This document shows, piece by piece, positions 1-64,000 of a stretch of DNA of 64,000 nt. Position numbers and translations under genes: made by a program. Every line of letters starts with the position of its first letter. Positions within the stretch are counted from its first letter, which is position 1. Source of the stretch: Granulicella sp. L46 (GTDB taxonomy: Bacteria > Acidobacteriota > Terriglobia > Terriglobales > Acidobacteriaceae); assembly GCF_009765785.1 (NCBI RefSeq), contig NZ_LMUT01000003.1, positions 297,570-361,569 on the forward strand, read 5' to 3'. The notes under the pieces are model-generated. The model saw only the letters and a list, made by a program, of their open reading frames with translations, was not told the DNA's origin and did no database searches.

Positions 1-60
1 ACTCAGCGAGCCGCCCCGACCACCATCGCAGCCGCATCCCCCACCACCCCGCCCCAATAG
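1..60 (+). CDS. possible C-terminal end of a gene entering from the left (partial)
   Basis: Frame 1 is open from the first base to a TAG at 58-60 and reads as an Ala/Thr/Pro-rich tail ending TTPPQ. It would converge on the ATP synthase genes, and a symmetrical terminator lies just beyond it at 82-110. Nineteen residues of low complexity are too few to name a product, so this could be chance. Confidence 0.3.
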   Translation, partial: TQRAAPTTIAAASPTTPPQ

Positions 61-81
61 CTCTCACTCTCTACCAAAGCA

Positions 82-110
82 AAACGGCCTCCGCAAAGCG
101 GAGGCCGTTT
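82..110 (-). terminator. strong hairpin terminator behind atpE
   Basis: Two perfect 13-base complementary arms (82-94 and 98-110, AAACGGCCTCCGC and its complement) are separated by AAA. Read on the minus strand the stem ends in TTTT and lies 43 bases past the atpE stop. The symmetry means it could also end transcription from the left-hand plus-strand gene. Confidence 0.8.
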
Positions 111-152
111 CGTCTTTCCCTACTCTCTACACTCTATCCTCTATCCCCTGTA

Positions 153-467
153 CTACTTCACGTACAGGAAGATAATGACGAACGTAAACAGCGCGAGCGA
201 CTCGATAAACGCGAGTCCAAGAATCAGGAACGTAAAGATACCAGGACGAGCTCCCGGGTTACGTGCCAGCGCCTCGGTAGCCGAAGCCGTCGCCCGACCC
301 TGACCCAGGCCGCAAAGCCCAGCCGCCAGTGCCATGCCGATGCCGGCCGCGATCGGTGTCCATGGGCTGGTCGTCTCACCAGCCGCCTGTGCAAACGCCG
401 GCGTCGCCAAAAGCATCGCCGCCATCGCCATAAATCCATACTTCATCATGCGCAGTGCATTCACCAT
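153..467 (-). CDS. atpE: F0F1 ATP synthase subunit c
   Basis: This is the proteolipid of the proton-translocating ring in the cytoplasmic membrane. The 104-residue product has two hydrophobic hairpin helices. The glycine-rich first helix (GIGMALAAGLCGLGQG) leads to the polar loop ARNPGARPG, and the second helix carries the ion-binding glutamate in FIESLALF. The N-terminal 27 residues (ending ATPAFAQA) look like a cleavable signal sequence, which makes it longer than the usual 70-90-residue subunit. It is the last gene of the atpZ-atpI-atpB-atpE group and is followed by a strong terminator. The F1 genes are not in this window, so the operon is split here, as in many acidobacteria. Confidence 0.95.
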   Translation of the reverse strand: MVNALRMMKYGFMAMAAMLLATPAFAQAAGETTSPWTPIAAGIGMALAAGLCGLGQGRATASATEALARNPGARPGIFTFLILGLAFIESLALFTFVIIFLYVK

Positions 468-597
468 TACAACTCCATGCTCCCATTGATCTCGCCGCCA
501 GTGGGTGGTTGAGGCTCACCGTGCTGGCCCCCTCACGCTGGATCGGCGGTAGTACGCACCACAGGCAGGGAGCACCCGCCCATGGGAATGTCAAAGT

Positions 598-1332
598 CTA
601 ATGCTCGTGTGCCACCGCAAGGCTAAGATAAATAGCCGCCAGCAACATAAACACATACGCCTGGATAACCGCGACGCCCAAATGCAATCCCAGGAACAGC
701 AGTGGCACGCCAATCGGCACCAGCGAGAAGAACGCCAGCGTCAACAAATCGCCCGCGAACATATTGGCGTAGAGACGCACCGTCAGTGAAAGAATACGCG
801 CGCAATGCGAGATGATTTCGATCGGAAGAAGCAACGGATAGAGCCACCACACCGGTCCCAGGAACTGCTTGATATACGCAAAGCCATTCGCCCGTACACC
901 GTGATAGTGATAGTAGATAAACGTGATCAGCGCCAATCCCAGCGGCACCGCCGGGCTCGCTGTCGGCGACTCCAGCCAGGGCGAAAGCAGCCCCATCAAA
1001 TTCGCCAGAAGGATGAACAGCAGGATCACCGTCAGGTAGCCCGTGAACTGCTCAAATCCGTGACCGATAATCTGTTCGGCCTGCCCCGACACAAACTCAT
1101 CCGTCATCTCGGCAAGATGCTGCACCGGACCCGGATTCTCAACGCTCAGGCTCACCCGTACCGCGATGAAATACCCCAGCAGGATAAGGAACACCAGCAG
1201 CTCCATCGCCACCGAATTCGGTATCGGCGCTTCTGGAAAGCGCGGCGTGATGTGCAACAGCGCCAGCAGCTGATCGACGGGGCCAGCCAGGAAGTGATTC
1301 AAAAAACTCGTAAGAAATAATTGAGGAGGCAT
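598..1332 (-). CDS. atpB: F0F1 ATP synthase subunit a
   Basis: This is the membrane subunit that forms the proton half-channels next to the c-ring. It has 244 residues and several long hydrophobic helices. The diagnostic stretch SLTVRLYANMFAGDLL holds the essential channel arginine, and the last helix has the usual polar pattern (GVAVIQAYVFMLL). The length is normal for the family. It lies between atpI (57 bases upstream) and atpE (130 bases downstream), all on the minus strand. That is the normal F0 order apart from subunits b and delta, which are absent here. Confidence 0.96.
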   Translation of the reverse strand: MPPQLFLTSFLNHFLAGPVDQLLALLHITPRFPEAPIPNSVAMELLVFLILLGYFIAVRVSLSVENPGPVQHLAEMTDEFVSGQAEQIIGHGFEQFTGYLTVILLFILLANLMGLLSPWLESPTASPAVPLGLALITFIYYHYHGVRANGFAYIKQFLGPVWWLYPLLLPIEIISHCARILSLTVRLYANMFAGDLLTLAFFSLVPIGVPLLFLGLHLGVAVIQAYVFMLLAAIYLSLAVAHEH

Positions 1333-1389
1333 AGAAAAAATATCGGTCGGCTGCAGTCCCGCAACCCAAGGTTCAAGTTCAAATTCCTG

Positions 1390-1800
1390 CTAGACCGTCC
1401 ATGCTCTGGCCATCTTGATAGCCTCGAACGTGAGCGATGCAATGCCCAATCCGAGTCCCACAGCGAGTGCAATTACGGAACCGTTTAGATACTTAAGACT
1501 AACATAGAGCACCACCAGCGACAGACCCAGCCGCACGAAGAAACCCGTCAGCACCAGCCCCATCGGGCGCCCCGCTCCTCCAGCGTCCATCCGTGCCATC
1601 ACCGCACTCATCAGCCGCATCCACTCCCACAATCCTGACCCCGAAATCGCCGCCCCCACCAGCAGCAGCACCGCACTCCGCCACCCCAGCTTCCACCCCA
1701 CCAGCGCCATCCCCACCAGCGTCAGGACGGCCAGCAGCCGCAGCGTCCGCACCAGCGTCGCCCGCACATCCGCGTCGGTAAATCCTTCCAGCCCCGCCAC
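1390..1800 (-). CDS. AtpI-like ATP synthase accessory membrane protein
   Basis: A 136-residue hydrophobic protein with four predicted membrane segments lies between atpZ and atpB. That is where subunit I sits; AtpI is thought to help c-ring assembly or Mg2+ supply. The frame is open to 1893, but I place the start at the GTG at 1800, which overlaps the atpZ stop codon (TAGTG) and gives translational coupling. The longer version would cover 93 bases of atpZ. Sequence similarity to AtpI is weak by eye, so the call rests on topology and position. Confidence 0.75.
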   Translation of the reverse strand: MAGLEGFTDADVRATLVRTLRLLAVLTLVGMALVGWKLGWRSAVLLLVGAAISGSGLWEWMRLMSAVMARMDAGGAGRPMGLVLTGFFVRLGLSLVVLYVSLKYLNGSVIALAVGLGLGIASLTFEAIKMARAWTV

Positions 1801-2045
1801 TACTCGTCCCTCTTCATCTGCTTCGACGCCGCCCGATAAATCTGCACAAACCCAGCTGTTGCCCCCAGCAGAATCCCCGTCACGCCAATCCACCCAGTAT
1901 GAAAATGCTTATCCAGCGCCGCCCCACCCACTCCCCCAATCAAGCAAGCCGCCGGCAGCACCAGCGCCAGCTGAATCATCGACTCAGCCTTCACCAGGTC
2001 CCCAAGCGACCCGCCCTTCTTCCCGTCCTGTCCGTCATCCGCCAT
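1800..2045 (-). CDS. atpZ: AtpZ/AtpI small ATP synthase-associated protein
   Basis: This 81-residue protein has two transmembrane helices (about residues 22-42 and 50-70). A charged, glycine-rich N-terminus (DDGQDGKKGGSLGDL) and the pattern GGVGGAALDKHFHTG...GILLGATAGF are typical of the AtpZ/DUF3153-type protein that opens many ATP synthase operons. AtpZ proteins are reported to act with AtpI in Mg2+/Ca2+ transport or c-ring assembly. It is the first gene of this F0 cluster, and its stop overlaps the next start by one base. Confidence 0.8.
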   Translation of the reverse strand: MADDGQDGKKGGSLGDLVKAESMIQLALVLPAACLIGGVGGAALDKHFHTGWIGVTGILLGATAGFVQIYRAASKQMKRDE

Positions 2046-2071
2046 CGTGACTTTCCTGCACCTCGCGAACC

Positions 2072-2121
2072 ACCCTCTACACTCTACCCTCTACCCTCTA
2101 TCCTCTGCTCTTCTCCCTCTA
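2072..2121. repeat. pyrimidine-rich 7-base tandem repeat
   Basis: The gap between the divergent atpZ and lysS genes contains degenerate copies of CTCTAYM/CCCTCTA in tandem for about 50 bases. A similar run (CTCTACACTCTATCCTCTAT) lies at 126-145 on the other side of the F0 genes, so the cluster is bracketed by related low-complexity tracts. The tract sits where the promoters of both genes should be, but I see no clear -10/-35 pair in it. Confidence 0.6.
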
Positions 2122-2160
2122 TACTGAAGCCTCGACATCCAACCTGAAACGAGCCGCATC

Positions 2161-3939
2161 GTGCCCCAGTACGACAGCCAATTCGAAGAAAACCTCTATC
2201 AGCTTCGCCGCGAAAAGCTCGACCAGATCGCCGCCCTCGCCCGCGCCGCCAACCCCTCGCTCTCGGACTACGAAGCCAAGTACCCCAACTGCTTCCTCTC
2301 CACCGCCTCTGTCCCCGAACTCCGCGCCCTCGGCGAAAATCTCTCCGCCGAAGACCTCGAGCGCATGCACATCGAAGCCGCCGTCGCCGGCCGCATCATG
2401 GCCATCCGCGTCCAGGGCAAGGCCGGCTTCGCGCAGATCCAACAGCACGGCCAGCGCCTCCAGATCTACGTACGCAAAGACGACGTGGGTGAAGATCTCT
2501 TCAACCTCTACAAGCTCCTCGACCTCGGCGACCACATCGGCGTCCGCGGCTACCTCATGCGCACCCGCACCGGCGAGCTCACCCTCCACGCCGCACCCAT
2601 CAAGCTCGAGCACCACGAGTCCAAACCCGCCATTACCTTCCTCTCCAAGGCCATGCTCGCCTTGCCCGACAAGTACCACGGCCTCGAAGACATCGAGATC
2701 CGCTACCGCCAGCGCTACGCCGACCTCTTCACCAACCCCGAAGTCCGCGAAGTCTTCGTCAAGCGCGCCCACATCCTCCGCTCCGTTCGCCACTACTTCG
2801 ACACCCACGGGTACCTGGAAGTCGAAACCCCCATGCTCCACACCATCGCCGGCGGAGCCACCGCGCGCACCTTCACCACCCACCACAACGCCGAAGACAT
2901 GGAGCTCACCCTCCGCATCGCACCCGAGCTGCACCTCAAGCGCCTCGTCGTCGGCGGCCTCGATCGCGTCTACGAGATCAATCGCAACTTCCGCAACGAG
3001 GGCATCGACCGCACCCACAATCCCGAGTTCACCATGCTCGAGTTCTACCAGGCCTACGCCAACTACCACGACCTCATGGCCCTCACGCAAGACCTCATCA
3101 TCAACGTCGCGAAGGAAGTGAACGGCACCACCATCACCCACTTCAATGGCAACGAGATTGACCTAAGCAAGTGGACCCGCCTCTCCATGCGCGAAGCCAT
3201 CCTCAAGTGGTGGCCAGAAGAAGCGCACGTCCCCACCGACGGCATCTTCACCGACCTCAGCCTCGCCATGCCGGCCATCTTCAGCCTTTACATGTACTAC
3301 AACAGTCCCACGCAGGATGAGGACGACGTGCTCACTTCGCAAGCTCCCGAAGAGCGAAAAGAAGCAGCCAACAAAGCGGCCGCCCTCTGGCCCGCATACA
3401 AGCAGGCCGAGCCCATCTATATGCAAGCCCTCGAAGATCCCGCAGGCACGAAGGAACTTGCCTGCGCGGCCCTCGGCAAACTAATCGCCGGCGTCTTCGA
3501 AGCCCTCGCCGAAGAGCACCTCATCCAACCCACCATCATCTACGACTTCCCCCTCGCCGTCTCGCCCCTCTCCAAGATCAAACCCGACGAACCCGACTGG
3601 GTCGAGCGCTTCGAGTTTTACATCGGCGGCTTCGAACTCGGCAACGCTTTCTCTGAGCTCAACGACCCCGACGACCAGCTCCGCCGTTTCCAGTCCCAAC
3701 TAGACGACCGCAAGCGCGGCGACATCGAAGCCATGGCGGAAGTCGACTACGACTACGTCCGCGCCCTCGGCTACGGCCTCCCCCCCACCGCAGGCGAAGG
3801 CATCGGCATCGACCGCCTCACCATGATCCTCACCGGCTCCCGCACCATCCGCGACGTAATCATCTTCCCCCTCATGCGCCCCCAAAGGCCCTCCTCCGAA
3901 CCCAACCCCAACCACCCCCACGGCGAATCAGCCGAGTAG
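2161..3939 (+). CDS. lysS: lysyl-tRNA synthetase, class II
   Basis: It charges tRNA-Lys in the cytoplasm. An N-terminal OB-fold anticodon-binding domain (about residues 65-160) is followed by a class II catalytic domain. Motif 2 is FRNEGIDRTHNPEF (near residue 277) and motif 3 is GEGIGIDRLTMILTG (near residue 545). The start is a GTG at 2161, because no upstream ATG exists and the first internal ATG would remove part of the OB-fold region. At 592 residues it exceeds the roughly 500 of most bacterial enzymes. The excess is an insertion of about 70-90 residues in the catalytic domain (about 380-455), rich in Glu, Ala and Lys. Confidence 0.97.
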   Translation: MPQYDSQFEENLYQLRREKLDQIAALARAANPSLSDYEAKYPNCFLSTASVPELRALGENLSAEDLERMHIEAAVAGRIMAIRVQGKAGFAQIQQHGQRLQIYVRKDDVGEDLFNLYKLLDLGDHIGVRGYLMRTRTGELTLHAAPIKLEHHESKPAITFLSKAMLALPDKYHGLEDIEIRYRQRYADLFTNPEVREVFVKRAHILRSVRHYFDTHGYLEVETPMLHTIAGGATARTFTTHHNAEDMELTLRIAPELHLKRLVVGGLDRVYEINRNFRNEGIDRTHNPEFTMLEFYQAYANYHDLMALTQDLIINVAKEVNGTTITHFNGNEIDLSKWTRLSMREAILKWWPEEAHVPTDGIFTDLSLAMPAIFSLYMYYNSPTQDEDDVLTSQAPEERKEAANKAAALWPAYKQAEPIYMQALEDPAGTKELACAALGKLIAGVFEALAEEHLIQPTIIYDFPLAVSPLSKIKPDEPDWVERFEFYIGGFELGNAFSELNDPDDQLRRFQSQLDDRKRGDIEAMAEVDYDYVRALGYGLPPTAGEGIGIDRLTMILTGSRTIRDVIIFPLMRPQRPSSEPNPNHPHGESAE

Positions 3940-3969
3940 CGCCACCACAACGAAGAGCACACCACAACC

Positions 3970-4175
3970 CTGTCATCATGAGTGAAGCGCAGCGAAGCCG
4001 AAGGACCCCGAAGGTCTTCGTCTCACCACCGCCGCCAGCACCTTTCTCACCTCTCTTCACCGGGTGCCCCATCTTCGCGACGGCCTTATCGTCGCTAAGG
4101 CGGGTCGCCAACAACATCCGTCGGAGCCGCAGAACCGGTGCCCCATTCATGATGGCCTCATCGTCATGAGTGGGC
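3970..4175. repeat. intergenic REP-like repeat block
   Basis: The gap between lysS and the next gene holds two related hairpin units starting GGGTGCCCCAT (from about 4060) and GGTGCCCCATTCATGA (from about 4138). In the second, CATTCATGA pairs imperfectly with TCATGAGTG. A variant of the 'GTCATCCTGAG-GAAGC' element, also seen at 7311 and 7524, precedes them at 3972. These look like dispersed non-coding repeats. Any open frame running through them is probably spurious. Confidence 0.6.
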
Positions 4176-4201
4176 CGACGACCATCCCTATCGGAGCCCA
4201 C

Positions 4202-5110
4202 ATGAAAACCCTCCTCCTAACCCTCGCCCTAACCCTCCCCATCGCCGCGCAAACCCCCATGCCCATCATCCCTCCCACAGGCCACGTCCACACCCCTGAC
4301 GTCGACCTCGCCTACTGGATCTACGGCGCCCCGCAACCAACCATCCCCATCTTCGCCGTCAACGGAGGCCCCGGCCTCTCCCACATCTACATGGTCCAGA
4401 ACGACGTCTGGCAGCGCCTCTCCCAACACCGCCAGGTCATCTTCTACGACCAGCGCGGCACCGGAGCCTCGCCCCTCACCAACCCCTCCGCTCCGCAAAC
4501 CATGGAAGCCCAGGTAGCCGACCTCGACGCCGTCCGCGACCACCTCCACCTCGCCAAAATCGATCTCTGCGGCGATTCCTACGGCGGCCTCCTCGTCATC
4601 GCCTACGCCGCCGCCCACCCCGAGCATGTCCACCAACTCATCATCTCCGACGGCCTCGCCTCCTACGAAAGCATCGTCCACCTCTTCCCTCAAGTCTTCC
4701 CCGACAAACTAGAAGCCCAGGCAGCAGCAACCAAAACTTCCACCGCAACACCCGAAGCCCAGGCCCAGCAAGGCCTCCGCGACCACTTCGGCATGATCTT
4801 CTACAGTCCCGAGAAGATGACCCGCTACATGGCCAACGCCCCCGACCTCGGCTTCTCTCCCGCCACCAGCGAAGCCATCGCCAAAGCCAACCCCCACGTC
4901 GACTACACCGCAGCCCTAGCAAAATTCAACTTCTCCACGCTAGTCATCAACGGCCGCTACGACATGAACGTAGCCCCGCTGACCGCCTACCGCATGTACA
5001 AAGCCATCCCCAACGCCAAGCTAGTAATCTTCGAACAAAGCGGCCACCTACCCTCTTACGAAGAACCCGAAAAATACCTCCAGGTCCTAACCGACTTCCT
5101 CAACAACTAG
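4202..5110 (+). CDS. secreted alpha/beta hydrolase, proline iminopeptidase-like
   Basis: A 302-residue alpha/beta-hydrolase-fold enzyme of peptidase family S33 type, likely cleaving N-terminal residues (often proline) from short peptides. Motifs in order are the oxyanion-hole HGGPG-like NGGPG (near 54), DQRGTGAS, the nucleophile elbow GDSYGG (Ser about 126), an acid in NGRYDMNVAP and the final histidine in QSGHLPSYEEP. The frame is open from 4064, but I choose the ATG at 4202. It gives a clean signal peptide (MKTLLLTLALTLPIAAQ) and avoids the repeat block upstream. Export to the periplasm is inferred from that signal. Confidence 0.85.
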   Translation: MKTLLLTLALTLPIAAQTPMPIIPPTGHVHTPDVDLAYWIYGAPQPTIPIFAVNGGPGLSHIYMVQNDVWQRLSQHRQVIFYDQRGTGASPLTNPSAPQTMEAQVADLDAVRDHLHLAKIDLCGDSYGGLLVIAYAAAHPEHVHQLIISDGLASYESIVHLFPQVFPDKLEAQAAATKTSTATPEAQAQQGLRDHFGMIFYSPEKMTRYMANAPDLGFSPATSEAIAKANPHVDYTAALAKFNFSTLVINGRYDMNVAPLTAYRMYKAIPNAKLVIFEQSGHLPSYEEPEKYLQVLTDFLNN

Positions 5111-5133
5111 GTCGCATCAGCCCCGCCACGAAC

Positions 5134-5205
5134 AGGTACCCCCAGGCTTCAGCCTCGGGTCTTACAGGCCAATTGAGACTCGGGCTTTAGCCCTACGGTA
5201 TGCCT
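5134..5205. repeat. double-hairpin REP-like element
   Basis: The sequence starting AGGTACCCCCAGGCTTCAG continues to GGGCTTTAGCCCTACGG. It contains two small stem-loops (AGGC-TTCA-GCCT and GGGC-TTTA-GCCC). The same arrangement, with better paired stems, is at 9304-9375 behind malate synthase, so this is a dispersed repeat. It may also end transcription of the hydrolase gene. Confidence 0.65.
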
Positions 5206-5249
5206 CCTATCTACACCACCTAACCCCGCACCACCACCACAAACACACT

Positions 5250-6317
5250 TCAACGTCCAATCACCCCTGCCACAATCCCCAAACCCTCTTCCACCCGCGA
5301 CCGCTCCACCTCACCCCCCATTCCAATCCGCAATGCCCGAGGCACCTCCACCCCCGGCGCAGTAAACCCGGCAGCTCCACTCACCATCACCCCACGCTCC
5401 AAACAAACTCGCTGCGCCTCAACCGCCGTCAATCCCTCCGGCAGTGACACCCAAAGATGCCACGCGGATCGAGCACCAACCCCTACCGCCCCGCCGAAAA
5501 TCTCCCGTCCCAAAGCATTCCGCCACGCGCCCTCCACCAGCTTCGCCGCGATCACACGCTCCAGCGTTCCGTCCTCAATCAGTTCTACCGCCGCCGTGTT
5601 GTGCGCCAGCGAAGTCCCAGTCGTCGTATTCCTGATCACGTTCTCCATCCCACCCACAAATCGCTCCGGGCACACCACAAACCCCGTCCTCGTCGCCGGC
5701 GCATAGCTCTTGCTCAGCCCGCGTACATAGAACGTCCGCTCCGGCGCCAGCATGGCATAGTTCGCCGCCGCATCCGGCTCCATAAACCCATAAGCATCAT
5801 CCTCGATGAGGATCAGATCAAACTCTCTCGCAATCTCCACGATCGCTTTACGCCGTTCCAGCCCCGCCACAATCCCCAGCGGATTATGCACTGTCGGCAT
5901 CAAAAACACACCCGAGACCTCCTCCCGCTCACACGCCTCGCGCAGCGCCTCAGGCTTCATTCCCTCGCCATCAAAGGCACAACTCACCACCTTGATCCCG
6001 AGCATCTGCCCCTGCTCCAGCATCGCGGTATACGTGATCTCCTCCACCGCGACGGCCTTTCCCCCCAGGCCCGCAACAAGCAGAGACACCAGCGTCCCAT
6101 GATGTCCGCCGCACACAATCCACGCGCGCTCCGGCTCAACGCCCAGCCACTTCGCCGCACGCACGCGTAACTCCGCATCGCCGCCGCGAAACGAAGGTCG
6201 CATCAACCGTGCGTCGTCCACCGCCAACTCATCCACCGCTCGTCGCAGATATCCCTGCCACTCCGCCCCCTGCTCCGCAAACAAAGGAAAGTTCCAAACC
6301 AGATCAATCATCCCCAC
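5250..6317 (-). CDS. PLP-dependent aminotransferase, MocR-like but without HTH
   Basis: A fold-type I aminotransferase of 355 residues. The PLP lysine is K203 in GLSKSYAPATR. N145 (PTVHNPLG), D173/Y176 (IEDDAYG) and the C-terminal arginine in ALRIGMGG complete the cofactor and carboxylate sites. The N-terminal phrase MIDLVWNFP...EQ resembles the linker-to-catalytic junction of MocR/GntR fusion regulators, yet no winged-helix domain precedes it. Only 115 bases separate it from the divergent ymdB gene. The GTG at 6317 has AAGGA eight bases upstream. It is either a free-standing enzyme or a MocR relic; the substrate is unknown. Confidence 0.85.
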   Translation of the reverse strand: MGMIDLVWNFPLFAEQGAEWQGYLRRAVDELAVDDARLMRPSFRGGDAELRVRAAKWLGVEPERAWIVCGGHHGTLVSLLVAGLGGKAVAVEEITYTAMLEQGQMLGIKVVSCAFDGEGMKPEALREACEREEVSGVFLMPTVHNPLGIVAGLERRKAIVEIAREFDLILIEDDAYGFMEPDAAANYAMLAPERTFYVRGLSKSYAPATRTGFVVCPERFVGGMENVIRNTTTGTSLAHNTAAVELIEDGTLERVIAAKLVEGAWRNALGREIFGGAVGVGARSAWHLWVSLPEGLTAVEAQRVCLERGVMVSGAAGFTAPGVEVPRALRIGMGGEVERSRVEEGLGIVAGVIGR

Positions 6318-6432
6318 AGTCTAAGTCCTTCCTCCGCATCTTTCCCACAGTTTCCCTTCGCGAAACTTTGCGCTTTCTTTCGCGCCCTTTGCGTCAAGGC
6401 TTTTCCCCGCCCGTACGCGCTAAAATCCATAA

Positions 6433-7239
6433 GTGAACATTCTCTTCGTCGGCGACGTCTTCGGATCGCCCGGCCGCCACATCGTACGCGAGCACCTCCC
6501 CCACGTCCTCGAAACCCACGCCGTCGACCTCCTCATCATCAACGGCGAAAACTCCGCCGGCGGCTTCGGCATCACCCCCTCCATCGCCGAAGAACTCTTC
6601 GACCTAGGCGCCCACGTCATCACCACCGGCAACCACATCTGGGACAAAAAAGAGATCGTCGAATACATGACCGTCCCTGCCAACTCCCACGTCCGCGGCC
6701 GCCGCGTCCTCCGCCCCGCCAACTTCGCCCATGGCACGCCCGGCTTCGGCCTCTACGAAGGCGAGCTAGGCAACGGCACCAAGTACGCCGTCATGAATAT
6801 GCAAGGCCGCGTCTTCATGGCCAGCTCCGACGACCCCTTCCGCAAAGCCGACGAGCTCCTCACCATGATCGAACGCAACACCAACGCGAAGGTCATCCTG
6901 CTCGACTTCCACGCCGAAGCCACCAGCGAAAAAGCCGCCCTCGGTTGGTATCTCGACGGCCGCGTCACCGCCGTCCTCGGCACCCACACCCACGTCCCCA
7001 CCGCCGACGAGCGCCTCCTCCACCACGGCACCGCCTATCAAACCGACGTCGGCATGTCCGGCCCCTTCGACTCCATCATCGGCGTAGAAACCGAGCTAGT
7101 CCTCAAGCGTTTCCTCACAGGCATGCCCGGCAAATTCGAAGCCGCCAAAGGCAACCCAAAAATGTGCGCCACCCTGATCTCCTGCGACGGTGCCACCGGC
7201 CGAGCCCACCACATCCAGCGCATCATGCTAGGCGAATAG
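6433..7239 (+). CDS. ymdB: YmdB-family metallophosphoesterase
   Basis: The product matches the YmdB/TIGR00282 family, a dinuclear-metal phosphodiesterase active on 2',3'-cyclic nucleotides and able to influence RNA turnover and biofilm formation in Bacillus. The 268 residues carry the family metal ligands in order: FVGDVFGSPGR (D8), INGENSAGG, TTGNHIWD and GTHTHVPTAD. The length is normal. It starts at a GTG (6433). It is a single gene, divergent from the aminotransferase, and is followed by a repeat-rich gap. Confidence 0.93.
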   Translation: MNILFVGDVFGSPGRHIVREHLPHVLETHAVDLLIINGENSAGGFGITPSIAEELFDLGAHVITTGNHIWDKKEIVEYMTVPANSHVRGRRVLRPANFAHGTPGFGLYEGELGNGTKYAVMNMQGRVFMASSDDPFRKADELLTMIERNTNAKVILLDFHAEATSEKAALGWYLDGRVTAVLGTHTHVPTADERLLHHGTAYQTDVGMSGPFDSIIGVETELVLKRFLTGMPGKFEAAKGNPKMCATLISCDGATGRAHHIQRIMLGE

Positions 7240-7685
7240 CACCCACCCGTCCGTTTGCCGTCGCTGGGACCGTTGCCGTTGTTGCCTTTGCTATTGTTTG
7301 TTTTCGCCGTCATCCTGAGCGAAGCGAAGGATCCCTGTATTGGCTGTTGCTGTTGCACTTGCCTTTGCAGTTGCACTTGCCTTTGCACTTGCACTTGCAT
7401 TTGCATTTGCATTTGCATTTGCATTTGCATTTGCACTTGCACTTGCACTTGCCTTTGCACTTGCATTTGCCTTTGCACTTGCATTTGCCTTTGCACCTGT
7501 ACTTGCATTTGCATTTCTGGCTGTCATTCCGAGCGCAGCGAGGAACCTGCTGTCTCCCGTTCTTGCCCTTGCTAGAAGCTAAAAGCTAGCAACCCCAACC
7601 GCTAGCACGATTCATCCCACCTCCAAATCCAACGCCCCCTTCTCCCGCGCGCCGTACACTTAACCACACGCCGAAAGGATCGCCC
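7240..7685. repeat. composite repeat with TTGCNN hexamer microsatellite
   Basis: This gap holds no convincing gene. From about 7345 to 7517 runs a tandem array of TTGCAC/TTGCAT/TTGCCT hexamers, close to thirty copies. On the left it is flanked by GTCATCCTGAGCGAAGCG (from 7311) and on the right by CTGTCATTCCGAGCGCAGCG (from 7522). Because the period is 6, several frames on both strands stay open and give artificial Ala/Phe/Leu or Gln/Met/Val repeats. A shorter relative of the same composite is at 17,890. Confidence 0.85.
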
Positions 7686-9303
<1,618 letters not shown>

Positions 9304-9323
<20 letters not shown>

Positions 9324-9375
9324 GCTCGGGTCTCAAAGGCTTACACGAAGTTGGGGCTTTAGCCCCGAGGTTTGC
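9304..9375. repeat. double-hairpin REP-like element overlapping the aceB stop
   Basis: A perfect 8-bp stem with TTTA loop (CCCGAGCC 9311-9318, GGCTCGGG 9323-9330) is followed by GGGGC-TTTA-GCCCC. It matches the element at 5134-5205 in order and spacing. The first hairpin contains the malate synthase stop codon. It may serve as a transcription terminator for aceB. Confidence 0.75.
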
Positions 9376-9435
9376 TCACCCCACTTTGCGCCCGGCTGGT
9401 CCACTGCCCTCACACCCTGAAGCAGCTACCGTAGC

Positions 9436-9645
9436 TCACTGCGCGATCCACGCCCAGAACGCCACGATGGACCCCACCGTAAACACCAGCAGCGAAAACC
9501 AAAGCCACCCTCGCCTCTGATCCATGCGATCTCTCTCCCGCAATTGCTCAGAGTATCGATGCGAATCCATCAGCACGTCATCAAGCCCGTAGACCTTCGA
9601 TCCGCCGCCACCAGCCATTGATTCCCTGTTCGCAACCATATCCAT
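9436..9645 (-). CDS. small single-pass membrane protein of unknown function
   Basis: A 69-residue product with a charged soluble N-terminal part (SHRYSEQLRERDRMDQRRG) and one C-terminal hydrophobic helix (WLWFSLLVFTVGSIVAFWAWIA). The positive residues before the helix suggest that the N-terminus stays in the cytoplasm. I do not recognise a family. The helix composition is convincing, and the neighbouring frame on the other strand is only the tail of a repeat. Confidence 0.5.
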   Translation of the reverse strand: MDMVANRESMAGGGGSKVYGLDDVLMDSHRYSEQLRERDRMDQRRGWLWFSLLVFTVGSIVAFWAWIAQ

Positions 9646-9707
9646 CTCCCACTTTCCCCGCGCGCGATCTCACCAGCGAACAGGCTAGACGCACGCGGCG
9701 CTAAAGA

Positions 9708-10079
9708 TCATAGGACGACCGCTAAGCTGTGCAGACACACCAGCACCACAATCGCGACAAGCGCCAGAACAATCCCAGCCCCAAACCAGAATTCCAGAAC
9801 ACCGTCATTCTTGGACCGTGATCCGGCGGTCTGCAAAGGATGCCGCTTGCCTCGGAAATAGAATAGGTAACGAGGCGGCCCCGATCTGTCGCGCTGCTTT
9901 CCTCCCGCCCCAACTCCCGAACCTTCCTCCGAATTCTGTGTCTGCCGTCTTGTAAAGTTGCTTACAACCATTGCGTTGCCTCCGGTAGCCTTGGCCCCCA
10001 CCAGCGAAGAAATGGTCAGGCCAACGCTTCCATCCTCAAAGCTATTCATCGCGGCATAAAGGTGCTGTACGTAATCCAT
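9708..10079 (-). CDS. hypothetical membrane-anchored protein
   Basis: The 123-residue product has a soluble N-terminal part (MDYVQHLYAAMNSFEDG...), a Lys/Arg/Gly-rich middle and a C-terminal hydrophobic helix (GAGIVLALVAIVVLVCLH). The frame is open to 10163, but the ATG at 10079 begins the more protein-like stretch. It shares the C-terminal-anchor architecture of its neighbour at 9436. I recognise no family and offer no function. Confidence 0.45.
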   Translation of the reverse strand: MDYVQHLYAAMNSFEDGSVGLTISSLVGAKATGGNAMVVSNFTRRQTQNSEEGSGVGAGGKQRDRSGPPRYLFYFRGKRHPLQTAGSRSKNDGVLEFWFGAGIVLALVAIVVLVCLHSLAVVL

Positions 10080-10220
10080 TAAATTGTCGTTAGGGTGCAG
10101 GCTCCCGGAACCGCAGCCGGCCCGGTCTTCACCTCTCCGATTACCGCATCTCGTACATCCCAATCACAATCAGGTACACTCTCACCTTCATGGCAAACCA
10201 TGCCCGCGTGAGGCTTCCCC

Positions 10221-11261
10221 ATGGCCCGTCCCTACTGGAGCGGTAAAATCCAGATCTCGCTAGTCTCCTTCGGCGTAAAACTCTTCGTCGCCACCGAAGC
10301 CGCCAGCGACATCCACTTCCATCAGATCGACCGCCGCACCGGCGAGCGCGTCCGCCACCAGAATGTTGCCTCCAGCGCCATCGAACGCAACCCCGACGAA
10401 GCCGCCGACCCCGTCCACAAATCCGACATCGTCAAGGGCTACGAGTACTCCCATGGCCGCTACGTCACCATCGAGCCCGACGAGCTAGCCCACCTCCGCG
10501 TCCCCTCCAAGCGCACCATGGACGTCGCCCAGTTCGTCGACATCGACTCCATCGACCCCGCCTTCTTCGAGAAGCCCTACTTCGTCGTCCCCGAAGACGA
10601 CACCCAGGCCGAAGCCTTTCTCACCATCCGTCAGGCGCTTATCGACACCAACAAGATTGCCCTCTCGCGCATCGCCTTCGGAGGCCGAGAGCACGTCATC
10701 GCTATCGCCCCCGCACCCGCGCACCTATCTGAAAAATCCACCAAATCCACCAAGTCCACAAAATCAAAATCCCCGAAATCCGACGCCACCGCACACCTCG
10801 GCCTCATGGCCTACACTCTTCGCTATGCAGCGGAACTCCGCGACCCTGCTGTCTATTTCGAATCCATCAAGCCTCACACCATCAACGCCGACTCGCTCGC
10901 CCTTGCCAAGGAACTCATCCAGCGCAAGACCGCAGCCTTCGATCCCACGAAGTTCACCGACGGCTACGAAGCCGCCGTCAAAGAACTCGTCGACGCCAAA
11001 CTCAAGCACGCTCCCATCCCCCGCGAAGAGCCCGCACCCCGCTCCCACGGCAAGGTCATCCACCTCATGGACGCCCTCCGCAAGTCGGTCAATGATACAA
11101 AGACCTCAGACACAAAAACCTCAGCGACAAAGCGCACCGATGCCGCCGCCTCCAAGTCCGCCTCCCGCAAAGGACCCACCCTCATCAAGTCTGCGACCAA
11201 ATCCACCCCGCACCGCGAAGCCAAGCCAACCCGGACATCTCCAAAGCGAAAGACCGCATAG
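10221..11261 (+). CDS. ku: Ku DNA end-binding protein
   Basis: The bacterial Ku homodimer threads onto double-strand breaks and recruits LigD. The 346-residue protein begins in the family manner (ARPYWSGKIQISLVSFGVKL) and has the Ku beta-barrel core to about residue 255. The C-terminus is long and rich in Lys, Thr and Ser (from about 285), the usual DNA- and LigD-contacting tail. A Ser/Thr/Lys tract (about 174-190) interrupts the core. Nine bases separate it from ligD, so the two are co-transcribed and make a complete two-component end-joining system. Confidence 0.96.
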   Translation: MARPYWSGKIQISLVSFGVKLFVATEAASDIHFHQIDRRTGERVRHQNVASSAIERNPDEAADPVHKSDIVKGYEYSHGRYVTIEPDELAHLRVPSKRTMDVAQFVDIDSIDPAFFEKPYFVVPEDDTQAEAFLTIRQALIDTNKIALSRIAFGGREHVIAIAPAPAHLSEKSTKSTKSTKSKSPKSDATAHLGLMAYTLRYAAELRDPAVYFESIKPHTINADSLALAKELIQRKTAAFDPTKFTDGYEAAVKELVDAKLKHAPIPREEPAPRSHGKVIHLMDALRKSVNDTKTSDTKTSATKRTDAAASKSASRKGPTLIKSATKSTPHREAKPTRTSPKRKTA

Positions 11262-11270
11262 GACTCCATC

Positions 11271-14252
11271 ATGGCCACCAAGAAATCCGCCTCCAAGTCC
11301 GCCGCCAAGAGCACAGTGCGCAAGCGGGACCCGCACTCCACCGCGGCCTCCTCGGCCGTCGATGCGCAGCTAGAACGTTACCGCTCCATGCGCGACTTCA
11401 GCACCACCGAAGAACCCTCCGGAGCCGGAGCCAACACCAACACCTTCGCCATGCGCAAGCCCTCCACCTCGCGCGGCCTTCCTTTCGTCATCCAGAAACA
11501 CGCTGCCTCTCACCTCCATTACGACTTCCGCCTCAGTTGGGGCGGCGTCCTGAAAAGCTGGGCCATCGCCAAGGGTCCCAGCTATAACCCACAGGAGCGC
11601 CGCCTCGCCATCGAAGTTGAAGACCATCCCCTCGAGTATGGTGGTTTCGAAGGCATCATCCCCCAGGGCCAGTACGGCGGCGGCACCGTCATGATCTGGG
11701 ATCAGGGCAGCTGGTGGCCGCAGCTCGGCAGCGAAAACGTCGACGCCTGCCTCCGCGGCGGCCATCTCAAATTCGAAATGAACGGCTCCAAGATGAAGGG
11801 CAAGTGGGCTCTCATCCGCATGAACCACGCGGCACACGGCCCCAAAGACAAGCCCCAGTGGCTCCTCATCAAGGAGCACGACAAGTACGAGCGCGGACCC
11901 GGCGACCCGGCCATCACCGACGAGCGCCCCAACTCCTCAGTAACCGGCCGATCTATAGATCAAATTGCGCACGCCCAGGATCACGTCTGGAACTCCAACC
12001 GCAGCGATCCTCTCCAATCGGCCGCCGCCCCCAAGTCCGTCGCCAAGTCCGCCACCAAAAAATCCGCATCCGCGTCCGCCAAAAAGCCCTCGCCCCCACC
12101 CACTCCATCCATCGATCTCCGCGATCTCCCCCGCGAGCGTCAGCCCGACTTCATCTCCCCGCAGCTAGCCTTTGAAGCCGAGTCCACCCCCGACACCGAC
12201 GACTGGATCCACGAGCTCAAACTCGACGGCTACCGCATCCAAGCCCGCAAGTCCGGCAACCAGGTCCAACTCCTCACCCGCAAGGGCATCGACTGGACCC
12301 ACCGCATGCCCGACATCGCGAAGGGCGTCGCCAATCTCCCCGTCCGCGAATGCACCCTCGACGGCGAAGTCGTCGTCCTCTCCACCGACGGCAACTCCAG
12401 CTTCGCGCTTCTGCAAGCTTCCTTCCAGAACGCCGAAACTCATCCCCTCACCTACTTCGTCTTCGACCTCCTCCACATCGACGGCCACGATACCCGCGAC
12501 TTATCCCTTCGCGAGCGCAAACAGCTCCTCGCCCCCCTCCTCCCACCCGACGACGAAACCATCCGCTTCTCCGAAGACATCCCCGGCAACGGTGAAACCG
12601 TCTTCCGCAAAGCCTGCGCCCTGCACGCCGAAGGCATCATCTCCAAGCGCGCCGACGCACCCTATCGCAGCACCCGCTCTTCCGACTGGCTCAAGTCCAA
12701 ATGTCTCCACGAGCAGGAGCTCGTCATCGCCGGCTTCACTCTCTCCAGCGAAGGCCCCGACCGTGTCGGAGCCCTCCTCCTCGGCTACTACCCTCCTGTA
12801 AAGCGCGGCCCCAAAACGCCTCGCCACCTCATCTACGCCGGCCGAACCGGCACCGGCTTCACCCAGAAAGCGCGCCGCGATCTCCTCACCCAGCTCGTCA
12901 AACTCCGCGTCCCCGAGTCTGCCTTCCAGCGCATCCCCCACGATGCCACCCGCGACGTCTTCTGGGTTCGCCCCACCCTCGTCGCTCAGGTCCGCTTCGC
13001 CACCTGGACCTCCGATAACCTCGTCCGCCAGGCCGCCTTCCTCGGCCTCCGCGAAGACAAGTCCGCCACCGAAGTCGTGCGCGAATCCGCCACCGTCGCT
13101 CCCAAACCCAAGCGCTCCAACGCAAAGCAGAGCAAGGCCGCCCACGCCGCCACCAAACCCAACAAGCCCCGCACCCAAGCAGCGCATCGCCCCAAAACCC
13201 TGCAGCACTTCGCCCTGACCCCAACCAAGTCTCCCAGATCGAAGACCCCAAACCCCATGCCCCCCAAGTCCGCACCCGCAAAGCAGACCCCCACCAAATC
13301 CGTCACCGCAAAATCCATCCCCGCTAAAACCACCCCAAAAAAGTCCACGCCCCCCAGGCCAACTCTCGCAGTCCGCGAAGGACCAGCACTCACTCACCCC
13401 GACAAAATCCTAGACCCCACCTCCGGCCTCACCAAGCAGCTGCTCGCCGACTACTACGCCATCGCCGCCGAACGCATGCTTCCCTACATCGCCAACCGCC
13501 CCCTCTCGCTCGTTCGCTGCCCCCAAGGATCCGGCAAGCCCTGCTTCTTCCAGAAGCACGTCAACAACTACCTCCCGCCCGGCATCAAGACCATCGACAT
13601 CCAGGACAAAACCTCCTCCGCCCCCGAGCCTTACATCACGCTCGATACCGCCGAAGCCCTCGTCTCCCTCGCCCAGATGAACGTCCTCGAGATCCACCCC
13701 TGGGGTTCCACCAACGACGACCTCGAGCACCCCGACCGCCTCATCTTCGATCTCGATCCCGACGCCGAACTCCCCTGGCTCACCGTCGCCGCCGCGGCCG
13801 CCGAAGTCCGCCAGCGCCTCAAGAATCTCGGCATCGAAAGCTTCCTCAAGCTCACCGGCGGCAAAGGCCTGCACATCGTCGCGCCCATCCAGCCCACCCT
13901 CACCTGGACCGAGCTCAAGACCGCTTCCCACAACTTCGTCCTCTCCATGGAGCGCCAAAACCCCGACCTCTATCTCACCAAGATGACCAAGTCCTCGCGC
14001 GTAGGCCGCATCTTCCTCGACTATCTCCGCAACCAGCGCGGCGCAACGGCAGTCGCCCCCTACTCCCCCCGCGCCCGCGCCGGCGCCACCATCTCGCTCC
14101 CGCTACCCTGGACAGCCCTAACCCGCGACGTCCACCCCGTCCTCTCCGTGTACGACGTAGCCGCCCACCACACCCGCCTCCGCGCCGACCCCTGGAAGGC
14201 CTTCCTAACCACCCACCAGCAACTTCACCCCAAACAATTCGCCGCCCTCTAA
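11271..14252 (+). CDS. ligD: multifunctional DNA ligase D (nuclease-ligase-polymerase)
   Basis: A 993-residue repair enzyme for non-homologous end joining. The domain order is PE-LIG-POL. The 3'-phosphoesterase domain is at about 60-210 (HLHYDFRL near 82). The ATP-dependent ligase domain is at about 290-600, with the adenylated lysine in ELKLDGYR near 316. The primase-polymerase domain runs from about 700 to the end (LIFDLDPDAELPW near 825, LTGGKGLHIVAP). Two Lys/Ser/Pro-rich linkers (about 255-285 and 605-705) separate the domains. This order matches Pseudomonas-type LigD, not the mycobacterial POL-PE-LIG order. It follows ku directly. Confidence 0.96.
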   Translation: MATKKSASKSAAKSTVRKRDPHSTAASSAVDAQLERYRSMRDFSTTEEPSGAGANTNTFAMRKPSTSRGLPFVIQKHAASHLHYDFRLSWGGVLKSWAIAKGPSYNPQERRLAIEVEDHPLEYGGFEGIIPQGQYGGGTVMIWDQGSWWPQLGSENVDACLRGGHLKFEMNGSKMKGKWALIRMNHAAHGPKDKPQWLLIKEHDKYERGPGDPAITDERPNSSVTGRSIDQIAHAQDHVWNSNRSDPLQSAAAPKSVAKSATKKSASASAKKPSPPPTPSIDLRDLPRERQPDFISPQLAFEAESTPDTDDWIHELKLDGYRIQARKSGNQVQLLTRKGIDWTHRMPDIAKGVANLPVRECTLDGEVVVLSTDGNSSFALLQASFQNAETHPLTYFVFDLLHIDGHDTRDLSLRERKQLLAPLLPPDDETIRFSEDIPGNGETVFRKACALHAEGIISKRADAPYRSTRSSDWLKSKCLHEQELVIAGFTLSSEGPDRVGALLLGYYPPVKRGPKTPRHLIYAGRTGTGFTQKARRDLLTQLVKLRVPESAFQRIPHDATRDVFWVRPTLVAQVRFATWTSDNLVRQAAFLGLREDKSATEVVRESATVAPKPKRSNAKQSKAAHAATKPNKPRTQAAHRPKTLQHFALTPTKSPRSKTPNPMPPKSAPAKQTPTKSVTAKSIPAKTTPKKSTPPRPTLAVREGPALTHPDKILDPTSGLTKQLLADYYAIAAERMLPYIANRPLSLVRCPQGSGKPCFFQKHVNNYLPPGIKTIDIQDKTSSAPEPYITLDTAEALVSLAQMNVLEIHPWGSTNDDLEHPDRLIFDLDPDAELPWLTVAAAAAEVRQRLKNLGIESFLKLTGGKGLHIVAPIQPTLTWTELKTASHNFVLSMERQNPDLYLTKMTKSSRVGRIFLDYLRNQRGATAVAPYSPRARAGATISLPLPWTALTRDVHPVLSVYDVAAHHTRLRADPWKAFLTTHQQLHPKQFAAL

Positions 14253-14276
14253 CCTCAACCCGTAAGCGCGTGATAC

Positions 14277-15551
14277 CTAGCAGGGGATGTCGCCCAACCG
14301 GCCCTCCATGCGGCGTAGCAGCGGCGCGATCGTCAACCCTTGCACCACCACCGAGAAGACAACCGTGATGTACGTCGCTGCCAGCAGCAGATTGCGCGCA
14401 CCTGCCGGCTCCGTTGGCAGCGATAGCGCAAGCGCAACCGCCAACGCACCGCGCAACCCTCCCCACGTCAACACCGCCACGTTCCCCGTAACTCTCTGGC
14501 GGCAAACTGCGAGCGTCCGCACCACTGCCATCACGCTGGCGTACCGCGCAAGCAGCACAATCGGAATCGCGATCAATCCCGCCGTCAACAACGAGTAGCT
14601 AAGCGGAAGTACAAGCAGCTCGAGCCCAAGCAGAAGAAAGAGAACGACATTCATGATGTCGTCGATCAGTTCCCAGAAGTTTTCCAGGTGGTCTCGCGTT
14701 GTGGGCGACATAGCGAACCGCCGCGCAGTCCCGCTGACCATAAGCCCGGCCGCCACCGCCTCCAGCGGAGCCGAAAGACGAAGCATATCCGCGAGCGTAT
14801 AGCCGCCCATCGCCAACGCAAGCGTCAGCATCACCTCGACCCGATAGCTGTCGACCATCCGAATCAGACGATACGTAAGATAGCCGAGCACCATTCCCAT
14901 CGCGATGCCACCACCCGCCTCCACAAGCAATAAACCGCCGAAGGCAGCTGGAGATGGCAAGCCTCCATGGGCTGACCCCTTCGTAGATGCACCTAGAAGT
15001 GCCACGAAGATCACAGCACCGACCCCATCGTTAAACAACGATTCGCCCGCAAGCTGAACTTTGAGTTCTGCCGGCGCACCAACACGCTGCAGCATGTCCA
15101 ACACGGCAATAGGGTCCGTAGGCGAAATCAATGCTCCAAAGAGCAACGCTTCCATCGTGCTGATTGGAATGCCAACCAGGTGCAGACAGGTCCTGAACAG
15201 AAATCCGACAATCACTGTAGAAAGAGCGGTCGCGAAAATCGACAGGCTGAGCACAGAAACGCGCTCGCGTCCAAGCTCCTTGAGGTCAAGTTGCAGAGCT
15301 CCGGCGAACAGCAGGAACGCCAGCATACCGTGCAGCACAACCTGGTTGAAATCAATTCCAGCCACGACCAACTGAGCGCTCGCCCGAAATTCGGGAACAG
15401 CATGCCCACCCACGATCAGCACGCACGCCGCCGCCAACGACAGCAACATCGTACCGACGCTGCTTGGCAACCGAAGTACTCGATAACTGAGAAAGCTGAA
15501 CAGCGCCCCGAGTGTCACCAAAGCACTGAGCAGCGCGAACGAAGGCATCAT
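14277..15551 (-). CDS. CPA1-family Na+/H+ antiporter
   Basis: A 424-residue membrane protein with about a dozen hydrophobic helices. It has the hallmark ion-site segments GALISPTDPIAVLDML and ESLFNDGVGAVIFV of NhaP/CPA1 exchangers, and the conserved GGLRGALAVALALS. The open frame extends to 15731, but I choose the ATG at 15551. GGAGGT lies seven bases upstream, and the extension is Arg-rich and overlaps nothing useful. It exchanges cytoplasmic Na+ (or K+) for H+, so a role in pH and salt balance is likely. Confidence 0.9.
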   Translation of the reverse strand: MMPSFALLSALVTLGALFSFLSYRVLRLPSSVGTMLLSLAAACVLIVGGHAVPEFRASAQLVVAGIDFNQVVLHGMLAFLLFAGALQLDLKELGRERVSVLSLSIFATALSTVIVGFLFRTCLHLVGIPISTMEALLFGALISPTDPIAVLDMLQRVGAPAELKVQLAGESLFNDGVGAVIFVALLGASTKGSAHGGLPSPAAFGGLLLVEAGGGIAMGMVLGYLTYRLIRMVDSYRVEVMLTLALAMGGYTLADMLRLSAPLEAVAAGLMVSGTARRFAMSPTTRDHLENFWELIDDIMNVVLFLLLGLELLVLPLSYSLLTAGLIAIPIVLLARYASVMAVVRTLAVCRQRVTGNVAVLTWGGLRGALAVALALSLPTEPAGARNLLLAATYITVVFSVVVQGLTIAPLLRRMEGRLGDIPC

Positions 15552-15699
15552 GTCGGCTACCTCCACAATAGACGATGAGCGTCCGACGTTCTCCACCACC
15601 CTCGCCCGATCACATAAGCCCTCGGAAGTCGGCATTGCAACCGTAATCAGAAGCCTGCGCTTGCGAATCGATCGCCGTTGCAATGAGCGTTTCAGAGGA

Positions 15700-16128
15700 T
15701 TACGCCGGAGGCGGTGGAGGAGGCAGGACACCGAGTTGCGCCATCAGGCCTAGACCATCCATGAGGATACGAGTGTCCTTGATGCGGCCATCCTCCAGAC
15801 GGTCAAATACAATTCCCCAGACGCGCACACGCCGCCCGGTTGCGGGAATGCCGAGAAATGTACCGTCGTGAGTGCCGGTCCATTCGAAACGACTGGCGAC
15901 TTTGTCATTCTCCGTAATTTGCTCCTGAATGGAAAAAACGATATCCGGAAAACCTGCGCGCATGGCGCGGATGATGTCTTTCAGACCGTCAAGTCCGGGA
16001 CCCTGCCCAGGCAGTGGAACCTGTTCAACCACATCTTCCCAGACATATTCTGCCGCCGCCTCGATGTTTCCCCGTGTGATCACTTCGTCCACAAAGCTGC
16101 GGACGATCGTGGCATTGTCTTGCGCCAT
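15700..16128 (-). CDS. SnoaL-like ester-cyclase-family protein
   Basis: A 142-residue protein of the NTF2/SnoaL fold. The opening [25 protein letters not shown] and the later [21 protein letters not shown] are typical of the 'ester cyclase' group. Most bacterial members have no assigned substrate. The C-terminus ends in a run of six prolines. An AAGGAGAA ribosome site lies upstream of the ATG at 16128. It is transcribed towards the antiporter gene and could share a transcript with it. Confidence 0.85.
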
Positions 16129-16313
16129 TAACTTCTCCTTTGGATACTGAACCCAGAATTATATCGATGCCATCGAGCCAGAAGGCTAGCCGCCCTCCTT
16201 TTCTCCTCATGACAATCGACCCGGCGCGTATTGAAAATCCGCCTTCCCTTCAGAAGCAACAGTCTGTCCTCCAATTTGTTAACATGATTCTTTCCTCCTC
16301 GAAGGAGCGACCC

Positions 16314-17873
16314 ATGTCCGCAATCGCAACGCCTCCCACCTCCACCACCCCCGCCATCACCGAGCTCAACCACTGGATCAACGGCGTCCCCACGCCCAGC
16401 ACCTCAAACCGTTTCGCCGACGTCTACCACCCAGCCACAGGCCGCATCCAATCCCGCGTCCCCCTCGCCACTGCCACCGAAGTCGACGCCGCTGTAGCCG
16501 CCGCCGCAGCAGCCTTCCCCGACTGGTCCGCCCAGCCACCCCTCCGCCGCGCCCGCGTCCTCTTCCGCTTCCGCGAAATCTTCGAGCGCCGCCTCGACGA
16601 AGTCGCCGCCCTCATCAACCGCGAGCACGGCAAAGTCTTCTCCGACGCCCGCGGCGAAGCCACCCGGGGTCTCGAAAACATCGAGTTCGCCACCGGCATC
16701 CCTCACCTCCTCAAAGGCGAGCTCACCGAACAAGTAGGTGCTGGCGTCGACAGCTATTCCATGCGCCAACCCCTCGGCGTAGTAGCCGGCATCACCCCCT
16801 TTAACTTCCCCGCCATGGTCCCGATGTGGATGTTCCCCATCGCCCTCGCCTGCGGCAACACCTTCGTCCTCAAACCCTCAGAGCGCGACCCCAGCTCCTC
16901 CAACCTCCTCGCCGAAATGCTCAAGGAAGCCGGCCTCCCCGACGGCGTCTTCAACGTAGTCCACGGCGACAAGGTCGCAGTCGACGCCATCCTCAACCAC
17001 CCCACCATCCAGGCCGTAAGCTTCGTAGGCTCCACGCCCATCGCCGAATATGTCTACCGCACCGCCACCGCCACCGGCAAACGCGTGCAAGCTCTAGGCG
17101 GAGCCAAGAACCACATGATCGTCATGCCCGACGCCGACCTAGATCAAGCAGCCGACGCACTAGTAGGTGCCGCCTACGGTTCAGCCGGCGAGCGCTGCAT
17201 GGCGATCAGCGTGGCCGTAACGGTAGGCGCCCACACCGCCGACGCCCTCATCAACAAACTAGAATCCCGCATCGCCGATCTACGCATAGGCGACGGCGCA
17301 GCAGACGCACCTAACGGCGAGTCAGACCTCGGCCCCCTCATCACCCGCGCCCACCTAGACAAAGTCACCAGCTACATAGCTCTAGGCGAAGAAGAAGGCG
17401 CAGAGCTAGTAGTAGACGGCCGCAAGATAACTGACAACGAACAACTGAGAACTGAGAACGGCTTTTTCTTAGGCGCGACCCTCTTCGACCACGTCAAGCC
17501 CACCATGCGCATCTACAAGGAAGAAATCTTCGGACCCGTCCTGGGCGTAGTCCGCGCCAACAACTTCGAGACCGCGCTCCAACTCATCAACGACCACGAG
17601 TTCGGCAACGGCACCAGCATCTTCACCCGCGACGGCGACACCGCCCGCGACTTCGCCCGCCGCGTCCAGGCCGGCATGGTCGGCATCAACGTCCCCATCC
17701 CCGTCCCCATGGCCTTCCACAGCTTCGGCGGATGGAAGCGTTCCCTCTTCGGCGACCACGCCATCTACGGTCCCGAAGGCGTCCGCTTCTACACCCGCTT
17801 AAAAACCGTCACCGCCCGCTGGCCCACCGGCATCCGCTCCGGCGTAGACACAACCATGCCCACCCTCGGCTAA
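16314..17873 (+). CDS. mmsA: CoA-acylating methylmalonate-semialdehyde dehydrogenase
   Basis: It oxidises methylmalonate semialdehyde (and malonate semialdehyde) to propionyl-CoA or acetyl-CoA in valine and inositol breakdown. The 519-residue aldehyde dehydrogenase has MmsA-type features: [31 protein letters not shown], the catalytic cysteine in [14 protein letters not shown] (near 293) and [10 protein letters not shown]. The frame is open from 16140, but the ATG at 16314 has GAAGGAG seven bases upstream and gives the normal length. No other valine-degradation genes are adjacent. Confidence 0.93.
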
Positions 17874-17884
17874 CTCTTCGCCTA

Positions 17885-17990
17885 GCACGTGCACTTGCTG
17901 TGCTGTTGCTGTCGCTGTTGCTCTTGCTGTTGCTGTTGCTCTTGCTTTTCTGGCTGTCATTCCGAGCGCAGCGAGGAACCTGCTTCTCGC
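17885..17990. repeat. short composite repeat: TTGCTN array plus flank element
   Basis: A run of TTGCTG/TTGCTC units (about 17894-17948) is followed by TTTCTGGCTGTCATTCCGAG and CGCAGCGAGGAACCTGCTTCT. The right flank is nearly identical to that of the hexamer array at 7345-7560, so the two loci carry versions of one composite element with different array lengths and units. Confidence 0.75.
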
Positions 17991-18053
17991 GCGTAGCGCG
18001 CCCGTTCTTCCCCGCCACCAATACCGACATCCGTTGCAGATAGAAGCGATCGT

Positions 18054-18605
18054 CTACTTCTCCGCTGTAGGAGGCACCAGCCCCTTCAGCCGCAGATACG
18101 TCGACAGTTCCGCATACTGTTCATTGTCATGCGACACGTTCCCCCACGCCAACCCAATGCGAGAACGCTTCACCGGTCCCAACGTCAGGGTCTCCGTGAT
18201 TGTCGCATCCGTCAGAGCACCATAAGCCGTATCGCAAGCAGCGAACGAAGCCTTCAGCCCGGCAAGCACTGTTGCCTTATCCGCCGTATCACTCGGCACC
18301 GACTTCGGATCGACCGTCGTCCCATTCAGCGCCGAGCACACATGAAACTGCGCCTCGGTCACGTGATTCACAATCCGCGCAAACGTCCGTATATCAGCCG
18401 TCGGCTTGTACTGATAGTCCGCCTCCGGCATCTTCTCCGCCGCCTTCAAAACATTCGGCTTCAACCGGTTATACGCAGCCTGCACTTCAGCCGCAGGTCC
18501 AACCGGCCCAGCAGGTGCAGGAGCCGCAGCAGGTGCCTGCGCCACGCACACCGCGCACGAAACCATAAAAACGAACGCCGCAAACGTAATTCCAACACGC
18601 GTCAT
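18054..18605 (-). CDS. secreted DinB-like protein
   Basis: A 183-residue protein with a signal peptide (MTRVGITFAAFVFMVSCAVCVAQ) and an Ala/Pro-rich linker. The remainder resembles the four-helix DinB/YfiT metal-binding superfamily, with histidines at IVNHVTEAQFH and GNVSHDNEQYAEL in the places where DinB proteins bind a metal. The frame is open to 18653, but the ATG at 18605 has GAGGAG upstream. Secreted DinB-like proteins are frequent in acidobacteria and their role is unknown. It is the last gene before the tRNA scar. Confidence 0.8.
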   Translation of the reverse strand: MTRVGITFAAFVFMVSCAVCVAQAPAAAPAPAGPVGPAAEVQAAYNRLKPNVLKAAEKMPEADYQYKPTADIRTFARIVNHVTEAQFHVCSALNGTTVDPKSVPSDTADKATVLAGLKASFAACDTAYGALTDATITETLTLGPVKRSRIGLAWGNVSHDNEQYAELSTYLRLKGLVPPTAEK

Positions 18606-18799
18606 ATCTCTCCTCATCTTTCCGAACCCTCTGCTGCGTAAGCTTACCCGCAAACTTCAGCGACAGGCAATCCTCGCCGCTCAACAATCACCGCTCCACC
18701 CACTCCGCCACAAAAAAAGAAAAGTGCGACCCATTCACGGTCACACTCTCGCACATTCGCTCTAACGATCACGTCGAATGAATAAATTCGCAAATTCTA

Positions 18800-18844
18800 T
18801 GGAGCCGACGAACGGACTTGAACCGTTGACCTGCTGATTACGAA
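18800..18844 (-). other. 3' fragment of tRNA-Thr(CGT): island attachment site
   Basis: On the minus strand this reads as the 3' part of a tRNA: loop TTCGTAA (anticodon CGT, Thr), stem TCAGC, variable AGGTC, T-arm AACGG-TTCAAGT-CCGTT, acceptor CGTCGGC, then T and CCA. Homology stops at the 5' edge of the anticodon loop. The bases that should form the other stem strand (GCTGA) are replaced by GGCCG-type sequence and no 5' half follows. Tyrosine-recombinase islands leave exactly such a duplicated 3' portion at one border. The intact gene should lie at the other border, to the right and probably outside the window. Confidence 0.85.
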
Positions 18845-19309
18845 ACGGCCCCGCCCTGTGTAAGTTATTGTGTAGTAAGGCTCGTTGGAGGAGATTTCCG
18901 GGTATTGCTGGGCGTTTCTGGCCCTATTTGTACACCACTTGTACACCACCATTGAGGAGTTGATTGTTGCTCATCACCTCGCAGAGCGGGTCGTCCGGAG
19001 CCCGACCAAGAGACCTGCGTGCGTCAGCACGCAAGACCTCTTGGAAGGACGTTACGGGAAGGAAGGCCCGATTCCATGAGTGCGCTGCTAGGTGTCGCGA
19101 CTCATGATTTAATCACCGCTTCCACGCCTTGGAACTGTCAAAAGCGTAAGTTATTGACGGATAAGTGGTTGAAGACGGCATAACCGGAAAAACCGGCCTA
19201 ATCGGCGCCCTTTGACACCAAATCTGTGGGCCGTGAGCTGGGTCGTGGCGGGCCAGCTCCCCATTATTTCGTCCTCCGGAAACGGATGCAAGTAACCTTG
19301 AGGCAGGAC
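18845..19309. other. island edge without a recognisable gene; long palindrome
   Basis: No convincing gene is present. The stretch holds the tandem 11-mers (18928) and an interrupted palindrome at 19006-19044 in which CCAAGAG pairs with CTCTTGG and TGCGTGC with GCACGCA around a GTCA loop. The 11-base string GTAAGTTATTG occurs twice (about 18859 and 19144). The palindrome has no T-run after it, so a simple terminator is unlikely. A small RNA or a recombination site would fit. Confidence 0.6.
18928..18949. repeat. tandem 11-bp direct repeat near the att site
   Basis: TTGTACACCAC occurs twice without a spacer (18928-18938, 18939-18949), 84 bases inside the tRNA fragment. Short direct repeats at this distance are what integrase arm-type binding sites look like, but no integrase gene is present nearby, so the role is inferred. 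Confidence 0.6.
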
Positions 19310-20398
19310 ATGGATCACCTACTGTACGGCAAAATCCGTAACGACATTGTAGGGCTGCTACAAGCTGCCCGTGCCGCTTCGGCGCGAAGCGTGAATGCGC
19401 AGATGACTGCCACCTATTGGGAGATCGGTCATCGCATCGTGGAGTTTGAACAGCAAGGCCAAGAGCGAGCGGAGTACGGAGAAGCGCTTATCAAACAACT
19501 GGCCGAGGATTTGTCCCGCCAATTCGGGAGGGGGTTTGGTGCTGTAAACCTCAGCCAGATGAGGCGGTTCTATTTGGAGTGGCCGACACAGAAGATTTTT
19601 CAGACACCGTCTGAAAAATCGCCCGCCTTGCCCGAGATTGCGTCCAAGTTCCCTCTGCCGTGGTCAGCATATGTGCGTTTGCTCTCTGTGAAGAACTCAG
19701 ACGCTCGGGCCTTTTATGAGGCGGAATCCCTCCGTTCTGGATGGTCCGTTCGCCAACTCGACCGTCAGATAGGTAGTCAATTTTACGAACGCATTGCCCT
19801 CTCTCGGAACAAGGCCGCGATGCTTGAGAAGGCAGAGATCGCGGAATCCGACGATACCATCACGCCAGAGGAAGCCATCAAAGATCCGTTCGTGCTCGAA
19901 TTCCTTGGCCTCAAAGATGAGTATTCTGAGACTGACCTTGAAGCGGCGCTCATCCAACACCTCACCGATTTCCTGCTGGAACTTGGAGACGACTTCGCGT
20001 TTCTGGGCAGGCAGAAGAGGCTCCGCATTGACGACACCTGGTTCCGGGTCGATCTGATCTTCTTCCATCGCCGACTTCGTTGCTTGGTCGTCATCGATCT
20101 CAAAGTGGGCAGGTTCAGCTACGCAGATGCCGGACAGATGCACCTCTACCTGAACTATGCACGCGAGCACTGGATGAAAGAGGGAGAGAACCCTCCGGTT
20201 GGTCTGATTCTGTGCGCGGAAAAGGGCGCAGCGGAGGCTCACTATGCGCTGGACAATCTACCCAACAAAGTTCTGGCTGCTGAATATCAGATGGTGCTTC
20301 CTGATGAAAAGGTAATTGCGGACGAACTGAAGCGATCCGGGGTGCGGCTAGAAGGGCGTCGTATGAAACCACTTCGGTCTGATGAATCGGACTCATAA
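19310..20398 (+). CDS. YhcG/DUF1016 PD-(D/E)XK nuclease-domain protein
   Basis: The product has the two-part DUF1016 architecture. A helical N-terminal domain (about 1-140: YWEIGHRIVEFEQQG, SRQFGRGFGAVNLSQMRRF) is followed by a PD-(D/E)XK nuclease-like domain with WFRVDLIFFHR, LVVIDLKVGRF and YLNYAREHW. Such proteins are common in mobile regions and beside restriction systems, and biochemical data are sparse. The frame is open to a GTG at 19226. I prefer the ATG at 19310 (GAGG upstream), with an ATG at 19286 also possible. It is the first gene of the island. Confidence 0.9.
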   Translation: MDHLLYGKIRNDIVGLLQAARAASARSVNAQMTATYWEIGHRIVEFEQQGQERAEYGEALIKQLAEDLSRQFGRGFGAVNLSQMRRFYLEWPTQKIFQTPSEKSPALPEIASKFPLPWSAYVRLLSVKNSDARAFYEAESLRSGWSVRQLDRQIGSQFYERIALSRNKAAMLEKAEIAESDDTITPEEAIKDPFVLEFLGLKDEYSETDLEAALIQHLTDFLLELGDDFAFLGRQKRLRIDDTWFRVDLIFFHRRLRCLVVIDLKVGRFSYADAGQMHLYLNYAREHWMKEGENPPVGLILCAEKGAAEAHYALDNLPNKVLAAEYQMVLPDEKVIADELKRSGVRLEGRRMKPLRSDESDS

Positions 20399-20800
20399 GG
20401 CCTCAGAAGGACGCTCTTCCGAAACCAACGCTCCAGACACGTTTTGTACCGCAATGCCGACTTGTGAAGACCCATCGCAGCCTAAGCGATCTTGTTCATT
20501 GAGCTTGTCCCACTCCGCGAGATGATCTAGGAGAGCAACGAGTGGCTCTTGCATTGTGTCTGCAAGTTCGTATTCGACATGCAACACGGAACTGCTTAGG
20601 TCTCTCCGCAAAACAGCTCCAGCAGCCTCAAGGGAACGTAGACTCGCCGTGAGGGCCTTCTTGGATGTAGGTGGAATCGCTCCCTTTAGCTTACTGAGGC
20701 GCACTGGGTGTTCGCGCATTGCACAAAGGATTTGGACCGTCCACTTTCCTCGCAGAAGCTCGACGACCCGCGCAACCCGTTCTGTGTATGAGATACCCAT
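20393..20800 (-). CDS. HxlR-family winged-helix regulator
   Basis: A 135-residue transcription factor. The winged-helix part has the HxlR pattern LLRGKWTVQILCAMREHPVRLSKL and ALTASLRSLEAAGAVLRRDL. The family usually senses aldehydes, quinones or redox state, often through a cysteine near the N-terminus; the only nearby one here is in ILCAM. It overlaps the end of the YhcG gene by six bases, tail to tail, and lies 215 bases beyond the arsenic genes in the same direction. Its target is not obvious. Confidence 0.88.
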   Translation of the reverse strand: MGISYTERVARVVELLRGKWTVQILCAMREHPVRLSKLKGAIPPTSKKALTASLRSLEAAGAVLRRDLSSSVLHVEYELADTMQEPLVALLDHLAEWDKLNEQDRLGCDGSSQVGIAVQNVSGALVSEERPSEAL

Positions 20801-21015
20801 AGAGTTTTTCGCTTGAGGTGCTCAGGACCGAATTTTCGGCTGTACCGATCAAATAGGAACACTGCTCGCACTGATGAATACGATGACGTTGCACTCCTCA
20901 AAAATTAGCTCAATCTTTAGTCCTCTTCGATTTGCTGACTGTTGCGTTTGTACCTCTCATGTCCATCGGCTAAAGCAACTTCACAATCTGCCCTCCGTGC
21001 AGAACAGACGTTGAC

Positions 21016-21417
21016 TCAGGAATTGAGACTATCGCTTTCCAGCAGTTGTCGCACCCTTTCCTTTATGTCGTCGCGGATGAGTCTTACTTCGTCCATCGGT
21101 AGCCCCTTCGGGTCGCGTAACGGCCAGTCGTCACGCCGAAGCCCTGGAACGTAAGGGCACTTGTCACCGCAGCCCATCGTGATAAGCAGTGCTGCTCCCT
21201 TAGCAAGTTCCTCGGTCAACTTCTGCGGTTTGGCATTCCTGAGGTCTATGCCAACCTCCTGCATAACGGCGAGAACCTCCGGATGCACCCGCGAGCCTGG
21301 TTCCGTGCCCGCCGAGACGGCCTCGGCCTTTGACCTATCGGCAAGCAGGTTAAAGAAAGCTGCGGCCATCTGTGAGCGACCGGCGTTATGAACGCAAGCA
21401 AAGATTACTGTCTTCAT
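21016..21417 (-). CDS. arsC: thioredoxin-type arsenate reductase
   Basis: A low-molecular-weight phosphatase-fold ArsC of 133 residues that reduces arsenate to arsenite. The P-loop is CVHNAGRS (CX5R, nucleophile C8). The two redox cysteines that pass electrons to thioredoxin are in TMGCGDKCPYVPG. This is the pI258/Bacillus type. It ends a three-gene minus-strand operon arsM-arsC-arsC, 17 bases after the preceding gene. Together with acr3 it converts arsenate into the exportable form. Confidence 0.93.
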   Translation of the reverse strand: MKTVIFACVHNAGRSQMAAAFFNLLADRSKAEAVSAGTEPGSRVHPEVLAVMQEVGIDLRNAKPQKLTEELAKGAALLITMGCGDKCPYVPGLRRDDWPLRDPKGLPMDEVRLIRDDIKERVRQLLESDSLNS

Positions 21418-21434
21418 CGGGGTTACCTTGACCT

Positions 21435-21923
21435 TTATTTCTTTCCGATTTTGTCGAGTTCGCTCTGGAGAACGAATTGGTCGAGTGTTCCTATTGGCAG
21501 GCTGAGGAAGAGACTGATGCGTCGATCCAAAGATGCGAAAGACTGGCTAAAGGCACGCTCGATCTCTTCCGGTGTTCCCAACGTCGCAGCGGGATCGGGG
21601 ATGCCCCAATGCGCCGTCATGGGCTGCCCCGGCCAAAGGGGACAGACTTCACGTGCTGCGTTGTCGCAGACCGTAAAAACGAAGTGTAGTGGCGGCGAGT
21701 CGGGTTTGGAGAATTCGTCCCAAGACTTGCTACGGGCGTTTGCTGTACTCAATCCTGCCTTCTCGATCTGTTTTAAAGCTTCGGGTCGGACTTGCCCGGT
21801 CGGGTGACTTCCCGCGCTGTAAGCCGTAAAGTGCTCACGGCCCTTTCGATTCATTATTGCTTCCGCCATGATGGAACGGGCTGAGTTGCCGGTACAGAGG
21901 AACATGACGTTGTAGTGTGGCAT
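21435..21923 (-). CDS. arsC: second arsenate reductase, PTP-like
   Basis: A 162-residue low-molecular-weight PTPase-fold protein of the ArsC group, different from its neighbour. The P-loop is CTGNSARS, and the later TVCDNAAREVCPLWPG carries two cysteines where this subgroup has its redox pair, followed by HWGIPDPA. The frame is open to 22085; the ATG at 21923 has GGACAGG upstream and starts directly before the first strand (MPHYNVMFLC). Two ArsC isoforms in tandem probably differ in electron donor or affinity. It lies 29 bases after arsM. Confidence 0.9.
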   Translation of the reverse strand: MPHYNVMFLCTGNSARSIMAEAIMNRKGREHFTAYSAGSHPTGQVRPEALKQIEKAGLSTANARSKSWDEFSKPDSPPLHFVFTVCDNAAREVCPLWPGQPMTAHWGIPDPAATLGTPEEIERAFSQSFASLDRRISLFLSLPIGTLDQFVLQSELDKIGKK

Positions 21924-21952
21924 TGACCTGTCCTGTCTTCTTTGGAAATCGC

Positions 21953-22843
21953 TTAGGCAATCGTTGTCGGCTTGATCGCGTACACCTTCACGCTGGCGGC
22001 TGCAGCGTTGATGTCGTACTGCGAAAGCAGTGTCGCAAGCTCTTCGTGAAGCGATGGCGTTAGGTTGGTTGCCTGGGTGCAGCAAGGCTCATCCATCAAC
22101 TGGAACGGGCTTCCGATCTCCATGCTGGGTGAGCAGCAACCGGCCTGGTTCTCCACCTTGGCATATGCGTTCAAGTCCGCCCCACTATCGACGATCTGAA
22201 TGTGTTCGAGGCCCGCAGCACTTAGTCCTGAGCGGTAGTCGTCAATCAAGATGGCTCCTGCGATGCAGCCCACATAGGCTGCCATGCTCTTTGCGACGGC
22301 TTCGGGGAGCTCATGTTTGAGAGCGATGTCACTTACGGCCACTCGACCACCGGGCTTGAGGACGCGGGCGATCTCGCGGAAGACGGAGGGTTTGTCGGGA
22401 GCAAGGTTGAGCACGCAGTTCGAGATGACACAATCGACCGAAGAGTCCGGCAACGGAATCTGGTCAATGGTGGATTGGTAAAACTCCACATTCGTATACC
22501 CGCCAACCTCGGCGTTCGTCCGCGCCCTCTCAATCATGGCTGGCGTCATGTCGATACCAATGGCGCGCCCCGAATGGCCGACCATCTTCGACGCCAGAAA
22601 TACGTCGAGTCCCCCGCCTGAACCCAAATCGACGACAACTTCCCCTGCCCTAATGTGAGCGGTCGCGGTGGGATTGCCGCAAGAAAGCCCCATGTTGGCG
22701 CCAGCCGGGATTGAAGTCAATTCCTCGGCGGAATAGCCGAAGGCTTCCGCAACCGCCTGAACGCCCGCATGGTCGTTGGAGAGACTGCTTTCCGCCACTG
22801 ACCCATACTTTGATCTCACTGAGTCCAATACCTGCTCTGCCAT
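21953..22843 (-). CDS. arsM: arsenite S-adenosylmethionine methyltransferase
   Basis: It methylates arsenite with SAM to mono- to trimethylated (volatile) arsenicals. The 296-residue enzyme has the SAM-binding [14 protein letters not shown] and the three arsenic-binding cysteines in their family contexts: GLSCGNP (C55), ISNCVLNL and YVGCIAGA. The C-terminal part has two extra Cys pairs (GCCSPS, EPCCTQ) of unknown role. The start is the ATG at 22843, with an excellent AGGAGGT; the longer frame to 22951 runs through the regulator's operator. It is divergent from arsR and first in its operon. Confidence 0.95.
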
Positions 22844-22893
22844 GTGCCTTACCTCCTGAAACATATTTGCTTTGGCGACTATATCTATTGCCA

Positions 22894-22913
22894 ATACATT
22901 CGTCAATGCGTAT
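22894..22913. promoter_or_regulatory. candidate ArsR operator between arsM and arsR
   Basis: An imperfect inverted repeat, ATACATT-CGTC-AATGCGTAT, lies in the 79-base gap between the divergent arsM and arsR starts. One bound repressor dimer there could control both transcripts, which is the usual ArsR arrangement. The call rests on symmetry and position only. Confidence 0.55.
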
Positions 22914-22922
22914 AAGTGAGGG

Positions 22923-23339
22923 ATGGCAAGGAAAACACCACCGTTCAACATGGAGCGCTTCTTTCAGGCGCTTGGCGACAATACACGGCTCAGGCTTCTC
23001 AACCTCATGGGCGACCAGGAAATATGCGTCTGCTACTTCGTTGAAATTCTAGGTGGTCCCCAACCGAAGATTTCTCGGCATCTGGCATATCTCCGCAATG
23101 CCGGCATCGTCTCTGCCCGACGAGAGGGTAAGTGGATGCACTACCGGATCGTCATGCCTCCAAACATCGGAGCGACGCAAGTTCTGCAGCAGACACTCGA
23201 CTGGCTGCGGGACGAAAAAGCGATGCAGGCCGACAAGGCGCGGCTTACGAAGGTGTGCTGCTCACCGGCAAAGTATGGCCTTCTTGAAGGCGCGCCGCCA
23301 CCGATAACGGTTGGTAAACCATCATGCGAGGCGTGCTAA
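22923..23339 (+). CDS. arsR: ArsR-family arsenite-responsive repressor
   Basis: A 138-residue winged-helix repressor that leaves DNA on binding arsenite. The metal site motif ICVCYF sits in the alpha3 helix (residues 34-39). The recognition helix is [17 protein letters not shown] and the wing is [13 protein letters not shown]. Extra cysteines near the C-terminus (VCCSPAK, PSCEAC) could form a second thiol site, as in some type-2 ArsR proteins. It is translationally coupled to acr3, whose ATG overlaps the TAA stop. Confidence 0.94.
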
Positions 23340-24457
23340 TGTCGATCTCCGCGACTCAAGGTAATGTGTGCTCTCCTGCCACTCGAAAGAAGCTATCGTT
23401 TCTCGATCGCTTCCTGACTCTGTGGATCTTTCTCGCGATGGCAATCGGTGTGGCGATTGGGCACTTTGTTCCATCGTCCGCTGGGTTCGTCAATCGCTTT
23501 CAGACAGGCACCACAAACATCCCCATCGCTATTGGACTCATCATTATGATGTTCCCGCCGCTGGCGAAGGTGCGCTACGAAAAGCTCGGCGAGGTCTTCC
23601 GCAACAAGCGCATACTGGGCCTGTCATTGGCTCAGAATTGGATCATCGGCCCAGTGCTGATGTTCCTCCTTGCGATTGTCTTCTTACGCGGCGAACCTGC
23701 ATATATGCGCGGCTTGATCCTTATCGGCATCGCGCGTTGCATTGCGATGGTGCTGGTCTGGAATGAACTGGCAGAGGGCGATACGGATTACGTCGCTGGC
23801 CTTGTTGCTATCAACAGTGTCTTCCAAGTCCTTTTTTACAGCGTGTACGCCTGGGCTTTCCTGACGGTCCTGCCAAAATGGTTTGGCCTTGAAGGTAGCG
23901 TTGTCCAGATCGGCATCAGTCAGATCGCGAAGAGCGTTGGTATCTATCTTGGCGTTCCGTTTGTGGCCGGATTCGTTACCCGATACATTTTGATCCGCCT
24001 CAAGGGCGAGGAATGGTATCGGACACGATTCATTCCTCGCATCAGTCCGCTCACGCTCATCGCGCTGCTCTTTACTATCCTTGTGATGTTTTCGCTCAAG
24101 GGCGACCTGATCGTGCGGCTACCGCTGGATGTCGTGAAAATCGCCGTACCGCTTGTCATCTACTTCCTCATCATGTTCCTGGTGAGCTTTTGGATGGGCA
24201 AAAAGCTGGGGGCGGACTATGCTCAGTCCGCGACGCTCTCCTTTACGGCTGCGGGCAACAACTTCGAGCTGGCGATTGCAGTGGCCGTCGCAGTCTTCGG
24301 TTTGAACTCGGGCGAAGCGTTCGTCGGGGTCGTAGGACCGTTGATCGAAGTCCCTGCTCTGATTGGCCTCGTGAACGTGGCGTTTTGGATGCGGCGGCGT
24401 TACTTTGGCCAATCTGCCGCCTCCTTCGAGGTGCATCCGATTGAGGACGCCCCATAG
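23339..24457 (+). CDS. acr3: Acr3-type arsenite efflux permease
   Basis: An inner-membrane exporter of arsenite of the bile-acid/arsenite/riboflavin transporter superfamily. It has about 372 residues and ten hydrophobic helices. Family features are [17 protein letters not shown], the essential cysteine in [13 protein letters not shown], and [15 protein letters not shown]. The ATG at 23339 overlaps the arsR stop (TAATG); an ATG at 23324 is also possible. It exports the product of both ArsC enzymes. Confidence 0.95.
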
Positions 24458-24470
24458 GAGAACTTCAGGC

Positions 24471-24824
24471 TCAGCTTTTCGCGGAGGCGTCGCTGAGAGG
24501 TGATATCTTCCGGGGATGCTCTTCATGAAGTTCGTGGTGCAACTCGTCAACCTTCGCTTTGGCCTTGTCTAAAGCCTTCCTGCCAGCAGAGGTGATCTTG
24601 TAGACTCGCCGGCTGTGCCCTCCAACATTCTTAAGGACTGACTTCAACAGGCCGGTGCGTTCGAGGCCATGCAGCAGGGGGTAAAGAGTGCCCGGTCCAA
24701 TGCGATACCCGTGATGCGCCAACTCCTCCATCATCGCGAGCCCAAAGATGGGCTCATGGGAGGCATGTACGAGTACATGAATCCGTATGAGGCCGAAAAA
24801 GAGTTCTCGCTGATGACTGGACAC
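24471..24824 (-). CDS. PadR-family transcriptional regulator
   Basis: A 117-residue regulator that starts at a GTG. The N-terminal winged helix reads HASHEPIFGLAMMEELAHHG..IGPGTLYPLLHGLERTGLL, and a C-terminal charged helix (AGRKALDKAKAKVDELHHEL) is the dimerisation arm. PadR proteins repress efflux or stress genes and are relieved by small ligands. It is divergent from an envelope operon beginning at 24929. Two similar palindromic sites lie in the gap, so it very probably controls that operon and itself. Confidence 0.93.
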   Translation of the reverse strand: MSSHQRELFFGLIRIHVLVHASHEPIFGLAMMEELAHHGYRIGPGTLYPLLHGLERTGLLKSVLKNVGGHSRRVYKITSAGRKALDKAKAKVDELHHELHEEHPRKISPLSDASAKS

Positions 24825-24851
24825 AGATCAAATATACCTCTGCTTAACCCG

Positions 24852-24887
24852 AATCGAACAACGATAGTGTAATATCGAACTTCGATA
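24852..24887. promoter_or_regulatory. twin operator-like palindromes, 21 bp apart
   Basis: TATCGAA-C-TTCGATA at 24873-24887 is a perfect 15-bp palindrome. AATCGAACAACGATA at 24852-24866 is a degenerate copy matching it at 12 of 15 positions. Their starts are 21 bases apart, about two helical turns, so two dimers would bind the same DNA face. They lie between the divergent padR and the beta-barrel gene, which makes PadR the likely ligand. Confidence 0.65.
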
Positions 24888-24928
24888 GCGCAGCACAACT
24901 CCGGTCGTAGTAGGAGACAGAAGAGTCG

Positions 24929-25810
24929 ATGAATCGCCGTCATGACTCAAAGCTGATACTGTTCTTGCTCGTCATTCTGAGCGGCTCACGCCTGTGGGCA
25001 CAAGGCCCTCCGTATCAAACCGACGATCCGGTGCCGGTGGACCTGCACCACTACGAGTTCTACATCTTCGGTAGTACGGACGGGACACCGGTGGAGACAG
25101 ACGCCACCGGCCCGGCTGTCGAGTTCAATTGGGGCGCCATTCCTAGGGTGCAGTTGCACACCATCTTGCCCTTGGGCGTGATCGCTCCGGCGAACAACCC
25201 GATTTATTCGCCCGGCGGGACAGGGCCGAGTGCGTTCGGTGTGATCGACGTTGAACTGGGCGCGAAGATCGCCATAATCAAAGAGTCCAAGTACATCCCG
25301 CAGATCGGGACCTTCACCATGTTTGAACTGCCGACCGGGAGCTACGACAGGGGACTTGGCGTGGGAAAGGTCTGGTACAAACTTCCCCTGTGGTTCCAGA
25401 AGAATATTGGACACTGGCTCCTGGATGGGGGTGCTGGTGAAACTCTCGTCCCGCAAACCCAATACCGTAACTATCCGTATGGCGGATTCCTCGTGAAATA
25501 CACCTTCGGGGAGCGGTTTGAGCTAGGAAGCGAGGTGTTTGCGCATGGGCGCGAGGGCTTCGCCACGCCGCAGACCGAAGCTTCGACGTTGATCGATGTG
25601 GGTGGCGTTTATCACCTGAAACATTATGAAGGTGAACAATTTTTGTTTAGCTACGGCCACTCGGTGGCCGGCCAGACGGAGAACTACGCCTACGTCGGCA
25701 TGTACTGGACATGGGGCGACAAAGACGACAAGGGAAAAGACGGCGACAAGAAGGAAACGGCGGCAAACGGCTGGATACAGGGGCCGATGCACGGACACGG
25801 AATTCAATGA
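24929..25810 (+). CDS. predicted outer-membrane beta-barrel protein
   Basis: A 293-residue protein with a signal peptide (ILFLLVILSGSRLWAQ) and alternating aromatic/hydrophobic strands through most of its length. It begins GPPYQTDDPVPVDLHHYEFYIF, a signature I associate with acidobacterial putative transporters of a MetA/phenol-degradation-like barrel type. The C-terminus has a Lys/Asp tract and a GPMHGHG tail with possible metal-binding histidines. It is the first gene of an operon with two membrane proteins and DoxX. A good ribosome site (AGGAGA) precedes the ATG. The substrate is unknown. Confidence 0.75.
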   Translation: MNRRHDSKLILFLLVILSGSRLWAQGPPYQTDDPVPVDLHHYEFYIFGSTDGTPVETDATGPAVEFNWGAIPRVQLHTILPLGVIAPANNPIYSPGGTGPSAFGVIDVELGAKIAIIKESKYIPQIGTFTMFELPTGSYDRGLGVGKVWYKLPLWFQKNIGHWLLDGGAGETLVPQTQYRNYPYGGFLVKYTFGERFELGSEVFAHGREGFATPQTEASTLIDVGGVYHLKHYEGEQFLFSYGHSVAGQTENYAYVGMYWTWGDKDDKGKDGDKKETAANGWIQGPMHGHGIQ

Positions 25811-25860
25811 CTTGGGGACGCGGCAGCGTCCGGGGCGCATCACTGCGGAGGATACGGTAA

Positions 25861-26433
25861 ATGGAAATTACAGTACGCGGTCTTTGGACTCTAATGCATG
25901 GCATGGGATTCGGTGCGCTCTATCTTCTGGCGTGTTCCGGTGCGCTCGTAGAGTTGCATCGTTTCACCACCTCGTCCCCACCGTCCGAGGCCACTCCCGG
26001 CCAGGAGCGCTTCTTCAAGGTTTACCTTCTGGCAATGGTTGTCCTCGCGTGGGCCGCTGTGCTGACGGGAGCATATGTCGTCTATCCGTGGTATCGGGCA
26101 GCACCGCCGCCGGGGACGACCGCCCTCGCGATGTTTCCGCAACGTCTGCTAATGTCGAGTTCCACGACCATCGGCTGGCACTCCCTTGGAATGGAGTGGA
26201 AGGAGCATGTCGCCTGGTTCGCTCCCATCTCTATCACGATGGTCGCATTCGTCTTCATCCGGTATGGCCGCGACCTCAAGAACCATCGACAGCTTCGCGC
26301 TGCGGTGCTGTCCTTTGCCGTGGCATCGTTTGTTGCGGCGGGGATCGCGGGCTTCTGCGGCGCAATGATTAACAAGTATGCGCCGGTTCAGGGCGGTCAC
26401 ACGATTCAACTGAGCCAGGGAGAAGAAAAATGA
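25861..26433 (+). CDS. four-helix inner-membrane protein, unknown function
   Basis: A 190-residue protein with four predicted membrane helices. Histidines sit in or near helices (TLMHGMGFGALY; IGWHSLGMEWKEHVAWF) and a Tyr/Pro-rich loop (GAYVVYPWYRAAPPPG) lies between. The paired histidines could bind haem b or a metal, but I recognise no named family. GGAGG precedes the ATG and it lies 50 bases after the barrel gene. The next gene overlaps its stop by four bases, so the two are probably translated together. Confidence 0.75.
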   Translation: MEITVRGLWTLMHGMGFGALYLLACSGALVELHRFTTSSPPSEATPGQERFFKVYLLAMVVLAWAAVLTGAYVVYPWYRAAPPPGTTALAMFPQRLLMSSSTTIGWHSLGMEWKEHVAWFAPISITMVAFVFIRYGRDLKNHRQLRAAVLSFAVASFVAAGIAGFCGAMINKYAPVQGGHTIQLSQGEEK

Positions 26434-26777
26434 ACATGCCAAACAGCGCCGCCTCACCCAACGCTCCGGCCCTGACAAACGGTTCCGGCGCCGCCGCCAT
26501 TCTTGCGGCGGGTATTGGCTCTTTCGCTCTGGCGGTGCTTGCCTGCGCCGGCGACAAGTTGGCAGCCATCAGGAACAGTCTCATTTTCTATAAACCAACC
26601 GGGCCGCTCTCCGGCGTCACCACAAGTGCCATCCTGATTTGGCTTGTCTCGTGGGTTATTTTTGAATGGCGCTGGCGGAACAAGACGGTCGGCATAGGGC
26701 GTATCGCTGCCATTGCTCTCGGGCTGCTCGGCCTGAGCCTATTGCTGACGTTTCCGCCCATCGTTGACCTCTTTTGA
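26430..26777 (+). CDS. three-helix inner-membrane protein, unknown function
   Basis: A 115-residue hydrophobic protein with three membrane helices (AAAILAAGIGSFALAVLAC, SAILIWLVSWVIFEW, IAAIALGLLGLSLLLTF) and short loops. Its ATG overlaps the preceding stop (ATGA), which points to a tight pair, perhaps one complex. No motif names it. It belongs to the PadR-flanked operon. Confidence 0.75.
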   Translation: MNMPNSAASPNAPALTNGSGAAAILAAGIGSFALAVLACAGDKLAAIRNSLIFYKPTGPLSGVTTSAILIWLVSWVIFEWRWRNKTVGIGRIAAIALGLLGLSLLLTFPPIVDLF

Positions 26778-26816
26778 AAGAACGTAGTTTTCTACAAGTC
26801 CGCATGGAGGATCACA

Positions 26817-27257
26817 ATGCCGATGGTTCTGCAAGATTCTTCACGCCGCCTCTCCTGGGGCATCCTGCTCATTCGCATTCTTGTAGGTTGGGTCTTTCTC
26901 TCCGAAGGCATCCAAAAGTTCCTCTTTCCGGCCGCTTTGGGGACGGGTCGTTTCGCGAAACTCGGCATTCCCTGGCCTCAATACTTCGCTCCCTTTGTCG
27001 GAGTGGTGGAGATCGCCTGCGGGACCCTCCTCATTCTCGGTTTGTTTATCTCACTGGCTTCTGTGTTCCTGCTGATCGTCATTGCAGTGGCAATTGCCAC
27101 AACCAAGTTTCCGATGCTACTCAAGCAAGGATTTTGGGCGACTCTCCATGAGGCGCGCGCGGATTTCTCCATGCTGTTCGGGCTGATCGCGATTTTGCTG
27201 ATGGGAGCGGGTATGTTCTCCTTGGATTGGCGGCGAAATCGCTCCATCACGATATGA
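26817..27257 (+). CDS. DoxX-family membrane protein
   Basis: A 146-residue four-helix protein of the DoxX/SURF4-like group. Typical marks are LIRILVGWVFLSEGIQKFLFP and YFAPFVGVVEIACGTLLILG. DoxX proteins are linked to thiosulfate:quinone oxidoreductase, thiol and redox stress, and membrane integrity, but most lack a proven activity. GGAGGATC stands before the ATG. It closes the envelope operon (barrel, two membrane proteins, DoxX). Confidence 0.9.
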   Translation: MPMVLQDSSRRLSWGILLIRILVGWVFLSEGIQKFLFPAALGTGRFAKLGIPWPQYFAPFVGVVEIACGTLLILGLFISLASVFLLIVIAVAIATTKFPMLLKQGFWATLHEARADFSMLFGLIAILLMGAGMFSLDWRRNRSITI

Positions 27258-27267
27258 ATACCAACGC

Positions 27268-27456
27268 TTGGGCATTGCGAACGTCATCGTAACGCCCGAT
27301 CTCTACGAACGGGAGCGGCTGACCATCGTGCGAAGCAAGTCCCTATTGGCGGAGAGCGTTCTGCAAGATCAGGATGGCGTGATTCATGTGAAGGCTACTC
27401 GGCTCATGGCGCTGGTCGATAGCCCGATGGAATTGCGTTCGCATGACTTTCATTGA
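27268..27456 (+). pseudogene. dnaE2: C-terminal stump of error-prone DNA polymerase DnaE2
   Basis: The 62 codons ending at 27456 match the extreme C-terminus of DnaE2/ImuC: GIANVIVTPDLYERERL, then LLAESVLQDQDGVIHVKA and the terminal SHDFH. The remaining thousand or so residues are missing, and the reading frame before the TTG comes from the tail of the doxX region. This is a deletion remnant, not a gene with its own function. It converges on the MFS gene with seven bases of overlap. Confidence 0.8.
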
Positions 27457-28976
27457 CCGTGAACCACGGGAACGACGTTCACTCGGGAAGGCTTAGGTGT
27501 TTTCGCCCGGCTGATGATTCGGGCGATCACTGCGGCCATCAGCAGCATGATCGCGGTGCCAGCGACCAAGACGGTTACGAAGGCGATGTCGAACGCCGTT
27601 TTAGCCTGAGTGATCAATTTCGCTGTGGCGTCACCAGACAAGTGTCCGGCGAGCAGCAGGGCTTGATCGAGGCTGTCCCTGGCGAGCGCTGGGGCGGGAA
27701 TTCCCTGCGGCAGTACAAGAGCCTTCGTATAAGTAAAAGACAGAATGCTACCGAGGATGGTAACGCCAAGCACACCGCCGAGTTCGTAGGCGACGCTTTC
27801 GATGGCGCCGGCCATGCCGGCTTTATCTTCTGGCGCGTTGATCATGATGGCGGTCGAGGCCATCGCTGAACCTACACCCACGCCAAATCCCAAGATGACG
27901 AAGCTTGCGACTTGCTCGAAAGCGCTGCTGTTACGGAAAACAGCGTAGCCGATGAGGCCGGTCGCAGACACGATGAGGCTTGTCCAGAGTGCCCGACCGA
28001 CGCCGACCTTGTGGAGCACGAACCCATTGAGGGACCCTGCGACAAATGCCGAGATCGAGATTGGCAGCATGAACAGAGCCGCATGAAACGGCGAATACCC
28101 GATTACAAGCTGTAACCGCTGCGTGAGCGCAAGTTGTACGCCCGCACCAGCCAGGGTTGCGGTCATCGCGGTCAATACGCCGGCTGTGAAGCGTCCGTTG
28201 CCGAATAGCGAGAAGTCAATCATCGGGCTTGGGGAACGGTTCTGCCGCCTCACGAAAATGAGCATAACCGTCATGCCGATGACACCCGCGAAAGTGGCCG
28301 CCAGCAGCCCTGCTCCGGGTCTTGCGACCTCCATCAGCGCATAGACCAGGCTAACCATTGCGATCATGGCGAGTAGTGAGTTCAGGAGGTCGAGCTGCCG
28401 CCCTGGGTTCCCCTTTCCAGCGGGCACTACGAATCGAGTGAAGATAAATGCCATTACGACCACGGGCACGTTAATCAGGAAGACCGAACCCCACCAGAAA
28501 TGGCTGAGTAAAGCTCCACCGATCAACGGGCCGATCGCAACTCCGCCTGAAAAGACAGCAGCCCAGATACCGATCGCTTGGCCGCGTTCTTTGTCGGTAG
28601 TAAATGTCAGCCGCAGAAGCGAAAGCGTCGCGGGCATCATCATGGATGCACCCACAGCAAGAAAGGCCCGTGCCGCGATCAGGACGTTCGCTGTAGGGGC
28701 ATAAGCCGCGATCAGAGAAGCAGCGGCAAAAGCAATCAGACCCCAAAGAAAGACTCGGCGATGCCCAATCCGGTCGCCAAGCATACCCATAGTTGGGAGG
28801 AGGCCCGCCATGACAAGTGGAAATGTGTCGACGATCCAAAGTTTTTGGCTGCTGCTGGCGGCAAGATCGTGGGTGAGCCGCGGCAAAGCGGTATACAGCA
28901 CAGTCATGTCAATGCTGATGAGAAAGAGAGCGGTCGAAACGACGACCAACACGAGCCATTTATTGTTGCTAAGCAT
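27450..28976 (-). CDS. MFS drug exporter, DHA2 (14-helix) family
   Basis: A 508-residue major-facilitator protein of the EmrB/QacA type. It has about 14 hydrophobic helices, the motif-A loop MGMLGDRIGHRRVFLWG, and the antiporter motif-C-like GVAIGPLIGGALL. It exports small hydrophobic compounds in exchange for protons. The opening DMTVLYTALPRLTHDL is typical. No membrane-fusion partner is adjacent, so QacA-like single-protein export is more likely than EmrAB. Confidence 0.93.
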   Translation of the reverse strand: MLSNNKWLVLVVVSTALFLISIDMTVLYTALPRLTHDLAASSSQKLWIVDTFPLVMAGLLPTMGMLGDRIGHRRVFLWGLIAFAAASLIAAYAPTANVLIAARAFLAVGASMMMPATLSLLRLTFTTDKERGQAIGIWAAVFSGGVAIGPLIGGALLSHFWWGSVFLINVPVVVMAFIFTRFVVPAGKGNPGRQLDLLNSLLAMIAMVSLVYALMEVARPGAGLLAATFAGVIGMTVMLIFVRRQNRSPSPMIDFSLFGNGRFTAGVLTAMTATLAGAGVQLALTQRLQLVIGYSPFHAALFMLPISISAFVAGSLNGFVLHKVGVGRALWTSLIVSATGLIGYAVFRNSSAFEQVASFVILGFGVGVGSAMASTAIMINAPEDKAGMAGAIESVAYELGGVLGVTILGSILSFTYTKALVLPQGIPAPALARDSLDQALLLAGHLSGDATAKLITQAKTAFDIAFVTVLVAGTAIMLLMAAVIARIISRAKTPKPSRVNVVPVVHGQ

Positions 28977-29088
28977 GATTCACCTGAGGTGTAACGGTTA
29001 GAAGGTGCATGGTCCGCACAAACGCGGTTGTAACCAGTGGAGGCTCCCAGATTGATCCAAGGGCCTCGTTGCTGGTCCTTGGGTCGAT

Positions 29089-30117
29089 CTAGAACTTAAC
29101 GGTGACGCCTGGATAAAACGACTTCTCCACGCAAGAGCCCGCGCCCAGGCCCATGCAGACCTGGCTGGCATTGTGGTCGAAGCCATACTTATTTTCCCAA
29201 TATCGATACGCGACCCACACATCGAGCCTATGTGTGTGCTTCGAGCCCCAGAACGCCTTACCGGAATCGAAAATCAGACGGACGGGCTCGCTATCGATCT
29301 CAGTTTTCGTCGGGGTGCTAGGCAGAGGTGAATTCTCTCCACCTTTCGGGCCATAGAAATTGGCGCGGCCGCGGACGCCAAAATATTGCATTTTCGCTGG
29401 CAGAAAATTGAGGTCCATATAGTACGAAATCTCAACTGCCCAGGTGCCTCTGTACGCGATATCGCCATCAGTGAGACAAGTCACACCCGGAATGCCACCG
29501 ATATCGCATTGCGCGTAAGCATTGTGATTTGCTTCCTTGTAGTACAGAGGACTGACATTTAGGAAGCCTTTGTAGGGCAAGTCGAATGCGAGTTGCAGTC
29601 CAGCAACAACATCATGCTTGTAAGCGCTCGAATAGCGGTTTTCCCGTTGTACATCGCCGCCGATTACGAGAGACACGTCGTGCAATGGCCCCTTGGCGAA
29701 TGCATTGGTGCCAAGGATTTCGTTGAATCCCAAAGTGCTTCGGATGAAGCCATAGAATTCGGTGGCACCAGCACAGCCTGTCGTTGGACCGTTCGGCGAG
29801 AGGCAGGGCGCTGCCGGGTCCGCGTGATCTGACTTCAGCAGATCAACGACGACAAGGTTCGTGCCGTAGCGCCAGATATCGAAATGATAGAACTCGAAAA
29901 TCTGTTTGGCCGTTTTGCTGGTGACGCCTGGTTGTGTTGCGGTCGATTGATAAGCGAAGCTAGCCCGGTTATCAATTAAGAGAAAGAACGGCACATGATC
30001 ATCAGGGTTACCCTGATTCGAGGTGTTCGTCGTATCCGATGCTCTGGCCAAACCTGGCCGAGCTATCACCACTAGAAACGTAATGGTTGCGACAGATCGG
30101 CGCCCGATGCTTTTCAC
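29089..30117 (-). CDS. outer-membrane protein, possibly Tsx-like channel
   Basis: The product has a signal-like start (KSIGRRSVATITFLVVIARPGLARA) and many amphipathic strands, ending in a phenylalanine (GVTVKF) as porins do. Segments such as NRASFAYQST and DVWVAYRYWENKYGFDHNAS recall the nucleoside-channel (Tsx) family, but the match is by eye. The frame is open to 30324. I choose the GTG at 30117 because it sets the signal peptide at the N-terminus. It lies upstream of the MFS gene on the same strand. Confidence 0.6.
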   Translation of the reverse strand: MKSIGRRSVATITFLVVIARPGLARASDTTNTSNQGNPDDHVPFFLLIDNRASFAYQSTATQPGVTSKTAKQIFEFYHFDIWRYGTNLVVVDLLKSDHADPAAPCLSPNGPTTGCAGATEFYGFIRSTLGFNEILGTNAFAKGPLHDVSLVIGGDVQRENRYSSAYKHDVVAGLQLAFDLPYKGFLNVSPLYYKEANHNAYAQCDIGGIPGVTCLTDGDIAYRGTWAVEISYYMDLNFLPAKMQYFGVRGRANFYGPKGGENSPLPSTPTKTEIDSEPVRLIFDSGKAFWGSKHTHRLDVWVAYRYWENKYGFDHNASQVCMGLGAGSCVEKSFYPGVTVKF

Positions 30118-30324
30118 TCGTCGTGCAACGACCGCCAAGTCCCGCGCACATCTCAGAACGCGGTTCACACATATGCTTGCGAGCGATGCAATCGTTACGC
30201 CTGCCTCAATGAGGGACGGACCCGTACTAGTCCAGAGCAGGGCGCTCAGGAGAATATTCTGTTTCGAGATGGCCACGCGCACATCCTTCTCGTCGGGATG
30301 CACCGTGAACGCGAAAACAGCCAC

Positions 30325-30738
30325 GTCATGCGCATTCCCGACTGTTGGTCAGGTTGCGCCGTGGCTGTGAAGAGATCATCTGAGGGATGACCGCGGGAGA
30401 TACCATCCCGCTACTCTATTTCCGGCAAGATCAATAATATTTCATGTCTGTAGCATTTTCAAGCTGCGCCGCCAATTCTTTGCCGTCGCTCTGCAAAACA
30501 TCGAACGAGACGCTATTAGACCGACGTTGGTATCGATAAGTGCCGATGTCGCCGAGAAGAAATTTGGCTTCGCGCTGAATCACCAATGCGCGTTTCCAGC
30601 AGCTGTACTTCTGAACGAGTGCATTACCCTGTTGGCAACACAACTGAGGTCTGGCATAGACGCCACGGGAAAACGGTTTTCGATCGCGGGCATCAAGTCG
30701 TCAAGCCGCTTGTTCACTGCTGCCGTTCGCACACCGCT
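30325..30738. other. gap with a possible gene remnant, no supported gene
   Basis: A minus-strand frame (about 30431-30690) reads like protein (QREAKFLLGDIGTYRYQRR) but begins after a stop with no ATG. Overlapping plus-strand frames are no better. I see no hairpin or promoter of note. A decayed gene is the likeliest explanation. Confidence 0.35.
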
Positions 30739-31686
30739 CTAGCGCGCGCACCTCAACCCCCCAGACCCATAGGGGCATCCAGGATGCGCCTGGCAGAACA
30801 TATACGTCTGTGCCTGCGCTCTCGGTCCTGCGAGGTAGGTTTGGAAGGAGGGGCACGCGCCCGGCCGCGGCGGTGGCGGCGGCGGATCCACGATGTCGTC
30901 AATCTCTTCAACGCTGTGAAATTGAGCGTGATGCGTGGTGGCCAGCATGTTGGCCGTCTTGGCGGCGATGGTGGTGGATGGGTTATCGGCTGAGGCGCGG
31001 CGCAGGTATTGGATGGCCAGCGCGCGGTCGTGCGGGACGCCGTTGCCAATTTCATAGTCGAGCCCCAGGCGATGCTCCGCGACGGAATGGTGTTCCGCAG
31101 CGGCCTGTTTGAGGTAGAAAATAGCCTTCGCCTGGTTGTGCGGAACGCCGTTGTCGCCGTCTTCATACTCCATGCCGAGATAGACCGCGGCTCCGCGCTG
31201 GCCCTGGGCAGCAGCCAGTTCCAGGAGCTGCACTCCCTTCGCCGGATCATGTCTCACGCCGTTGCCGCCCATGACGTAAGCTGTGCCGAGCGCGCCTTCG
31301 GCCGCGCCGTAGCTCAGGTTGGCGGATGCGGTCAGATACGCCACGGCCTCGGCGAGATGGTGCTGGTCCTGCTGTTTGCCGAGCTGGTATAGCTGCTCGC
31401 CCGTGGCGTCGGGCGGGATCGGGACGTCCACGGGACAGACACCGCTATCCGTGTGGCCGCAGGGTGCGCCATGGGGGGCGGGCGGGACGTTGTTCGGACG
31501 ATAGTATCCACTCTGCTGCTGACGCGCGATGGCCATCTCGTTCGCGCCAGCCATCGTGAGCCGTATCGGCAGCATAATCCCCGGCAGCTCACCATGCTGA
31601 CTGGAGACCGGAGTCGCTGTTTTGCTGGAAGCGGGAACGATAAGCAGAATACAGAAAAGAAGCAGCGGACCGGCATTAGGTTGCAT
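30739..31686 (-). CDS. secreted Sel1-repeat protein
   Basis: A 315-residue protein with an N-terminal signal (LLLFCILLIVPASS), a Pro-rich linker and four or so Sel1-like repeats (about 95-245). Examples are AEGALGTAYVMGGNGVRHDPAKGVQLLELAA and AEHRLGLDYEIGNGVPHDRALAIQYLRRA. A run of seven prolines and a Cys-containing tail (about 270-315) follow. Sel1 repeats bind partner proteins, and secreted versions are often found in host or contact systems. No partner is evident here. Confidence 0.85.
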   Translation of the reverse strand: MQPNAGPLLLFCILLIVPASSKTATPVSSQHGELPGIMLPIRLTMAGANEMAIARQQQSGYYRPNNVPPAPHGAPCGHTDSGVCPVDVPIPPDATGEQLYQLGKQQDQHHLAEAVAYLTASANLSYGAAEGALGTAYVMGGNGVRHDPAKGVQLLELAAAQGQRGAAVYLGMEYEDGDNGVPHNQAKAIFYLKQAAAEHHSVAEHRLGLDYEIGNGVPHDRALAIQYLRRASADNPSTTIAAKTANMLATTHHAQFHSVEEIDDIVDPPPPPPRPGACPSFQTYLAGPRAQAQTYMFCQAHPGCPYGSGGLRCAR

Positions 31687-31999
31687 GGGTGAGTTTCCTT
31701 GATAGAGAGATGATGCCGCCGCCGCACATGCGCGTCAATGCAATTCTCATAAGACTGAGCCACGCCGGTGGGGCTTGCCTGCAACTGCCCTGTTAGTTAC
31801 CCTGGGCGCTGGCGGCCATCGCCGATCGCGGCGGTAGAGGATCGATGTTTGATTGTCAATCCGACCCAAGCAGATGGGTCCTGGAAACGTGCATTGGCCT
31901 GTTCTCAACAACTGAAAAGAGAAGGCGCCGGAAAGCCAACTTCAAGGTGAGGTCTAATAGGATTGGCCGAAGGTAGGCGGACATAGGTGAAATGTCCTG
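31687..31999. other. intergenic stretch, nothing recognised
   Basis: About 310 bases lie between the divergent Sel1 gene and the HEPN-like gene. It presumably contains both promoters, but I cannot point to a convincing promoter, repeat or RNA. Confidence 0.4.
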
Positions 32000-32929
32000 A
32001 TGCCAGATAGCCCTATTTTAACTTGCCAGGAGAGCATGGTGATTCCCGATTACAGAGGACGAAAACCAGGATTTCTTGTCCGGCTGCTTTCACCGCTTGG
32101 CAGCTACATGGATCAGACGATTTTGGAAGCGGATAGAGCAATGGTCATTTCCGCAGAGCTTTGCTTCACCGTCACTCGAATCGTTAGCGACGACAGCTTT
32201 TCGGAAATCGACAGCCTAGCACCGTACGAAATCCCGCTTCTCGGTTCAGTCCTGCTTTGCGTCAAAAAGGATGAACCCAGATTCTTTCCTTATCCAGCGC
32301 ACCAATCTGTGCGCTTAGGGTTGCCTCTTTCCACTGTACTAACCGGCGACATCATCGACGAAGCAGGACGATGGCTTGTCTCCATAATCAAGAGCAAGAA
32401 GCATGGGTCTCACTGGCCCACAGACATTTTGCATCGACCGCCGGTTCTCGGAGGCCAAATTCCCTACAGCCTGATCCCAAGCGACGACCTTAGCTCTGAT
32501 AGAGCTACAGTCCTTGCCTACATGCTTACCGCTCACCCCATCTACTTAAGGGGAGTGGCGTGCCTCTTAAAGGCAAATATGGCGAGTCAACATCCGGAGT
32601 TTTTCGAGTCAGCCCTCCTGTCTTTATGGATCGCACTCGACGCGGCGCAGAGCATAGTTTTCAATCGGCTTCGTGAAGCTGGAAACAAGAATCCCTCCTC
32701 CGCAGAGGCAGCACAATATGTCTACGACGCATACGGATTCGAGGGTGTCTGGGAGAAGTTCTTCGAAGATGATTATGCTAACCGCATCCGTTTTATTCAT
32801 CCAGAGAATCGGTATGGCGCTCAAGCCAGACCATGGGGATTTGCCGATGACTTCTTCGAACTCAATGAAAACCTAATCGATTTGTTTTATTTTTTCGCGA
32901 CGGATATTCCGCGGGACACTCAAGCTTGA
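32000..32929 (+). CDS. HEPN-like (ApeA-type) protein, possible phage defence
   Basis: A 309-residue protein of no family I can name with certainty. The C-terminal third is helical (FFESALLSLWIALDAAQSIV; ELNENLIDLFYFF) and contains R262-IRFI-H267, the RX4-6H motif of HEPN ribonucleases, followed by PENRYG. That layout, a long N-terminal region plus a C-terminal HEPN, resembles ApeA/'Apea-like HEPN' proteins. No strong ribosome site is seen before the ATG. The next native gene is an AIPR protein, from which it is separated by an IS110 insertion. Confidence 0.6.
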   Translation: MPDSPILTCQESMVIPDYRGRKPGFLVRLLSPLGSYMDQTILEADRAMVISAELCFTVTRIVSDDSFSEIDSLAPYEIPLLGSVLLCVKKDEPRFFPYPAHQSVRLGLPLSTVLTGDIIDEAGRWLVSIIKSKKHGSHWPTDILHRPPVLGGQIPYSLIPSDDLSSDRATVLAYMLTAHPIYLRGVACLLKANMASQHPEFFESALLSLWIALDAAQSIVFNRLREAGNKNPSSAEAAQYVYDAYGFEGVWEKFFEDDYANRIRFIHPENRYGAQARPWGFADDFFELNENLIDLFYFFATDIPRDTQA

Positions 32930-33044
32930 CACGGCGCGGATAAAGAGAGGCAGACCGTTGCTACATCCGACGATTTGGGCGAACAGCAGCTCATAAATAT
33001 GTCTTGGGGTGACTGAGGGACTCGGCCTGATATGGAGTGACCGG

Positions 33045-33371
33045 GTCAACACCGCCAAATCTGTGGGGTTGTTTTTGTCGTTGTCGCTGCTTTTGTCTTT
33101 TCCCGAAGACAGAGCGAGCAGCAGTCGGAGCAGTTTTGAGCGACGATTGATCAGTCTGATATTCGCGGGTCGAAACCGCATAATCATGATCCGTCGGGAG
33201 CTGCCTCTGACTGTTATCGCGAGTCAGGTTGAGCCTGTCGCATAGGCCGAGCGAGGGTTCTCCTTCGTGCTTGCCCTGGCTGCTGCCGGCCCTGTGTTCG
33301 AGATGGATGTCAGCGTTCATCGATGCCGTTCTTATCTTTTTCCTTTTTAGGAAGTCTTGTTTTGGCCGTTG
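33045..33371 (-). ncRNA. candidate bridge-RNA region of the IS110 element
   Basis: IS110-family transposases are guided by an RNA from the element's non-coding end; for the IS1111 group, as I recall, this is the end downstream of the transposase. Here the only long non-coding end is the downstream one. I could not fold it or identify target- and donor-binding loops, so the RNA is inferred from position. Confidence 0.35.
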
Positions 33372-34499
33372 TCAGGCTGCAACTTGCTGCCTGGAGACAG
33401 TCTCTGCTCTGGTTCCAATAGACCAGATAAAGCCCAGCAGCTCTCGAGCTACTGCTGTGACAATCTTCCTCTGATCCTTGCCGGCCGCGCCCAGCTTCAT
33501 ATATCGCTTATGCAACCGGTGTTGCGCCTTCCATGCAATCTCCTTGGCTTCTTCCGAGATGCTCTCCTGTCGTCTTCGCAGACCGTACCAGATACCTGGC
33601 GGACGACGATAGCTCCATGCGGCTTCGACAACGATGCGTCGCAGGTGCGCGTTGCCGGTCTTCGTGATGCCTCCGCGCCTGGTTCGCTTACCACTGGAAT
33701 CCTCGCTTGGTACAACGCCGCAGTAACCCATCAGTTGCCGAGCACTGTCGAAGCGGGATACCTGGCCCAACTCGCTCGCAATGGTCACAGCCGAGATATC
33801 CGCGATACCGCGCAGTGCTTGTAGATCGTTGATGACTTGTTGCAGTGCGGGCGATGCCAGCTTCACCGCTTCCATGATGGCTTGTTCCAGGCGTGCGACC
33901 CGCTCCCGCATGTGCTCGACCTCGTGCAGATAATCCTGGCGTGTGGACTCCTGAGCTATCTGAGTGAAACGAAGCTGCGCGACCCAGATCAGATAGGGTC
34001 GTGTCCACGGCCTGACTCCGATCGGTGGACGCTGACCGGAGCGCAGAAGGAACTTGCTCAAGCGATGACGCGCTCGCGTCTGATCCTGCTTGGCTGCTTC
34101 GCGGGCACGCACCAGATCGCGCAAGGCCTCGGAACCCTCATCGGGAACCCATACCGCCGTAAGATCCCCGGATCGATAGCAGCGTGCCAGCTTCTCTGCA
34201 TCCCGTCGATCCGTCTTGACTCGATCGCCAGCCTTGACCGGTACCAGCGTGGGTGCCACAACTTCGCACTCGACGCCCAGCTCCGCCAGCTGCCAGTACA
34301 CGACGTAGCCCGTCGGTCCGGCTTCATAACAGGCTCTCAACCTGGCTGCCGGACCAAGCTTCTTGATCAACTTACGGATAGACTCAGCGCGATTCGGAAT
34401 CGTTCCCAGGCTCCGCACTTCACCATCCGGTTCCGCGACCGCTACCGCGATCGTCTCAGCATGGACATCCAAACCTAAAAATCGTAACTTCTCCTTCAT
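33372..34499 (-). CDS. IS110-family transposase (DEDD/serine recombinase)
   Basis: A 375-residue transposase. The RuvC-like DEDD residues sit in FLGLDVHAETIAVAV, CYEAGPTGY and KTDRRDAEKLARCY. The C-terminal Tnp20 part has LMGYCGVVPSEDSSGKRTRRGGITKTG with the catalytic serine. It appears complete and so potentially active. It occupies nearly the whole element between the 14-bp inverted repeats. Confidence 0.95.
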   Translation of the reverse strand: MKEKLRFLGLDVHAETIAVAVAEPDGEVRSLGTIPNRAESIRKLIKKLGPAARLRACYEAGPTGYVVYWQLAELGVECEVVAPTLVPVKAGDRVKTDRRDAEKLARCYRSGDLTAVWVPDEGSEALRDLVRAREAAKQDQTRARHRLSKFLLRSGQRPPIGVRPWTRPYLIWVAQLRFTQIAQESTRQDYLHEVEHMRERVARLEQAIMEAVKLASPALQQVINDLQALRGIADISAVTIASELGQVSRFDSARQLMGYCGVVPSEDSSGKRTRRGGITKTGNAHLRRIVVEAAWSYRRPPGIWYGLRRRQESISEEAKEIAWKAQHRLHKRYMKLGAAGKDQRKIVTAVARELLGFIWSIGTRAETVSRQQVAA

Positions 34500-34747
34500 G
34501 ACCGGCTCCCTTCCGCTTGTGGCTCTGAACTGTGCGCCCTTCGGACGCTCACAGCTTAACCCACGGTCGGCGCATCGGCGCCGGTCACTCCATACTGACT
34601 GTTGGCAACAAGTAGCTTTACCGTTGATACTGTTTTCACTGTCGTATAGTCGCGGTGCCGAATTCGCAACTCGGGAAATTCAATCTTAGGCACACAGCGC
34701 ATTTGTGAGATGAGGCCGCAGGGCATTTCATCGAAATATGAGGATAA

Positions 34748-36484
34748 ATGTACGAACAGATTAAGAAGGAAATCGGAGCCGATCCCTTCTATAAAGACAA
34801 CTTCTCAAACGAGGGCCAGCAGTTTGTGGCTTGGTATCTACGTCGGGTGCTCCTTCTTGATGTGCATGCAACCAAAGCGTCTATTACAGACGGGCAACTC
34901 GATAAGCAGATTGATGCAATTGTTGTGGAAGACGGGGATGATCGACGTGTGCGGATAATTCAAGGAAAATTCTCGAAGTTACCGTCTATCGATGCCGCGC
35001 CAGTTCGCGAAATTCTCTCAGCATGGGAACGACTGCGTGATCTTCCATCACTGCAAGTCGAGTGCTCCGGGAAGCTGGCAGAGCGACTCGAAGCGATGCG
35101 TCTTGCTCTTGAAGATGACTACGAGGTGCAATTTGAATTACTTACTACGAGCTCCCTCACACCGGCTGCACTAACGGACGTCGATGCATTCAAGAAGCTC
35201 ATGTCGGAGAGTACGGAATTGAACGCTGGGTTCACAGTTGTGGACTCAGACCTAATCGAGACTCGACTTTCGGAAGCGGAACAAAAAGACCTTCCGGAAC
35301 TGAACACGAGCATTCAACTCGATAAGAATCGGTACATCGAGTCTTCCGAAGCTGGTGTGAGGGTTGTGGTTGCTATGCTTCCGGTCGAACGATGCCTAAA
35401 GCTTCCAGGGATAGTGGATCAGAAGCTTTTCCGGCGTAACGTTCGTCAGAGTCTTGGACTCGGCAACAAGGTGAACAAAGGAATTCGCGAAACGCTAACA
35501 AATCCCCAAAAGTCCCCATACCTTTTCTTTTTCCATAATGGGATTACCGCGCTTTGCAGAAGCTTTGAAATTTCCAATGATGTGCTCTCATTAAAGGGCC
35601 TCGCCGTGGTGAACGGCTGTCAGTCACTATCAACGATCTATGCAACGTCCGGGAAGATTGCGCAAAAGCAAGGAGCTCAGGGGGCCCTGCTATTTCGCTT
35701 CTATGAGATTCCTGAAATTGAGCTTGGAGACTCCATCAGCGTAAGCACCAATTCGCAGAGTGCCGTTAAGCCGAGAGATCTGCGCAGCAATGACAAGGCC
35801 ATGCGCCAGATTAAGCAGCGTTACGAATCTGAGGTTGATCGCGCTTATTTCATCACAAAAAGGGGAGAGGATAGACCTCCCGATAAAGACCCAAACCGAT
35901 GCATTGACTCGCCTGACTACGCGAAGATGGTCATCTCGTGGCTTTGTCAGCGCCCGAACTCAGCGTCAAATGAGAAGCGCCTATTCGACGAATATTACAA
36001 AAAGCTTTTCAGTCCCCAACTCGACTCGCAGTCGATGCTGGCTTTGAAATTATGGCTCGTGGAAATCGATAAGAATTGGGAATCGCTCGCGATAAATGAA
36101 GCCGTCAAGGCAGTCAGGGGTGCCGCACGATTCCATTTGTTGTTTACTGTTTCACAGTTGTTCGCCCATGCAAGTGATAAATCGGACAGCGTGCCATTAC
36201 CATCAGCCACGCTAGATTCCTTGAGATTTGCAGGTCCAATTTTGAACCAGGCAAAGCAATGCATCAATCAAGCACTCCAGCAAGCGGTAATGGAGAGTGG
36301 GGCATCCGGAAAGATTTTCAGCCCTCAGAACTGGCTCAAGAGCGGACAAGCAGTGAATCACGAGCAATTGGTGGCGGGAACAATCATAAACGTGCTCAAG
36401 AGCATGGAAATACGGGACGGCGGATTCATCAGTTCCCTCTCCCTCCCACCTACGGATTTCGTGCAAAGATGGTCAGCTGAATAG
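34748..36484 (+). CDS. AIPR-family abortive-infection protein
   Basis: A 578-residue protein of the AIPR (abortive phage resistance) family. The core signature is FRRNVRQSLGLGNKVNKGI (about 229-247), FFFHNGITALC and LKGLAVVNGCQSLSTIY (about 285-300), then SVSTNSQSAVKPRDLRSND. The N-terminal part resembles a PD-(D/E)XK nuclease, with D56 in QIDAIV and Q72-x-K74 in IIQGKF. AIPR proteins occur alone or with restriction-modification genes. The ATG has GAGGATA upstream. The HEPN-like gene lies on the other side of the IS110 element. Confidence 0.9.
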   Translation: MYEQIKKEIGADPFYKDNFSNEGQQFVAWYLRRVLLLDVHATKASITDGQLDKQIDAIVVEDGDDRRVRIIQGKFSKLPSIDAAPVREILSAWERLRDLPSLQVECSGKLAERLEAMRLALEDDYEVQFELLTTSSLTPAALTDVDAFKKLMSESTELNAGFTVVDSDLIETRLSEAEQKDLPELNTSIQLDKNRYIESSEAGVRVVVAMLPVERCLKLPGIVDQKLFRRNVRQSLGLGNKVNKGIRETLTNPQKSPYLFFFHNGITALCRSFEISNDVLSLKGLAVVNGCQSLSTIYATSGKIAQKQGAQGALLFRFYEIPEIELGDSISVSTNSQSAVKPRDLRSNDKAMRQIKQRYESEVDRAYFITKRGEDRPPDKDPNRCIDSPDYAKMVISWLCQRPNSASNEKRLFDEYYKKLFSPQLDSQSMLALKLWLVEIDKNWESLAINEAVKAVRGAARFHLLFTVSQLFAHASDKSDSVPLPSATLDSLRFAGPILNQAKQCINQALQQAVMESGASGKIFSPQNWLKSGQAVNHEQLVAGTIINVLKSMEIRDGGFISSLSLPPTDFVQRWSAE

Positions 36485-36717
36485 AGACCGCAAAAGATAT
36501 CCCTAATTGCACTCAAGCCGCCCACGGTAAACTCCGCAAGTCTTCATCTGGGAAACTCCAATCGGTCATGCTTGGACCGGATTAGAGTTCTGCCCCTTGC
36601 TTCGATTTCGACTTGCGCATCATCGCCTGTGCGCTCATCGATTGACTCAGCCTGATACCGTTAGCCGAGGCTCGGTAAGCACCCTTTGCACATTGGCGAG
36701 TTCTGAGAATCCGGCGG

Positions 36718-37377
36718 TCATTGAGATAGTGGCGCTTGTGCATACAAACCTTTGCGTGGATGTCCACCTGGACGGGACATAAACCAGTTGGGTACTCCCA
36801 GAACGTTGGCTTCCGCTACCACCACGAACCCAAATTTCTGATAGAAATGAACGTTTGCCTGTCGGTCGGTCTCAAGATACGCAACTGCTCCACAGGCATT
36901 CATATGCACGCAGAACGCGGTCAGCAAGGCGCTTCCAATTCCCTGTCGCTGGACGGACGGTTCGATGGCCACCGGTCCCAGATGCCAGTGAGGCCCAGCA
37001 GGATCGCGATGCGCCCATGCCGCGGTCCAGTTCAGAACGCGAAGCGCCGCGCCGAGTGGATTGCCGCGCACGATCGCGGGTAACACGGAAAGTTTTTCAA
37101 GAGGAGCAGGCTGACAAAAGCCGGGTCGTGCAATGCCGCAGATTCCTACAAGCGCGTTATCGCGATAAGCGCCGTAAATCAACCCCCTCTGATGAAGACC
37201 GAGCAGTACCGGCCGGAAGAACCATTCCAGCGCCCGACGGCGCCGCTCCGCGTCCGATATTGCGAAGGCCCGCACGTGCACTGGATTGTCGCGCATGGCG
37301 CGGCCAAGGATCAGGGCTGCTGGACGAAGGTCGGTTTGTCGCAGCTGGCTCAGTTTTACTTCGCAGTTGGTTTTCAT
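36718..37377 (-). CDS. GNAT-family N-acetyltransferase
   Basis: A GNAT acetyltransferase of about 219 residues. The acetyl-CoA loop is LGPVAIEPSVQRQGIGSALL (motif A, Q/RxxGxG/A), followed by AYLETDRQANVHFYQKFGFVVVAE. The frame is open to 37506 with possible starts at 37419 and 37377, and I chose the latter because the domain begins soon after. The substrate is unknown. It is downstream of, and on the same strand as, the YceI/FAD/PKS genes, so it may acylate a cluster product, or be unrelated. Confidence 0.85.
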   Translation of the reverse strand: MKTNCEVKLSQLRQTDLRPAALILGRAMRDNPVHVRAFAISDAERRRRALEWFFRPVLLGLHQRGLIYGAYRDNALVGICGIARPGFCQPAPLEKLSVLPAIVRGNPLGAALRVLNWTAAWAHRDPAGPHWHLGPVAIEPSVQRQGIGSALLTAFCVHMNACGAVAYLETDRQANVHFYQKFGFVVVAEANVLGVPNWFMSRPGGHPRKGLYAQAPLSQ

Positions 37378-37471
37378 TCGGATACCGGAAGCGTCATGTG
37401 AGCTGAACCTCGTATCCATGGCTCGGTTTACAGGGATTATCAATCGCATCCGATCGAATCGAACGACGAAT

Positions 37472-38035
37472 TTAGTTCGTAATTTGCCCGACGAGATTGA
37501 GATCAATCGTTACGTCATTCTCGGCCTTCCAGATCAGGAAGCTCGGGTTCTTGAGACCCCACTGCACATAGGGAATGACGAATTGCGCCTTCGCCGTTGC
37601 CTTTGTTCCATCCCTATGAATCTGCATCGGAATCGTCAGGTCGTGAGGCGTGCCGAGCAGAGTGAACACTCCGCTCACCTGAATGGTTGAGTCGCCTGAA
37701 GCAGCAATCGTTCCGTTGTACGTTTTAGGCGCGAAAGAAACGGCGGCGAACTGCTCCACCTTCAGAATGTCCCGATTCATCTTCTTATCGCGGCTGTCGT
37801 TACCGGTCTTTCCGCTGCCGGCCAGTACGACCACCGAACCCGACATCTTAGTAGCACCGCGGTCAAACTCAATCGATCCAAATTTAATGTGAAAAGTGCC
37901 GTTGACTACCTCGTGGGTCGTGTTGAGCGTCATTTTGACCTCGCTGGCATCGGGGTTGACTGTGAAGGCCTGATGTTGGGCGAGTGCGACTGGAGCGAGT
38001 ATGACCGCGAGGGCAAAGACTGCAAAGGATTTCAT
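37472..38035 (-). CDS. YceI-family lipocalin-like periplasmic protein
   Basis: A 187-residue protein with a signal peptide (MKSFAVFALAVILAPVALA) and the YceI beta-barrel pattern: HEVVNGTFHIKFGSIEF, DILKVEQFAAVSF, GVFTLLGTPHDLTIP. YceI proteins bind polyisoprenoid or other long-chain lipids such as quinones in the periplasm. Its place in a cluster with a type III polyketide synthase suggests that it could carry a phenolic lipid or alkylquinone, which is inference. GGGAGATGG precedes the ATG. Confidence 0.92.
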   Translation of the reverse strand: MKSFAVFALAVILAPVALAQHQAFTVNPDASEVKMTLNTTHEVVNGTFHIKFGSIEFDRGATKMSGSVVVLAGSGKTGNDSRDKKMNRDILKVEQFAAVSFAPKTYNGTIAASGDSTIQVSGVFTLLGTPHDLTIPMQIHRDGTKATAKAQFVIPYVQWGLKNPSFLIWKAENDVTIDLNLVGQITN

Positions 38036-38089
38036 TCCATCTCCCTAGAGGGCTTTGACTAACGATAGCTGTTTTGGCGTGGCTCGCAT

Positions 38090-39220
38090 TCAGCTGGCGA
38101 CTGCCTGCGGGGTAACAGCGGCGGGCTGGGTGACACGCGTGAGTCTAGCCGTCACGCGCATCACGCCGGGCCACACCCTGAGGCAGAACGGCAGTACAGC
38201 GCGCGCGAGTGCGTTGTTCAAGCCGTCGGCAGCGACCTCGGCAAGACGCATCTGGGGCAGCATTGCGGAGCGCAGTTTCGCCTGGAAGAGAGGTGCCGGT
38301 TCGGCTGCCAGATAGGCAGCGACTGCACAACGTGCAGTATGCAGCGCGATGGATATGCCATCGCCGGTGAACGAGGGGATAACGGCTGCCTGATCGCCGA
38401 TGCAGTAGAGCCCATCCGCCGTGGTGCGTCGGATGTAGCCGTATGGGATATGGGTGATGGCGATCGGTTTGTCGAGCAAGGGCTCGGCGCCGGCAAGCCT
38501 CATCGCGAGGTGTGGACAGTCTTGCTGCATCTTCGCGAGGAAGTTCTCCCAGCGAAGACCCGTACGCGCCAGATGCTGCCGTTTCACCACGCAGCAGAGG
38601 TTTGCAAGGCCGCCTTCCACTGGTTGGATACCACCATAGCCTCCGGGATAGAGCATCAGCTCGGAGGCGTCTGACAACTCAGCGGCCTGAGCCGGAACCA
38701 AGCGAAAATACATCTTGAAGGCGACCCACTGTTCCGGGTCTTTTGGGCGCGTGTGGCCGCGCAGATCGTGCTTGCCCGTGGCGAGAAAGACGGTTGGAGC
38801 TTCGCGGATAGTGCCATCATCAAGCGTAGCCTGCCAGACTTTGGCTGTCATACGGCTGAGCGACTGCACACTACGACCTCGTTCCACGCGGACTCCAGCC
38901 GCGACGGCCTCTGCAATAAGTGCTGTGTCGAGCGCCTTGCGCGTGAGCGAGGCCGCGGGAAAAGGCAACGGAGCCTCTGCGGCGCGTCTGGCTGCGGCAA
39001 GGCGAACATAATTGATGGGCGCTGCGCCGAGAGAGGCCACGTGGATGCCAAGTGCATGCAGGTCTTCTAGGGCCTCACCACTTAGGAATTCTCCGCAGAC
39101 CTTATGGCGCGGCGTCGACTCGCGTTCGATCAGCGTGACGTTTCGTCCTTTTCGGGCGAGTGCGATCGAAGCCGCACAGCCTGCCACTCCACCACCTAGG
39201 ATCAGCACTTCCTCTTGCAA
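38090..39220 (-). CDS. FAD-dependent oxidoreductase (geranylgeranyl-reductase-like)
   Basis: A 376-residue flavoprotein with the dinucleotide fold VLILGGGVAGCAASIALA, the ERESTPRHKVCGEFLS segment characteristic of the geranylgeranyl reductase/flavin hydroxylase group, and the second FAD motif YCIGDQAAVIPSFTGDGIS. The start is a TTG with GGAGG seven bases upstream. In analogous type III PKS clusters (Streptomyces srsABC) a flavoprotein hydroxylates or oxidises the phenolic lipid, and the same role is proposed here. Confidence 0.85.
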   Translation of the reverse strand: MQEEVLILGGGVAGCAASIALARKGRNVTLIERESTPRHKVCGEFLSGEALEDLHALGIHVASLGAAPINYVRLAAARRAAEAPLPFPAASLTRKALDTALIAEAVAAGVRVERGRSVQSLSRMTAKVWQATLDDGTIREAPTVFLATGKHDLRGHTRPKDPEQWVAFKMYFRLVPAQAAELSDASELMLYPGGYGGIQPVEGGLANLCCVVKRQHLARTGLRWENFLAKMQQDCPHLAMRLAGAEPLLDKPIAITHIPYGYIRRTTADGLYCIGDQAAVIPSFTGDGISIALHTARCAVAAYLAAEPAPLFQAKLRSAMLPQMRLAEVAADGLNNALARAVLPFCLRVWPGVMRVTARLTRVTQPAAVTPQAVAS

Positions 39221-39431
39221 AGCATTCCCTCCTGATTCAACGGACTTTCAATCAACCTGTAGCGGACTCCATCTTTCAAGTAGACGTTCAGAAACCACTT
39301 CGGCTCGTTATTGTGTACAAATCGTCATTTGGAGCGGAACACCGCTTGCTGGATCCAGAGGCCGGCGTGAGAATATGCCGGATGCACCCTGGGGATCGGA
39401 AGGCGTCTAAGGTGTTAGAGCGAGGTATTTG

Positions 39432-40211
39432 ATGGGGCGAAGCAATTTCTTTTTAGCCGCTTTTTGGGCAATAACGTTGGGCACCGCGGCGTCTGCCGAA
39501 CAAATTTCAGTGAAACATGTCCAACGCCCGATGCATCGGTTTATGGTGGCGCGCTCCGACGCTGGAAATATCCTCGCCCGTGGTGAGTTTACACAGCTGG
39601 TGCAGGGCGATGAAGTGACGATGCGTATGATCTATCGCTTTTCGGATGGGTCCATTGATGATGAGACGACGACGTACAGGCAGCAGGGTACGTTTCGCTT
39701 AGTACGCAACCATCACATACAGAAAGGGCCGTTCTTTGCGAAGCCCGTTGACTTCGCGGTGGATGCCGCTATCGGGATAGCGACCACCCGCACAATGGAC
39801 AAGAACGGCAAACTACACGTCGAGACCGAGCACGTGGAGCTGCCGGATGACCTGGCGAATGGGTTCGTAGGAACGCTGCTGCTGAATGTGCCGCACGATA
39901 CGACGTCGTTTCGGGTGGGGATGCTGGTGCCGGTGAGCGGCGGGCGATTGATTCGGCTGCTGATCTCGCCCGAGGGTGAGCAGCCATTTCACGCGACAGG
40001 ACAGCCCCTTAAGGCGACGGAGTTTCGCATCCATCCGGAGTTGGGTGGCATCGTGGGCCTGATTGCGCCGCTGATCGGCCTTCAGCCGAAAGATGTGATG
40101 GTGTGGGTGGTGGAGGGTGAGGACCCAGCGGTGGTGAGGATCGTTGGACAGCTAGGTGGTTACGGGCCCGTGGTCAGCTCGGAGCTGGAAGGGACCAACT
40201 TCGGTAAGTAG
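39432..40211 (+). CDS. secreted protein of unknown function
   Basis: A 259-residue protein with a signal peptide (NFFLAAFWAITLGTAASA) and a beta-rich body (GEFTQLVQGDEVTMRMIYRF, VPVSGGRLIRLLISPEG). It resembles DUF3108-type periplasmic proteins in general character, but I cannot assign it. The ATG at 39432 has GAGGT upstream. It is the only plus-strand gene inside the PKS cluster, opposite to its neighbours. Confidence 0.7.
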   Translation: MGRSNFFLAAFWAITLGTAASAEQISVKHVQRPMHRFMVARSDAGNILARGEFTQLVQGDEVTMRMIYRFSDGSIDDETTTYRQQGTFRLVRNHHIQKGPFFAKPVDFAVDAAIGIATTRTMDKNGKLHVETEHVELPDDLANGFVGTLLLNVPHDTTSFRVGMLVPVSGGRLIRLLISPEGEQPFHATGQPLKATEFRIHPELGGIVGLIAPLIGLQPKDVMVWVVEGEDPAVVRIVGQLGGYGPVVSSELEGTNFGK

Positions 40212-40304
40212 GACACTTTGCAGCTCAGCATCTTATAAGGCGGGATGGAGAGTACGCGCGTTTATGACGATGCCCTGAACATCTCATGGCCTCGCAGCCG
40301 ACGA

Positions 40305-40940
40305 TCAGCCACGGCGAGTCGTAAGCTCCCGCCAGTTGAGACCGATGTCCACGATCAGTATCGAGGCAAGCGTGAAGGCAATCACGCCGACAGCGGATAA
40401 GACGTCGCCCAGGTGGCTCCAGTAGGCAGGCACAAGATTGAATACACGGCTTGAGACGAAGGTAAACGTAACTGCATAAGAGCGCGCCATCCATTGGCGG
40501 TGCACGGTGATCTGGCGGTTACGCGCGGCGATCACGGCGACGGTGGTGCAAACGATCCATGCGGCGGCCTGCATGGAGGTTCCGGGTAAGCCAGGACGCC
40601 CCCAGGCGAGGGCAATCCCAGTGGGGGCGCCGACCCATACCGAGACGAAGTAGATGCGGCCAAGGATGCGATGGAGTTGCAGATGCCGCTCGCGGATCCG
40701 CGAGGAGAAATTGATGGGGCCGATCAAGAGAGCGAAGATTCCGGCGAACGTATGCGGGATGAGGAGACCGCGGTCGGCGATGACCTGCAGACGGTAGGCG
40801 TGATACATCGGATAGTCGGTGATGAGGAGGACTTCCGAGGTAATGAAGACGAAGAGCGCGGTGAGACCGAGGGAGATCCAGATAACAGTCTTGGCTCTGG
40901 GACGGGCGGAGCTGGGCACTAGCAGCGTGGAAGTTGGCAT
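40305..40940 (-). CDS. DUF2306 membrane protein
   Basis: A 211-residue protein with six or so membrane helices. It has the DUF2306 marks: a histidine-rich region HLQLHRILGRIYFVSVWVG and HRQWMARSYAVTFTFVSSRV. The conserved histidines and arginines suggest a haem or quinone site, but the family is uncharacterised. GGCG precedes the ATG. It lies between the methyltransferase and the flavoprotein on the same strand. Confidence 0.85.
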   Translation of the reverse strand: MPTSTLLVPSSARPRAKTVIWISLGLTALFVFITSEVLLITDYPMYHAYRLQVIADRGLLIPHTFAGIFALLIGPINFSSRIRERHLQLHRILGRIYFVSVWVGAPTGIALAWGRPGLPGTSMQAAAWIVCTTVAVIAARNRQITVHRQWMARSYAVTFTFVSSRVFNLVPAYWSHLGDVLSAVGVIAFTLASILIVDIGLNWRELTTRRG

Positions 40941-41045
40941 TATTCGCCTTTCAGATAATTAGACGTGATGAGGCGCGCAACCAGGACGACGGGGACATAG
41001 GCTTCATATCTCTTAGTCTAACGAGACGCTTCAGAATCACCGACC

Positions 41046-41771
41046 TCACTTCCACCGCCCCACGCACAACCGTCCCGGCCGCCAATGTTCCACCGTCGCC
41101 GTCTCTCGCGGAACGTCAGCCGCTGCAAGCAATCGCACCCAGTCCTCCTTCCGGAAGGCCCGCCGAAACGACACCGGCCCATCGTGCCGCACAAACCGGT
41201 GCCACCCCAGCACGCTCGCCACCCACCCAAACATGCGGCAAGTCCGCTCCGAACGCTCCAAATCATTGATAATCCAACCTGCCTGCGCAGTCGCTTCCAT
41301 CCACCGCAGCAGCGCGATGATCTCTTCATCCTCCAGATGATGTGCCATCAGCGAACTGACGACGATATCCACCGGCTTCTCCGGCCGATACGCCAGAGCA
41401 TCGCCGGTCACCCATGCGATGCCAAGCTCCTTCGGGGTGGACTCCGCTGCCGCTCGCGCCGCATAAGGATTCAAATCGATCCCTGTCAACTGCACCGCAA
41501 TGCCGCGCCTCCGTGCCCAGCCTGCAATCTGCCGCAGCAGATCGCCGCCTCCGCTGCCCACATCGACGATGTGCAACGGATCACGCAATCCAGGCGCTAG
41601 CGGCTTCAGCCAAGCGAGCGTCGGTCGATATCCCAGCAGCCAGCGGTTGACCTGCTCCAGGCTGCGCAGGCAGCCACGGAAATCCTCATAGCTACAATCA
41701 CCATCCATCAGCTCCGGCAACTCACGCGGAGAGACTCGCCCACTGAAGTCGATCTCTGCACTAGACCGCAT
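41046..41771 (-). CDS. class I SAM-dependent methyltransferase
   Basis: A 241-residue methyltransferase. The SAM-binding motif I is IVDVGSGGGDLLRQIAG, then LTGIDLNPYAARAA and the post-motif VVSSLMAHHLEDEEI, typical of UbiE/Coq5-like small-molecule enzymes. It overlaps the polyketide synthase gene by 11 bases, so it is coupled to it and probably methylates its product. The role corresponds to SrsB in Streptomyces, although it seems to belong to a different methyltransferase family. Confidence 0.9.
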   Translation of the reverse strand: MRSSAEIDFSGRVSPRELPELMDGDCSYEDFRGCLRSLEQVNRWLLGYRPTLAWLKPLAPGLRDPLHIVDVGSGGGDLLRQIAGWARRRGIAVQLTGIDLNPYAARAAAESTPKELGIAWVTGDALAYRPEKPVDIVVSSLMAHHLEDEEIIALLRWMEATAQAGWIINDLERSERTCRMFGWVASVLGWHRFVRHDGPVSFRRAFRKEDWVRLLAAADVPRETATVEHWRPGRLCVGRWK

Positions 41772-42822
41772 GGAAGCGCATCGTCTCCGCTGTCAGGCCC
41801 GGCCCGAACGACATCGCACATCCGCGCTGCCCCGGCCGCGCCTGCTGCATCATGCGCTGCAGCACAAACATCACCGTTGCCGATGACATGTTGCCAAAGC
41901 ATGACAGCACCTCACGCGACGCCGACAGCGCATCGGTCGGCAGCTCCAGTCCCTTCTCCACCGCATCCAGAATCGACCGTCCGCCCGGATGCACCGCCCA
42001 CAGGTCGATGCCATCGCGCTCGGCCATCAGCTCGCCCTCATGTAGCGCGCGGCCCAACTCCGCCGGAACCTGCCCGGAGAGCAGCATGTCGAATCCCAGC
42101 TCACGGATCTTCCACGTAATCAGCCCTCTCGTCTCGGGCACCATCACCGCCTTGAAGCTGTCCAGTGCAAAGCCCTGCTCGCACGCGGTAATCAGGCTCG
42201 CCGCCGCACCATCGGCAAAGACCAGGAAGGACAGCACCTGCTCGAGATCTTGTGTCTCCTGGAAGTGCAGTGTGCACAACTCCAGGTTGACCATCAGAAC
42301 ACCCGCCTTCGGATCTGAGCGCACAATGTGCCGCGCCAGCTTCAGCGCATTGATCGCGGCATAGCATCCCATGAAGCCAACCATCGTGCGCTCCACGCCC
42401 GCCGAAAGCCCGAGGTGGTCGACGATCTCAAAGTCCAGTCCCGGCGCATAGAGTCCCGTGCAGCAGGTCACCAGCACGTGCGTAATACCGGAGCGTTCCT
42501 CCTCGCTCAGCGCAAGCCGGTCTACGGCCTTCCGCATCAGCACCGGAGCGCTCTGCTCAAACAGTTCCATACGCCGCGCCGTGTTGGGAAAGTTGCCGAG
42601 CCGGTAGAACTCACGAGCATCGTGCGACGAGAACTGGCCCGCTCCTCTCAGCGGATCGAGAAACGAATAACGATGCGCTATGTCGGCGCGGCTCGCCATG
42701 CGGCGGAAGACCGTGCGCCGTCGCGGATCGTCGAGCATCTGCTCGGCGAAGATGACGAAGGTGTCATGCACATCGTGCTCTGGTACGGCAGTGGCGATGC
42801 GGTTCAGGTAAGCCGTAGTCAT
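41761..42822 (-). CDS. type III polyketide synthase
   Basis: A 353-residue chalcone/alkylresorcinol-synthase-like enzyme that condenses malonyl-CoA units onto a starter, often a fatty acyl group. The Cys-His-Asn triad is C121 (VTCCTGLYAPGLD), the histidine of LWAVHPGGRSILDAVE and the asparagine of SCFGNMSSATVMFVL. The C-terminal GPGLTAE loop is present. The frame runs to 42894, but the ATG at 42822 gives the standard MTTAYLNRIATAVP start and has GAGGG upstream. The product is probably a resorcinol or pyrone lipid. Confidence 0.94.
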   Translation of the reverse strand: MTTAYLNRIATAVPEHDVHDTFVIFAEQMLDDPRRRTVFRRMASRADIAHRYSFLDPLRGAGQFSSHDAREFYRLGNFPNTARRMELFEQSAPVLMRKAVDRLALSEEERSGITHVLVTCCTGLYAPGLDFEIVDHLGLSAGVERTMVGFMGCYAAINALKLARHIVRSDPKAGVLMVNLELCTLHFQETQDLEQVLSFLVFADGAAASLITACEQGFALDSFKAVMVPETRGLITWKIRELGFDMLLSGQVPAELGRALHEGELMAERDGIDLWAVHPGGRSILDAVEKGLELPTDALSASREVLSCFGNMSSATVMFVLQRMMQQARPGQRGCAMSFGPGLTAETMRFHAV

Positions 42823-43321
42823 GCACAATGGGCCCTCAGCCCGGATGATAGGGATTAGATGTCGCGTGTGTGTGTCTTGGAAAAGCTGGATCACGAAGAG
42901 ACGACGACCAGGCGGCAGTCGACAACTTGAGAGAACAGGTTCCGTATTCTCAATACAGTGCCCGCTTCAATCTGTCTTTGTTCAAATCGTTCATGGACTC
43001 CCGCTGTAGCTGCGCCTCAATTGACTTGGATGTCACCGTTCCTGGTAATACGGCAATCCAGATTCAGATCCTTCACCTACTCTCTCAGACGAGACTCCCC
43101 TTCTCTTGGTAGCACCGTGGAAGGATGGCAGAGATGAAGATTTGTTCATTGATCTCTCATGCGCGGAGACTGTCAAGGGCGGAGCAAAACCAGGCCACCG
43201 CGGCGGAGTAAAAGTAGGCCAGTTGTTGGACGTGAAGTGATTGAGTCTTCGGGGGAGAAGGGCCGCTGGAGCGTAGCGGAAGCGGCCCTTCTCCCCCGAG
43301 GCGCGTTCGGAGTGGGTAGTG

Positions 43322-44131
43322 TCAGCGTTCGGCCGGTGGGGTCCGTTTTCGGCGGCTCTGCTTGAGTCGGTAGCTGTCGCCGTTCATCTCCAGGATGTGG
43401 ACGTGGTGGGTGAGCCGATCGAGCAGGGCGCCGGTGAGGCGTTCGGAACCGAGCACCTCGGTCCATTCCTGGAACGGCAGGTTGCTGGTCACCATCGTCG
43501 AGCCGCGCTCGTAGCGCTGGCTTAGCATCTCGAAGAGCAACTCGGCGCCGGTCTTGGACAGAGGCACGAAGCCCAGTTCATCGACGATGAGCAGTTCATA
43601 GCTGGCGATCTGCTTCTGGAAGCGGAGCAGCTTCTTCTCATCGCGAGCCTCGATCAGTTCGCTGACCAGAGCGGCGGCGGTGGTGAAGCGTACCCGATGG
43701 CCACGTTGGCAGGCAGCCAGGCCGAGAGCCAGGGCGATATGCGTCTTGCCGGTGCCGCTGTTGCCCAACAGCAGTACGTTCTCGCGGCGGGCGAAGAACT
43801 CGCATCGCGCCAGTTCCAGCACCAGAGTCTTGTTCAGCGATGGGATGGCCAGGAAGTCGAAGCTGTCCATGGTCTTGACGACCGGGAACTTCGCTTGCCG
43901 GATGCGGCGTTCGGTAGCCCTGCGCTCGCGGTCCAGCAACTCCAGCTCGGTCATGCGCAGCAGATAACGTGGATAGTCCACCTGCTCCACCGCGCACTGC
44001 CGCGCCACCTTGTCGTACTCGCGCAGGATGGTAGGCAGCCGCAGCTCCTTCAAGTGATGTTCGAGCAGCAACTGCGGCGTGTCGGCCGTATGAGTCACGA
44101 TATTCGTTGAAGAAGTCTCGGCTCCGCTCAT
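43322..44131 (-). CDS. istB: IS21 helper ATPase
   Basis: A 269-residue AAA+ protein needed for IS21 target capture. Walker A is LLLGNSGTGKTHIALALG and Walker B is LLIVDELGFVP, with the N-terminal DnaA/DnaC-like helices before them. It overlaps istA by four bases, the normal coupled arrangement. It looks intact. Confidence 0.95.
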   Translation of the reverse strand: MSGAETSSTNIVTHTADTPQLLLEHHLKELRLPTILREYDKVARQCAVEQVDYPRYLLRMTELELLDRERRATERRIRQAKFPVVKTMDSFDFLAIPSLNKTLVLELARCEFFARRENVLLLGNSGTGKTHIALALGLAACQRGHRVRFTTAAALVSELIEARDEKKLLRFQKQIASYELLIVDELGFVPLSKTGAELLFEMLSQRYERGSTMVTSNLPFQEWTEVLGSERLTGALLDRLTHHVHILEMNGDSYRLKQSRRKRTPPAER

Positions 44132-45627
44132 GCTTCCACCGCCTCAAGCAAGCTCATGTAGTCGGCGGCCTGGGTGGTGCGCACCTGCGCCAGCGGCAGG
44201 TGCGGATAGTTCTGCATGTCCAGCCGCGGCGGCCTGCGTTCGATGCGGCACAGCCGCAGATGACGCACGGCGTCGAAGCTGATCGTTCCTAACCGCAGGG
44301 CATCTTCGATGGCAAGAGTCAGCTCAGAGAGATCGAAGGTCTCCAGCAGGCGAAGCACCTGCACATACTCGCGACTGCCGTGCTTCTTCAACCTGGCTTC
44401 GAGCAGACGCCGCAGTTGAGCGAAGCACTCCGGCAACTGCCAGCCTGCCAGCGGCGCGGCCTGATCGAGGGCGCGTGTCTTCTGTTCGAGCAGCGCCAGA
44501 TAGTGCAGCGGATCGAAGACCACCGCCTCGCGTTCATAACTGCGCTTGTGCCGCGCGATGACCTCGCTGGCGCAGGCGATCACCACTTCATGAACGTAGC
44601 CCTTCACCCATACCTGGCGATGTCCATACTGCGTCGGCACCGAGTAGTCTATGGTCCGATAGCGGACCAGCGACAGAGAACTGACCCGGGCGGCGATCTT
44701 CTCGCAGGCCTCATAAGGCGCCGCAGGCAGTGGCAGCATCGCTGCACGGTCGCGTTCGTAGCGCTCGCCGATGGTCTCGGTGTGACCACGCAGCCGCCGT
44801 TCCCGCCGCTTCCGGCACTGCTCTTCCAGGTACGCGTTCAACTCCTCCCAACTGCTCGCGTGTGGAATCGGCACCATGAAGTTGCGCCGTGAGTAGCCAA
44901 CGATACCCTCCACCTTGCCCTTATCGTTGCCCTTGGCCGGGCGTCCGAACTTATCGGCGAACAGATAGTAACTCTGCAGCTCGGAGAAGCTCCGCGTCCG
45001 TTGCCGATCTTCTCCACCCAGGATCTTGGCCACCGCGATCTTCGTGTTGTCGTAGAGGATGCGTGTGGGCACGCCGCCGAAGTACGCGAAGGCACGCACA
45101 TGGCCCTCGAGGAAGGCTTCGGTCGTCTCGGCTGGAAACGCCGCCACGAAGCAATCATCGGAGTGCGGCAGATCCATGACCAGGTAGTGCGCCTTCTGTT
45201 GCACCCCGGCAATGACCACCAACGCTTCGCCGAAGTCGGCCTGCGCTTCGCCCGGGGCATGGGTCAGAGGAACAAACATCTCCCGGCTGCGAACCTGTTC
45301 GCCACGCACGTAGTCCTTCACGATCGTGTAGCCGCCTGTGAACCCGTGCTCGTCCTTGAGCCGATCGAAGATCCGCTTGGCCGTGTGCCGCTGCTTCACC
45401 GGCCTCTGCTTGTCGTCGTCAAGAATGGCGTCGATCATGCCTATCCACGGCCCCAGCTTGGGTCGCTTGATCGGCTGCTGGCGCTGGTAGCCTGGCGGCA
45501 CCGCGTACGCGAGCATCTTCCGAACCGTCTCTCGCGACACCCCAAACTCCCGGGCCACCGCACGCTGACTCCGACCCTCAACACGAACCGCTCGACGTAC
45601 CCGCCCGTATATCTCCACTCGGAACAT
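44128..45627 (-). CDS. istA: IS21 transposase
   Basis: A transposase of about 499 residues. The N-terminal helix-turn-helix is SQRAVAREFGVSRETVRKML. The DDE catalytic residues are in GEAQADFGEALV, RILYDNTKIAV and DKGKVEGIVGY. The open frame begins at 45663; I use the ATG at 45627 because IstA proteins typically start MFxVEIYxxVRR. With istB it forms a complete, possibly active element. Confidence 0.94.
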   Translation of the reverse strand: MFRVEIYGRVRRAVRVEGRSQRAVAREFGVSRETVRKMLAYAVPPGYQRQQPIKRPKLGPWIGMIDAILDDDKQRPVKQRHTAKRIFDRLKDEHGFTGGYTIVKDYVRGEQVRSREMFVPLTHAPGEAQADFGEALVVIAGVQQKAHYLVMDLPHSDDCFVAAFPAETTEAFLEGHVRAFAYFGGVPTRILYDNTKIAVAKILGGEDRQRTRSFSELQSYYLFADKFGRPAKGNDKGKVEGIVGYSRRNFMVPIPHASSWEELNAYLEEQCRKRRERRLRGHTETIGERYERDRAAMLPLPAAPYEACEKIAARVSSLSLVRYRTIDYSVPTQYGHRQVWVKGYVHEVVIACASEVIARHKRSYEREAVVFDPLHYLALLEQKTRALDQAAPLAGWQLPECFAQLRRLLEARLKKHGSREYVQVLRLLETFDLSELTLAIEDALRLGTISFDAVRHLRLCRIERRPPRLDMQNYPHLPLAQVRTTQAADYMSLLEAVEA

Positions 45628-45760
45628 CCCTCCGGTGTTCCATGAACCACGTTGCCAAGGCAACTCAGCTCACGAAACCAAGATCCGGCGGTGGACTACT
45701 TTTACTCCGCCGCAAAACACCGCTCCCGCCGCGTTCTGTGGCCTATTTTTACTCCGGCGC

Positions 45761-47158
45761 TCATACCACTTCCTCTAGGAACTCGTAGGGGTCGATGTGG
45801 ACGAGCAAGCGGAGGAAGGCACGAAGATGTGCGCCGGTGAACATAACCGGAGCATTGTCGAGTATGCGGTCAAAGGTCGCGGCGCGGGCCCTGCTCAACT
45901 TCTCCCGGCGCTTCCGCTCGGCCTCATACTCTTTTTGCCGACGTTCGAACTCGGCTTTGCGTTCCTCCTCGCGACGCTGTTCTTCGGCTTCGTGCTCCTT
46001 GCGACGCTGCTCATAGTCGGCTCGACGCTGTTCCTCCGCTTCTTCCGTTTCCTCTTCGGTTGCTGGCTCCATGACGGGGGCCGGGTTATCGGCTTCCTGC
46101 TTGGCAAGACGTGCGGCGGTGGCAGGGTCATGTACCGGGCAGTGGTCATCGGTGCAGACGGCGATGGTCTGTCCTGCATGGCGTCCAAAGACGATCAACG
46201 CGGATTTGGTGTTGGGGCACAGCGGCTCGGCGTCCGAGTTATCAGGCGTATCGAGTTCGCGGTAGGAGTGTTTGGGGAGAATGCCGGGGCGCTGTTCCTT
46301 GGCGGGTCGCCACGTCGTCTCGATCTGGACGAGTTGCGGACGCGCCGCAAGCTCCCGTTCGATATGAGCTGCGATTTTGGCTTGGTAGCAGAGCCCGTCT
46401 AGGCACTGGTCACCCTGAACATCTGCGAAGAGTGACGTGTTGTATCCGCTGTGGCGGGGGCAGGTCACGCAAGCTCCGGCTGCGGGGTTGAGGCCGATGT
46501 CTTCGAGGTCGAACGGAGCATCGGCAAGGGCAAGATACAAATTCGTTTCGATCCAAGCGGTTACGTGCTTGGCGGGTAGCAGATGCGGCTCTTTGTCGTT
46601 CCAGTCCTTGCGCCAGCACTGCTCGAAGGCTGCGGCTTGATGCTCCTGCGGCAGACGGGCGATGAGGTTGGCGTGGCTGGCGGTGATGCGTTCCTCGACG
46701 AATGCCTGGGCAACATCGGGGATGAGCTGCAACAGGGACAGACGAGCGTAGATGTGCGATGCACTCTTGCCCGATTTCAAGACAAGCGCGGCCACGTCGT
46801 AACCGGGCATGTCGAGCAAGCGTTGGAACCCCTGCGCCTCTTCATAGGGATGCACATCGACGCGTTGAGAATTTTCAACGAGCTGCCATTCCATGGCGGC
46901 TGCGTCGTCCAATTCGACGATGCGGGCAGGAATGGAAAACAACTCCGCTAGCTGCGAAGCGCGGAAACGTCGTGCGCCCGCAACGATCTCAAAGCCATTG
47001 GCGTTGGGTCGAACAGTAACGGGCTGGATGAGGCCGTGTTGCCGGATGCTCTCGGCAAGTTCGTCGAGCTTGGATTGCTCGAAGGTGAGGCGTGGGTTGG
47101 TGGTGGACTCGTGAATCTGGTCGATGGCGATGAATTGGAATGCGCTGCTGTTCTGCAT
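45761..47158 (-). CDS. ParB/RepB-like partition protein, 3' end fused to IS21
   Basis: A 465-residue ParB-type protein. The N-terminal ParB/Srx domain reads AIDQIHESTTNPRLTFEQ, GLIQPVTVRPNANG and EIVAGARRFRAS. A helix-turn-helix follows (about 145-200, KSASHIYARLSLLQLIPD), then a Cys-containing middle part and a Glu/Arg coiled coil (about 365-425). The ATG at 47158 has AAGGAGGG. Its TGA stop (45763-45761) is the terminal TGA of the IS21 end, so the gene is probably truncated. ParB-like proteins of this type occur on plasmids and integrative elements. Confidence 0.85.
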   Translation of the reverse strand: MQNSSAFQFIAIDQIHESTTNPRLTFEQSKLDELAESIRQHGLIQPVTVRPNANGFEIVAGARRFRASQLAELFSIPARIVELDDAAAMEWQLVENSQRVDVHPYEEAQGFQRLLDMPGYDVAALVLKSGKSASHIYARLSLLQLIPDVAQAFVEERITASHANLIARLPQEHQAAAFEQCWRKDWNDKEPHLLPAKHVTAWIETNLYLALADAPFDLEDIGLNPAAGACVTCPRHSGYNTSLFADVQGDQCLDGLCYQAKIAAHIERELAARPQLVQIETTWRPAKEQRPGILPKHSYRELDTPDNSDAEPLCPNTKSALIVFGRHAGQTIAVCTDDHCPVHDPATAARLAKQEADNPAPVMEPATEEETEEAEEQRRADYEQRRKEHEAEEQRREEERKAEFERRQKEYEAERKRREKLSRARAATFDRILDNAPVMFTGAHLRAFLRLLVHIDPYEFLEEVV

Positions 47159-47244
47159 GGTGCCCTCCTTTGGGCGTGGTTGTGCTGTGAGGTTGTAGAG
47201 CGAACACGATTCCCTGTCTCCGCTCCGGTGGGCGGGGAACTTGG

Positions 47245-47661
47245 CTAACCGCGTATGTGCTTGTGCGGGTCGAAGGCTTCGGCGAAGCCTTGCAAGCGAA
47301 GGTTGTTGTCCCAGGTTGCAGCGAATCGCTGGTGCTGTTCGTGCAACTGGATCAGGTGGACGTAGCGGTCGCAGACGATATTGCGGCTCCACTGCTCGAT
47401 GGCTACATAATCGTTCCGCCAATAGAACGCATCCAGACGTGTGCCCCCGGCGAGACCGAGTTCGAAGCACATCTCCGGGTCACGCATGAGGTCGCCATTC
47501 TGTTCGCCGTAGTGGGCCACGGAAAGCGCGGGCAGTCCCATCGGTCCGGACTCGTCCATTGCTTCGATCACCAACGCCATATAAGGCGGGTTCTCGATCT
47601 TGAGATACAGGCCGTGGTGCCAGCCTCCGGCCTGATTGAGGATTGCGAGGATAGTTTTCAT
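47245..47661 (-). CDS. DUF6908-type protein of plasmid/ICE regions
   Basis: A 138-residue protein with the conserved string LSVAHYGEQNGDLMRDPEMC and then YWRNDYVAIEQWSR, which I recognise as the DUF6908 type found beside ParB and antirestriction genes in mobile elements. The function is unknown. Its ATG overlaps the stop of the ArdC-like gene upstream by one base and the ParB-like gene follows 86 bases later, so the three form an operon. Confidence 0.75.
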   Translation of the reverse strand: MKTILAILNQAGGWHHGLYLKIENPPYMALVIEAMDESGPMGLPALSVAHYGEQNGDLMRDPEMCFELGLAGGTRLDAFYWRNDYVAIEQWSRNIVCDRYVHLIQLHEQHQRFAATWDNNLRLQGFAEAFDPHKHIRG

Positions 47662-48578
47662 TACGCCACCCGCGCCAGTTCTGCATCGGGGATAGTCTCT
47701 TCGGTAGCGGACGATACGAGTGCGGCAAGGATGACAGCGGAGACCTGCTGGATGACTTCAAGGCTCTCTATCAGCAACGAAGCGTTGCCATGGTAGAGAG
47801 CGATATAAGAGGCGCTGGCATTGCCGGTCTGTAAACCAATCGCCTTACCGACAACGAAGGCGATGGCCTCGGCCTCCGTCTCCCGTACCGTCTTGGTAGT
47901 CGTCGTGCGGCGGCTGGAATGCATCAGGAGTTCGTGTGCCAGCTCATGCACCAGCGTGGCGAAGGTTTCGGCCTTCGACTGTCCGGGCAAGATGGCGATG
48001 CGCCCGCCATAGCTCACGCCAAGCGCGGGCGCGATCTTCTCCGTAAAGACAAGCTCGATGCCCTGCTTTTCAATGAAGGCCAGAAGACGGTCGTAGTTCT
48101 CGCCCGCATCGCCCTGAACGTGTTCCATCTGGGGAAGGTCGGGGCCATCTGTTTGCTCCACATCAAAGACATAGGCATTCCTGAATCCAACAAGGACGCG
48201 GGTGTTCTGCTTGGTGATGTCCGTCACTGCCTCTTCATCGCTCTTGCGCTTGATGCCGATGATGGGAGCAAGAATGCGGATGCCCTTCTCGCCTTTCTTC
48301 ACGCGGCGGCCAAGCTGGTTCCATGCGTACATGCCCGCAACGCGCGTTGCTCCGGGGCGTTGTCTGGCGATTTCGAGGATGTTCCCAAAGGAATACGAAT
48401 GAAAGCGACTCATCGCGTTGAGGTACGCGGTGAGTGCATCGGAGTGTCCGGCCTCTAGCTGCTCGATGAGACTTTTCACGTTAGCGGCGATGATCTCTTT
48501 CGCCGACTGCCTTTGCTGCGGCTGTTTGGGGTTTTGAGTGGGAGCGTTGACGGTGGGGGTCGTGGCTACGGTGTTCAT
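47661..48578 (-). CDS. ArdC-like antirestriction protein with zincin domain
   Basis: A 305-residue protein. The N-terminal ArdC domain binds single-stranded DNA (FGNILEIARQRPGATRVAGM, LGRRVKKGEKGIRIL). A C-terminal metallopeptidase-like domain has the zinc motif HELAHELLMH (near 210). ArdC proteins protect incoming plasmid DNA from host restriction just after conjugation. The frame is open to 48680; the ATG at 48578 has AAGGAGG. It is the first gene of the operon, and hairpins crowd its leader. Confidence 0.9.
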   Translation of the reverse strand: MNTVATTPTVNAPTQNPKQPQQRQSAKEIIAANVKSLIEQLEAGHSDALTAYLNAMSRFHSYSFGNILEIARQRPGATRVAGMYAWNQLGRRVKKGEKGIRILAPIIGIKRKSDEEAVTDITKQNTRVLVGFRNAYVFDVEQTDGPDLPQMEHVQGDAGENYDRLLAFIEKQGIELVFTEKIAPALGVSYGGRIAILPGQSKAETFATLVHELAHELLMHSSRRTTTTKTVRETEAEAIAFVVGKAIGLQTGNASASYIALYHGNASLLIESLEVIQQVSAVILAALVSSATEETIPDAELARVA

Positions 48579-49254
48579 GGGTGTTTCCTCCTTGGCCTTT
48601 GGCCGTTGGTTTTCATGCCATGCGTGGCATGTACCTACATGCCGAACGCCTCCTGGCGAAGGCGGGGCGGCAAGGCGCAATGAGGAGGGGTATCGCCCAC
48701 CCGAAGGGCAAGCGAAGCGCAGTGATTTTTCGCAGAAAAATTATGGGGAGACCTCTTGCGCCGCGCCAGGGCAGCGCCCTCAGCGAGGCTTGGCTTCCCT
48801 ATTCGCGTGCGGCAGCACGCCTCATTTCAGGGGCGGCGTTGCGGGCAGGACACAGGCCTGCTGAGATTTTCTCTCGCTTTACAAACGGTTTCTTTTCTCT
48901 TCAGGGGTGTCCAGAGGGGATATTTCTCTTTTGTCGCGATACGGCATTTGACGGTTAGCAGTTCGGCATTCGTAAAAAACGGCTCTATCATTTGCCGCAG
49001 GTCGAGAACGCGAACTATGTTGTCTGGAAGCATTGCTCATCCAGGGGATCCCAACCTCGCCTACGCGCTATTCAGGGGCAGCGGGTCAACTTGACCCGTC
49101 ATCTCAAACTTCTTTTAGGCTTAGATACCAGACAGTCTAGGACGCATCGATGCTCGCCAAGCGTTCATCTATGTCCATGGGCTTGCCGGTCTTCGATGGA
49201 TGTATACCGTGTCGATGTCAAGCGGATCAATGAACGCAAACGTGCTTGCAGTGA
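48579..49254. other. hairpin-rich non-coding leader, possible transfer or ssDNA-promoter region
   Basis: No gene is supported in these 676 bases. Stem-loops lie at 48614-48631 (CATGCCA-TGCG-TGGCATG), 48725-48741 (ATTTTTC-GCA-GAAAAAT), about 48772-48784 (AGGGC-AGC-GCCCT) and 48805-48820 (GCGTGC-GGCA-GCACGC). A perfect 17-bp palindrome lies at 49082-49098 (CGGGTCAA-C-TTGACCCG). Their position just upstream of an ArdC-like gene recalls leading-region single-strand promoters or an oriT, but no relaxase gene is present in the window. Confidence 0.5.
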
Positions 49255-50310
49255 TCAATCTGCCGTTCGCGCAGATGAAGAGGTTGCCGCCGCGATGATT
49301 GCGTCTTTGTCGCCGTTCTTTAGCAATTCGAAAAGCCTATCGTCCCGGATCGATCCAATCCGGCCAAGGACTACCAGGAACGGCGTGGAATGCCCGGGAA
49401 CGTCGATCCAAGAAGCACCCTCCACCAGAGGTCCCATTGCCTCCTTCCGTAGCGAACTCAGAATCTCTGGATTTCTGGCTTCTGTCATTCGCATCAGGAG
49501 CAAGCTGGCTTTATTGCGATCGGTCCAAATGCCTGAGTAAAGCAGATTGATTAGGGGCTTAATGTTGATCTGCAGGCCATCCTTTTTGGTTGCGGCCGAC
49601 AATACGGCAAGAGCCCGGACCGCATTGTTCCGCACTTCCTCGTCTGGATCTTCAATGGCTCGTGACAGGGCTTCAGCCTGGGTGGGCGAGCGTCGGACGT
49701 AACCTAGAAGTGCAGCGGCGGCTCTGCGCTGCTTCGGATCACCTGACGTTTGAAGCACATGTCGCAACTCCGACTCACGCCCGATGGCAAAGGAACGCAT
49801 CGCGAGGTTCACTGCCTTCAGCGCCGGATCATCGGAGATCGTGTATCCCTGCGAGTCATCTTCACCACCAGTGCCGTGAGCTGCGGCTTCCCCAATCAGA
49901 GGCTGTTCCTGTTCATAGAGCCGCAGGCCTTCTGGGTCCAGACGAGCATTGGCGGAGGGTATAGGACCACTTGGAACAGGACGGGAAGTCGAACCAGAAA
50001 GACCAATAAAGATTTCAAGTTGCTGAGAGGCAATGCAGCAGGTAACGTTTACATCCGTCGGTAGCTTACCAATCACGGATAGGACCGCATCGTTGATCGG
50101 CTTCTTGGAGAAGGTTGCGTGAGTCAACGAGTCTCCAACGTGCAGTGGTAACGCCGCACGAACCTTCTGCAAGGGCAAACCACCATAGCCAAAGTAATTG
50201 ATCGCTCCGACGGGGAACACATGGTGCTCCATGTCAGCGTCCTGTGACCATCCGTTGCCGGAACCGGTGAATAAGAAGAGCGCACAGCAGGTGAGGACAA
50301 GAGCATTCAT
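49255..50310 (-). CDS. secreted HEAT-repeat protein
   Basis: A 351-residue protein with a signal peptide (ALVLTCCALFLFTGSGNGWS). An N-terminal part (about 30-110: AINYFGYGGLPLQKVRAALPL) has a POTRA-like look. HEAT/PBS-type repeats follow from about 170 (RRAAAALLGYVRRSPTQAEALSRAI, DEEVRNNAVRALAVLSA). The ATG at 50310 is five bases after AGGAG. It lies 169 bases after the RND pump gene on the same strand, so it may be the last gene of the efflux locus, where it could act as a periplasmic scaffold. Confidence 0.75.
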   Translation of the reverse strand: MNALVLTCCALFLFTGSGNGWSQDADMEHHVFPVGAINYFGYGGLPLQKVRAALPLHVGDSLTHATFSKKPINDAVLSVIGKLPTDVNVTCCIASQQLEIFIGLSGSTSRPVPSGPIPSANARLDPEGLRLYEQEQPLIGEAAAHGTGGEDDSQGYTISDDPALKAVNLAMRSFAIGRESELRHVLQTSGDPKQRRAAAALLGYVRRSPTQAEALSRAIEDPDEEVRNNAVRALAVLSAATKKDGLQINIKPLINLLYSGIWTDRNKASLLLMRMTEARNPEILSSLRKEAMGPLVEGASWIDVPGHSTPFLVVLGRIGSIRDDRLFELLKNGDKDAIIAAATSSSARTAD

Positions 50311-50478
50311 CATTTCTCCTATAAGCGAGACGGTCACCAAATTCTACCCATCGTTTGTTGCTCCACAACCGATGAATGGCACGATCCGATCAGGTCTACA
50401 AAGTCGATTTAGTAAGGGGTCGGTACGCGTTACGGACTTAATATCCGCTCAGAGTTTCTCAAACACTAAATACTCTCA

Positions 50479-53400
50479 TCACGCAGGTCCGCCACCAGGC
50501 AGGAGATCTTGCTCCGGACCCGCTGGTAGCAAATGCTGTTCCAGCTTATGGGCCTTCTTGTCCTGTTCTGCTGCCCTATCCTTCCGTCCATAGACCAGCA
50601 TGTAGACTGCCGGCACGAGGAACACCGTCACTACGACCGAAACCGACAGCCCGCCGATGATTGCTCGAGCCAAAGGGGCGTACTGCTCGCTTCCCGCCTC
50701 GAGGCCCAGAGCCATCGGAATCATTCCGAGCAGCGTTGCAAGAGACGTCATGAGAATAGGGCGCAGGCGAATTTTACAGGACTGCACGACGGAGTCTCGA
50801 TAGCTAGTTCCACGCTCATGCAAGATACCGGCAAACTCGACGATCAAAATGCTGTTAGAAACGACGATGCCCACCATCATGATCACTCCCATCAGAGACA
50901 TTACATTCAAGGTCGACCCGGTAATCACCAGGATGACAATGACGCCTGCCAGCCCTGGAGGAACCGCCATCAAGATGATGAATGGCTCGATGAAAGAAGT
51001 GAATTGAGCCATCAACAAGAGGTAAACCAAGACAACAGCCAGCATCAAACCCAGTCCGAATCGGATGAAGGATTCGTTCATGCTCTGCACAGCTCCATGC
51101 TCGAGCACGCGGATACCATTGGCCGTGGGGACGTTCTTGATGGCGCGGTTCACCTGATCACTGACGGAATTCAGTGCTTCTGCCTTGGGTAAGACATAAA
51201 TGTCGATCACGCGCCGCAACTGGTAGTGGTCCACCTCGGTTGCAGTGTTGATCTGTTTCATAAAGGCGACAGAGCGAAGCGGCGTATAGCTTTCGCTATT
51301 CTTGCCGCGGAGAGGAATGTTTCCCAACTCCTCCAAATTCATGTGCCCAATCTGCGGATTGGAATATTGAACGGTGAGCATGTAGTTATTGCCGGTCTTA
51401 GGGTCAATCCAATAGCTGGGTGCAATCACGCCATTGGAAGTAAGAGCCGTAATCACATTGTCGACGACATTCTTGGGAGTCAGTCCAATCAGGCTGGCAC
51501 GTTCGCGATCAATATCCATTTCAAGCCCTGGATACTTCAAGTCCTGGGGAATAAATACGGCGGAGACACTACTGGAGCTTCGGAGCTTGTTGGCGAGGCT
51601 CTGGGCTTGAGCGAACGCAGCCTGTTGATCGTTCGAGGAAATTTGAATATCGATAGGTGCCGGTTGGCCCTGATTGACGACGGAGTCGACGAGACCACCG
51701 ACTTGAAAGTAGGTGCTGAGCTGCGGTAGTTGAGACGAGAGCGCATCGCGTACTTTTGCGATGTACGCGTAGCTCCCGGTCTTGTGCCCTTCTTTGAGGC
51801 TCACCTGAACGAACGCAGTGTCCATGGCCGAGTTTGAGGTATAGATGGCGGACAAATCCGGAGTTACGCCAATATTCGAAACGATCATGCCGAGGTCAGC
51901 AGGAGCCACGACCTGCTTGATGACGTTCTCCACCTTGGCGATTTCGTCGTTGCTCACCTCGATGCGGGTGCCACTCGGCATTTTTACATTGATGATAAAT
52001 TGGCCGGGGTCGGTTCTGGGGAAATAGGCTCGACCAAGAAACGGGGCGAACAGCGCGATGACCAATACGATGGCGCCAAGCATCACTGCAGCGGCGAGCC
52101 CGGGTCTGCCGAGCATCCAGTACGCTGCCCGCTCGTAACGCTCGAGCATTCCAGCGAAAAGCGTGTTGAATCTCTCCAGACCACGCTGAAAGATCGACGG
52201 CTTTTTCTGCTTGCTGGCAATTGATTCCGCCGTCGGCGTCTCAGTGGCCTCTACTTCCCTGTTTTCTTCGTGGGAGACGGTTTGTTCAGCCCTCGGCTTC
52301 GGGTGAATAAATTTAGCGACAAACAATGGAACGAGCGTCATTGAAAAGAGATAAGAAGCAAAGATCGAAAAGACGACTCCATACGCGAGATCGGTGAAGA
52401 TGTACTTGCTGACTCCACTCAGCAGGAAGACCGGAAAAAAGACGACGGAGGTTGTGACCGTAGCTGCAAATACTGGGAGTGCAACTTCCGTACCGCCGTC
52501 GCCGGCCGCCTTTTCCGGAGATGCTCCCTCTTCCATAAATCGGAAGATATTTTCCAATACGATGACCGAATTATCGATCAAGCGCGATAAAACCAGCGCT
52601 AATCCGCCAAGCAGCATAGTGTTGATGGAACCACCCATCGCGCTCACAATCAGCAAGCATGTCAAGATAGACAACGGGATCGCGATCAAGGCTGCAATGG
52701 TTGCACGCGGGCTACCGAGAAAGATGAGGATCATGATCCCGGTCAGGAGAAGGCCGATGCCTGCTTCCTTGAGAAGGTTTCGGATGGCCCCTTTGACGAA
52801 GACGGATTGATCGAAGACCACCGCAGTCTTCAGATTCGAAGGAACGTCGACGAGCTTAGCGATCGCCGCGCGCATTCCATTGACAATCGTGATGGTGTTG
52901 CTCTTGCCGGCCTGCTTGAGTACGGGAATGTAGACTGATTTTTGTCCATTGATTCGAACGATGTTTGTTTGGATGGCGTGTGAATCCTCAGCGTGGCCGA
53001 CATCACCCACCAATACCGAAGCGTTACCCACCGAGCGCAACGGAATGGAATTGATCGCTCCCGGCGTGGGGATTTGGCTATTGGCGTAGATGTTCAGATC
53101 CTTTGTGCCAATGCGGACATCACCAGCTGGAAGAATGAGGTTCGAGTCGTTGACACTGCCTACAACATCCATCACGCTCATGTTGTTGGCTTCGAGCTTG
53201 AGTGGATCGACGTACACCTGAATCTGGCGGTAGGTTCCACCAAACGGTTGCGGGACCGAAGCGCCATGCACGTTGGCAATTTGATCACGCACGTTGAATT
53301 GCGCCAGATCTTTTAGCTGGGTCTGATTGAGGCCGTTGCCTTCCAGGGTCACGAGGCAAATGGGCTCACTGGAGGCTGTCATCCCAAGGACGACGGGCGG

Positions 53401-53766
53401 GAGGGTGCCGGGTGGGAGTCGGCGGAGATCGGCGAGTGCCAAGGTCGCAATATTACTCAACGCGGAATCACCATTGGTGCCCGGTCGGAAATATACCTTG
53501 ATCAGGCTGACACCAGTCATTGACTTCGATTCGATGTGATCGATGTTAGCGCCGAGAGTGAAAAATCGCTCGAAGGTGTCGGTGATATCCGCTTCAATCT
53601 GCGCGGGAGGCATGCCGGCGTAGAACGTCGCCACAACCACCACGGGCATATCGATATCCGGGAAGAGGTCGACCGGCATGGAGATCATGTTTGCAATCCC
53701 CACGACGAGAATGGCCAGGCAGATCATCAGAACGGTGTATGGATAACGCAGCGCGAACCTTGGCAT
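50479..53766 (-). CDS. RND efflux pump, inner-membrane permease (first)
   Basis: A 1,095-residue HAE1-like RND transporter with 12 helices and two large periplasmic loops. The start RYPYTVLMICLAILVVGIANMISMPVDLFPDIDMP is typical. The proton-relay region differs from AcrB: helix 4 has RLIDNSVIVLEN (Asp, then Asn about 398 instead of the second Asp), and helix 10 has GIVVSNSILIVEF (Ser about 970 instead of the usual Lys). It overlaps its adaptor gene by one base (TAATG). Its substrate is unknown and the outer channel is likely the shared TolC-like protein. Confidence 0.94.
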   Translation of the reverse strand: MPRFALRYPYTVLMICLAILVVGIANMISMPVDLFPDIDMPVVVVATFYAGMPPAQIEADITDTFERFFTLGANIDHIESKSMTGVSLIKVYFRPGTNGDSALSNIATLALADLRRLPPGTLPPVVLGMTASSEPICLVTLEGNGLNQTQLKDLAQFNVRDQIANVHGASVPQPFGGTYRQIQVYVDPLKLEANNMSVMDVVGSVNDSNLILPAGDVRIGTKDLNIYANSQIPTPGAINSIPLRSVGNASVLVGDVGHAEDSHAIQTNIVRINGQKSVYIPVLKQAGKSNTITIVNGMRAAIAKLVDVPSNLKTAVVFDQSVFVKGAIRNLLKEAGIGLLLTGIMILIFLGSPRATIAALIAIPLSILTCLLIVSAMGGSINTMLLGGLALVLSRLIDNSVIVLENIFRFMEEGASPEKAAGDGGTEVALPVFAATVTTSVVFFPVFLLSGVSKYIFTDLAYGVVFSIFASYLFSMTLVPLFVAKFIHPKPRAEQTVSHEENREVEATETPTAESIASKQKKPSIFQRGLERFNTLFAGMLERYERAAYWMLGRPGLAAAVMLGAIVLVIALFAPFLGRAYFPRTDPGQFIINVKMPSGTRIEVSNDEIAKVENVIKQVVAPADLGMIVSNIGVTPDLSAIYTSNSAMDTAFVQVSLKEGHKTGSYAYIAKVRDALSSQLPQLSTYFQVGGLVDSVVNQGQPAPIDIQISSNDQQAAFAQAQSLANKLRSSSSVSAVFIPQDLKYPGLEMDIDRERASLIGLTPKNVVDNVITALTSNGVIAPSYWIDPKTGNNYMLTVQYSNPQIGHMNLEELGNIPLRGKNSESYTPLRSVAFMKQINTATEVDHYQLRRVIDIYVLPKAEALNSVSDQVNRAIKNVPTANGIRVLEHGAVQSMNESFIRFGLGLMLAVVLVYLLLMAQFTSFIEPFIILMAVPPGLAGVIVILVITGSTLNVMSLMGVIMMVGIVVSNSILIVEFAGILHERGTSYRDSVVQSCKIRLRPILMTSLATLLGMIPMALGLEAGSEQYAPLARAIIGGLSVSVVVTVFLVPAVYMLVYGRKDRAAEQDKKAHKLEQHLLPAGPEQDLLPGGGPA

Positions 53767-55028
53767 TATTTGCTGCCTCCGTCGGCATCCTGCGTGTCAG
53801 TGACTCCGCCTTCTTCATGCATGACGTCGCTTGCAGGTTCCTGCTGTGGCCGGGGAGAAATTTGTTCCCCATTGTGGTAGTTGGCGGCATCTCCAACGAC
53901 GACGCGGTCCCCTTCATGCAAACCGCTCTGCACTTCAATCAGCGTTGACCCGCGAAGCCCGACGTGGACGGTCCGCTGTTCTACGTGATTGTTTGCGTTC
54001 AGTACAAGGACGGTGCCGGTATTGCCCGAGCCCTGAACGGCACTGATGGGTATGGTCAGTACACCGTCGACGTGGGCCAATTTAAGATAGGCGTTGGCAT
54101 ACATGCCGGGCGTAATTGCGAGCGTCGGATTGGGTACATCCACCTCTGTCTCCATGGTTCGCGTGGCGAGATCCAGATTCCGTGTGAACCGAACGACTTT
54201 GCCGCTGAAGCTCTCATCGATGGCATCGACTCGAATCTGCATGACGTCGCCTATATGGACATACTTAATGGCATCTTCGGGAACAGGCACACGCAGTCGG
54301 AGCAGGCCGCTCTGGGCCAGTTTGATCAGGGGCATCGCCTGCGTTTCGGAGTTGGTTCCCTCCTGGAGCAGAACGCCTGTATCGGCATAACGCCATGCAA
54401 CCACGCCGTCTAATGGCGCGATCACCTTGGTATACGCTTCAAGGTCGCCGACTCGCTCCTGGTCGGCACTGGCTGCGTCGGCGCCCTCTCGTGCTTCGGC
54501 CAGGTGAGCGGTAGCCGCATTCAATTGCTCGAGGGTCGCGTCGGCCTGGGAACGCGCATTATCGAGTTCCTGCGCTGCGATCAAGCCTGGTCGCTGCGCA
54601 GCAGCCGCGGCCAGTCGGTCGTAATTGGCTTGCACGGCGACGTGAAGGGCCTGGGCGCGACTGACTTCATGTTCTGCTGCGGTAATTGCATCCTGAGACC
54701 GCAGTGCTTCGGATCGCGTATTTCGATACTGTGCATGTAATTCGGGAACGTCCAATGTCGCCAAGACTTCTCCCGCGTGAACACGATCCCCGATATCGAC
54801 GTAGATGTGTCGCACATAACCCGCCACTTTCGCATGGATATCGACGACTTGATAGGCCTGAAATTGTCCAGCAACGCTTAGCAGGTGAGAGATGTTTCCT
54901 CGCTGCACCGTAGCTACCGAAGCCGCTGGGGGAGCGGGGGACGCTTTCTTTTGGTCCTTGCAGCCTGAGAGGACAAAAATGATCGCGCAAACGACCGAAG
55001 CGGAACGCAATGAACATTGTGTATGCAT
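53766..55028 (-). CDS. RND periplasmic adaptor lipoprotein (first)
   Basis: A membrane-fusion protein of 420 residues. It has a lipobox (CAIIFVLSGCKD), a biotinyl-lipoyl segment (GYVRHIYVDIGDRVHAGEVLATLDVPEL), a long alpha-hairpin (about 95-175) and beta-barrel domains. It links the RND permease to the outer-membrane channel. The frame is open to 55262, but the ATG at 55028 places the lipoprotein signal correctly. Its stop overlaps the permease ATG. Confidence 0.92.
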   Translation of the reverse strand: MHTQCSLRSASVVCAIIFVLSGCKDQKKASPAPPAASVATVQRGNISHLLSVAGQFQAYQVVDIHAKVAGYVRHIYVDIGDRVHAGEVLATLDVPELHAQYRNTRSEALRSQDAITAAEHEVSRAQALHVAVQANYDRLAAAAAQRPGLIAAQELDNARSQADATLEQLNAATAHLAEAREGADAASADQERVGDLEAYTKVIAPLDGVVAWRYADTGVLLQEGTNSETQAMPLIKLAQSGLLRLRVPVPEDAIKYVHIGDVMQIRVDAIDESFSGKVVRFTRNLDLATRTMETEVDVPNPTLAITPGMYANAYLKLAHVDGVLTIPISAVQGSGNTGTVLVLNANNHVEQRTVHVGLRGSTLIEVQSGLHEGDRVVVGDAANYHNGEQISPRPQQEPASDVMHEEGGVTDTQDADGGSK

Positions 55029-55236
55029 ACTCGAAAACGCTCCACGCACCGCTGTTTCAGACCTCCGGTGCGTCTCTCGGTTCTTTGCAGACAGAAGACC
55101 TGTGGCGAGCAGTATTGCCTTCGGTTGACACCCTAACCGTAATGTTTGTTGAACGCTACAGCTGTTTGTTGCGTTGCGTTGTGACCGAGCCTTCGGTCGA
55201 TTCGCTGCACTCGAGACCACGGGTGAAAAGAGAGGG

Positions 55237-56127
55237 TCAATCATGATGGTCCTTGGATCCAATGGTTAGCACAGGGCAGACCGCTTTCGTGAGCAATTGG
55301 TATGCGAAGCTGGTGTGCAAATGCCGGCCAAACTGCGAATCTGGGTGGACCCCAAGGACGATGAGCCCAGCCGTCTCGGCCTCAGCCCGCGTCACGATTT
55401 GATCGAGCGTAAGTCCGTGCCGCAGTTGGAAAGCCGGTGTGCACCAGGATTCTGCAATTTCGGGAGCATCACGCTTGAGTTCGTCACAGTACAGTTCAGC
55501 CGTCTTGTATGCAATGTCTGCGTCATTTTCCAGCGGTGTGGGCGCCAAATGGCATACTTCCACCGGGACGTTGAACTCGGAGCCCAGCCACAGGGCAAAG
55601 GGGGCAGAGGCAGCAGCTTGTGGCGTGAAATCGGAGCAATAGAGAATTTCGCTCAGGTTGAGTTGCAGATCAATCCCGGCTAACACGTGAGCACCGACCG
55701 ACAGCGTAGGACAGGACACCGACAATAAGATTTTCTCTGTATTTGATCCGATCAGAAGGTGGCCAAGACCGCGATGAACGCCATGCACACCGAGTATCAG
55801 AAGATCCGGCGCAACCTCTTTCACGGCGGCAAGCACAACCTGACAGGGTGTCCCATCTTTTATGAGGATATCAACTTCAATTCCTGTTCGGCGCACTCCG
55901 GCGGCGAAGGCCTTGAGACGCTCTTCGGCCGCTTGACGCGATAGGCTCGCCCTGGCAGTCACCAGTTCGGCCGCCTCTGCCGACGGTGGCAGTTCGACTG
56001 CGTGCAAGAAGACCAGCGTAGCTCTGAACCTATGCGCGAATGCGACCGCATAATCCAAGGCCAACCGCGAACTCTCGAGAAAGTCTGTCGCAAATAAAAT
56101 CCGCTTGATTCCGAAGGTCTGCTTCAT
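55237..56127 (-). CDS. tandem universal stress protein (UspA x2)
   Basis: A 296-residue protein made of two UspA domains (about 1-150 and 155-296). The first starts GIKRILFATDFLESSRLALDYAVAFA and has the nucleotide-binding pattern LLILGVHGVHRGLGHLLIGSNTEKIL; the second ends AETAGLIVLGVHPDSQFGRHL...VCPVLTIGS. A GG/GH-type ATP loop is present in the first domain. The role is undefined, and it may sense ATP or redox state. It follows a paralogue by 28 bases and lies between two efflux units. Confidence 0.92.
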   Translation of the reverse strand: MKQTFGIKRILFATDFLESSRLALDYAVAFAHRFRATLVFLHAVELPPSAEAAELVTARASLSRQAAEERLKAFAAGVRRTGIEVDILIKDGTPCQVVLAAVKEVAPDLLILGVHGVHRGLGHLLIGSNTEKILLSVSCPTLSVGAHVLAGIDLQLNLSEILYCSDFTPQAAASAPFALWLGSEFNVPVEVCHLAPTPLENDADIAYKTAELYCDELKRDAPEIAESWCTPAFQLRHGLTLDQIVTRAEAETAGLIVLGVHPDSQFGRHLHTSFAYQLLTKAVCPVLTIGSKDHHD

Positions 56128-56155
56128 GCATTCGCTCCACGTTGGATAGATTTCG

Positions 56156-57049
56156 TCATGAGGCTTCCGCTGGAGCGGGACGAATTGAAATTACCGGGCA
56201 CGTTGCCCGGGAAAGAAGTTGATATGCAAAACTCGTGTGAAGATGGCGTGCTAGTTGAGATTCGGCGTGCGCACCCAGGACGATCAAGCCCGCTTGCTGA
56301 ACCCGCGCACGATCGATGATTTCCTCAAATTCGACCCCACGACCGACATCAAACGTTGCGATCTCCCGATGAGTGTCCAATTCAGGGTGAGCCTGCCGAA
56401 TCGCCCCTTCGTACTCCTTTGAAAATTCCTGCCAGAATGCCGGATCGGTCGGAACATTGTCGGTCAGCAGTTGACATACATCGACGGGTGCGTGGAACGA
56501 TCGTCCGAGAAAAGCGGCATACGGTGCAGCCGCTGCAGCTTCTGGAGTGAAGTCAGTGAAGTACAGAATCTCTTTGAAATGCAAGTCCGGGTCTACACCG
56601 GTAAAAACATGAGCGCCTACCGTCATTGTTGGACAACTCGTAGAGAGGAGGATCTTCTCCGTGTTAGACCCGACCAGCAGGTGGGATAAGCCGCGATGAA
56701 CTCCGTGTACACCGAGAACGAGGAGATCTGCCGAGTGCCGGTCCGCCGCGCGAGTGATCACCTCTGCGGGTATGCCGTCCTCGATGAACGCTTCCACCGT
56801 GACACCAGCGTTTCGGACCCCGTGTGCAAGCGCATGCAATCGCTCATCCGCGTGCCTCCTGGTAAGGCTTGGCAGAGAGGTTTCTGTTTCCGCCTCTCTT
56901 GCCGGGTTAGAAAGTTCCAGAGCATGCACCATGATGACGGTCGCCTCAAAGTGTCGTGCGAACGCAACAGCATAGTCCAACGCGAGACGTGAACTGGACA
57001 GGAAATCTGTTGCGAATAGGATGCGATCCATTTTTGGTTTCGCGAGCAT
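56156..57049 (-). CDS. tandem universal stress protein (UspA x2), paralogue
   Basis: The product has 297 residues and two UspA domains, closely resembling its downstream neighbour (MDRILFATDFLSSSRLALDYAVAFA; LLVLGVHGVHRGLSHLLVGSNTEKIL), so the pair arose by duplication. The frame is open to 57142; the ATG at 57049 has AGGAAAG upstream. It lies 22 bases after the TolC-like gene. Universal stress proteins inside an RND locus are uncommon and suggest that efflux is coupled to energy or stress state. Confidence 0.92.
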   Translation of the reverse strand: MLAKPKMDRILFATDFLSSSRLALDYAVAFARHFEATVIMVHALELSNPAREAETETSLPSLTRRHADERLHALAHGVRNAGVTVEAFIEDGIPAEVITRAADRHSADLLVLGVHGVHRGLSHLLVGSNTEKILLSTSCPTMTVGAHVFTGVDPDLHFKEILYFTDFTPEAAAAAPYAAFLGRSFHAPVDVCQLLTDNVPTDPAFWQEFSKEYEGAIRQAHPELDTHREIATFDVGRGVEFEEIIDRARVQQAGLIVLGAHAESQLARHLHTSFAYQLLSRATCPVISIRPAPAEAS

Positions 57050-57071
57050 GATGTTCCGCTTTCCTCTTGCT

Positions 57072-58484
57072 TTACGGCTGAGATCCACTTTGAAACCGCA
57101 GTGCGGCGATGTCTGCCTCGTAGTCAAAGCGAGCGTTGGCATCGTCGATCTGTGCCTGAGTTTGTTGTAGCTGAGCCTGGCTCAACTCGACGATGGAGCT
57201 CAGTCCCAGGCGATACCGTGTATCGGCGAGATCGAGCGCAGTGTTGGCTTCTTTTACGAGCTCAGCGGCCACCGTCATCCGTTGTTGTGCCGTTTGAGCC
57301 TTGAGCCATGCTGTGCGCACGTCACGCACGATCCGATTGATGAGAATGCGGCTTTGCTCGTCAGAGGCTTTCGCACGAAGACCAGCTTCGGCCGCCTCGG
57401 AGTGGTATTTGAAGCCATTGAAGATCGGGATGCCTACGTTCACGCCCGCCGCTCCATACCAGTTGGAGTCGAAGTACTCGCTTGATCCGACGGGTGTATA
57501 TCCGACATCTCCCAGGCCCGATATGGTTGGAAATAGCTGGTCGCGTTCGGCACGGGCGAAGCGCACATCTGATTCATGAGCTGCCTTCTGAGCAAGAAGA
57601 TCAGGCCTCTGCTGCAATGCCATCGTAATAACTCCCTCGGCAGATGGAGCAACGGGGTCCGGCGGTGTCGGGTCGTCGATAAGTTGATATTGATCGTCGT
57701 TAGTGGTTCCCAGCACCTCATTAAGATTTGCCATCGCAGCGTCGTATTGGTTCTGTGCATCAAGGTCTAACAGCTTCGCTTGGGACAGATTCACCTGGGC
57801 AAAGCTCTGATCGAGCGTCGACTTTAGCTTGCTCGCCGTGAGAGCGTTGACTTGATCTCCTACATCCTGACGCGCCTTGACCGTACTCTTGGCAACCTGC
57901 AGAGTAGCTTGTGCTTCGAGTGCGTTGTAGAACGCAGTGTCAACGGTGAGAATAATATCCTCGCGCGTCGCATCAGCTTGCTGACTGGATGCCTTAGCCT
58001 GGAAAGAAGACGAGGCGACGAGGTTGCGTGTATGACCGAAGTCTGTAATCAGCTGATCCAGTTCAACTCCGGCGCCGACGTGATACAGCAGTCTTGAAGC
58101 CGAGAGAGAGCCGGTCGATATACGACTCGCTTCTTCGGCATCCACCCCCGTCAGCTCTCCGTTGAGAGTCGGGAATTCCGCCGATCGGACTACGCGGACA
58201 TGCTCCTTCTGTGCGCGAGCTAATAGATCACCAACGCTAATCCTTGGGTTGTTCTTCAGAGCAAGCTGCTCGGCCTGCTGACGGGTAAGAGTGAGTCCTG
58301 CCGCAGCTGCCGGTGGACTGGCGGAGGGAGGGTCTGCGGCAGGAGAGGTGCGGACCAGCCCCGACTGTTGCAACTGCAACTGAAGATGTGGTGCATCGGG
58401 CAAAGCCGCCGTCCTCTCTTGCGCACCGAGGGTGAGTGGAGTTGCAACGAGCCAAAGGATCAGAAACTGAATACGGTTATGCAT
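57072..58484 (-). CDS. TolC-family outer-membrane efflux protein
   Basis: A 470-residue outer-membrane factor with a signal peptide (ILWLVATPLTLGAQ) and the duplicated TolC repeat. The first is LTLTRQQAEQLALKNNPRI and the second ITMALQQRPDLLAQKAAHESDVRFARAERDQLFPTI, with long coiled coils between. It overlaps the second RND gene by eight bases. It is the only such channel in the locus, so both pumps probably use it. Confidence 0.93.
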   Translation of the reverse strand: MHNRIQFLILWLVATPLTLGAQERTAALPDAPHLQLQLQQSGLVRTSPAADPPSASPPAAAAGLTLTRQQAEQLALKNNPRISVGDLLARAQKEHVRVVRSAEFPTLNGELTGVDAEEASRISTGSLSASRLLYHVGAGVELDQLITDFGHTRNLVASSSFQAKASSQQADATREDIILTVDTAFYNALEAQATLQVAKSTVKARQDVGDQVNALTASKLKSTLDQSFAQVNLSQAKLLDLDAQNQYDAAMANLNEVLGTTNDDQYQLIDDPTPPDPVAPSAEGVITMALQQRPDLLAQKAAHESDVRFARAERDQLFPTISGLGDVGYTPVGSSEYFDSNWYGAAGVNVGIPIFNGFKYHSEAAEAGLRAKASDEQSRILINRIVRDVRTAWLKAQTAQQRMTVAAELVKEANTALDLADTRYRLGLSSIVELSQAQLQQTQAQIDDANARFDYEADIAALRFQSGSQP

Positions 58485-61400
58485 GGATCACCTCGCCCAC
58501 TGGGACTTCGCTTTGGTCTTCATGAGCTTCTTTGCGATGGATGAGCAGATAGGCTGTGGGCACCAGAAACACGGTGACGATACCCGAGACGGTCAGGCCG
58601 CCCAGAATAGCGCGAGCCAGTGGCGCATATTGCTCACTGCCCGGCTCAAGTGCGAGTGCCATTGGAATGAGGCCGAGAATCGTAGCCAGGGTCGTCATCA
58701 GAATGGGACGCAGACGCACCTTGCACGCTTCTGCAAGGGCAAGCTTGATGGGATGCCCATGGGAACGAAGCGTGCCAACGAACTCGACAATGAGGATGCT
58801 GTCCGAGACCGCAATTCCTGTCATCATGATGACGCCCATGAGCGACATGACATTGAGGGTCGTACCCGTCACGAGTAGAAACAGCACGACTCCGGAAAGT
58901 CCCGGCGGGATTGCCAGCAGGATGATGAAGGGATCGGAGAAGGACGCGAACTGGGCCATAAGGATGAGGTAGACCAAGACGATGGCGAGGATGAGACCGA
59001 TACCGAAGCTAGTAAACGAGCTGTGCATGTCTGACACTGCGCCACCTACTGCGACGGTGATCTGAGAGGAATGATGCATTCCTTTCAGCACTTGATTGAC
59101 CTGCTTGCTCACGAGTCCGAGATCTTCCTTCTTCGGCATGACATAGATATCGAAGCTGCGGCGTAGCTGATAGTGATCGACCTCCGTGGGCGTATTGATC
59201 TCCTTGATCGATGCAAGGGATTCCAGTGGAGTGGTCGTTGCTGCGCCGGGAGCTCGCAAGGGTATCTGTTTGAAGTCCGTCAGGGTTTTAATCTGGTTGT
59301 CGGGATATTGCACGCTCAAAAAATAATTATTCCCAGTCTTCGGGTCGACCCAGAAACTGGGCGCGATCATTGTGTCCGAAGTAAGGGCCGTAATGACACC
59401 GTCGATCGCTGCCTGAGGCGAGATATTCAATAGCGCCGCATGTTCCCGATTGATATTGAGTTCCAAGCCTGGGTAATCCATGTCCTGCGGAATGAGGACG
59501 TCGTTGACGGAGCTTAAAGCTTTGACTCTTGCTGCGACACTCTGTGCGAAAGCAAACGTCCCGTCGAGATCGCTGCCACCGACACGAATGTCAATGGGCG
59601 CAGGTTGTCCTTGGTTGACGACAGAATCGACGAGACCGCCTGTTTGGAAATAGGTATTCACGTCCGGAAAATCGTTGGCGAACTTCTCACGCAAACGCTG
59701 CATATAAACGAAACTGCTGGTCTTGTGATCCTCCTGGAGGCTGACCTGGATGAAGGCTGTGTGCATTCCGGAGTTGCTGGTGTAGATCGCCGAAAGATCG
59801 GGTGTGATGCCGATATTGGAGACGATCATATTCATATCTTTCGGAGCAACGACCCTGCGTATGTCGTCCTCCATCTTGGCGACGTATTGGTCCGTCACTT
59901 CGAGCCGGGTTCCAGGTGGAACCTTGACATCTACAACAAACTGCCCCGGATCTGTTCGAGGAAAGAACGCGACCCCAAGAAAAGGAAATAGCGCAAAACT
60001 GAGAATGACGAATGCAGCGAAACCGCAAACGACCAGTACAGGTCGCTCCAGGCACACTGCGATGGCTTTCTCATAGGCATGTTGTAGCCGCTCAAATTGC
60101 CGATTGAACCCGATAACAATACGTTTGAACACGTTAGGTGGAGGTGTCCTTTGTTCTGCAATCACCTCGTCGACTGCCTCTTCGGCACCTGCATCCGTGC
60201 CATGCGTGCTATGTCCGTGCCCTGGCTCCAAGCGGATAAACTTCGCGCAGAACAGGGGCACAACGGTCATCGCGACCACATACGACGCGAAGAGAGCCAG
60301 CACGACGGCGAGAGCAAGCGCGGTGAAGAGATACTTGCTCACACCGACCAGCATGATCACGGGAAAGAAGACGATGCTGGTACTACACGTGGCAGCCAGC
60401 ACAGCAAGCTGGACTTCCTTTCCTCCATTGATTGCAGCTTCGACGGGTGGCTCGCCCAGCTCCATGTGGCGGAAGATATTCTCGAGGACGACCACGGAGT
60501 TGTCGATAAGTCGCGAGAGCGCCAGTGCGATTCCGCCAAGGACCATCGTATTGATCGTGCTCGCTCCCAAATTGAGCGCGATGAAGGCGGCGAGGCAAGA
60601 AATGGGAATGGAAAGCAGAACCGATATGGTGGCGCGCACATTTCCAAGGAAGAGAAGGATCATTAGCGCCGTCAAACATAAACCGATGGTCCCCTCGTTG
60701 ATCACGTTCTTTACTGCAATCTTTACGAAGACGGATTGGTCGAAGACAACATTTGTCTTCAAGACCTTGGGAACATCCAGAAGGTGCTTTACTGCTTCTC
60801 GAATTCCATTCACGATTGCGATCGTGTTGGAGCCGCCCCCCTGCTTGAGTACTGGAATGTATACGGAGTGCTGGCCATTCACGCGAACGATATTGTATTG
60901 AAGCTGGCCCGAGTCCACCGCTTTTCCAACGTCTCCTACAAAGACGTTCCCTCCAACTTGATCCTGCTTGTCCGTCTTGATCGGCATGGCATTGATTTGA
61001 TCAACGACTGGAATCTGGCTATTCGCATAGATGTTGTAATCCTTTGGGCCGATTCGAACATCACCGGCCGGGAGAATCAGGTTCGATTGATTCACCGATT
61101 GCACAACGTCCATAACCGAGAGTTGGTGCGCTTCCAGCTTTACCGGATCGACATACACCTGGATCTGTCGATATTTGCCGCCGTACGGTTGGGGAACCGA
61201 GGCACCCGGCACATTGGCGATCTGGTTACGCACCGAGAACTGCGCAAGATCTTTCAGTTGGGTCTGGTTTAGGCCTTTACCTTCTAGCGTAACGAGGCAT
61301 ACTGGGAGATTCGAGGCGTCAAACTTCAGCACCACCGGTGGCAACGTGCCGGGTGGAAGACGCCTTAAGTTCGCCATCGCAAGGTTGGAAATGTTGCTGA

Positions 61401-61707
61401 CCGCAGCATTAGCGTCCGTACCTGGTTGAAAGTAGATCTTGATCAGACTCACCCCGGGCAGTGAGCGCGATTCGATATGGTTGATTCCGCTTCCCAGGGT
61501 AAAAAAGCGCTCATAGCTGTCGGTGATATCTGCTTCGATTTGCTGAGGAGGCATGCCCGCATAGAAGGTAGCTACCACAACGACGGGAATGTTGATCTCG
61601 GGGAAAAGATCCACCGGCATACGTGCGACCGTGGCTACCCCGACGACGACCACCATCAAACAAAACATCAGGACAAAAAAAGGATATTTAATAGAGAACG
61701 AAGACAT
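58477..61707 (-). CDS. RND efflux pump, inner-membrane permease (second)
   Basis: A 1,076-residue paralogue of the pump at 50479, alike along its whole length (FSIKYPFFVLMFCLMVVVVGVATVARMPVDLFPEINIP). It shows the same altered relay: RLIDNSVVVLENI in helix 4 (Asp about 402, Asn about 403) and GIAVSDSILIVEF in helix 10 (Ser about 968, Asp after it). It is coupled to its adaptor by a one-base overlap and to tolC by eight bases, so adaptor-pump-channel form a complete tripartite unit. Confidence 0.94.
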   Translation of the reverse strand: MSSFSIKYPFFVLMFCLMVVVVGVATVARMPVDLFPEINIPVVVVATFYAGMPPQQIEADITDSYERFFTLGSGINHIESRSLPGVSLIKIYFQPGTDANAAVSNISNLAMANLRRLPPGTLPPVVLKFDASNLPVCLVTLEGKGLNQTQLKDLAQFSVRNQIANVPGASVPQPYGGKYRQIQVYVDPVKLEAHQLSVMDVVQSVNQSNLILPAGDVRIGPKDYNIYANSQIPVVDQINAMPIKTDKQDQVGGNVFVGDVGKAVDSGQLQYNIVRVNGQHSVYIPVLKQGGGSNTIAIVNGIREAVKHLLDVPKVLKTNVVFDQSVFVKIAVKNVINEGTIGLCLTALMILLFLGNVRATISVLLSIPISCLAAFIALNLGASTINTMVLGGIALALSRLIDNSVVVLENIFRHMELGEPPVEAAINGGKEVQLAVLAATCSTSIVFFPVIMLVGVSKYLFTALALAVVLALFASYVVAMTVVPLFCAKFIRLEPGHGHSTHGTDAGAEEAVDEVIAEQRTPPPNVFKRIVIGFNRQFERLQHAYEKAIAVCLERPVLVVCGFAAFVILSFALFPFLGVAFFPRTDPGQFVVDVKVPPGTRLEVTDQYVAKMEDDIRRVVAPKDMNMIVSNIGITPDLSAIYTSNSGMHTAFIQVSLQEDHKTSSFVYMQRLREKFANDFPDVNTYFQTGGLVDSVVNQGQPAPIDIRVGGSDLDGTFAFAQSVAARVKALSSVNDVLIPQDMDYPGLELNINREHAALLNISPQAAIDGVITALTSDTMIAPSFWVDPKTGNNYFLSVQYPDNQIKTLTDFKQIPLRAPGAATTTPLESLASIKEINTPTEVDHYQLRRSFDIYVMPKKEDLGLVSKQVNQVLKGMHHSSQITVAVGGAVSDMHSSFTSFGIGLILAIVLVYLILMAQFASFSDPFIILLAIPPGLSGVVLFLLVTGTTLNVMSLMGVIMMTGIAVSDSILIVEFVGTLRSHGHPIKLALAEACKVRLRPILMTTLATILGLIPMALALEPGSEQYAPLARAILGGLTVSGIVTVFLVPTAYLLIHRKEAHEDQSEVPVGEVIHA

Positions 61708-62936
61708 TATTCACTCACCTCTTGAGCCGCAGTTGGAATAAACGCGGCGTGCGGAGAGACGAGGTCTCCAGGTTGATAACTAGTCTGACCTGAGGCGATG
61801 ACCATATCGCCGGCATGCAACCCACCGGTGATCTCCGACCGATTCGAGGTTTGAATGCCGAGCGTGACATTCCGCCTCTCCACTCGATTGGCAGGAGTCA
61901 CAACGAGCACGTAGCTCTGGTCACCGTCCTGGACTATGGCCTGGGATGGCAGGATGAGTGTGTCATTTCTTTGCTGAAGCTGAATGGTGGTCTCGGCATA
62001 CATTCCCGGATCGAGAACCAGATCGGGGTTTGGGACATCTACCTCGGTCAGCATCGTGCGGGTGTTGGTATCGAGTGCCCTCGTAAATCGGACGATCTTC
62101 CCGGTCAGGAGGCGGCCTGTGGAACTGATCTTCACCTGAACGTCGCCGCCGATCGCGATGTACGGCACGTCGCTTTCAGGCACAGGCATGCGCAACCGAA
62201 GCAAATCGCTTTGTGCCACCTGGACCACGGGGAGGGTCTGGGTGTTGGAGTCTTGTCCTGCCTGGATGAGGGACCCGGTATCGGCATAACGCATCGTGAC
62301 GACGCCATTGAACGGTGCGACGATTTCTTCATAATTGGTAAGTGTTTGGAAACGGTGGCTAGTAGCGTTCGACACCCCTAGTTCCTGTTGCATCGCCTCG
62401 AGCGAAGCCTTCGCAACGCTAATCTGTGCGGAAGCCTGCTGATCTTTGGCGCGCGCATCGTCTAGCTCTTGTTCCGCGATGAGACCAGGCCTTTGTTTGG
62501 AGGCTTCGGCTAGACGAGTGTACTCGGCGTGCAGTGCGGAATAGGTGGACTGGGCGCTGAGGACTTCGCTTTGCGCGCGGTTGATTTCCGACTGGGTGTG
62601 GCGAACGTCGGCTTGCGCTCCTTGATATTGATCCTGGAGTTCCGGTACTTCGAGTTTAGCTAGAACTTGCCCTTGATGAACTTTGTCGCCGATATCCACT
62701 CCAATCCAACGGATAAAGCCAGAAACCTTGGCATGAAGGTCGACCTGCTGATAGGGCTGAAACTGACCGGCGATCGTGAGGGAACTTGCCAGATTGCCGC
62801 GCGTCACAGTAACGACTGCCGCAGTGCGGGGTTGCTCAACAGGAGTTTTGGCCGTGCGAAAGAAAGCAAACAGCGCATAGGCTGCAAGAACAAGGACAAC
62901 AACTACTGCGATCCACAGGATTCGCTTATGCCGCAT
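61707..62936 (-). CDS. RND periplasmic adaptor (second)
   Basis: A membrane-fusion protein of 409 residues with an N-terminal membrane anchor (WIAVVVVLVLAAYALFAFF) instead of a lipobox. It has the lipoyl segment GFIRWIGVDIGDKVHQGQVLAKLEVPEL, an alpha-hairpin and beta-barrel domains (LRMPVPESDVPYIAIGGDVQVKI). The ATG follows AGGTGG. It heads the tripartite unit 62936 to 57072. The upstream gap of 164 bases probably holds the promoter for the locus. Confidence 0.92.
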   Translation of the reverse strand: MRHKRILWIAVVVVLVLAAYALFAFFRTAKTPVEQPRTAAVVTVTRGNLASSLTIAGQFQPYQQVDLHAKVSGFIRWIGVDIGDKVHQGQVLAKLEVPELQDQYQGAQADVRHTQSEINRAQSEVLSAQSTYSALHAEYTRLAEASKQRPGLIAEQELDDARAKDQQASAQISVAKASLEAMQQELGVSNATSHRFQTLTNYEEIVAPFNGVVTMRYADTGSLIQAGQDSNTQTLPVVQVAQSDLLRLRMPVPESDVPYIAIGGDVQVKISSTGRLLTGKIVRFTRALDTNTRTMLTEVDVPNPDLVLDPGMYAETTIQLQQRNDTLILPSQAIVQDGDQSYVLVVTPANRVERRNVTLGIQTSNRSEITGGLHAGDMVIASGQTSYQPGDLVSPHAAFIPTAAQEVSE

Positions 62937-63100
62937 GGAACCACCTATCGAAATGTTTTGAGCGAGTGTTGTTCCGCGAAGTAAGCTGTACCGTCGATGA
63001 CGGCTGCAACATCTTCAAGGAAGTTGGTCTGGAAGTTGGAAACTCTGTGCATCGGGTTTCTATGGAACGAGAGGAGTACGACTTCGTCGAGTAACAATGT

Positions 63101-63490
63101 TCACCGTTCACGACGCACCCCCAAGTCAGCACCTGAAGTTCCTAAAAGCCGCTGGCAAGCTTCAACGAGGGCCGATGGATTGAATCTGGCATCCACAATC
63201 TCGTCATATAGAGGATCATCGATCGCTGCAGAAAGCGTACCTAGCAGCAATATTCTCGCGGTGGGCCATCGTCTCCTGACTAATTCAGCCACCTTGGCGG
63301 CCTCGGTCTGACTAGGTGAGAGGCTGATTGTGACCAAACAAAAGCAGCCTGAATCCGACAGACAAACATCTTTGTAATCGCTTGCCACTCGAATGGGAAT
63401 ACCAAGTGTTGAAAGCAGGAGATCGCGCGAATGTCGAAGCGTTGGATCGCCTTCTACCATCAGAATTGTTTTCGTTTCGCGCGGCGTCAT
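63101..63490 (-). CDS. degenerate response-regulator receiver domain
   Basis: A 129-residue single-domain protein with a receiver-like outline. The acidic start TILMVEGDPTLRHSRDLL is normal. However, the third strand reads CLVTISLS where the phosphorylated aspartate should be, and the fifth-strand lysine is replaced in VDARFNPSAL. It therefore looks like a pseudo-receiver that cannot be phosphorylated in the usual way. The start may be at 63499 or 63490; the former overlaps the regulator gene upstream. It lies between a LysR gene and the efflux locus. Confidence 0.65.
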   Translation of the reverse strand: MTPRETKTILMVEGDPTLRHSRDLLLSTLGIPIRVASDYKDVCLSDSGCFCLVTISLSPSQTEAAKVAELVRRRWPTARILLLGTLSAAIDDPLYDEIVDARFNPSALVEACQRLLGTSGADLGVRRER

Positions 63491-63492
63491 AC

Positions 63493-64000
63493 TCAGCAAG
63501 TGGCACCTGCTTTCGAGGTGGCAATTGGAACGACTCTGGTCAAGGATTCATGTGATCGATTTCTAAGGCTGAGTCGGCTTGGTGCGAGTCGGCTCGCCCT
63601 TACAAGCTCAAGTAATTGCGCAGCGGGTCCCCTGGGCTCAGGTCCATGAAGCAGTGCAATGCTGAGCTCGCGTCGAATCGGACCGTTATCGAGCTGTACG
63701 GTTCGTATGCAACCCAATTCGAGCGTCTTGGTCAAAGCCATCCTAGGAACAAATCCCACGCCCAGGCCTGCTTCAACCGCAGCAATAATCCCTTCATTGG
63801 AGCTTATGTCGATGGAAGTGCGTAGCTGGCTTCGCAGAACGCCGTTACCTTCGAGATACTCTTCGACAAAACGACGCATGCCAGAACCAACCTCTCGAAG
63901 CAAGATGGGTTCTTGGACCAATTCCGCTGCAGTAAGAATGGATCTCTTCGCCCACCGATGGTTCGATGGAACGATGAGCTCCAACTCGTCTTCTCCAAAC
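63493..64000 (-). CDS. LysR-family regulator, C-terminal part (cut by window edge)
   Basis: The frame is open to the window end and gives the effector-binding domain of a LysR regulator: FGEDELELIVPSNHRWA, then REVGSGMRRFVEEYLE, NEGIIAAVEAGLGVGFVPRMAL and RRELSIALLHGP. The DNA-binding domain lies outside the window. The product is on the same strand as the efflux genes and is their likely regulator. The related CysB/CbbR-type subgroup is suggested by the GSGMR segment. Confidence 0.85.
   Translation of the reverse strand, partial: FGEDELELIVPSNHRWAKRSILTAAELVQEPILLREVGSGMRRFVEEYLEGNGVLRSQLRTSIDISSNEGIIAAVEAGLGVGFVPRMALTKTLELGCIRTVQLDNGPIRRELSIALLHGPEPRGPAAQLLELVRASRLAPSRLSLRNRSHESLTRVVPIATSKAGATC

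Follow-up and report, generated by a model that had tools for sequence, protein, structure and literature searches.

A 62,446-bp genomic island of Granulicella sp. L46 integrated at tRNA-Thr(CGT), within the 3′ half of the gene, and probably derived from an integrative conjugative element family

The window, the whole stretch of 64,000 nucleotides of Granulicella sp. L46 that was analyzed, opens with chromosomal genes of GC content 0.61. These genes, named by eye from their translations, include lysS, malate synthase, ku/ligD, and ALDH (16140-17873), and the last of them is a DinB-like gene, also named by eye, on the minus strand (18054..18653). The 45 bases at positions 18800-18844, TGGAGCCGACGAACGGACTTGAACCGTTGACCTGCTGATTACGAA, are the complement of positions 32-76 of tRNA-Thr(CGT), which begin with the anticodon loop and end with CCA. 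Island DNA occupies the remainder of the window (18845..64000), and its right limit lies beyond it at window-equivalent position 81245 (G000:C21:378814). The island has a mean GC content of 0.558, ranging from 0.51 to 0.62 in the interior. The first-pass annotation had contrasted GC-rich housekeeping genes on the left with accessory genes on the right, and this was borne out by lysS and its neighbors on one side and by YhcG, ars, IS110, IS21, ParB, and ArdC on the other. The chromosome-like GC content of the interior at 37-47 kb of the window is a point against the island reading. A dispersed REP-like repeat of 80-120 bp was observed in both chromosomal flanks (window ∼17890-18012; locus L003, ∼19100-19290), and it recurs many times across the genomes of the genus.

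The cargo begins on the plus strand with a YhcG/DUF1016 PDDEXK nuclease (19226..20398), which belongs to the PADLOC candidate defence family PDC-S02, followed on the minus strand by an HxlR-type regulator (20393..20800). The adjoining arsenic cluster (21016..24457) encodes two LMW-phosphatase-like arsenate reductases, both of which score below the NCBIfam cut-off, together with the arsenite methyltransferase ArsM, ArsR, and the arsenite exporter ACR3. An IS110 transposase (33372..34499, minus strand) precedes an AIPR protein with a PADLOC match to AbiU (34748..36484, plus strand), probably an abortive-infection gene. The minus-strand region at 38090..42894 codes for a type III polyketide synthase (chalcone synthase-like), a methyltransferase, and an FAD oxidoreductase; it has the higher, chromosome-like GC content and includes one plus-strand ORF at 39429-40211. 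The features that follow are all on the minus strand: an IS21 element with IstA/IstB (43322..45663), a ParB-family protein (45761..47470), an ArdC-N antirestriction-like protein (47661..48680), and two RND efflux operons (50479..62936) comprising two AcrB-family pumps, membrane-fusion proteins, and OEP, with universal stress proteins between them. An MFS exporter, a carbohydrate (glycogen) phosphorylase, and a TauE exporter complete the cargo.

The 45-mer occurs once in the window and was absent from 100 dinucleotide shuffles even when three mismatches were allowed, and a chance match was rejected on this basis. A pattern search of the whole genome (5.48 Mb, 39 contigs) recovered two perfect copies and no others, which share one strand of a 744-kb contig: the one in the window (G000:C21:316369) and a second one 62,446 bp to its right (G000:C21:378815-378859). 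An intact 76-nt tRNA-Thr(CGT) gene on the minus strand has the right copy as its 3′ end, and a tyrosine integrase gene reads into this tRNA gene. The first-pass annotation had seen in the window only the 3′ part of a tRNA-Thr broken at the anticodon loop, and had predicted from it an intact minus-strand tRNA-Thr beyond the window, an island of more than 45 kb, and a second copy of the 45-mer to the right; the exact copy, the restored gene, and the distance between the copies are all in agreement with this. ARAGORN found no whole tRNA within the window; hence, no 5′ half adjoins the fragment, as had also been claimed. An Rfam scan at 18800-18844 did not detect the partial tRNA, presumably because the fragment is too short for the model, and its identity is settled by the exact second copy. 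tRNA fragments without an island exist in general, and the 45 bases could in principle be such a stray fragment or one part of an intron-split tRNA with no island attached. This explanation was rejected and has a negligible probability, as an intact second copy and an integrase were present at the predicted place and the ends were matched in relatives.

The direct repeat extends to 47 bp, with an additional TA past the CCA end, and on the other side the identity breaks off exactly at tRNA position 32, where the 7-nt anticodon loop begins. Both island ends could be mapped to a single base. The left attachment site, defined by sequence identity, consists of the displaced 3′ fragment plus 2 bp (18798..18844, minus strand), and the right copy (window-equivalent 81244-81290) lies inside and just past the intact tRNA gene. 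The extent of identity places a putative 7-bp crossover region, TTACGAA, at the anticodon loop (tRNA 32-38; 18838..18844). In the intact gene this loop is flanked by the inverted repeat of the anticodon stem, and a loop flanked by an inverted repeat is a natural layout for integrase core sites. The site may be assigned to the anticodon-centered class, in which Islander counts 2,083 islands with an anticodon-centered attP in a tRNA gene (PMC4383910).

Since the intact tRNA copy is adjoined, at a distance of about 20 bp, by a tyrosine integrase gene, the unit is considered a tRNA-integrated genomic island. Two features by which Islander recognizes islands were found: an intact tRNA gene and a displaced fragment on the same replicon in the same orientation, and a tyrosine integrase gene inside the interval. 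Islander class A islands (PMC4383910) share the intact tRNA with a same-orientation 3′ fragment, the tyrosine integrase, and a crossover block starting from the anticodon loop. There is no difference in principle; the target here is tRNA-Thr(CGT), the host belongs to the Acidobacteriaceae, and int points toward the restored tRNA. The island is a further example of an already known kind of tRNA-gene island, and both borders of this 62-kb acidobacterial cargo island are resolved to one base.

At the right end of the island, a virB2-like ORF is followed to its right by a LysR regulator, a 95-aa ORF, and the tyrosine integrase (PF00589), which lies beyond the window and reads toward the restored tRNA. 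Pfam gave no match for the virB2-like ORF, whose naming rests on its look and on its place beside virB3/virB4 in the related G001 element described below. The 95-aa ORF upstream of int gave no family match and is, by position only, a candidate excisionase. The integrase ORF as listed encodes 444 aa; judging from the relatives and from the upstream ORF, translation probably starts at MAQQ and yields ∼417 aa. The catalytic motifs R, HxxR, H, and Y are present and nearly all kept in relatives. The structure predicted for the integrase from five sequences was of poor quality (mean pLDDT of 39.7, with the N-terminal beta domain alone moderately confident) and was given no weight. The genome contig collection contained six relatives of the integrase (56-98% identity, best segment), from a Granulicella MAG, Edaphobacter aggregans, and other acidobacterial MAGs, and all six adjoin tRNA-Thr(CGT). 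A match to the integrase was found in 13 of 300 family genomes, six of them belonging to the genus of the window (window genome counted), and most of the integrase-bearing family genomes have a second core copy, i.e., a displaced fragment.

A sister element resides in a Granulicella MAG (G001; L005, L070-L072). The island shares 91% identity with the left end of this element over its first 407 bp and 93% with the right end over its last 3.57 kb, the integrases are 98% identical, and the target as well as the virB2-LysR-int order are common to both. The G001 element codes for a TrwC relaxase, a TrwB-type coupling protein, RepB primase, VirB11, VirB8, VirB6, VirB10, VirB4, and VirB3. Another genome (G297) harbors a single intact tRNA-Thr contiguous with the left (88%) and right (88%) flanks of the G001 element, forming an empty/occupied pair, which demonstrates for the sister element that the site is used as proposed. 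A point against the island reading is that the left flank of the window genome (DinB/ALDH) did not turn up next to tRNA-Thr in the genomes of the genus that were examined; the ALDH and DinB orthologues of G070 lie together on a contig different from that of its tRNA-Thr, and a 72% match in the window genome to the SDR gene flanking the empty site of G297 sits on contig C5. It is likely that these locations reflect a rearrangement or a different neighbor.

Comparison of the island with the G001 element showed that everything to the left of virB2 is missing in the island, which carries other cargo instead of the relaxase, coupling protein, and VirB genes. The only G001 element proteins found in the island were LysR, int, and virB2 (by DNA), besides a distant match to an IS110-type transposase. 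No matches to VirB4 (PF03135), TrwC (PF08751), or the PF03432 relaxase were obtained between C21:316369 and 378859. Elsewhere in the window genome, VirB4 is encoded on contigs C5 and C39 and TrwC on C5, C39, C11, and C15, and these transfer genes are possible helpers for the island. The gene content of G001 and the presence of ParB, ArdC, and a virB2-like gene in the island would suit a complete self-transmissible ICE; such a reading is very improbable, as an ICE would have a relaxase, a coupling protein, and a type IV secretion system encoded inside the interval, where only the virB2-like gene remains, and the VirB4 and TrwC genes of the genome lie on other contigs. Similarly, an IME would bring its own relaxase, and the PF08751 and PF03432 families searched for in the island were absent. 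No capsid, portal, or terminase genes of the kind expected of a prophage were seen among the island ORFs scanned with Pfam, which were a part of the ORFs. With the virB2-like ORF as the sole transfer gene left, the island looks like an ICE derivative that is at most helper-mobilized, and it is perhaps mobilizable in trans. As no relaxase or VirB4 is recognizable, excision and reintegration, but not conjugation, would be expected of the island alone.

The loss of most transfer genes and the insertion sequences in the interior could also be taken as signs of a fossil island that no longer moves. This is unlikely, though a chance worth keeping in mind, as the core copies are perfect, int is an open frame with conserved catalytic motifs, and the arm repeats described below are intact at both ends. 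Another possibility is that the 62 kb represent a composite of at least two islands accreted at one tRNA. The variation of interior GC from 0.51 to 0.62, the IS110 and IS21 elements carried inside, and the fact that only scattered interior genes are shared with a 105-kb element at the same tRNA in G164 (L064-L069) speak for it; in addition, tandem accretion seems to occur in relatives, where attL fragments follow integrase remnants (G232, G250, and G004). Tandem accretion was nevertheless rejected here, and a composite is rather improbable, as no third core, left-end motif, arm pair, or tRNA 5′ half was found inside with several mismatches allowed, and both outer ends match one sister element, that of G001, at 91-93%. 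The interior genes shared with the G164 element include the ParB-family protein and the ArdC-N protein (71% identity), and that element has no homologues of the G001 VirB proteins except a virB2-like one. The displaced tRNA fragments of G232 (L043), G250 (L041), and G004 (L021) are preceded by the decayed 3′ ends of additional copies of the island integrase, which are traces of tandem arrays or earlier elements.

The reading favored here, with a probability of about 0.95, is a 62,446-bp genomic island inserted by a tyrosine integrase into the 3′ half of tRNA-Thr(CGT), descended from an ICE family and by itself presumably excisable but non-conjugative. The attP of the element would have borne a copy of the tRNA spanning the anticodon loop to just beyond CCA. 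A crossover in the 7-bp anticodon loop, inferred from ends that are seen in the sequence, would have regenerated a whole tRNA gene at the right border, with the original tRNA 3′ end stranded at the left border as the displaced fragment. For its core sites the integrase probably uses the inverted repeat of the anticodon stem, and for its arm sites the paired TTGTACACCA repeats. The island would descend from an Acidobacteriaceae family of TrwC/VirB-type integrative conjugative elements, of which it has kept the ends, int, the LysR regulator, and the virB2-like gene. Prophages and IS elements of Acidobacteriaceae have already been surveyed, and no description of an ICE from this bacterial family was found in the literature searched.

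The probable arm-type sites of the integrase consist of two tandem TTGTACACCA units at 11-bp spacing on the plus strand of the left end (18928..18948) and a corresponding pair at the right end (window-equivalent 81190-81210) within the 3′ coding end of int. The left pair lies 84 bp in from the left border, and the right pair ∼55 bp short of the right core copy. Among 13 two-ended elements, the left pair begins at +85 or +86 in all 13, and the right pair lies at −55 to −57 except in G153, with one at 79 bp. Owing to the 11-bp spacing, translation of int passes through the two right-end units in different frames, giving G-T-P from one and V-H-Q from the other; hence, what is conserved in the repeat is probably the DNA sequence rather than the peptide. 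Paired 11-bp repeats flanking the core, predicted as arm-type sites, have been described in cluster K1 mycobacteriophages, for which it was proposed that a base of the site varies jointly with N-terminal residues of the integrase (PMC3203893). Both features resemble those of the present elements, whereas in K1 the attP is situated 5′ of int and the target is tmRNA, and in the window island the right pair falls within the coding 3′ end of int.

The arm repeat varies among the elements (GTACACCA, GTACAGCA, GTGCAGCA, and GGACACCA). For the comparison of the arms, the two ends found in a draft genome were assumed to belong to one element. The repeats agreed better between the two ends of the same element than between swapped ends (observed 211, mean 194; p = 0.0003 by a permutation that ignores kinship), and also after removal of two near-duplicates (p = 0.001, kinship again ignored); the two ends disagree in G006 and G250. 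Residue 10 of the integrase, within the N-terminal context MAQQGSLYxHHG, is His in all five integrases with ACCA arms and Asp, Glu, Gln, or Ser in those with AGCA arms. In the integrase tree, G004 (ACCA, His; arms from the right end alone) is sister to G194 (AGCA, Asp) with a support of 100/99. This placement suggests that, within a small sample, arm site and residue 10 seem to have changed jointly at least twice, and the joint difference between the two sisters indicates that a single residue may set arm specificity. It is tentatively proposed, with slightly less than even confidence, that the 3′ end of int encodes the right arm sites, that the arms co-evolve with the integrase, and that one residue may set specificity and compatibility at the tRNA. 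If so, residue 10 may decide which elements are compatible at tRNA-Thr(CGT), and the paired arm dialects would offer a simple system for testing a change in integrase arm specificity.

One tRNA-Thr(CGT) gene serves as a docking site common to conjugative and non-conjugative elements across the Acidobacteriaceae. In G306 (L098) and G279 (L101), the 3′ ends of other tyrosine integrases, different-looking by eye, lie adjacent to this gene, which is a hot spot for unrelated elements. In G180, an integrase remnant with an internal deletion (L047, 1118-1480) was observed beside an otherwise intact tRNA-Thr, and it is the scar of a lost element.
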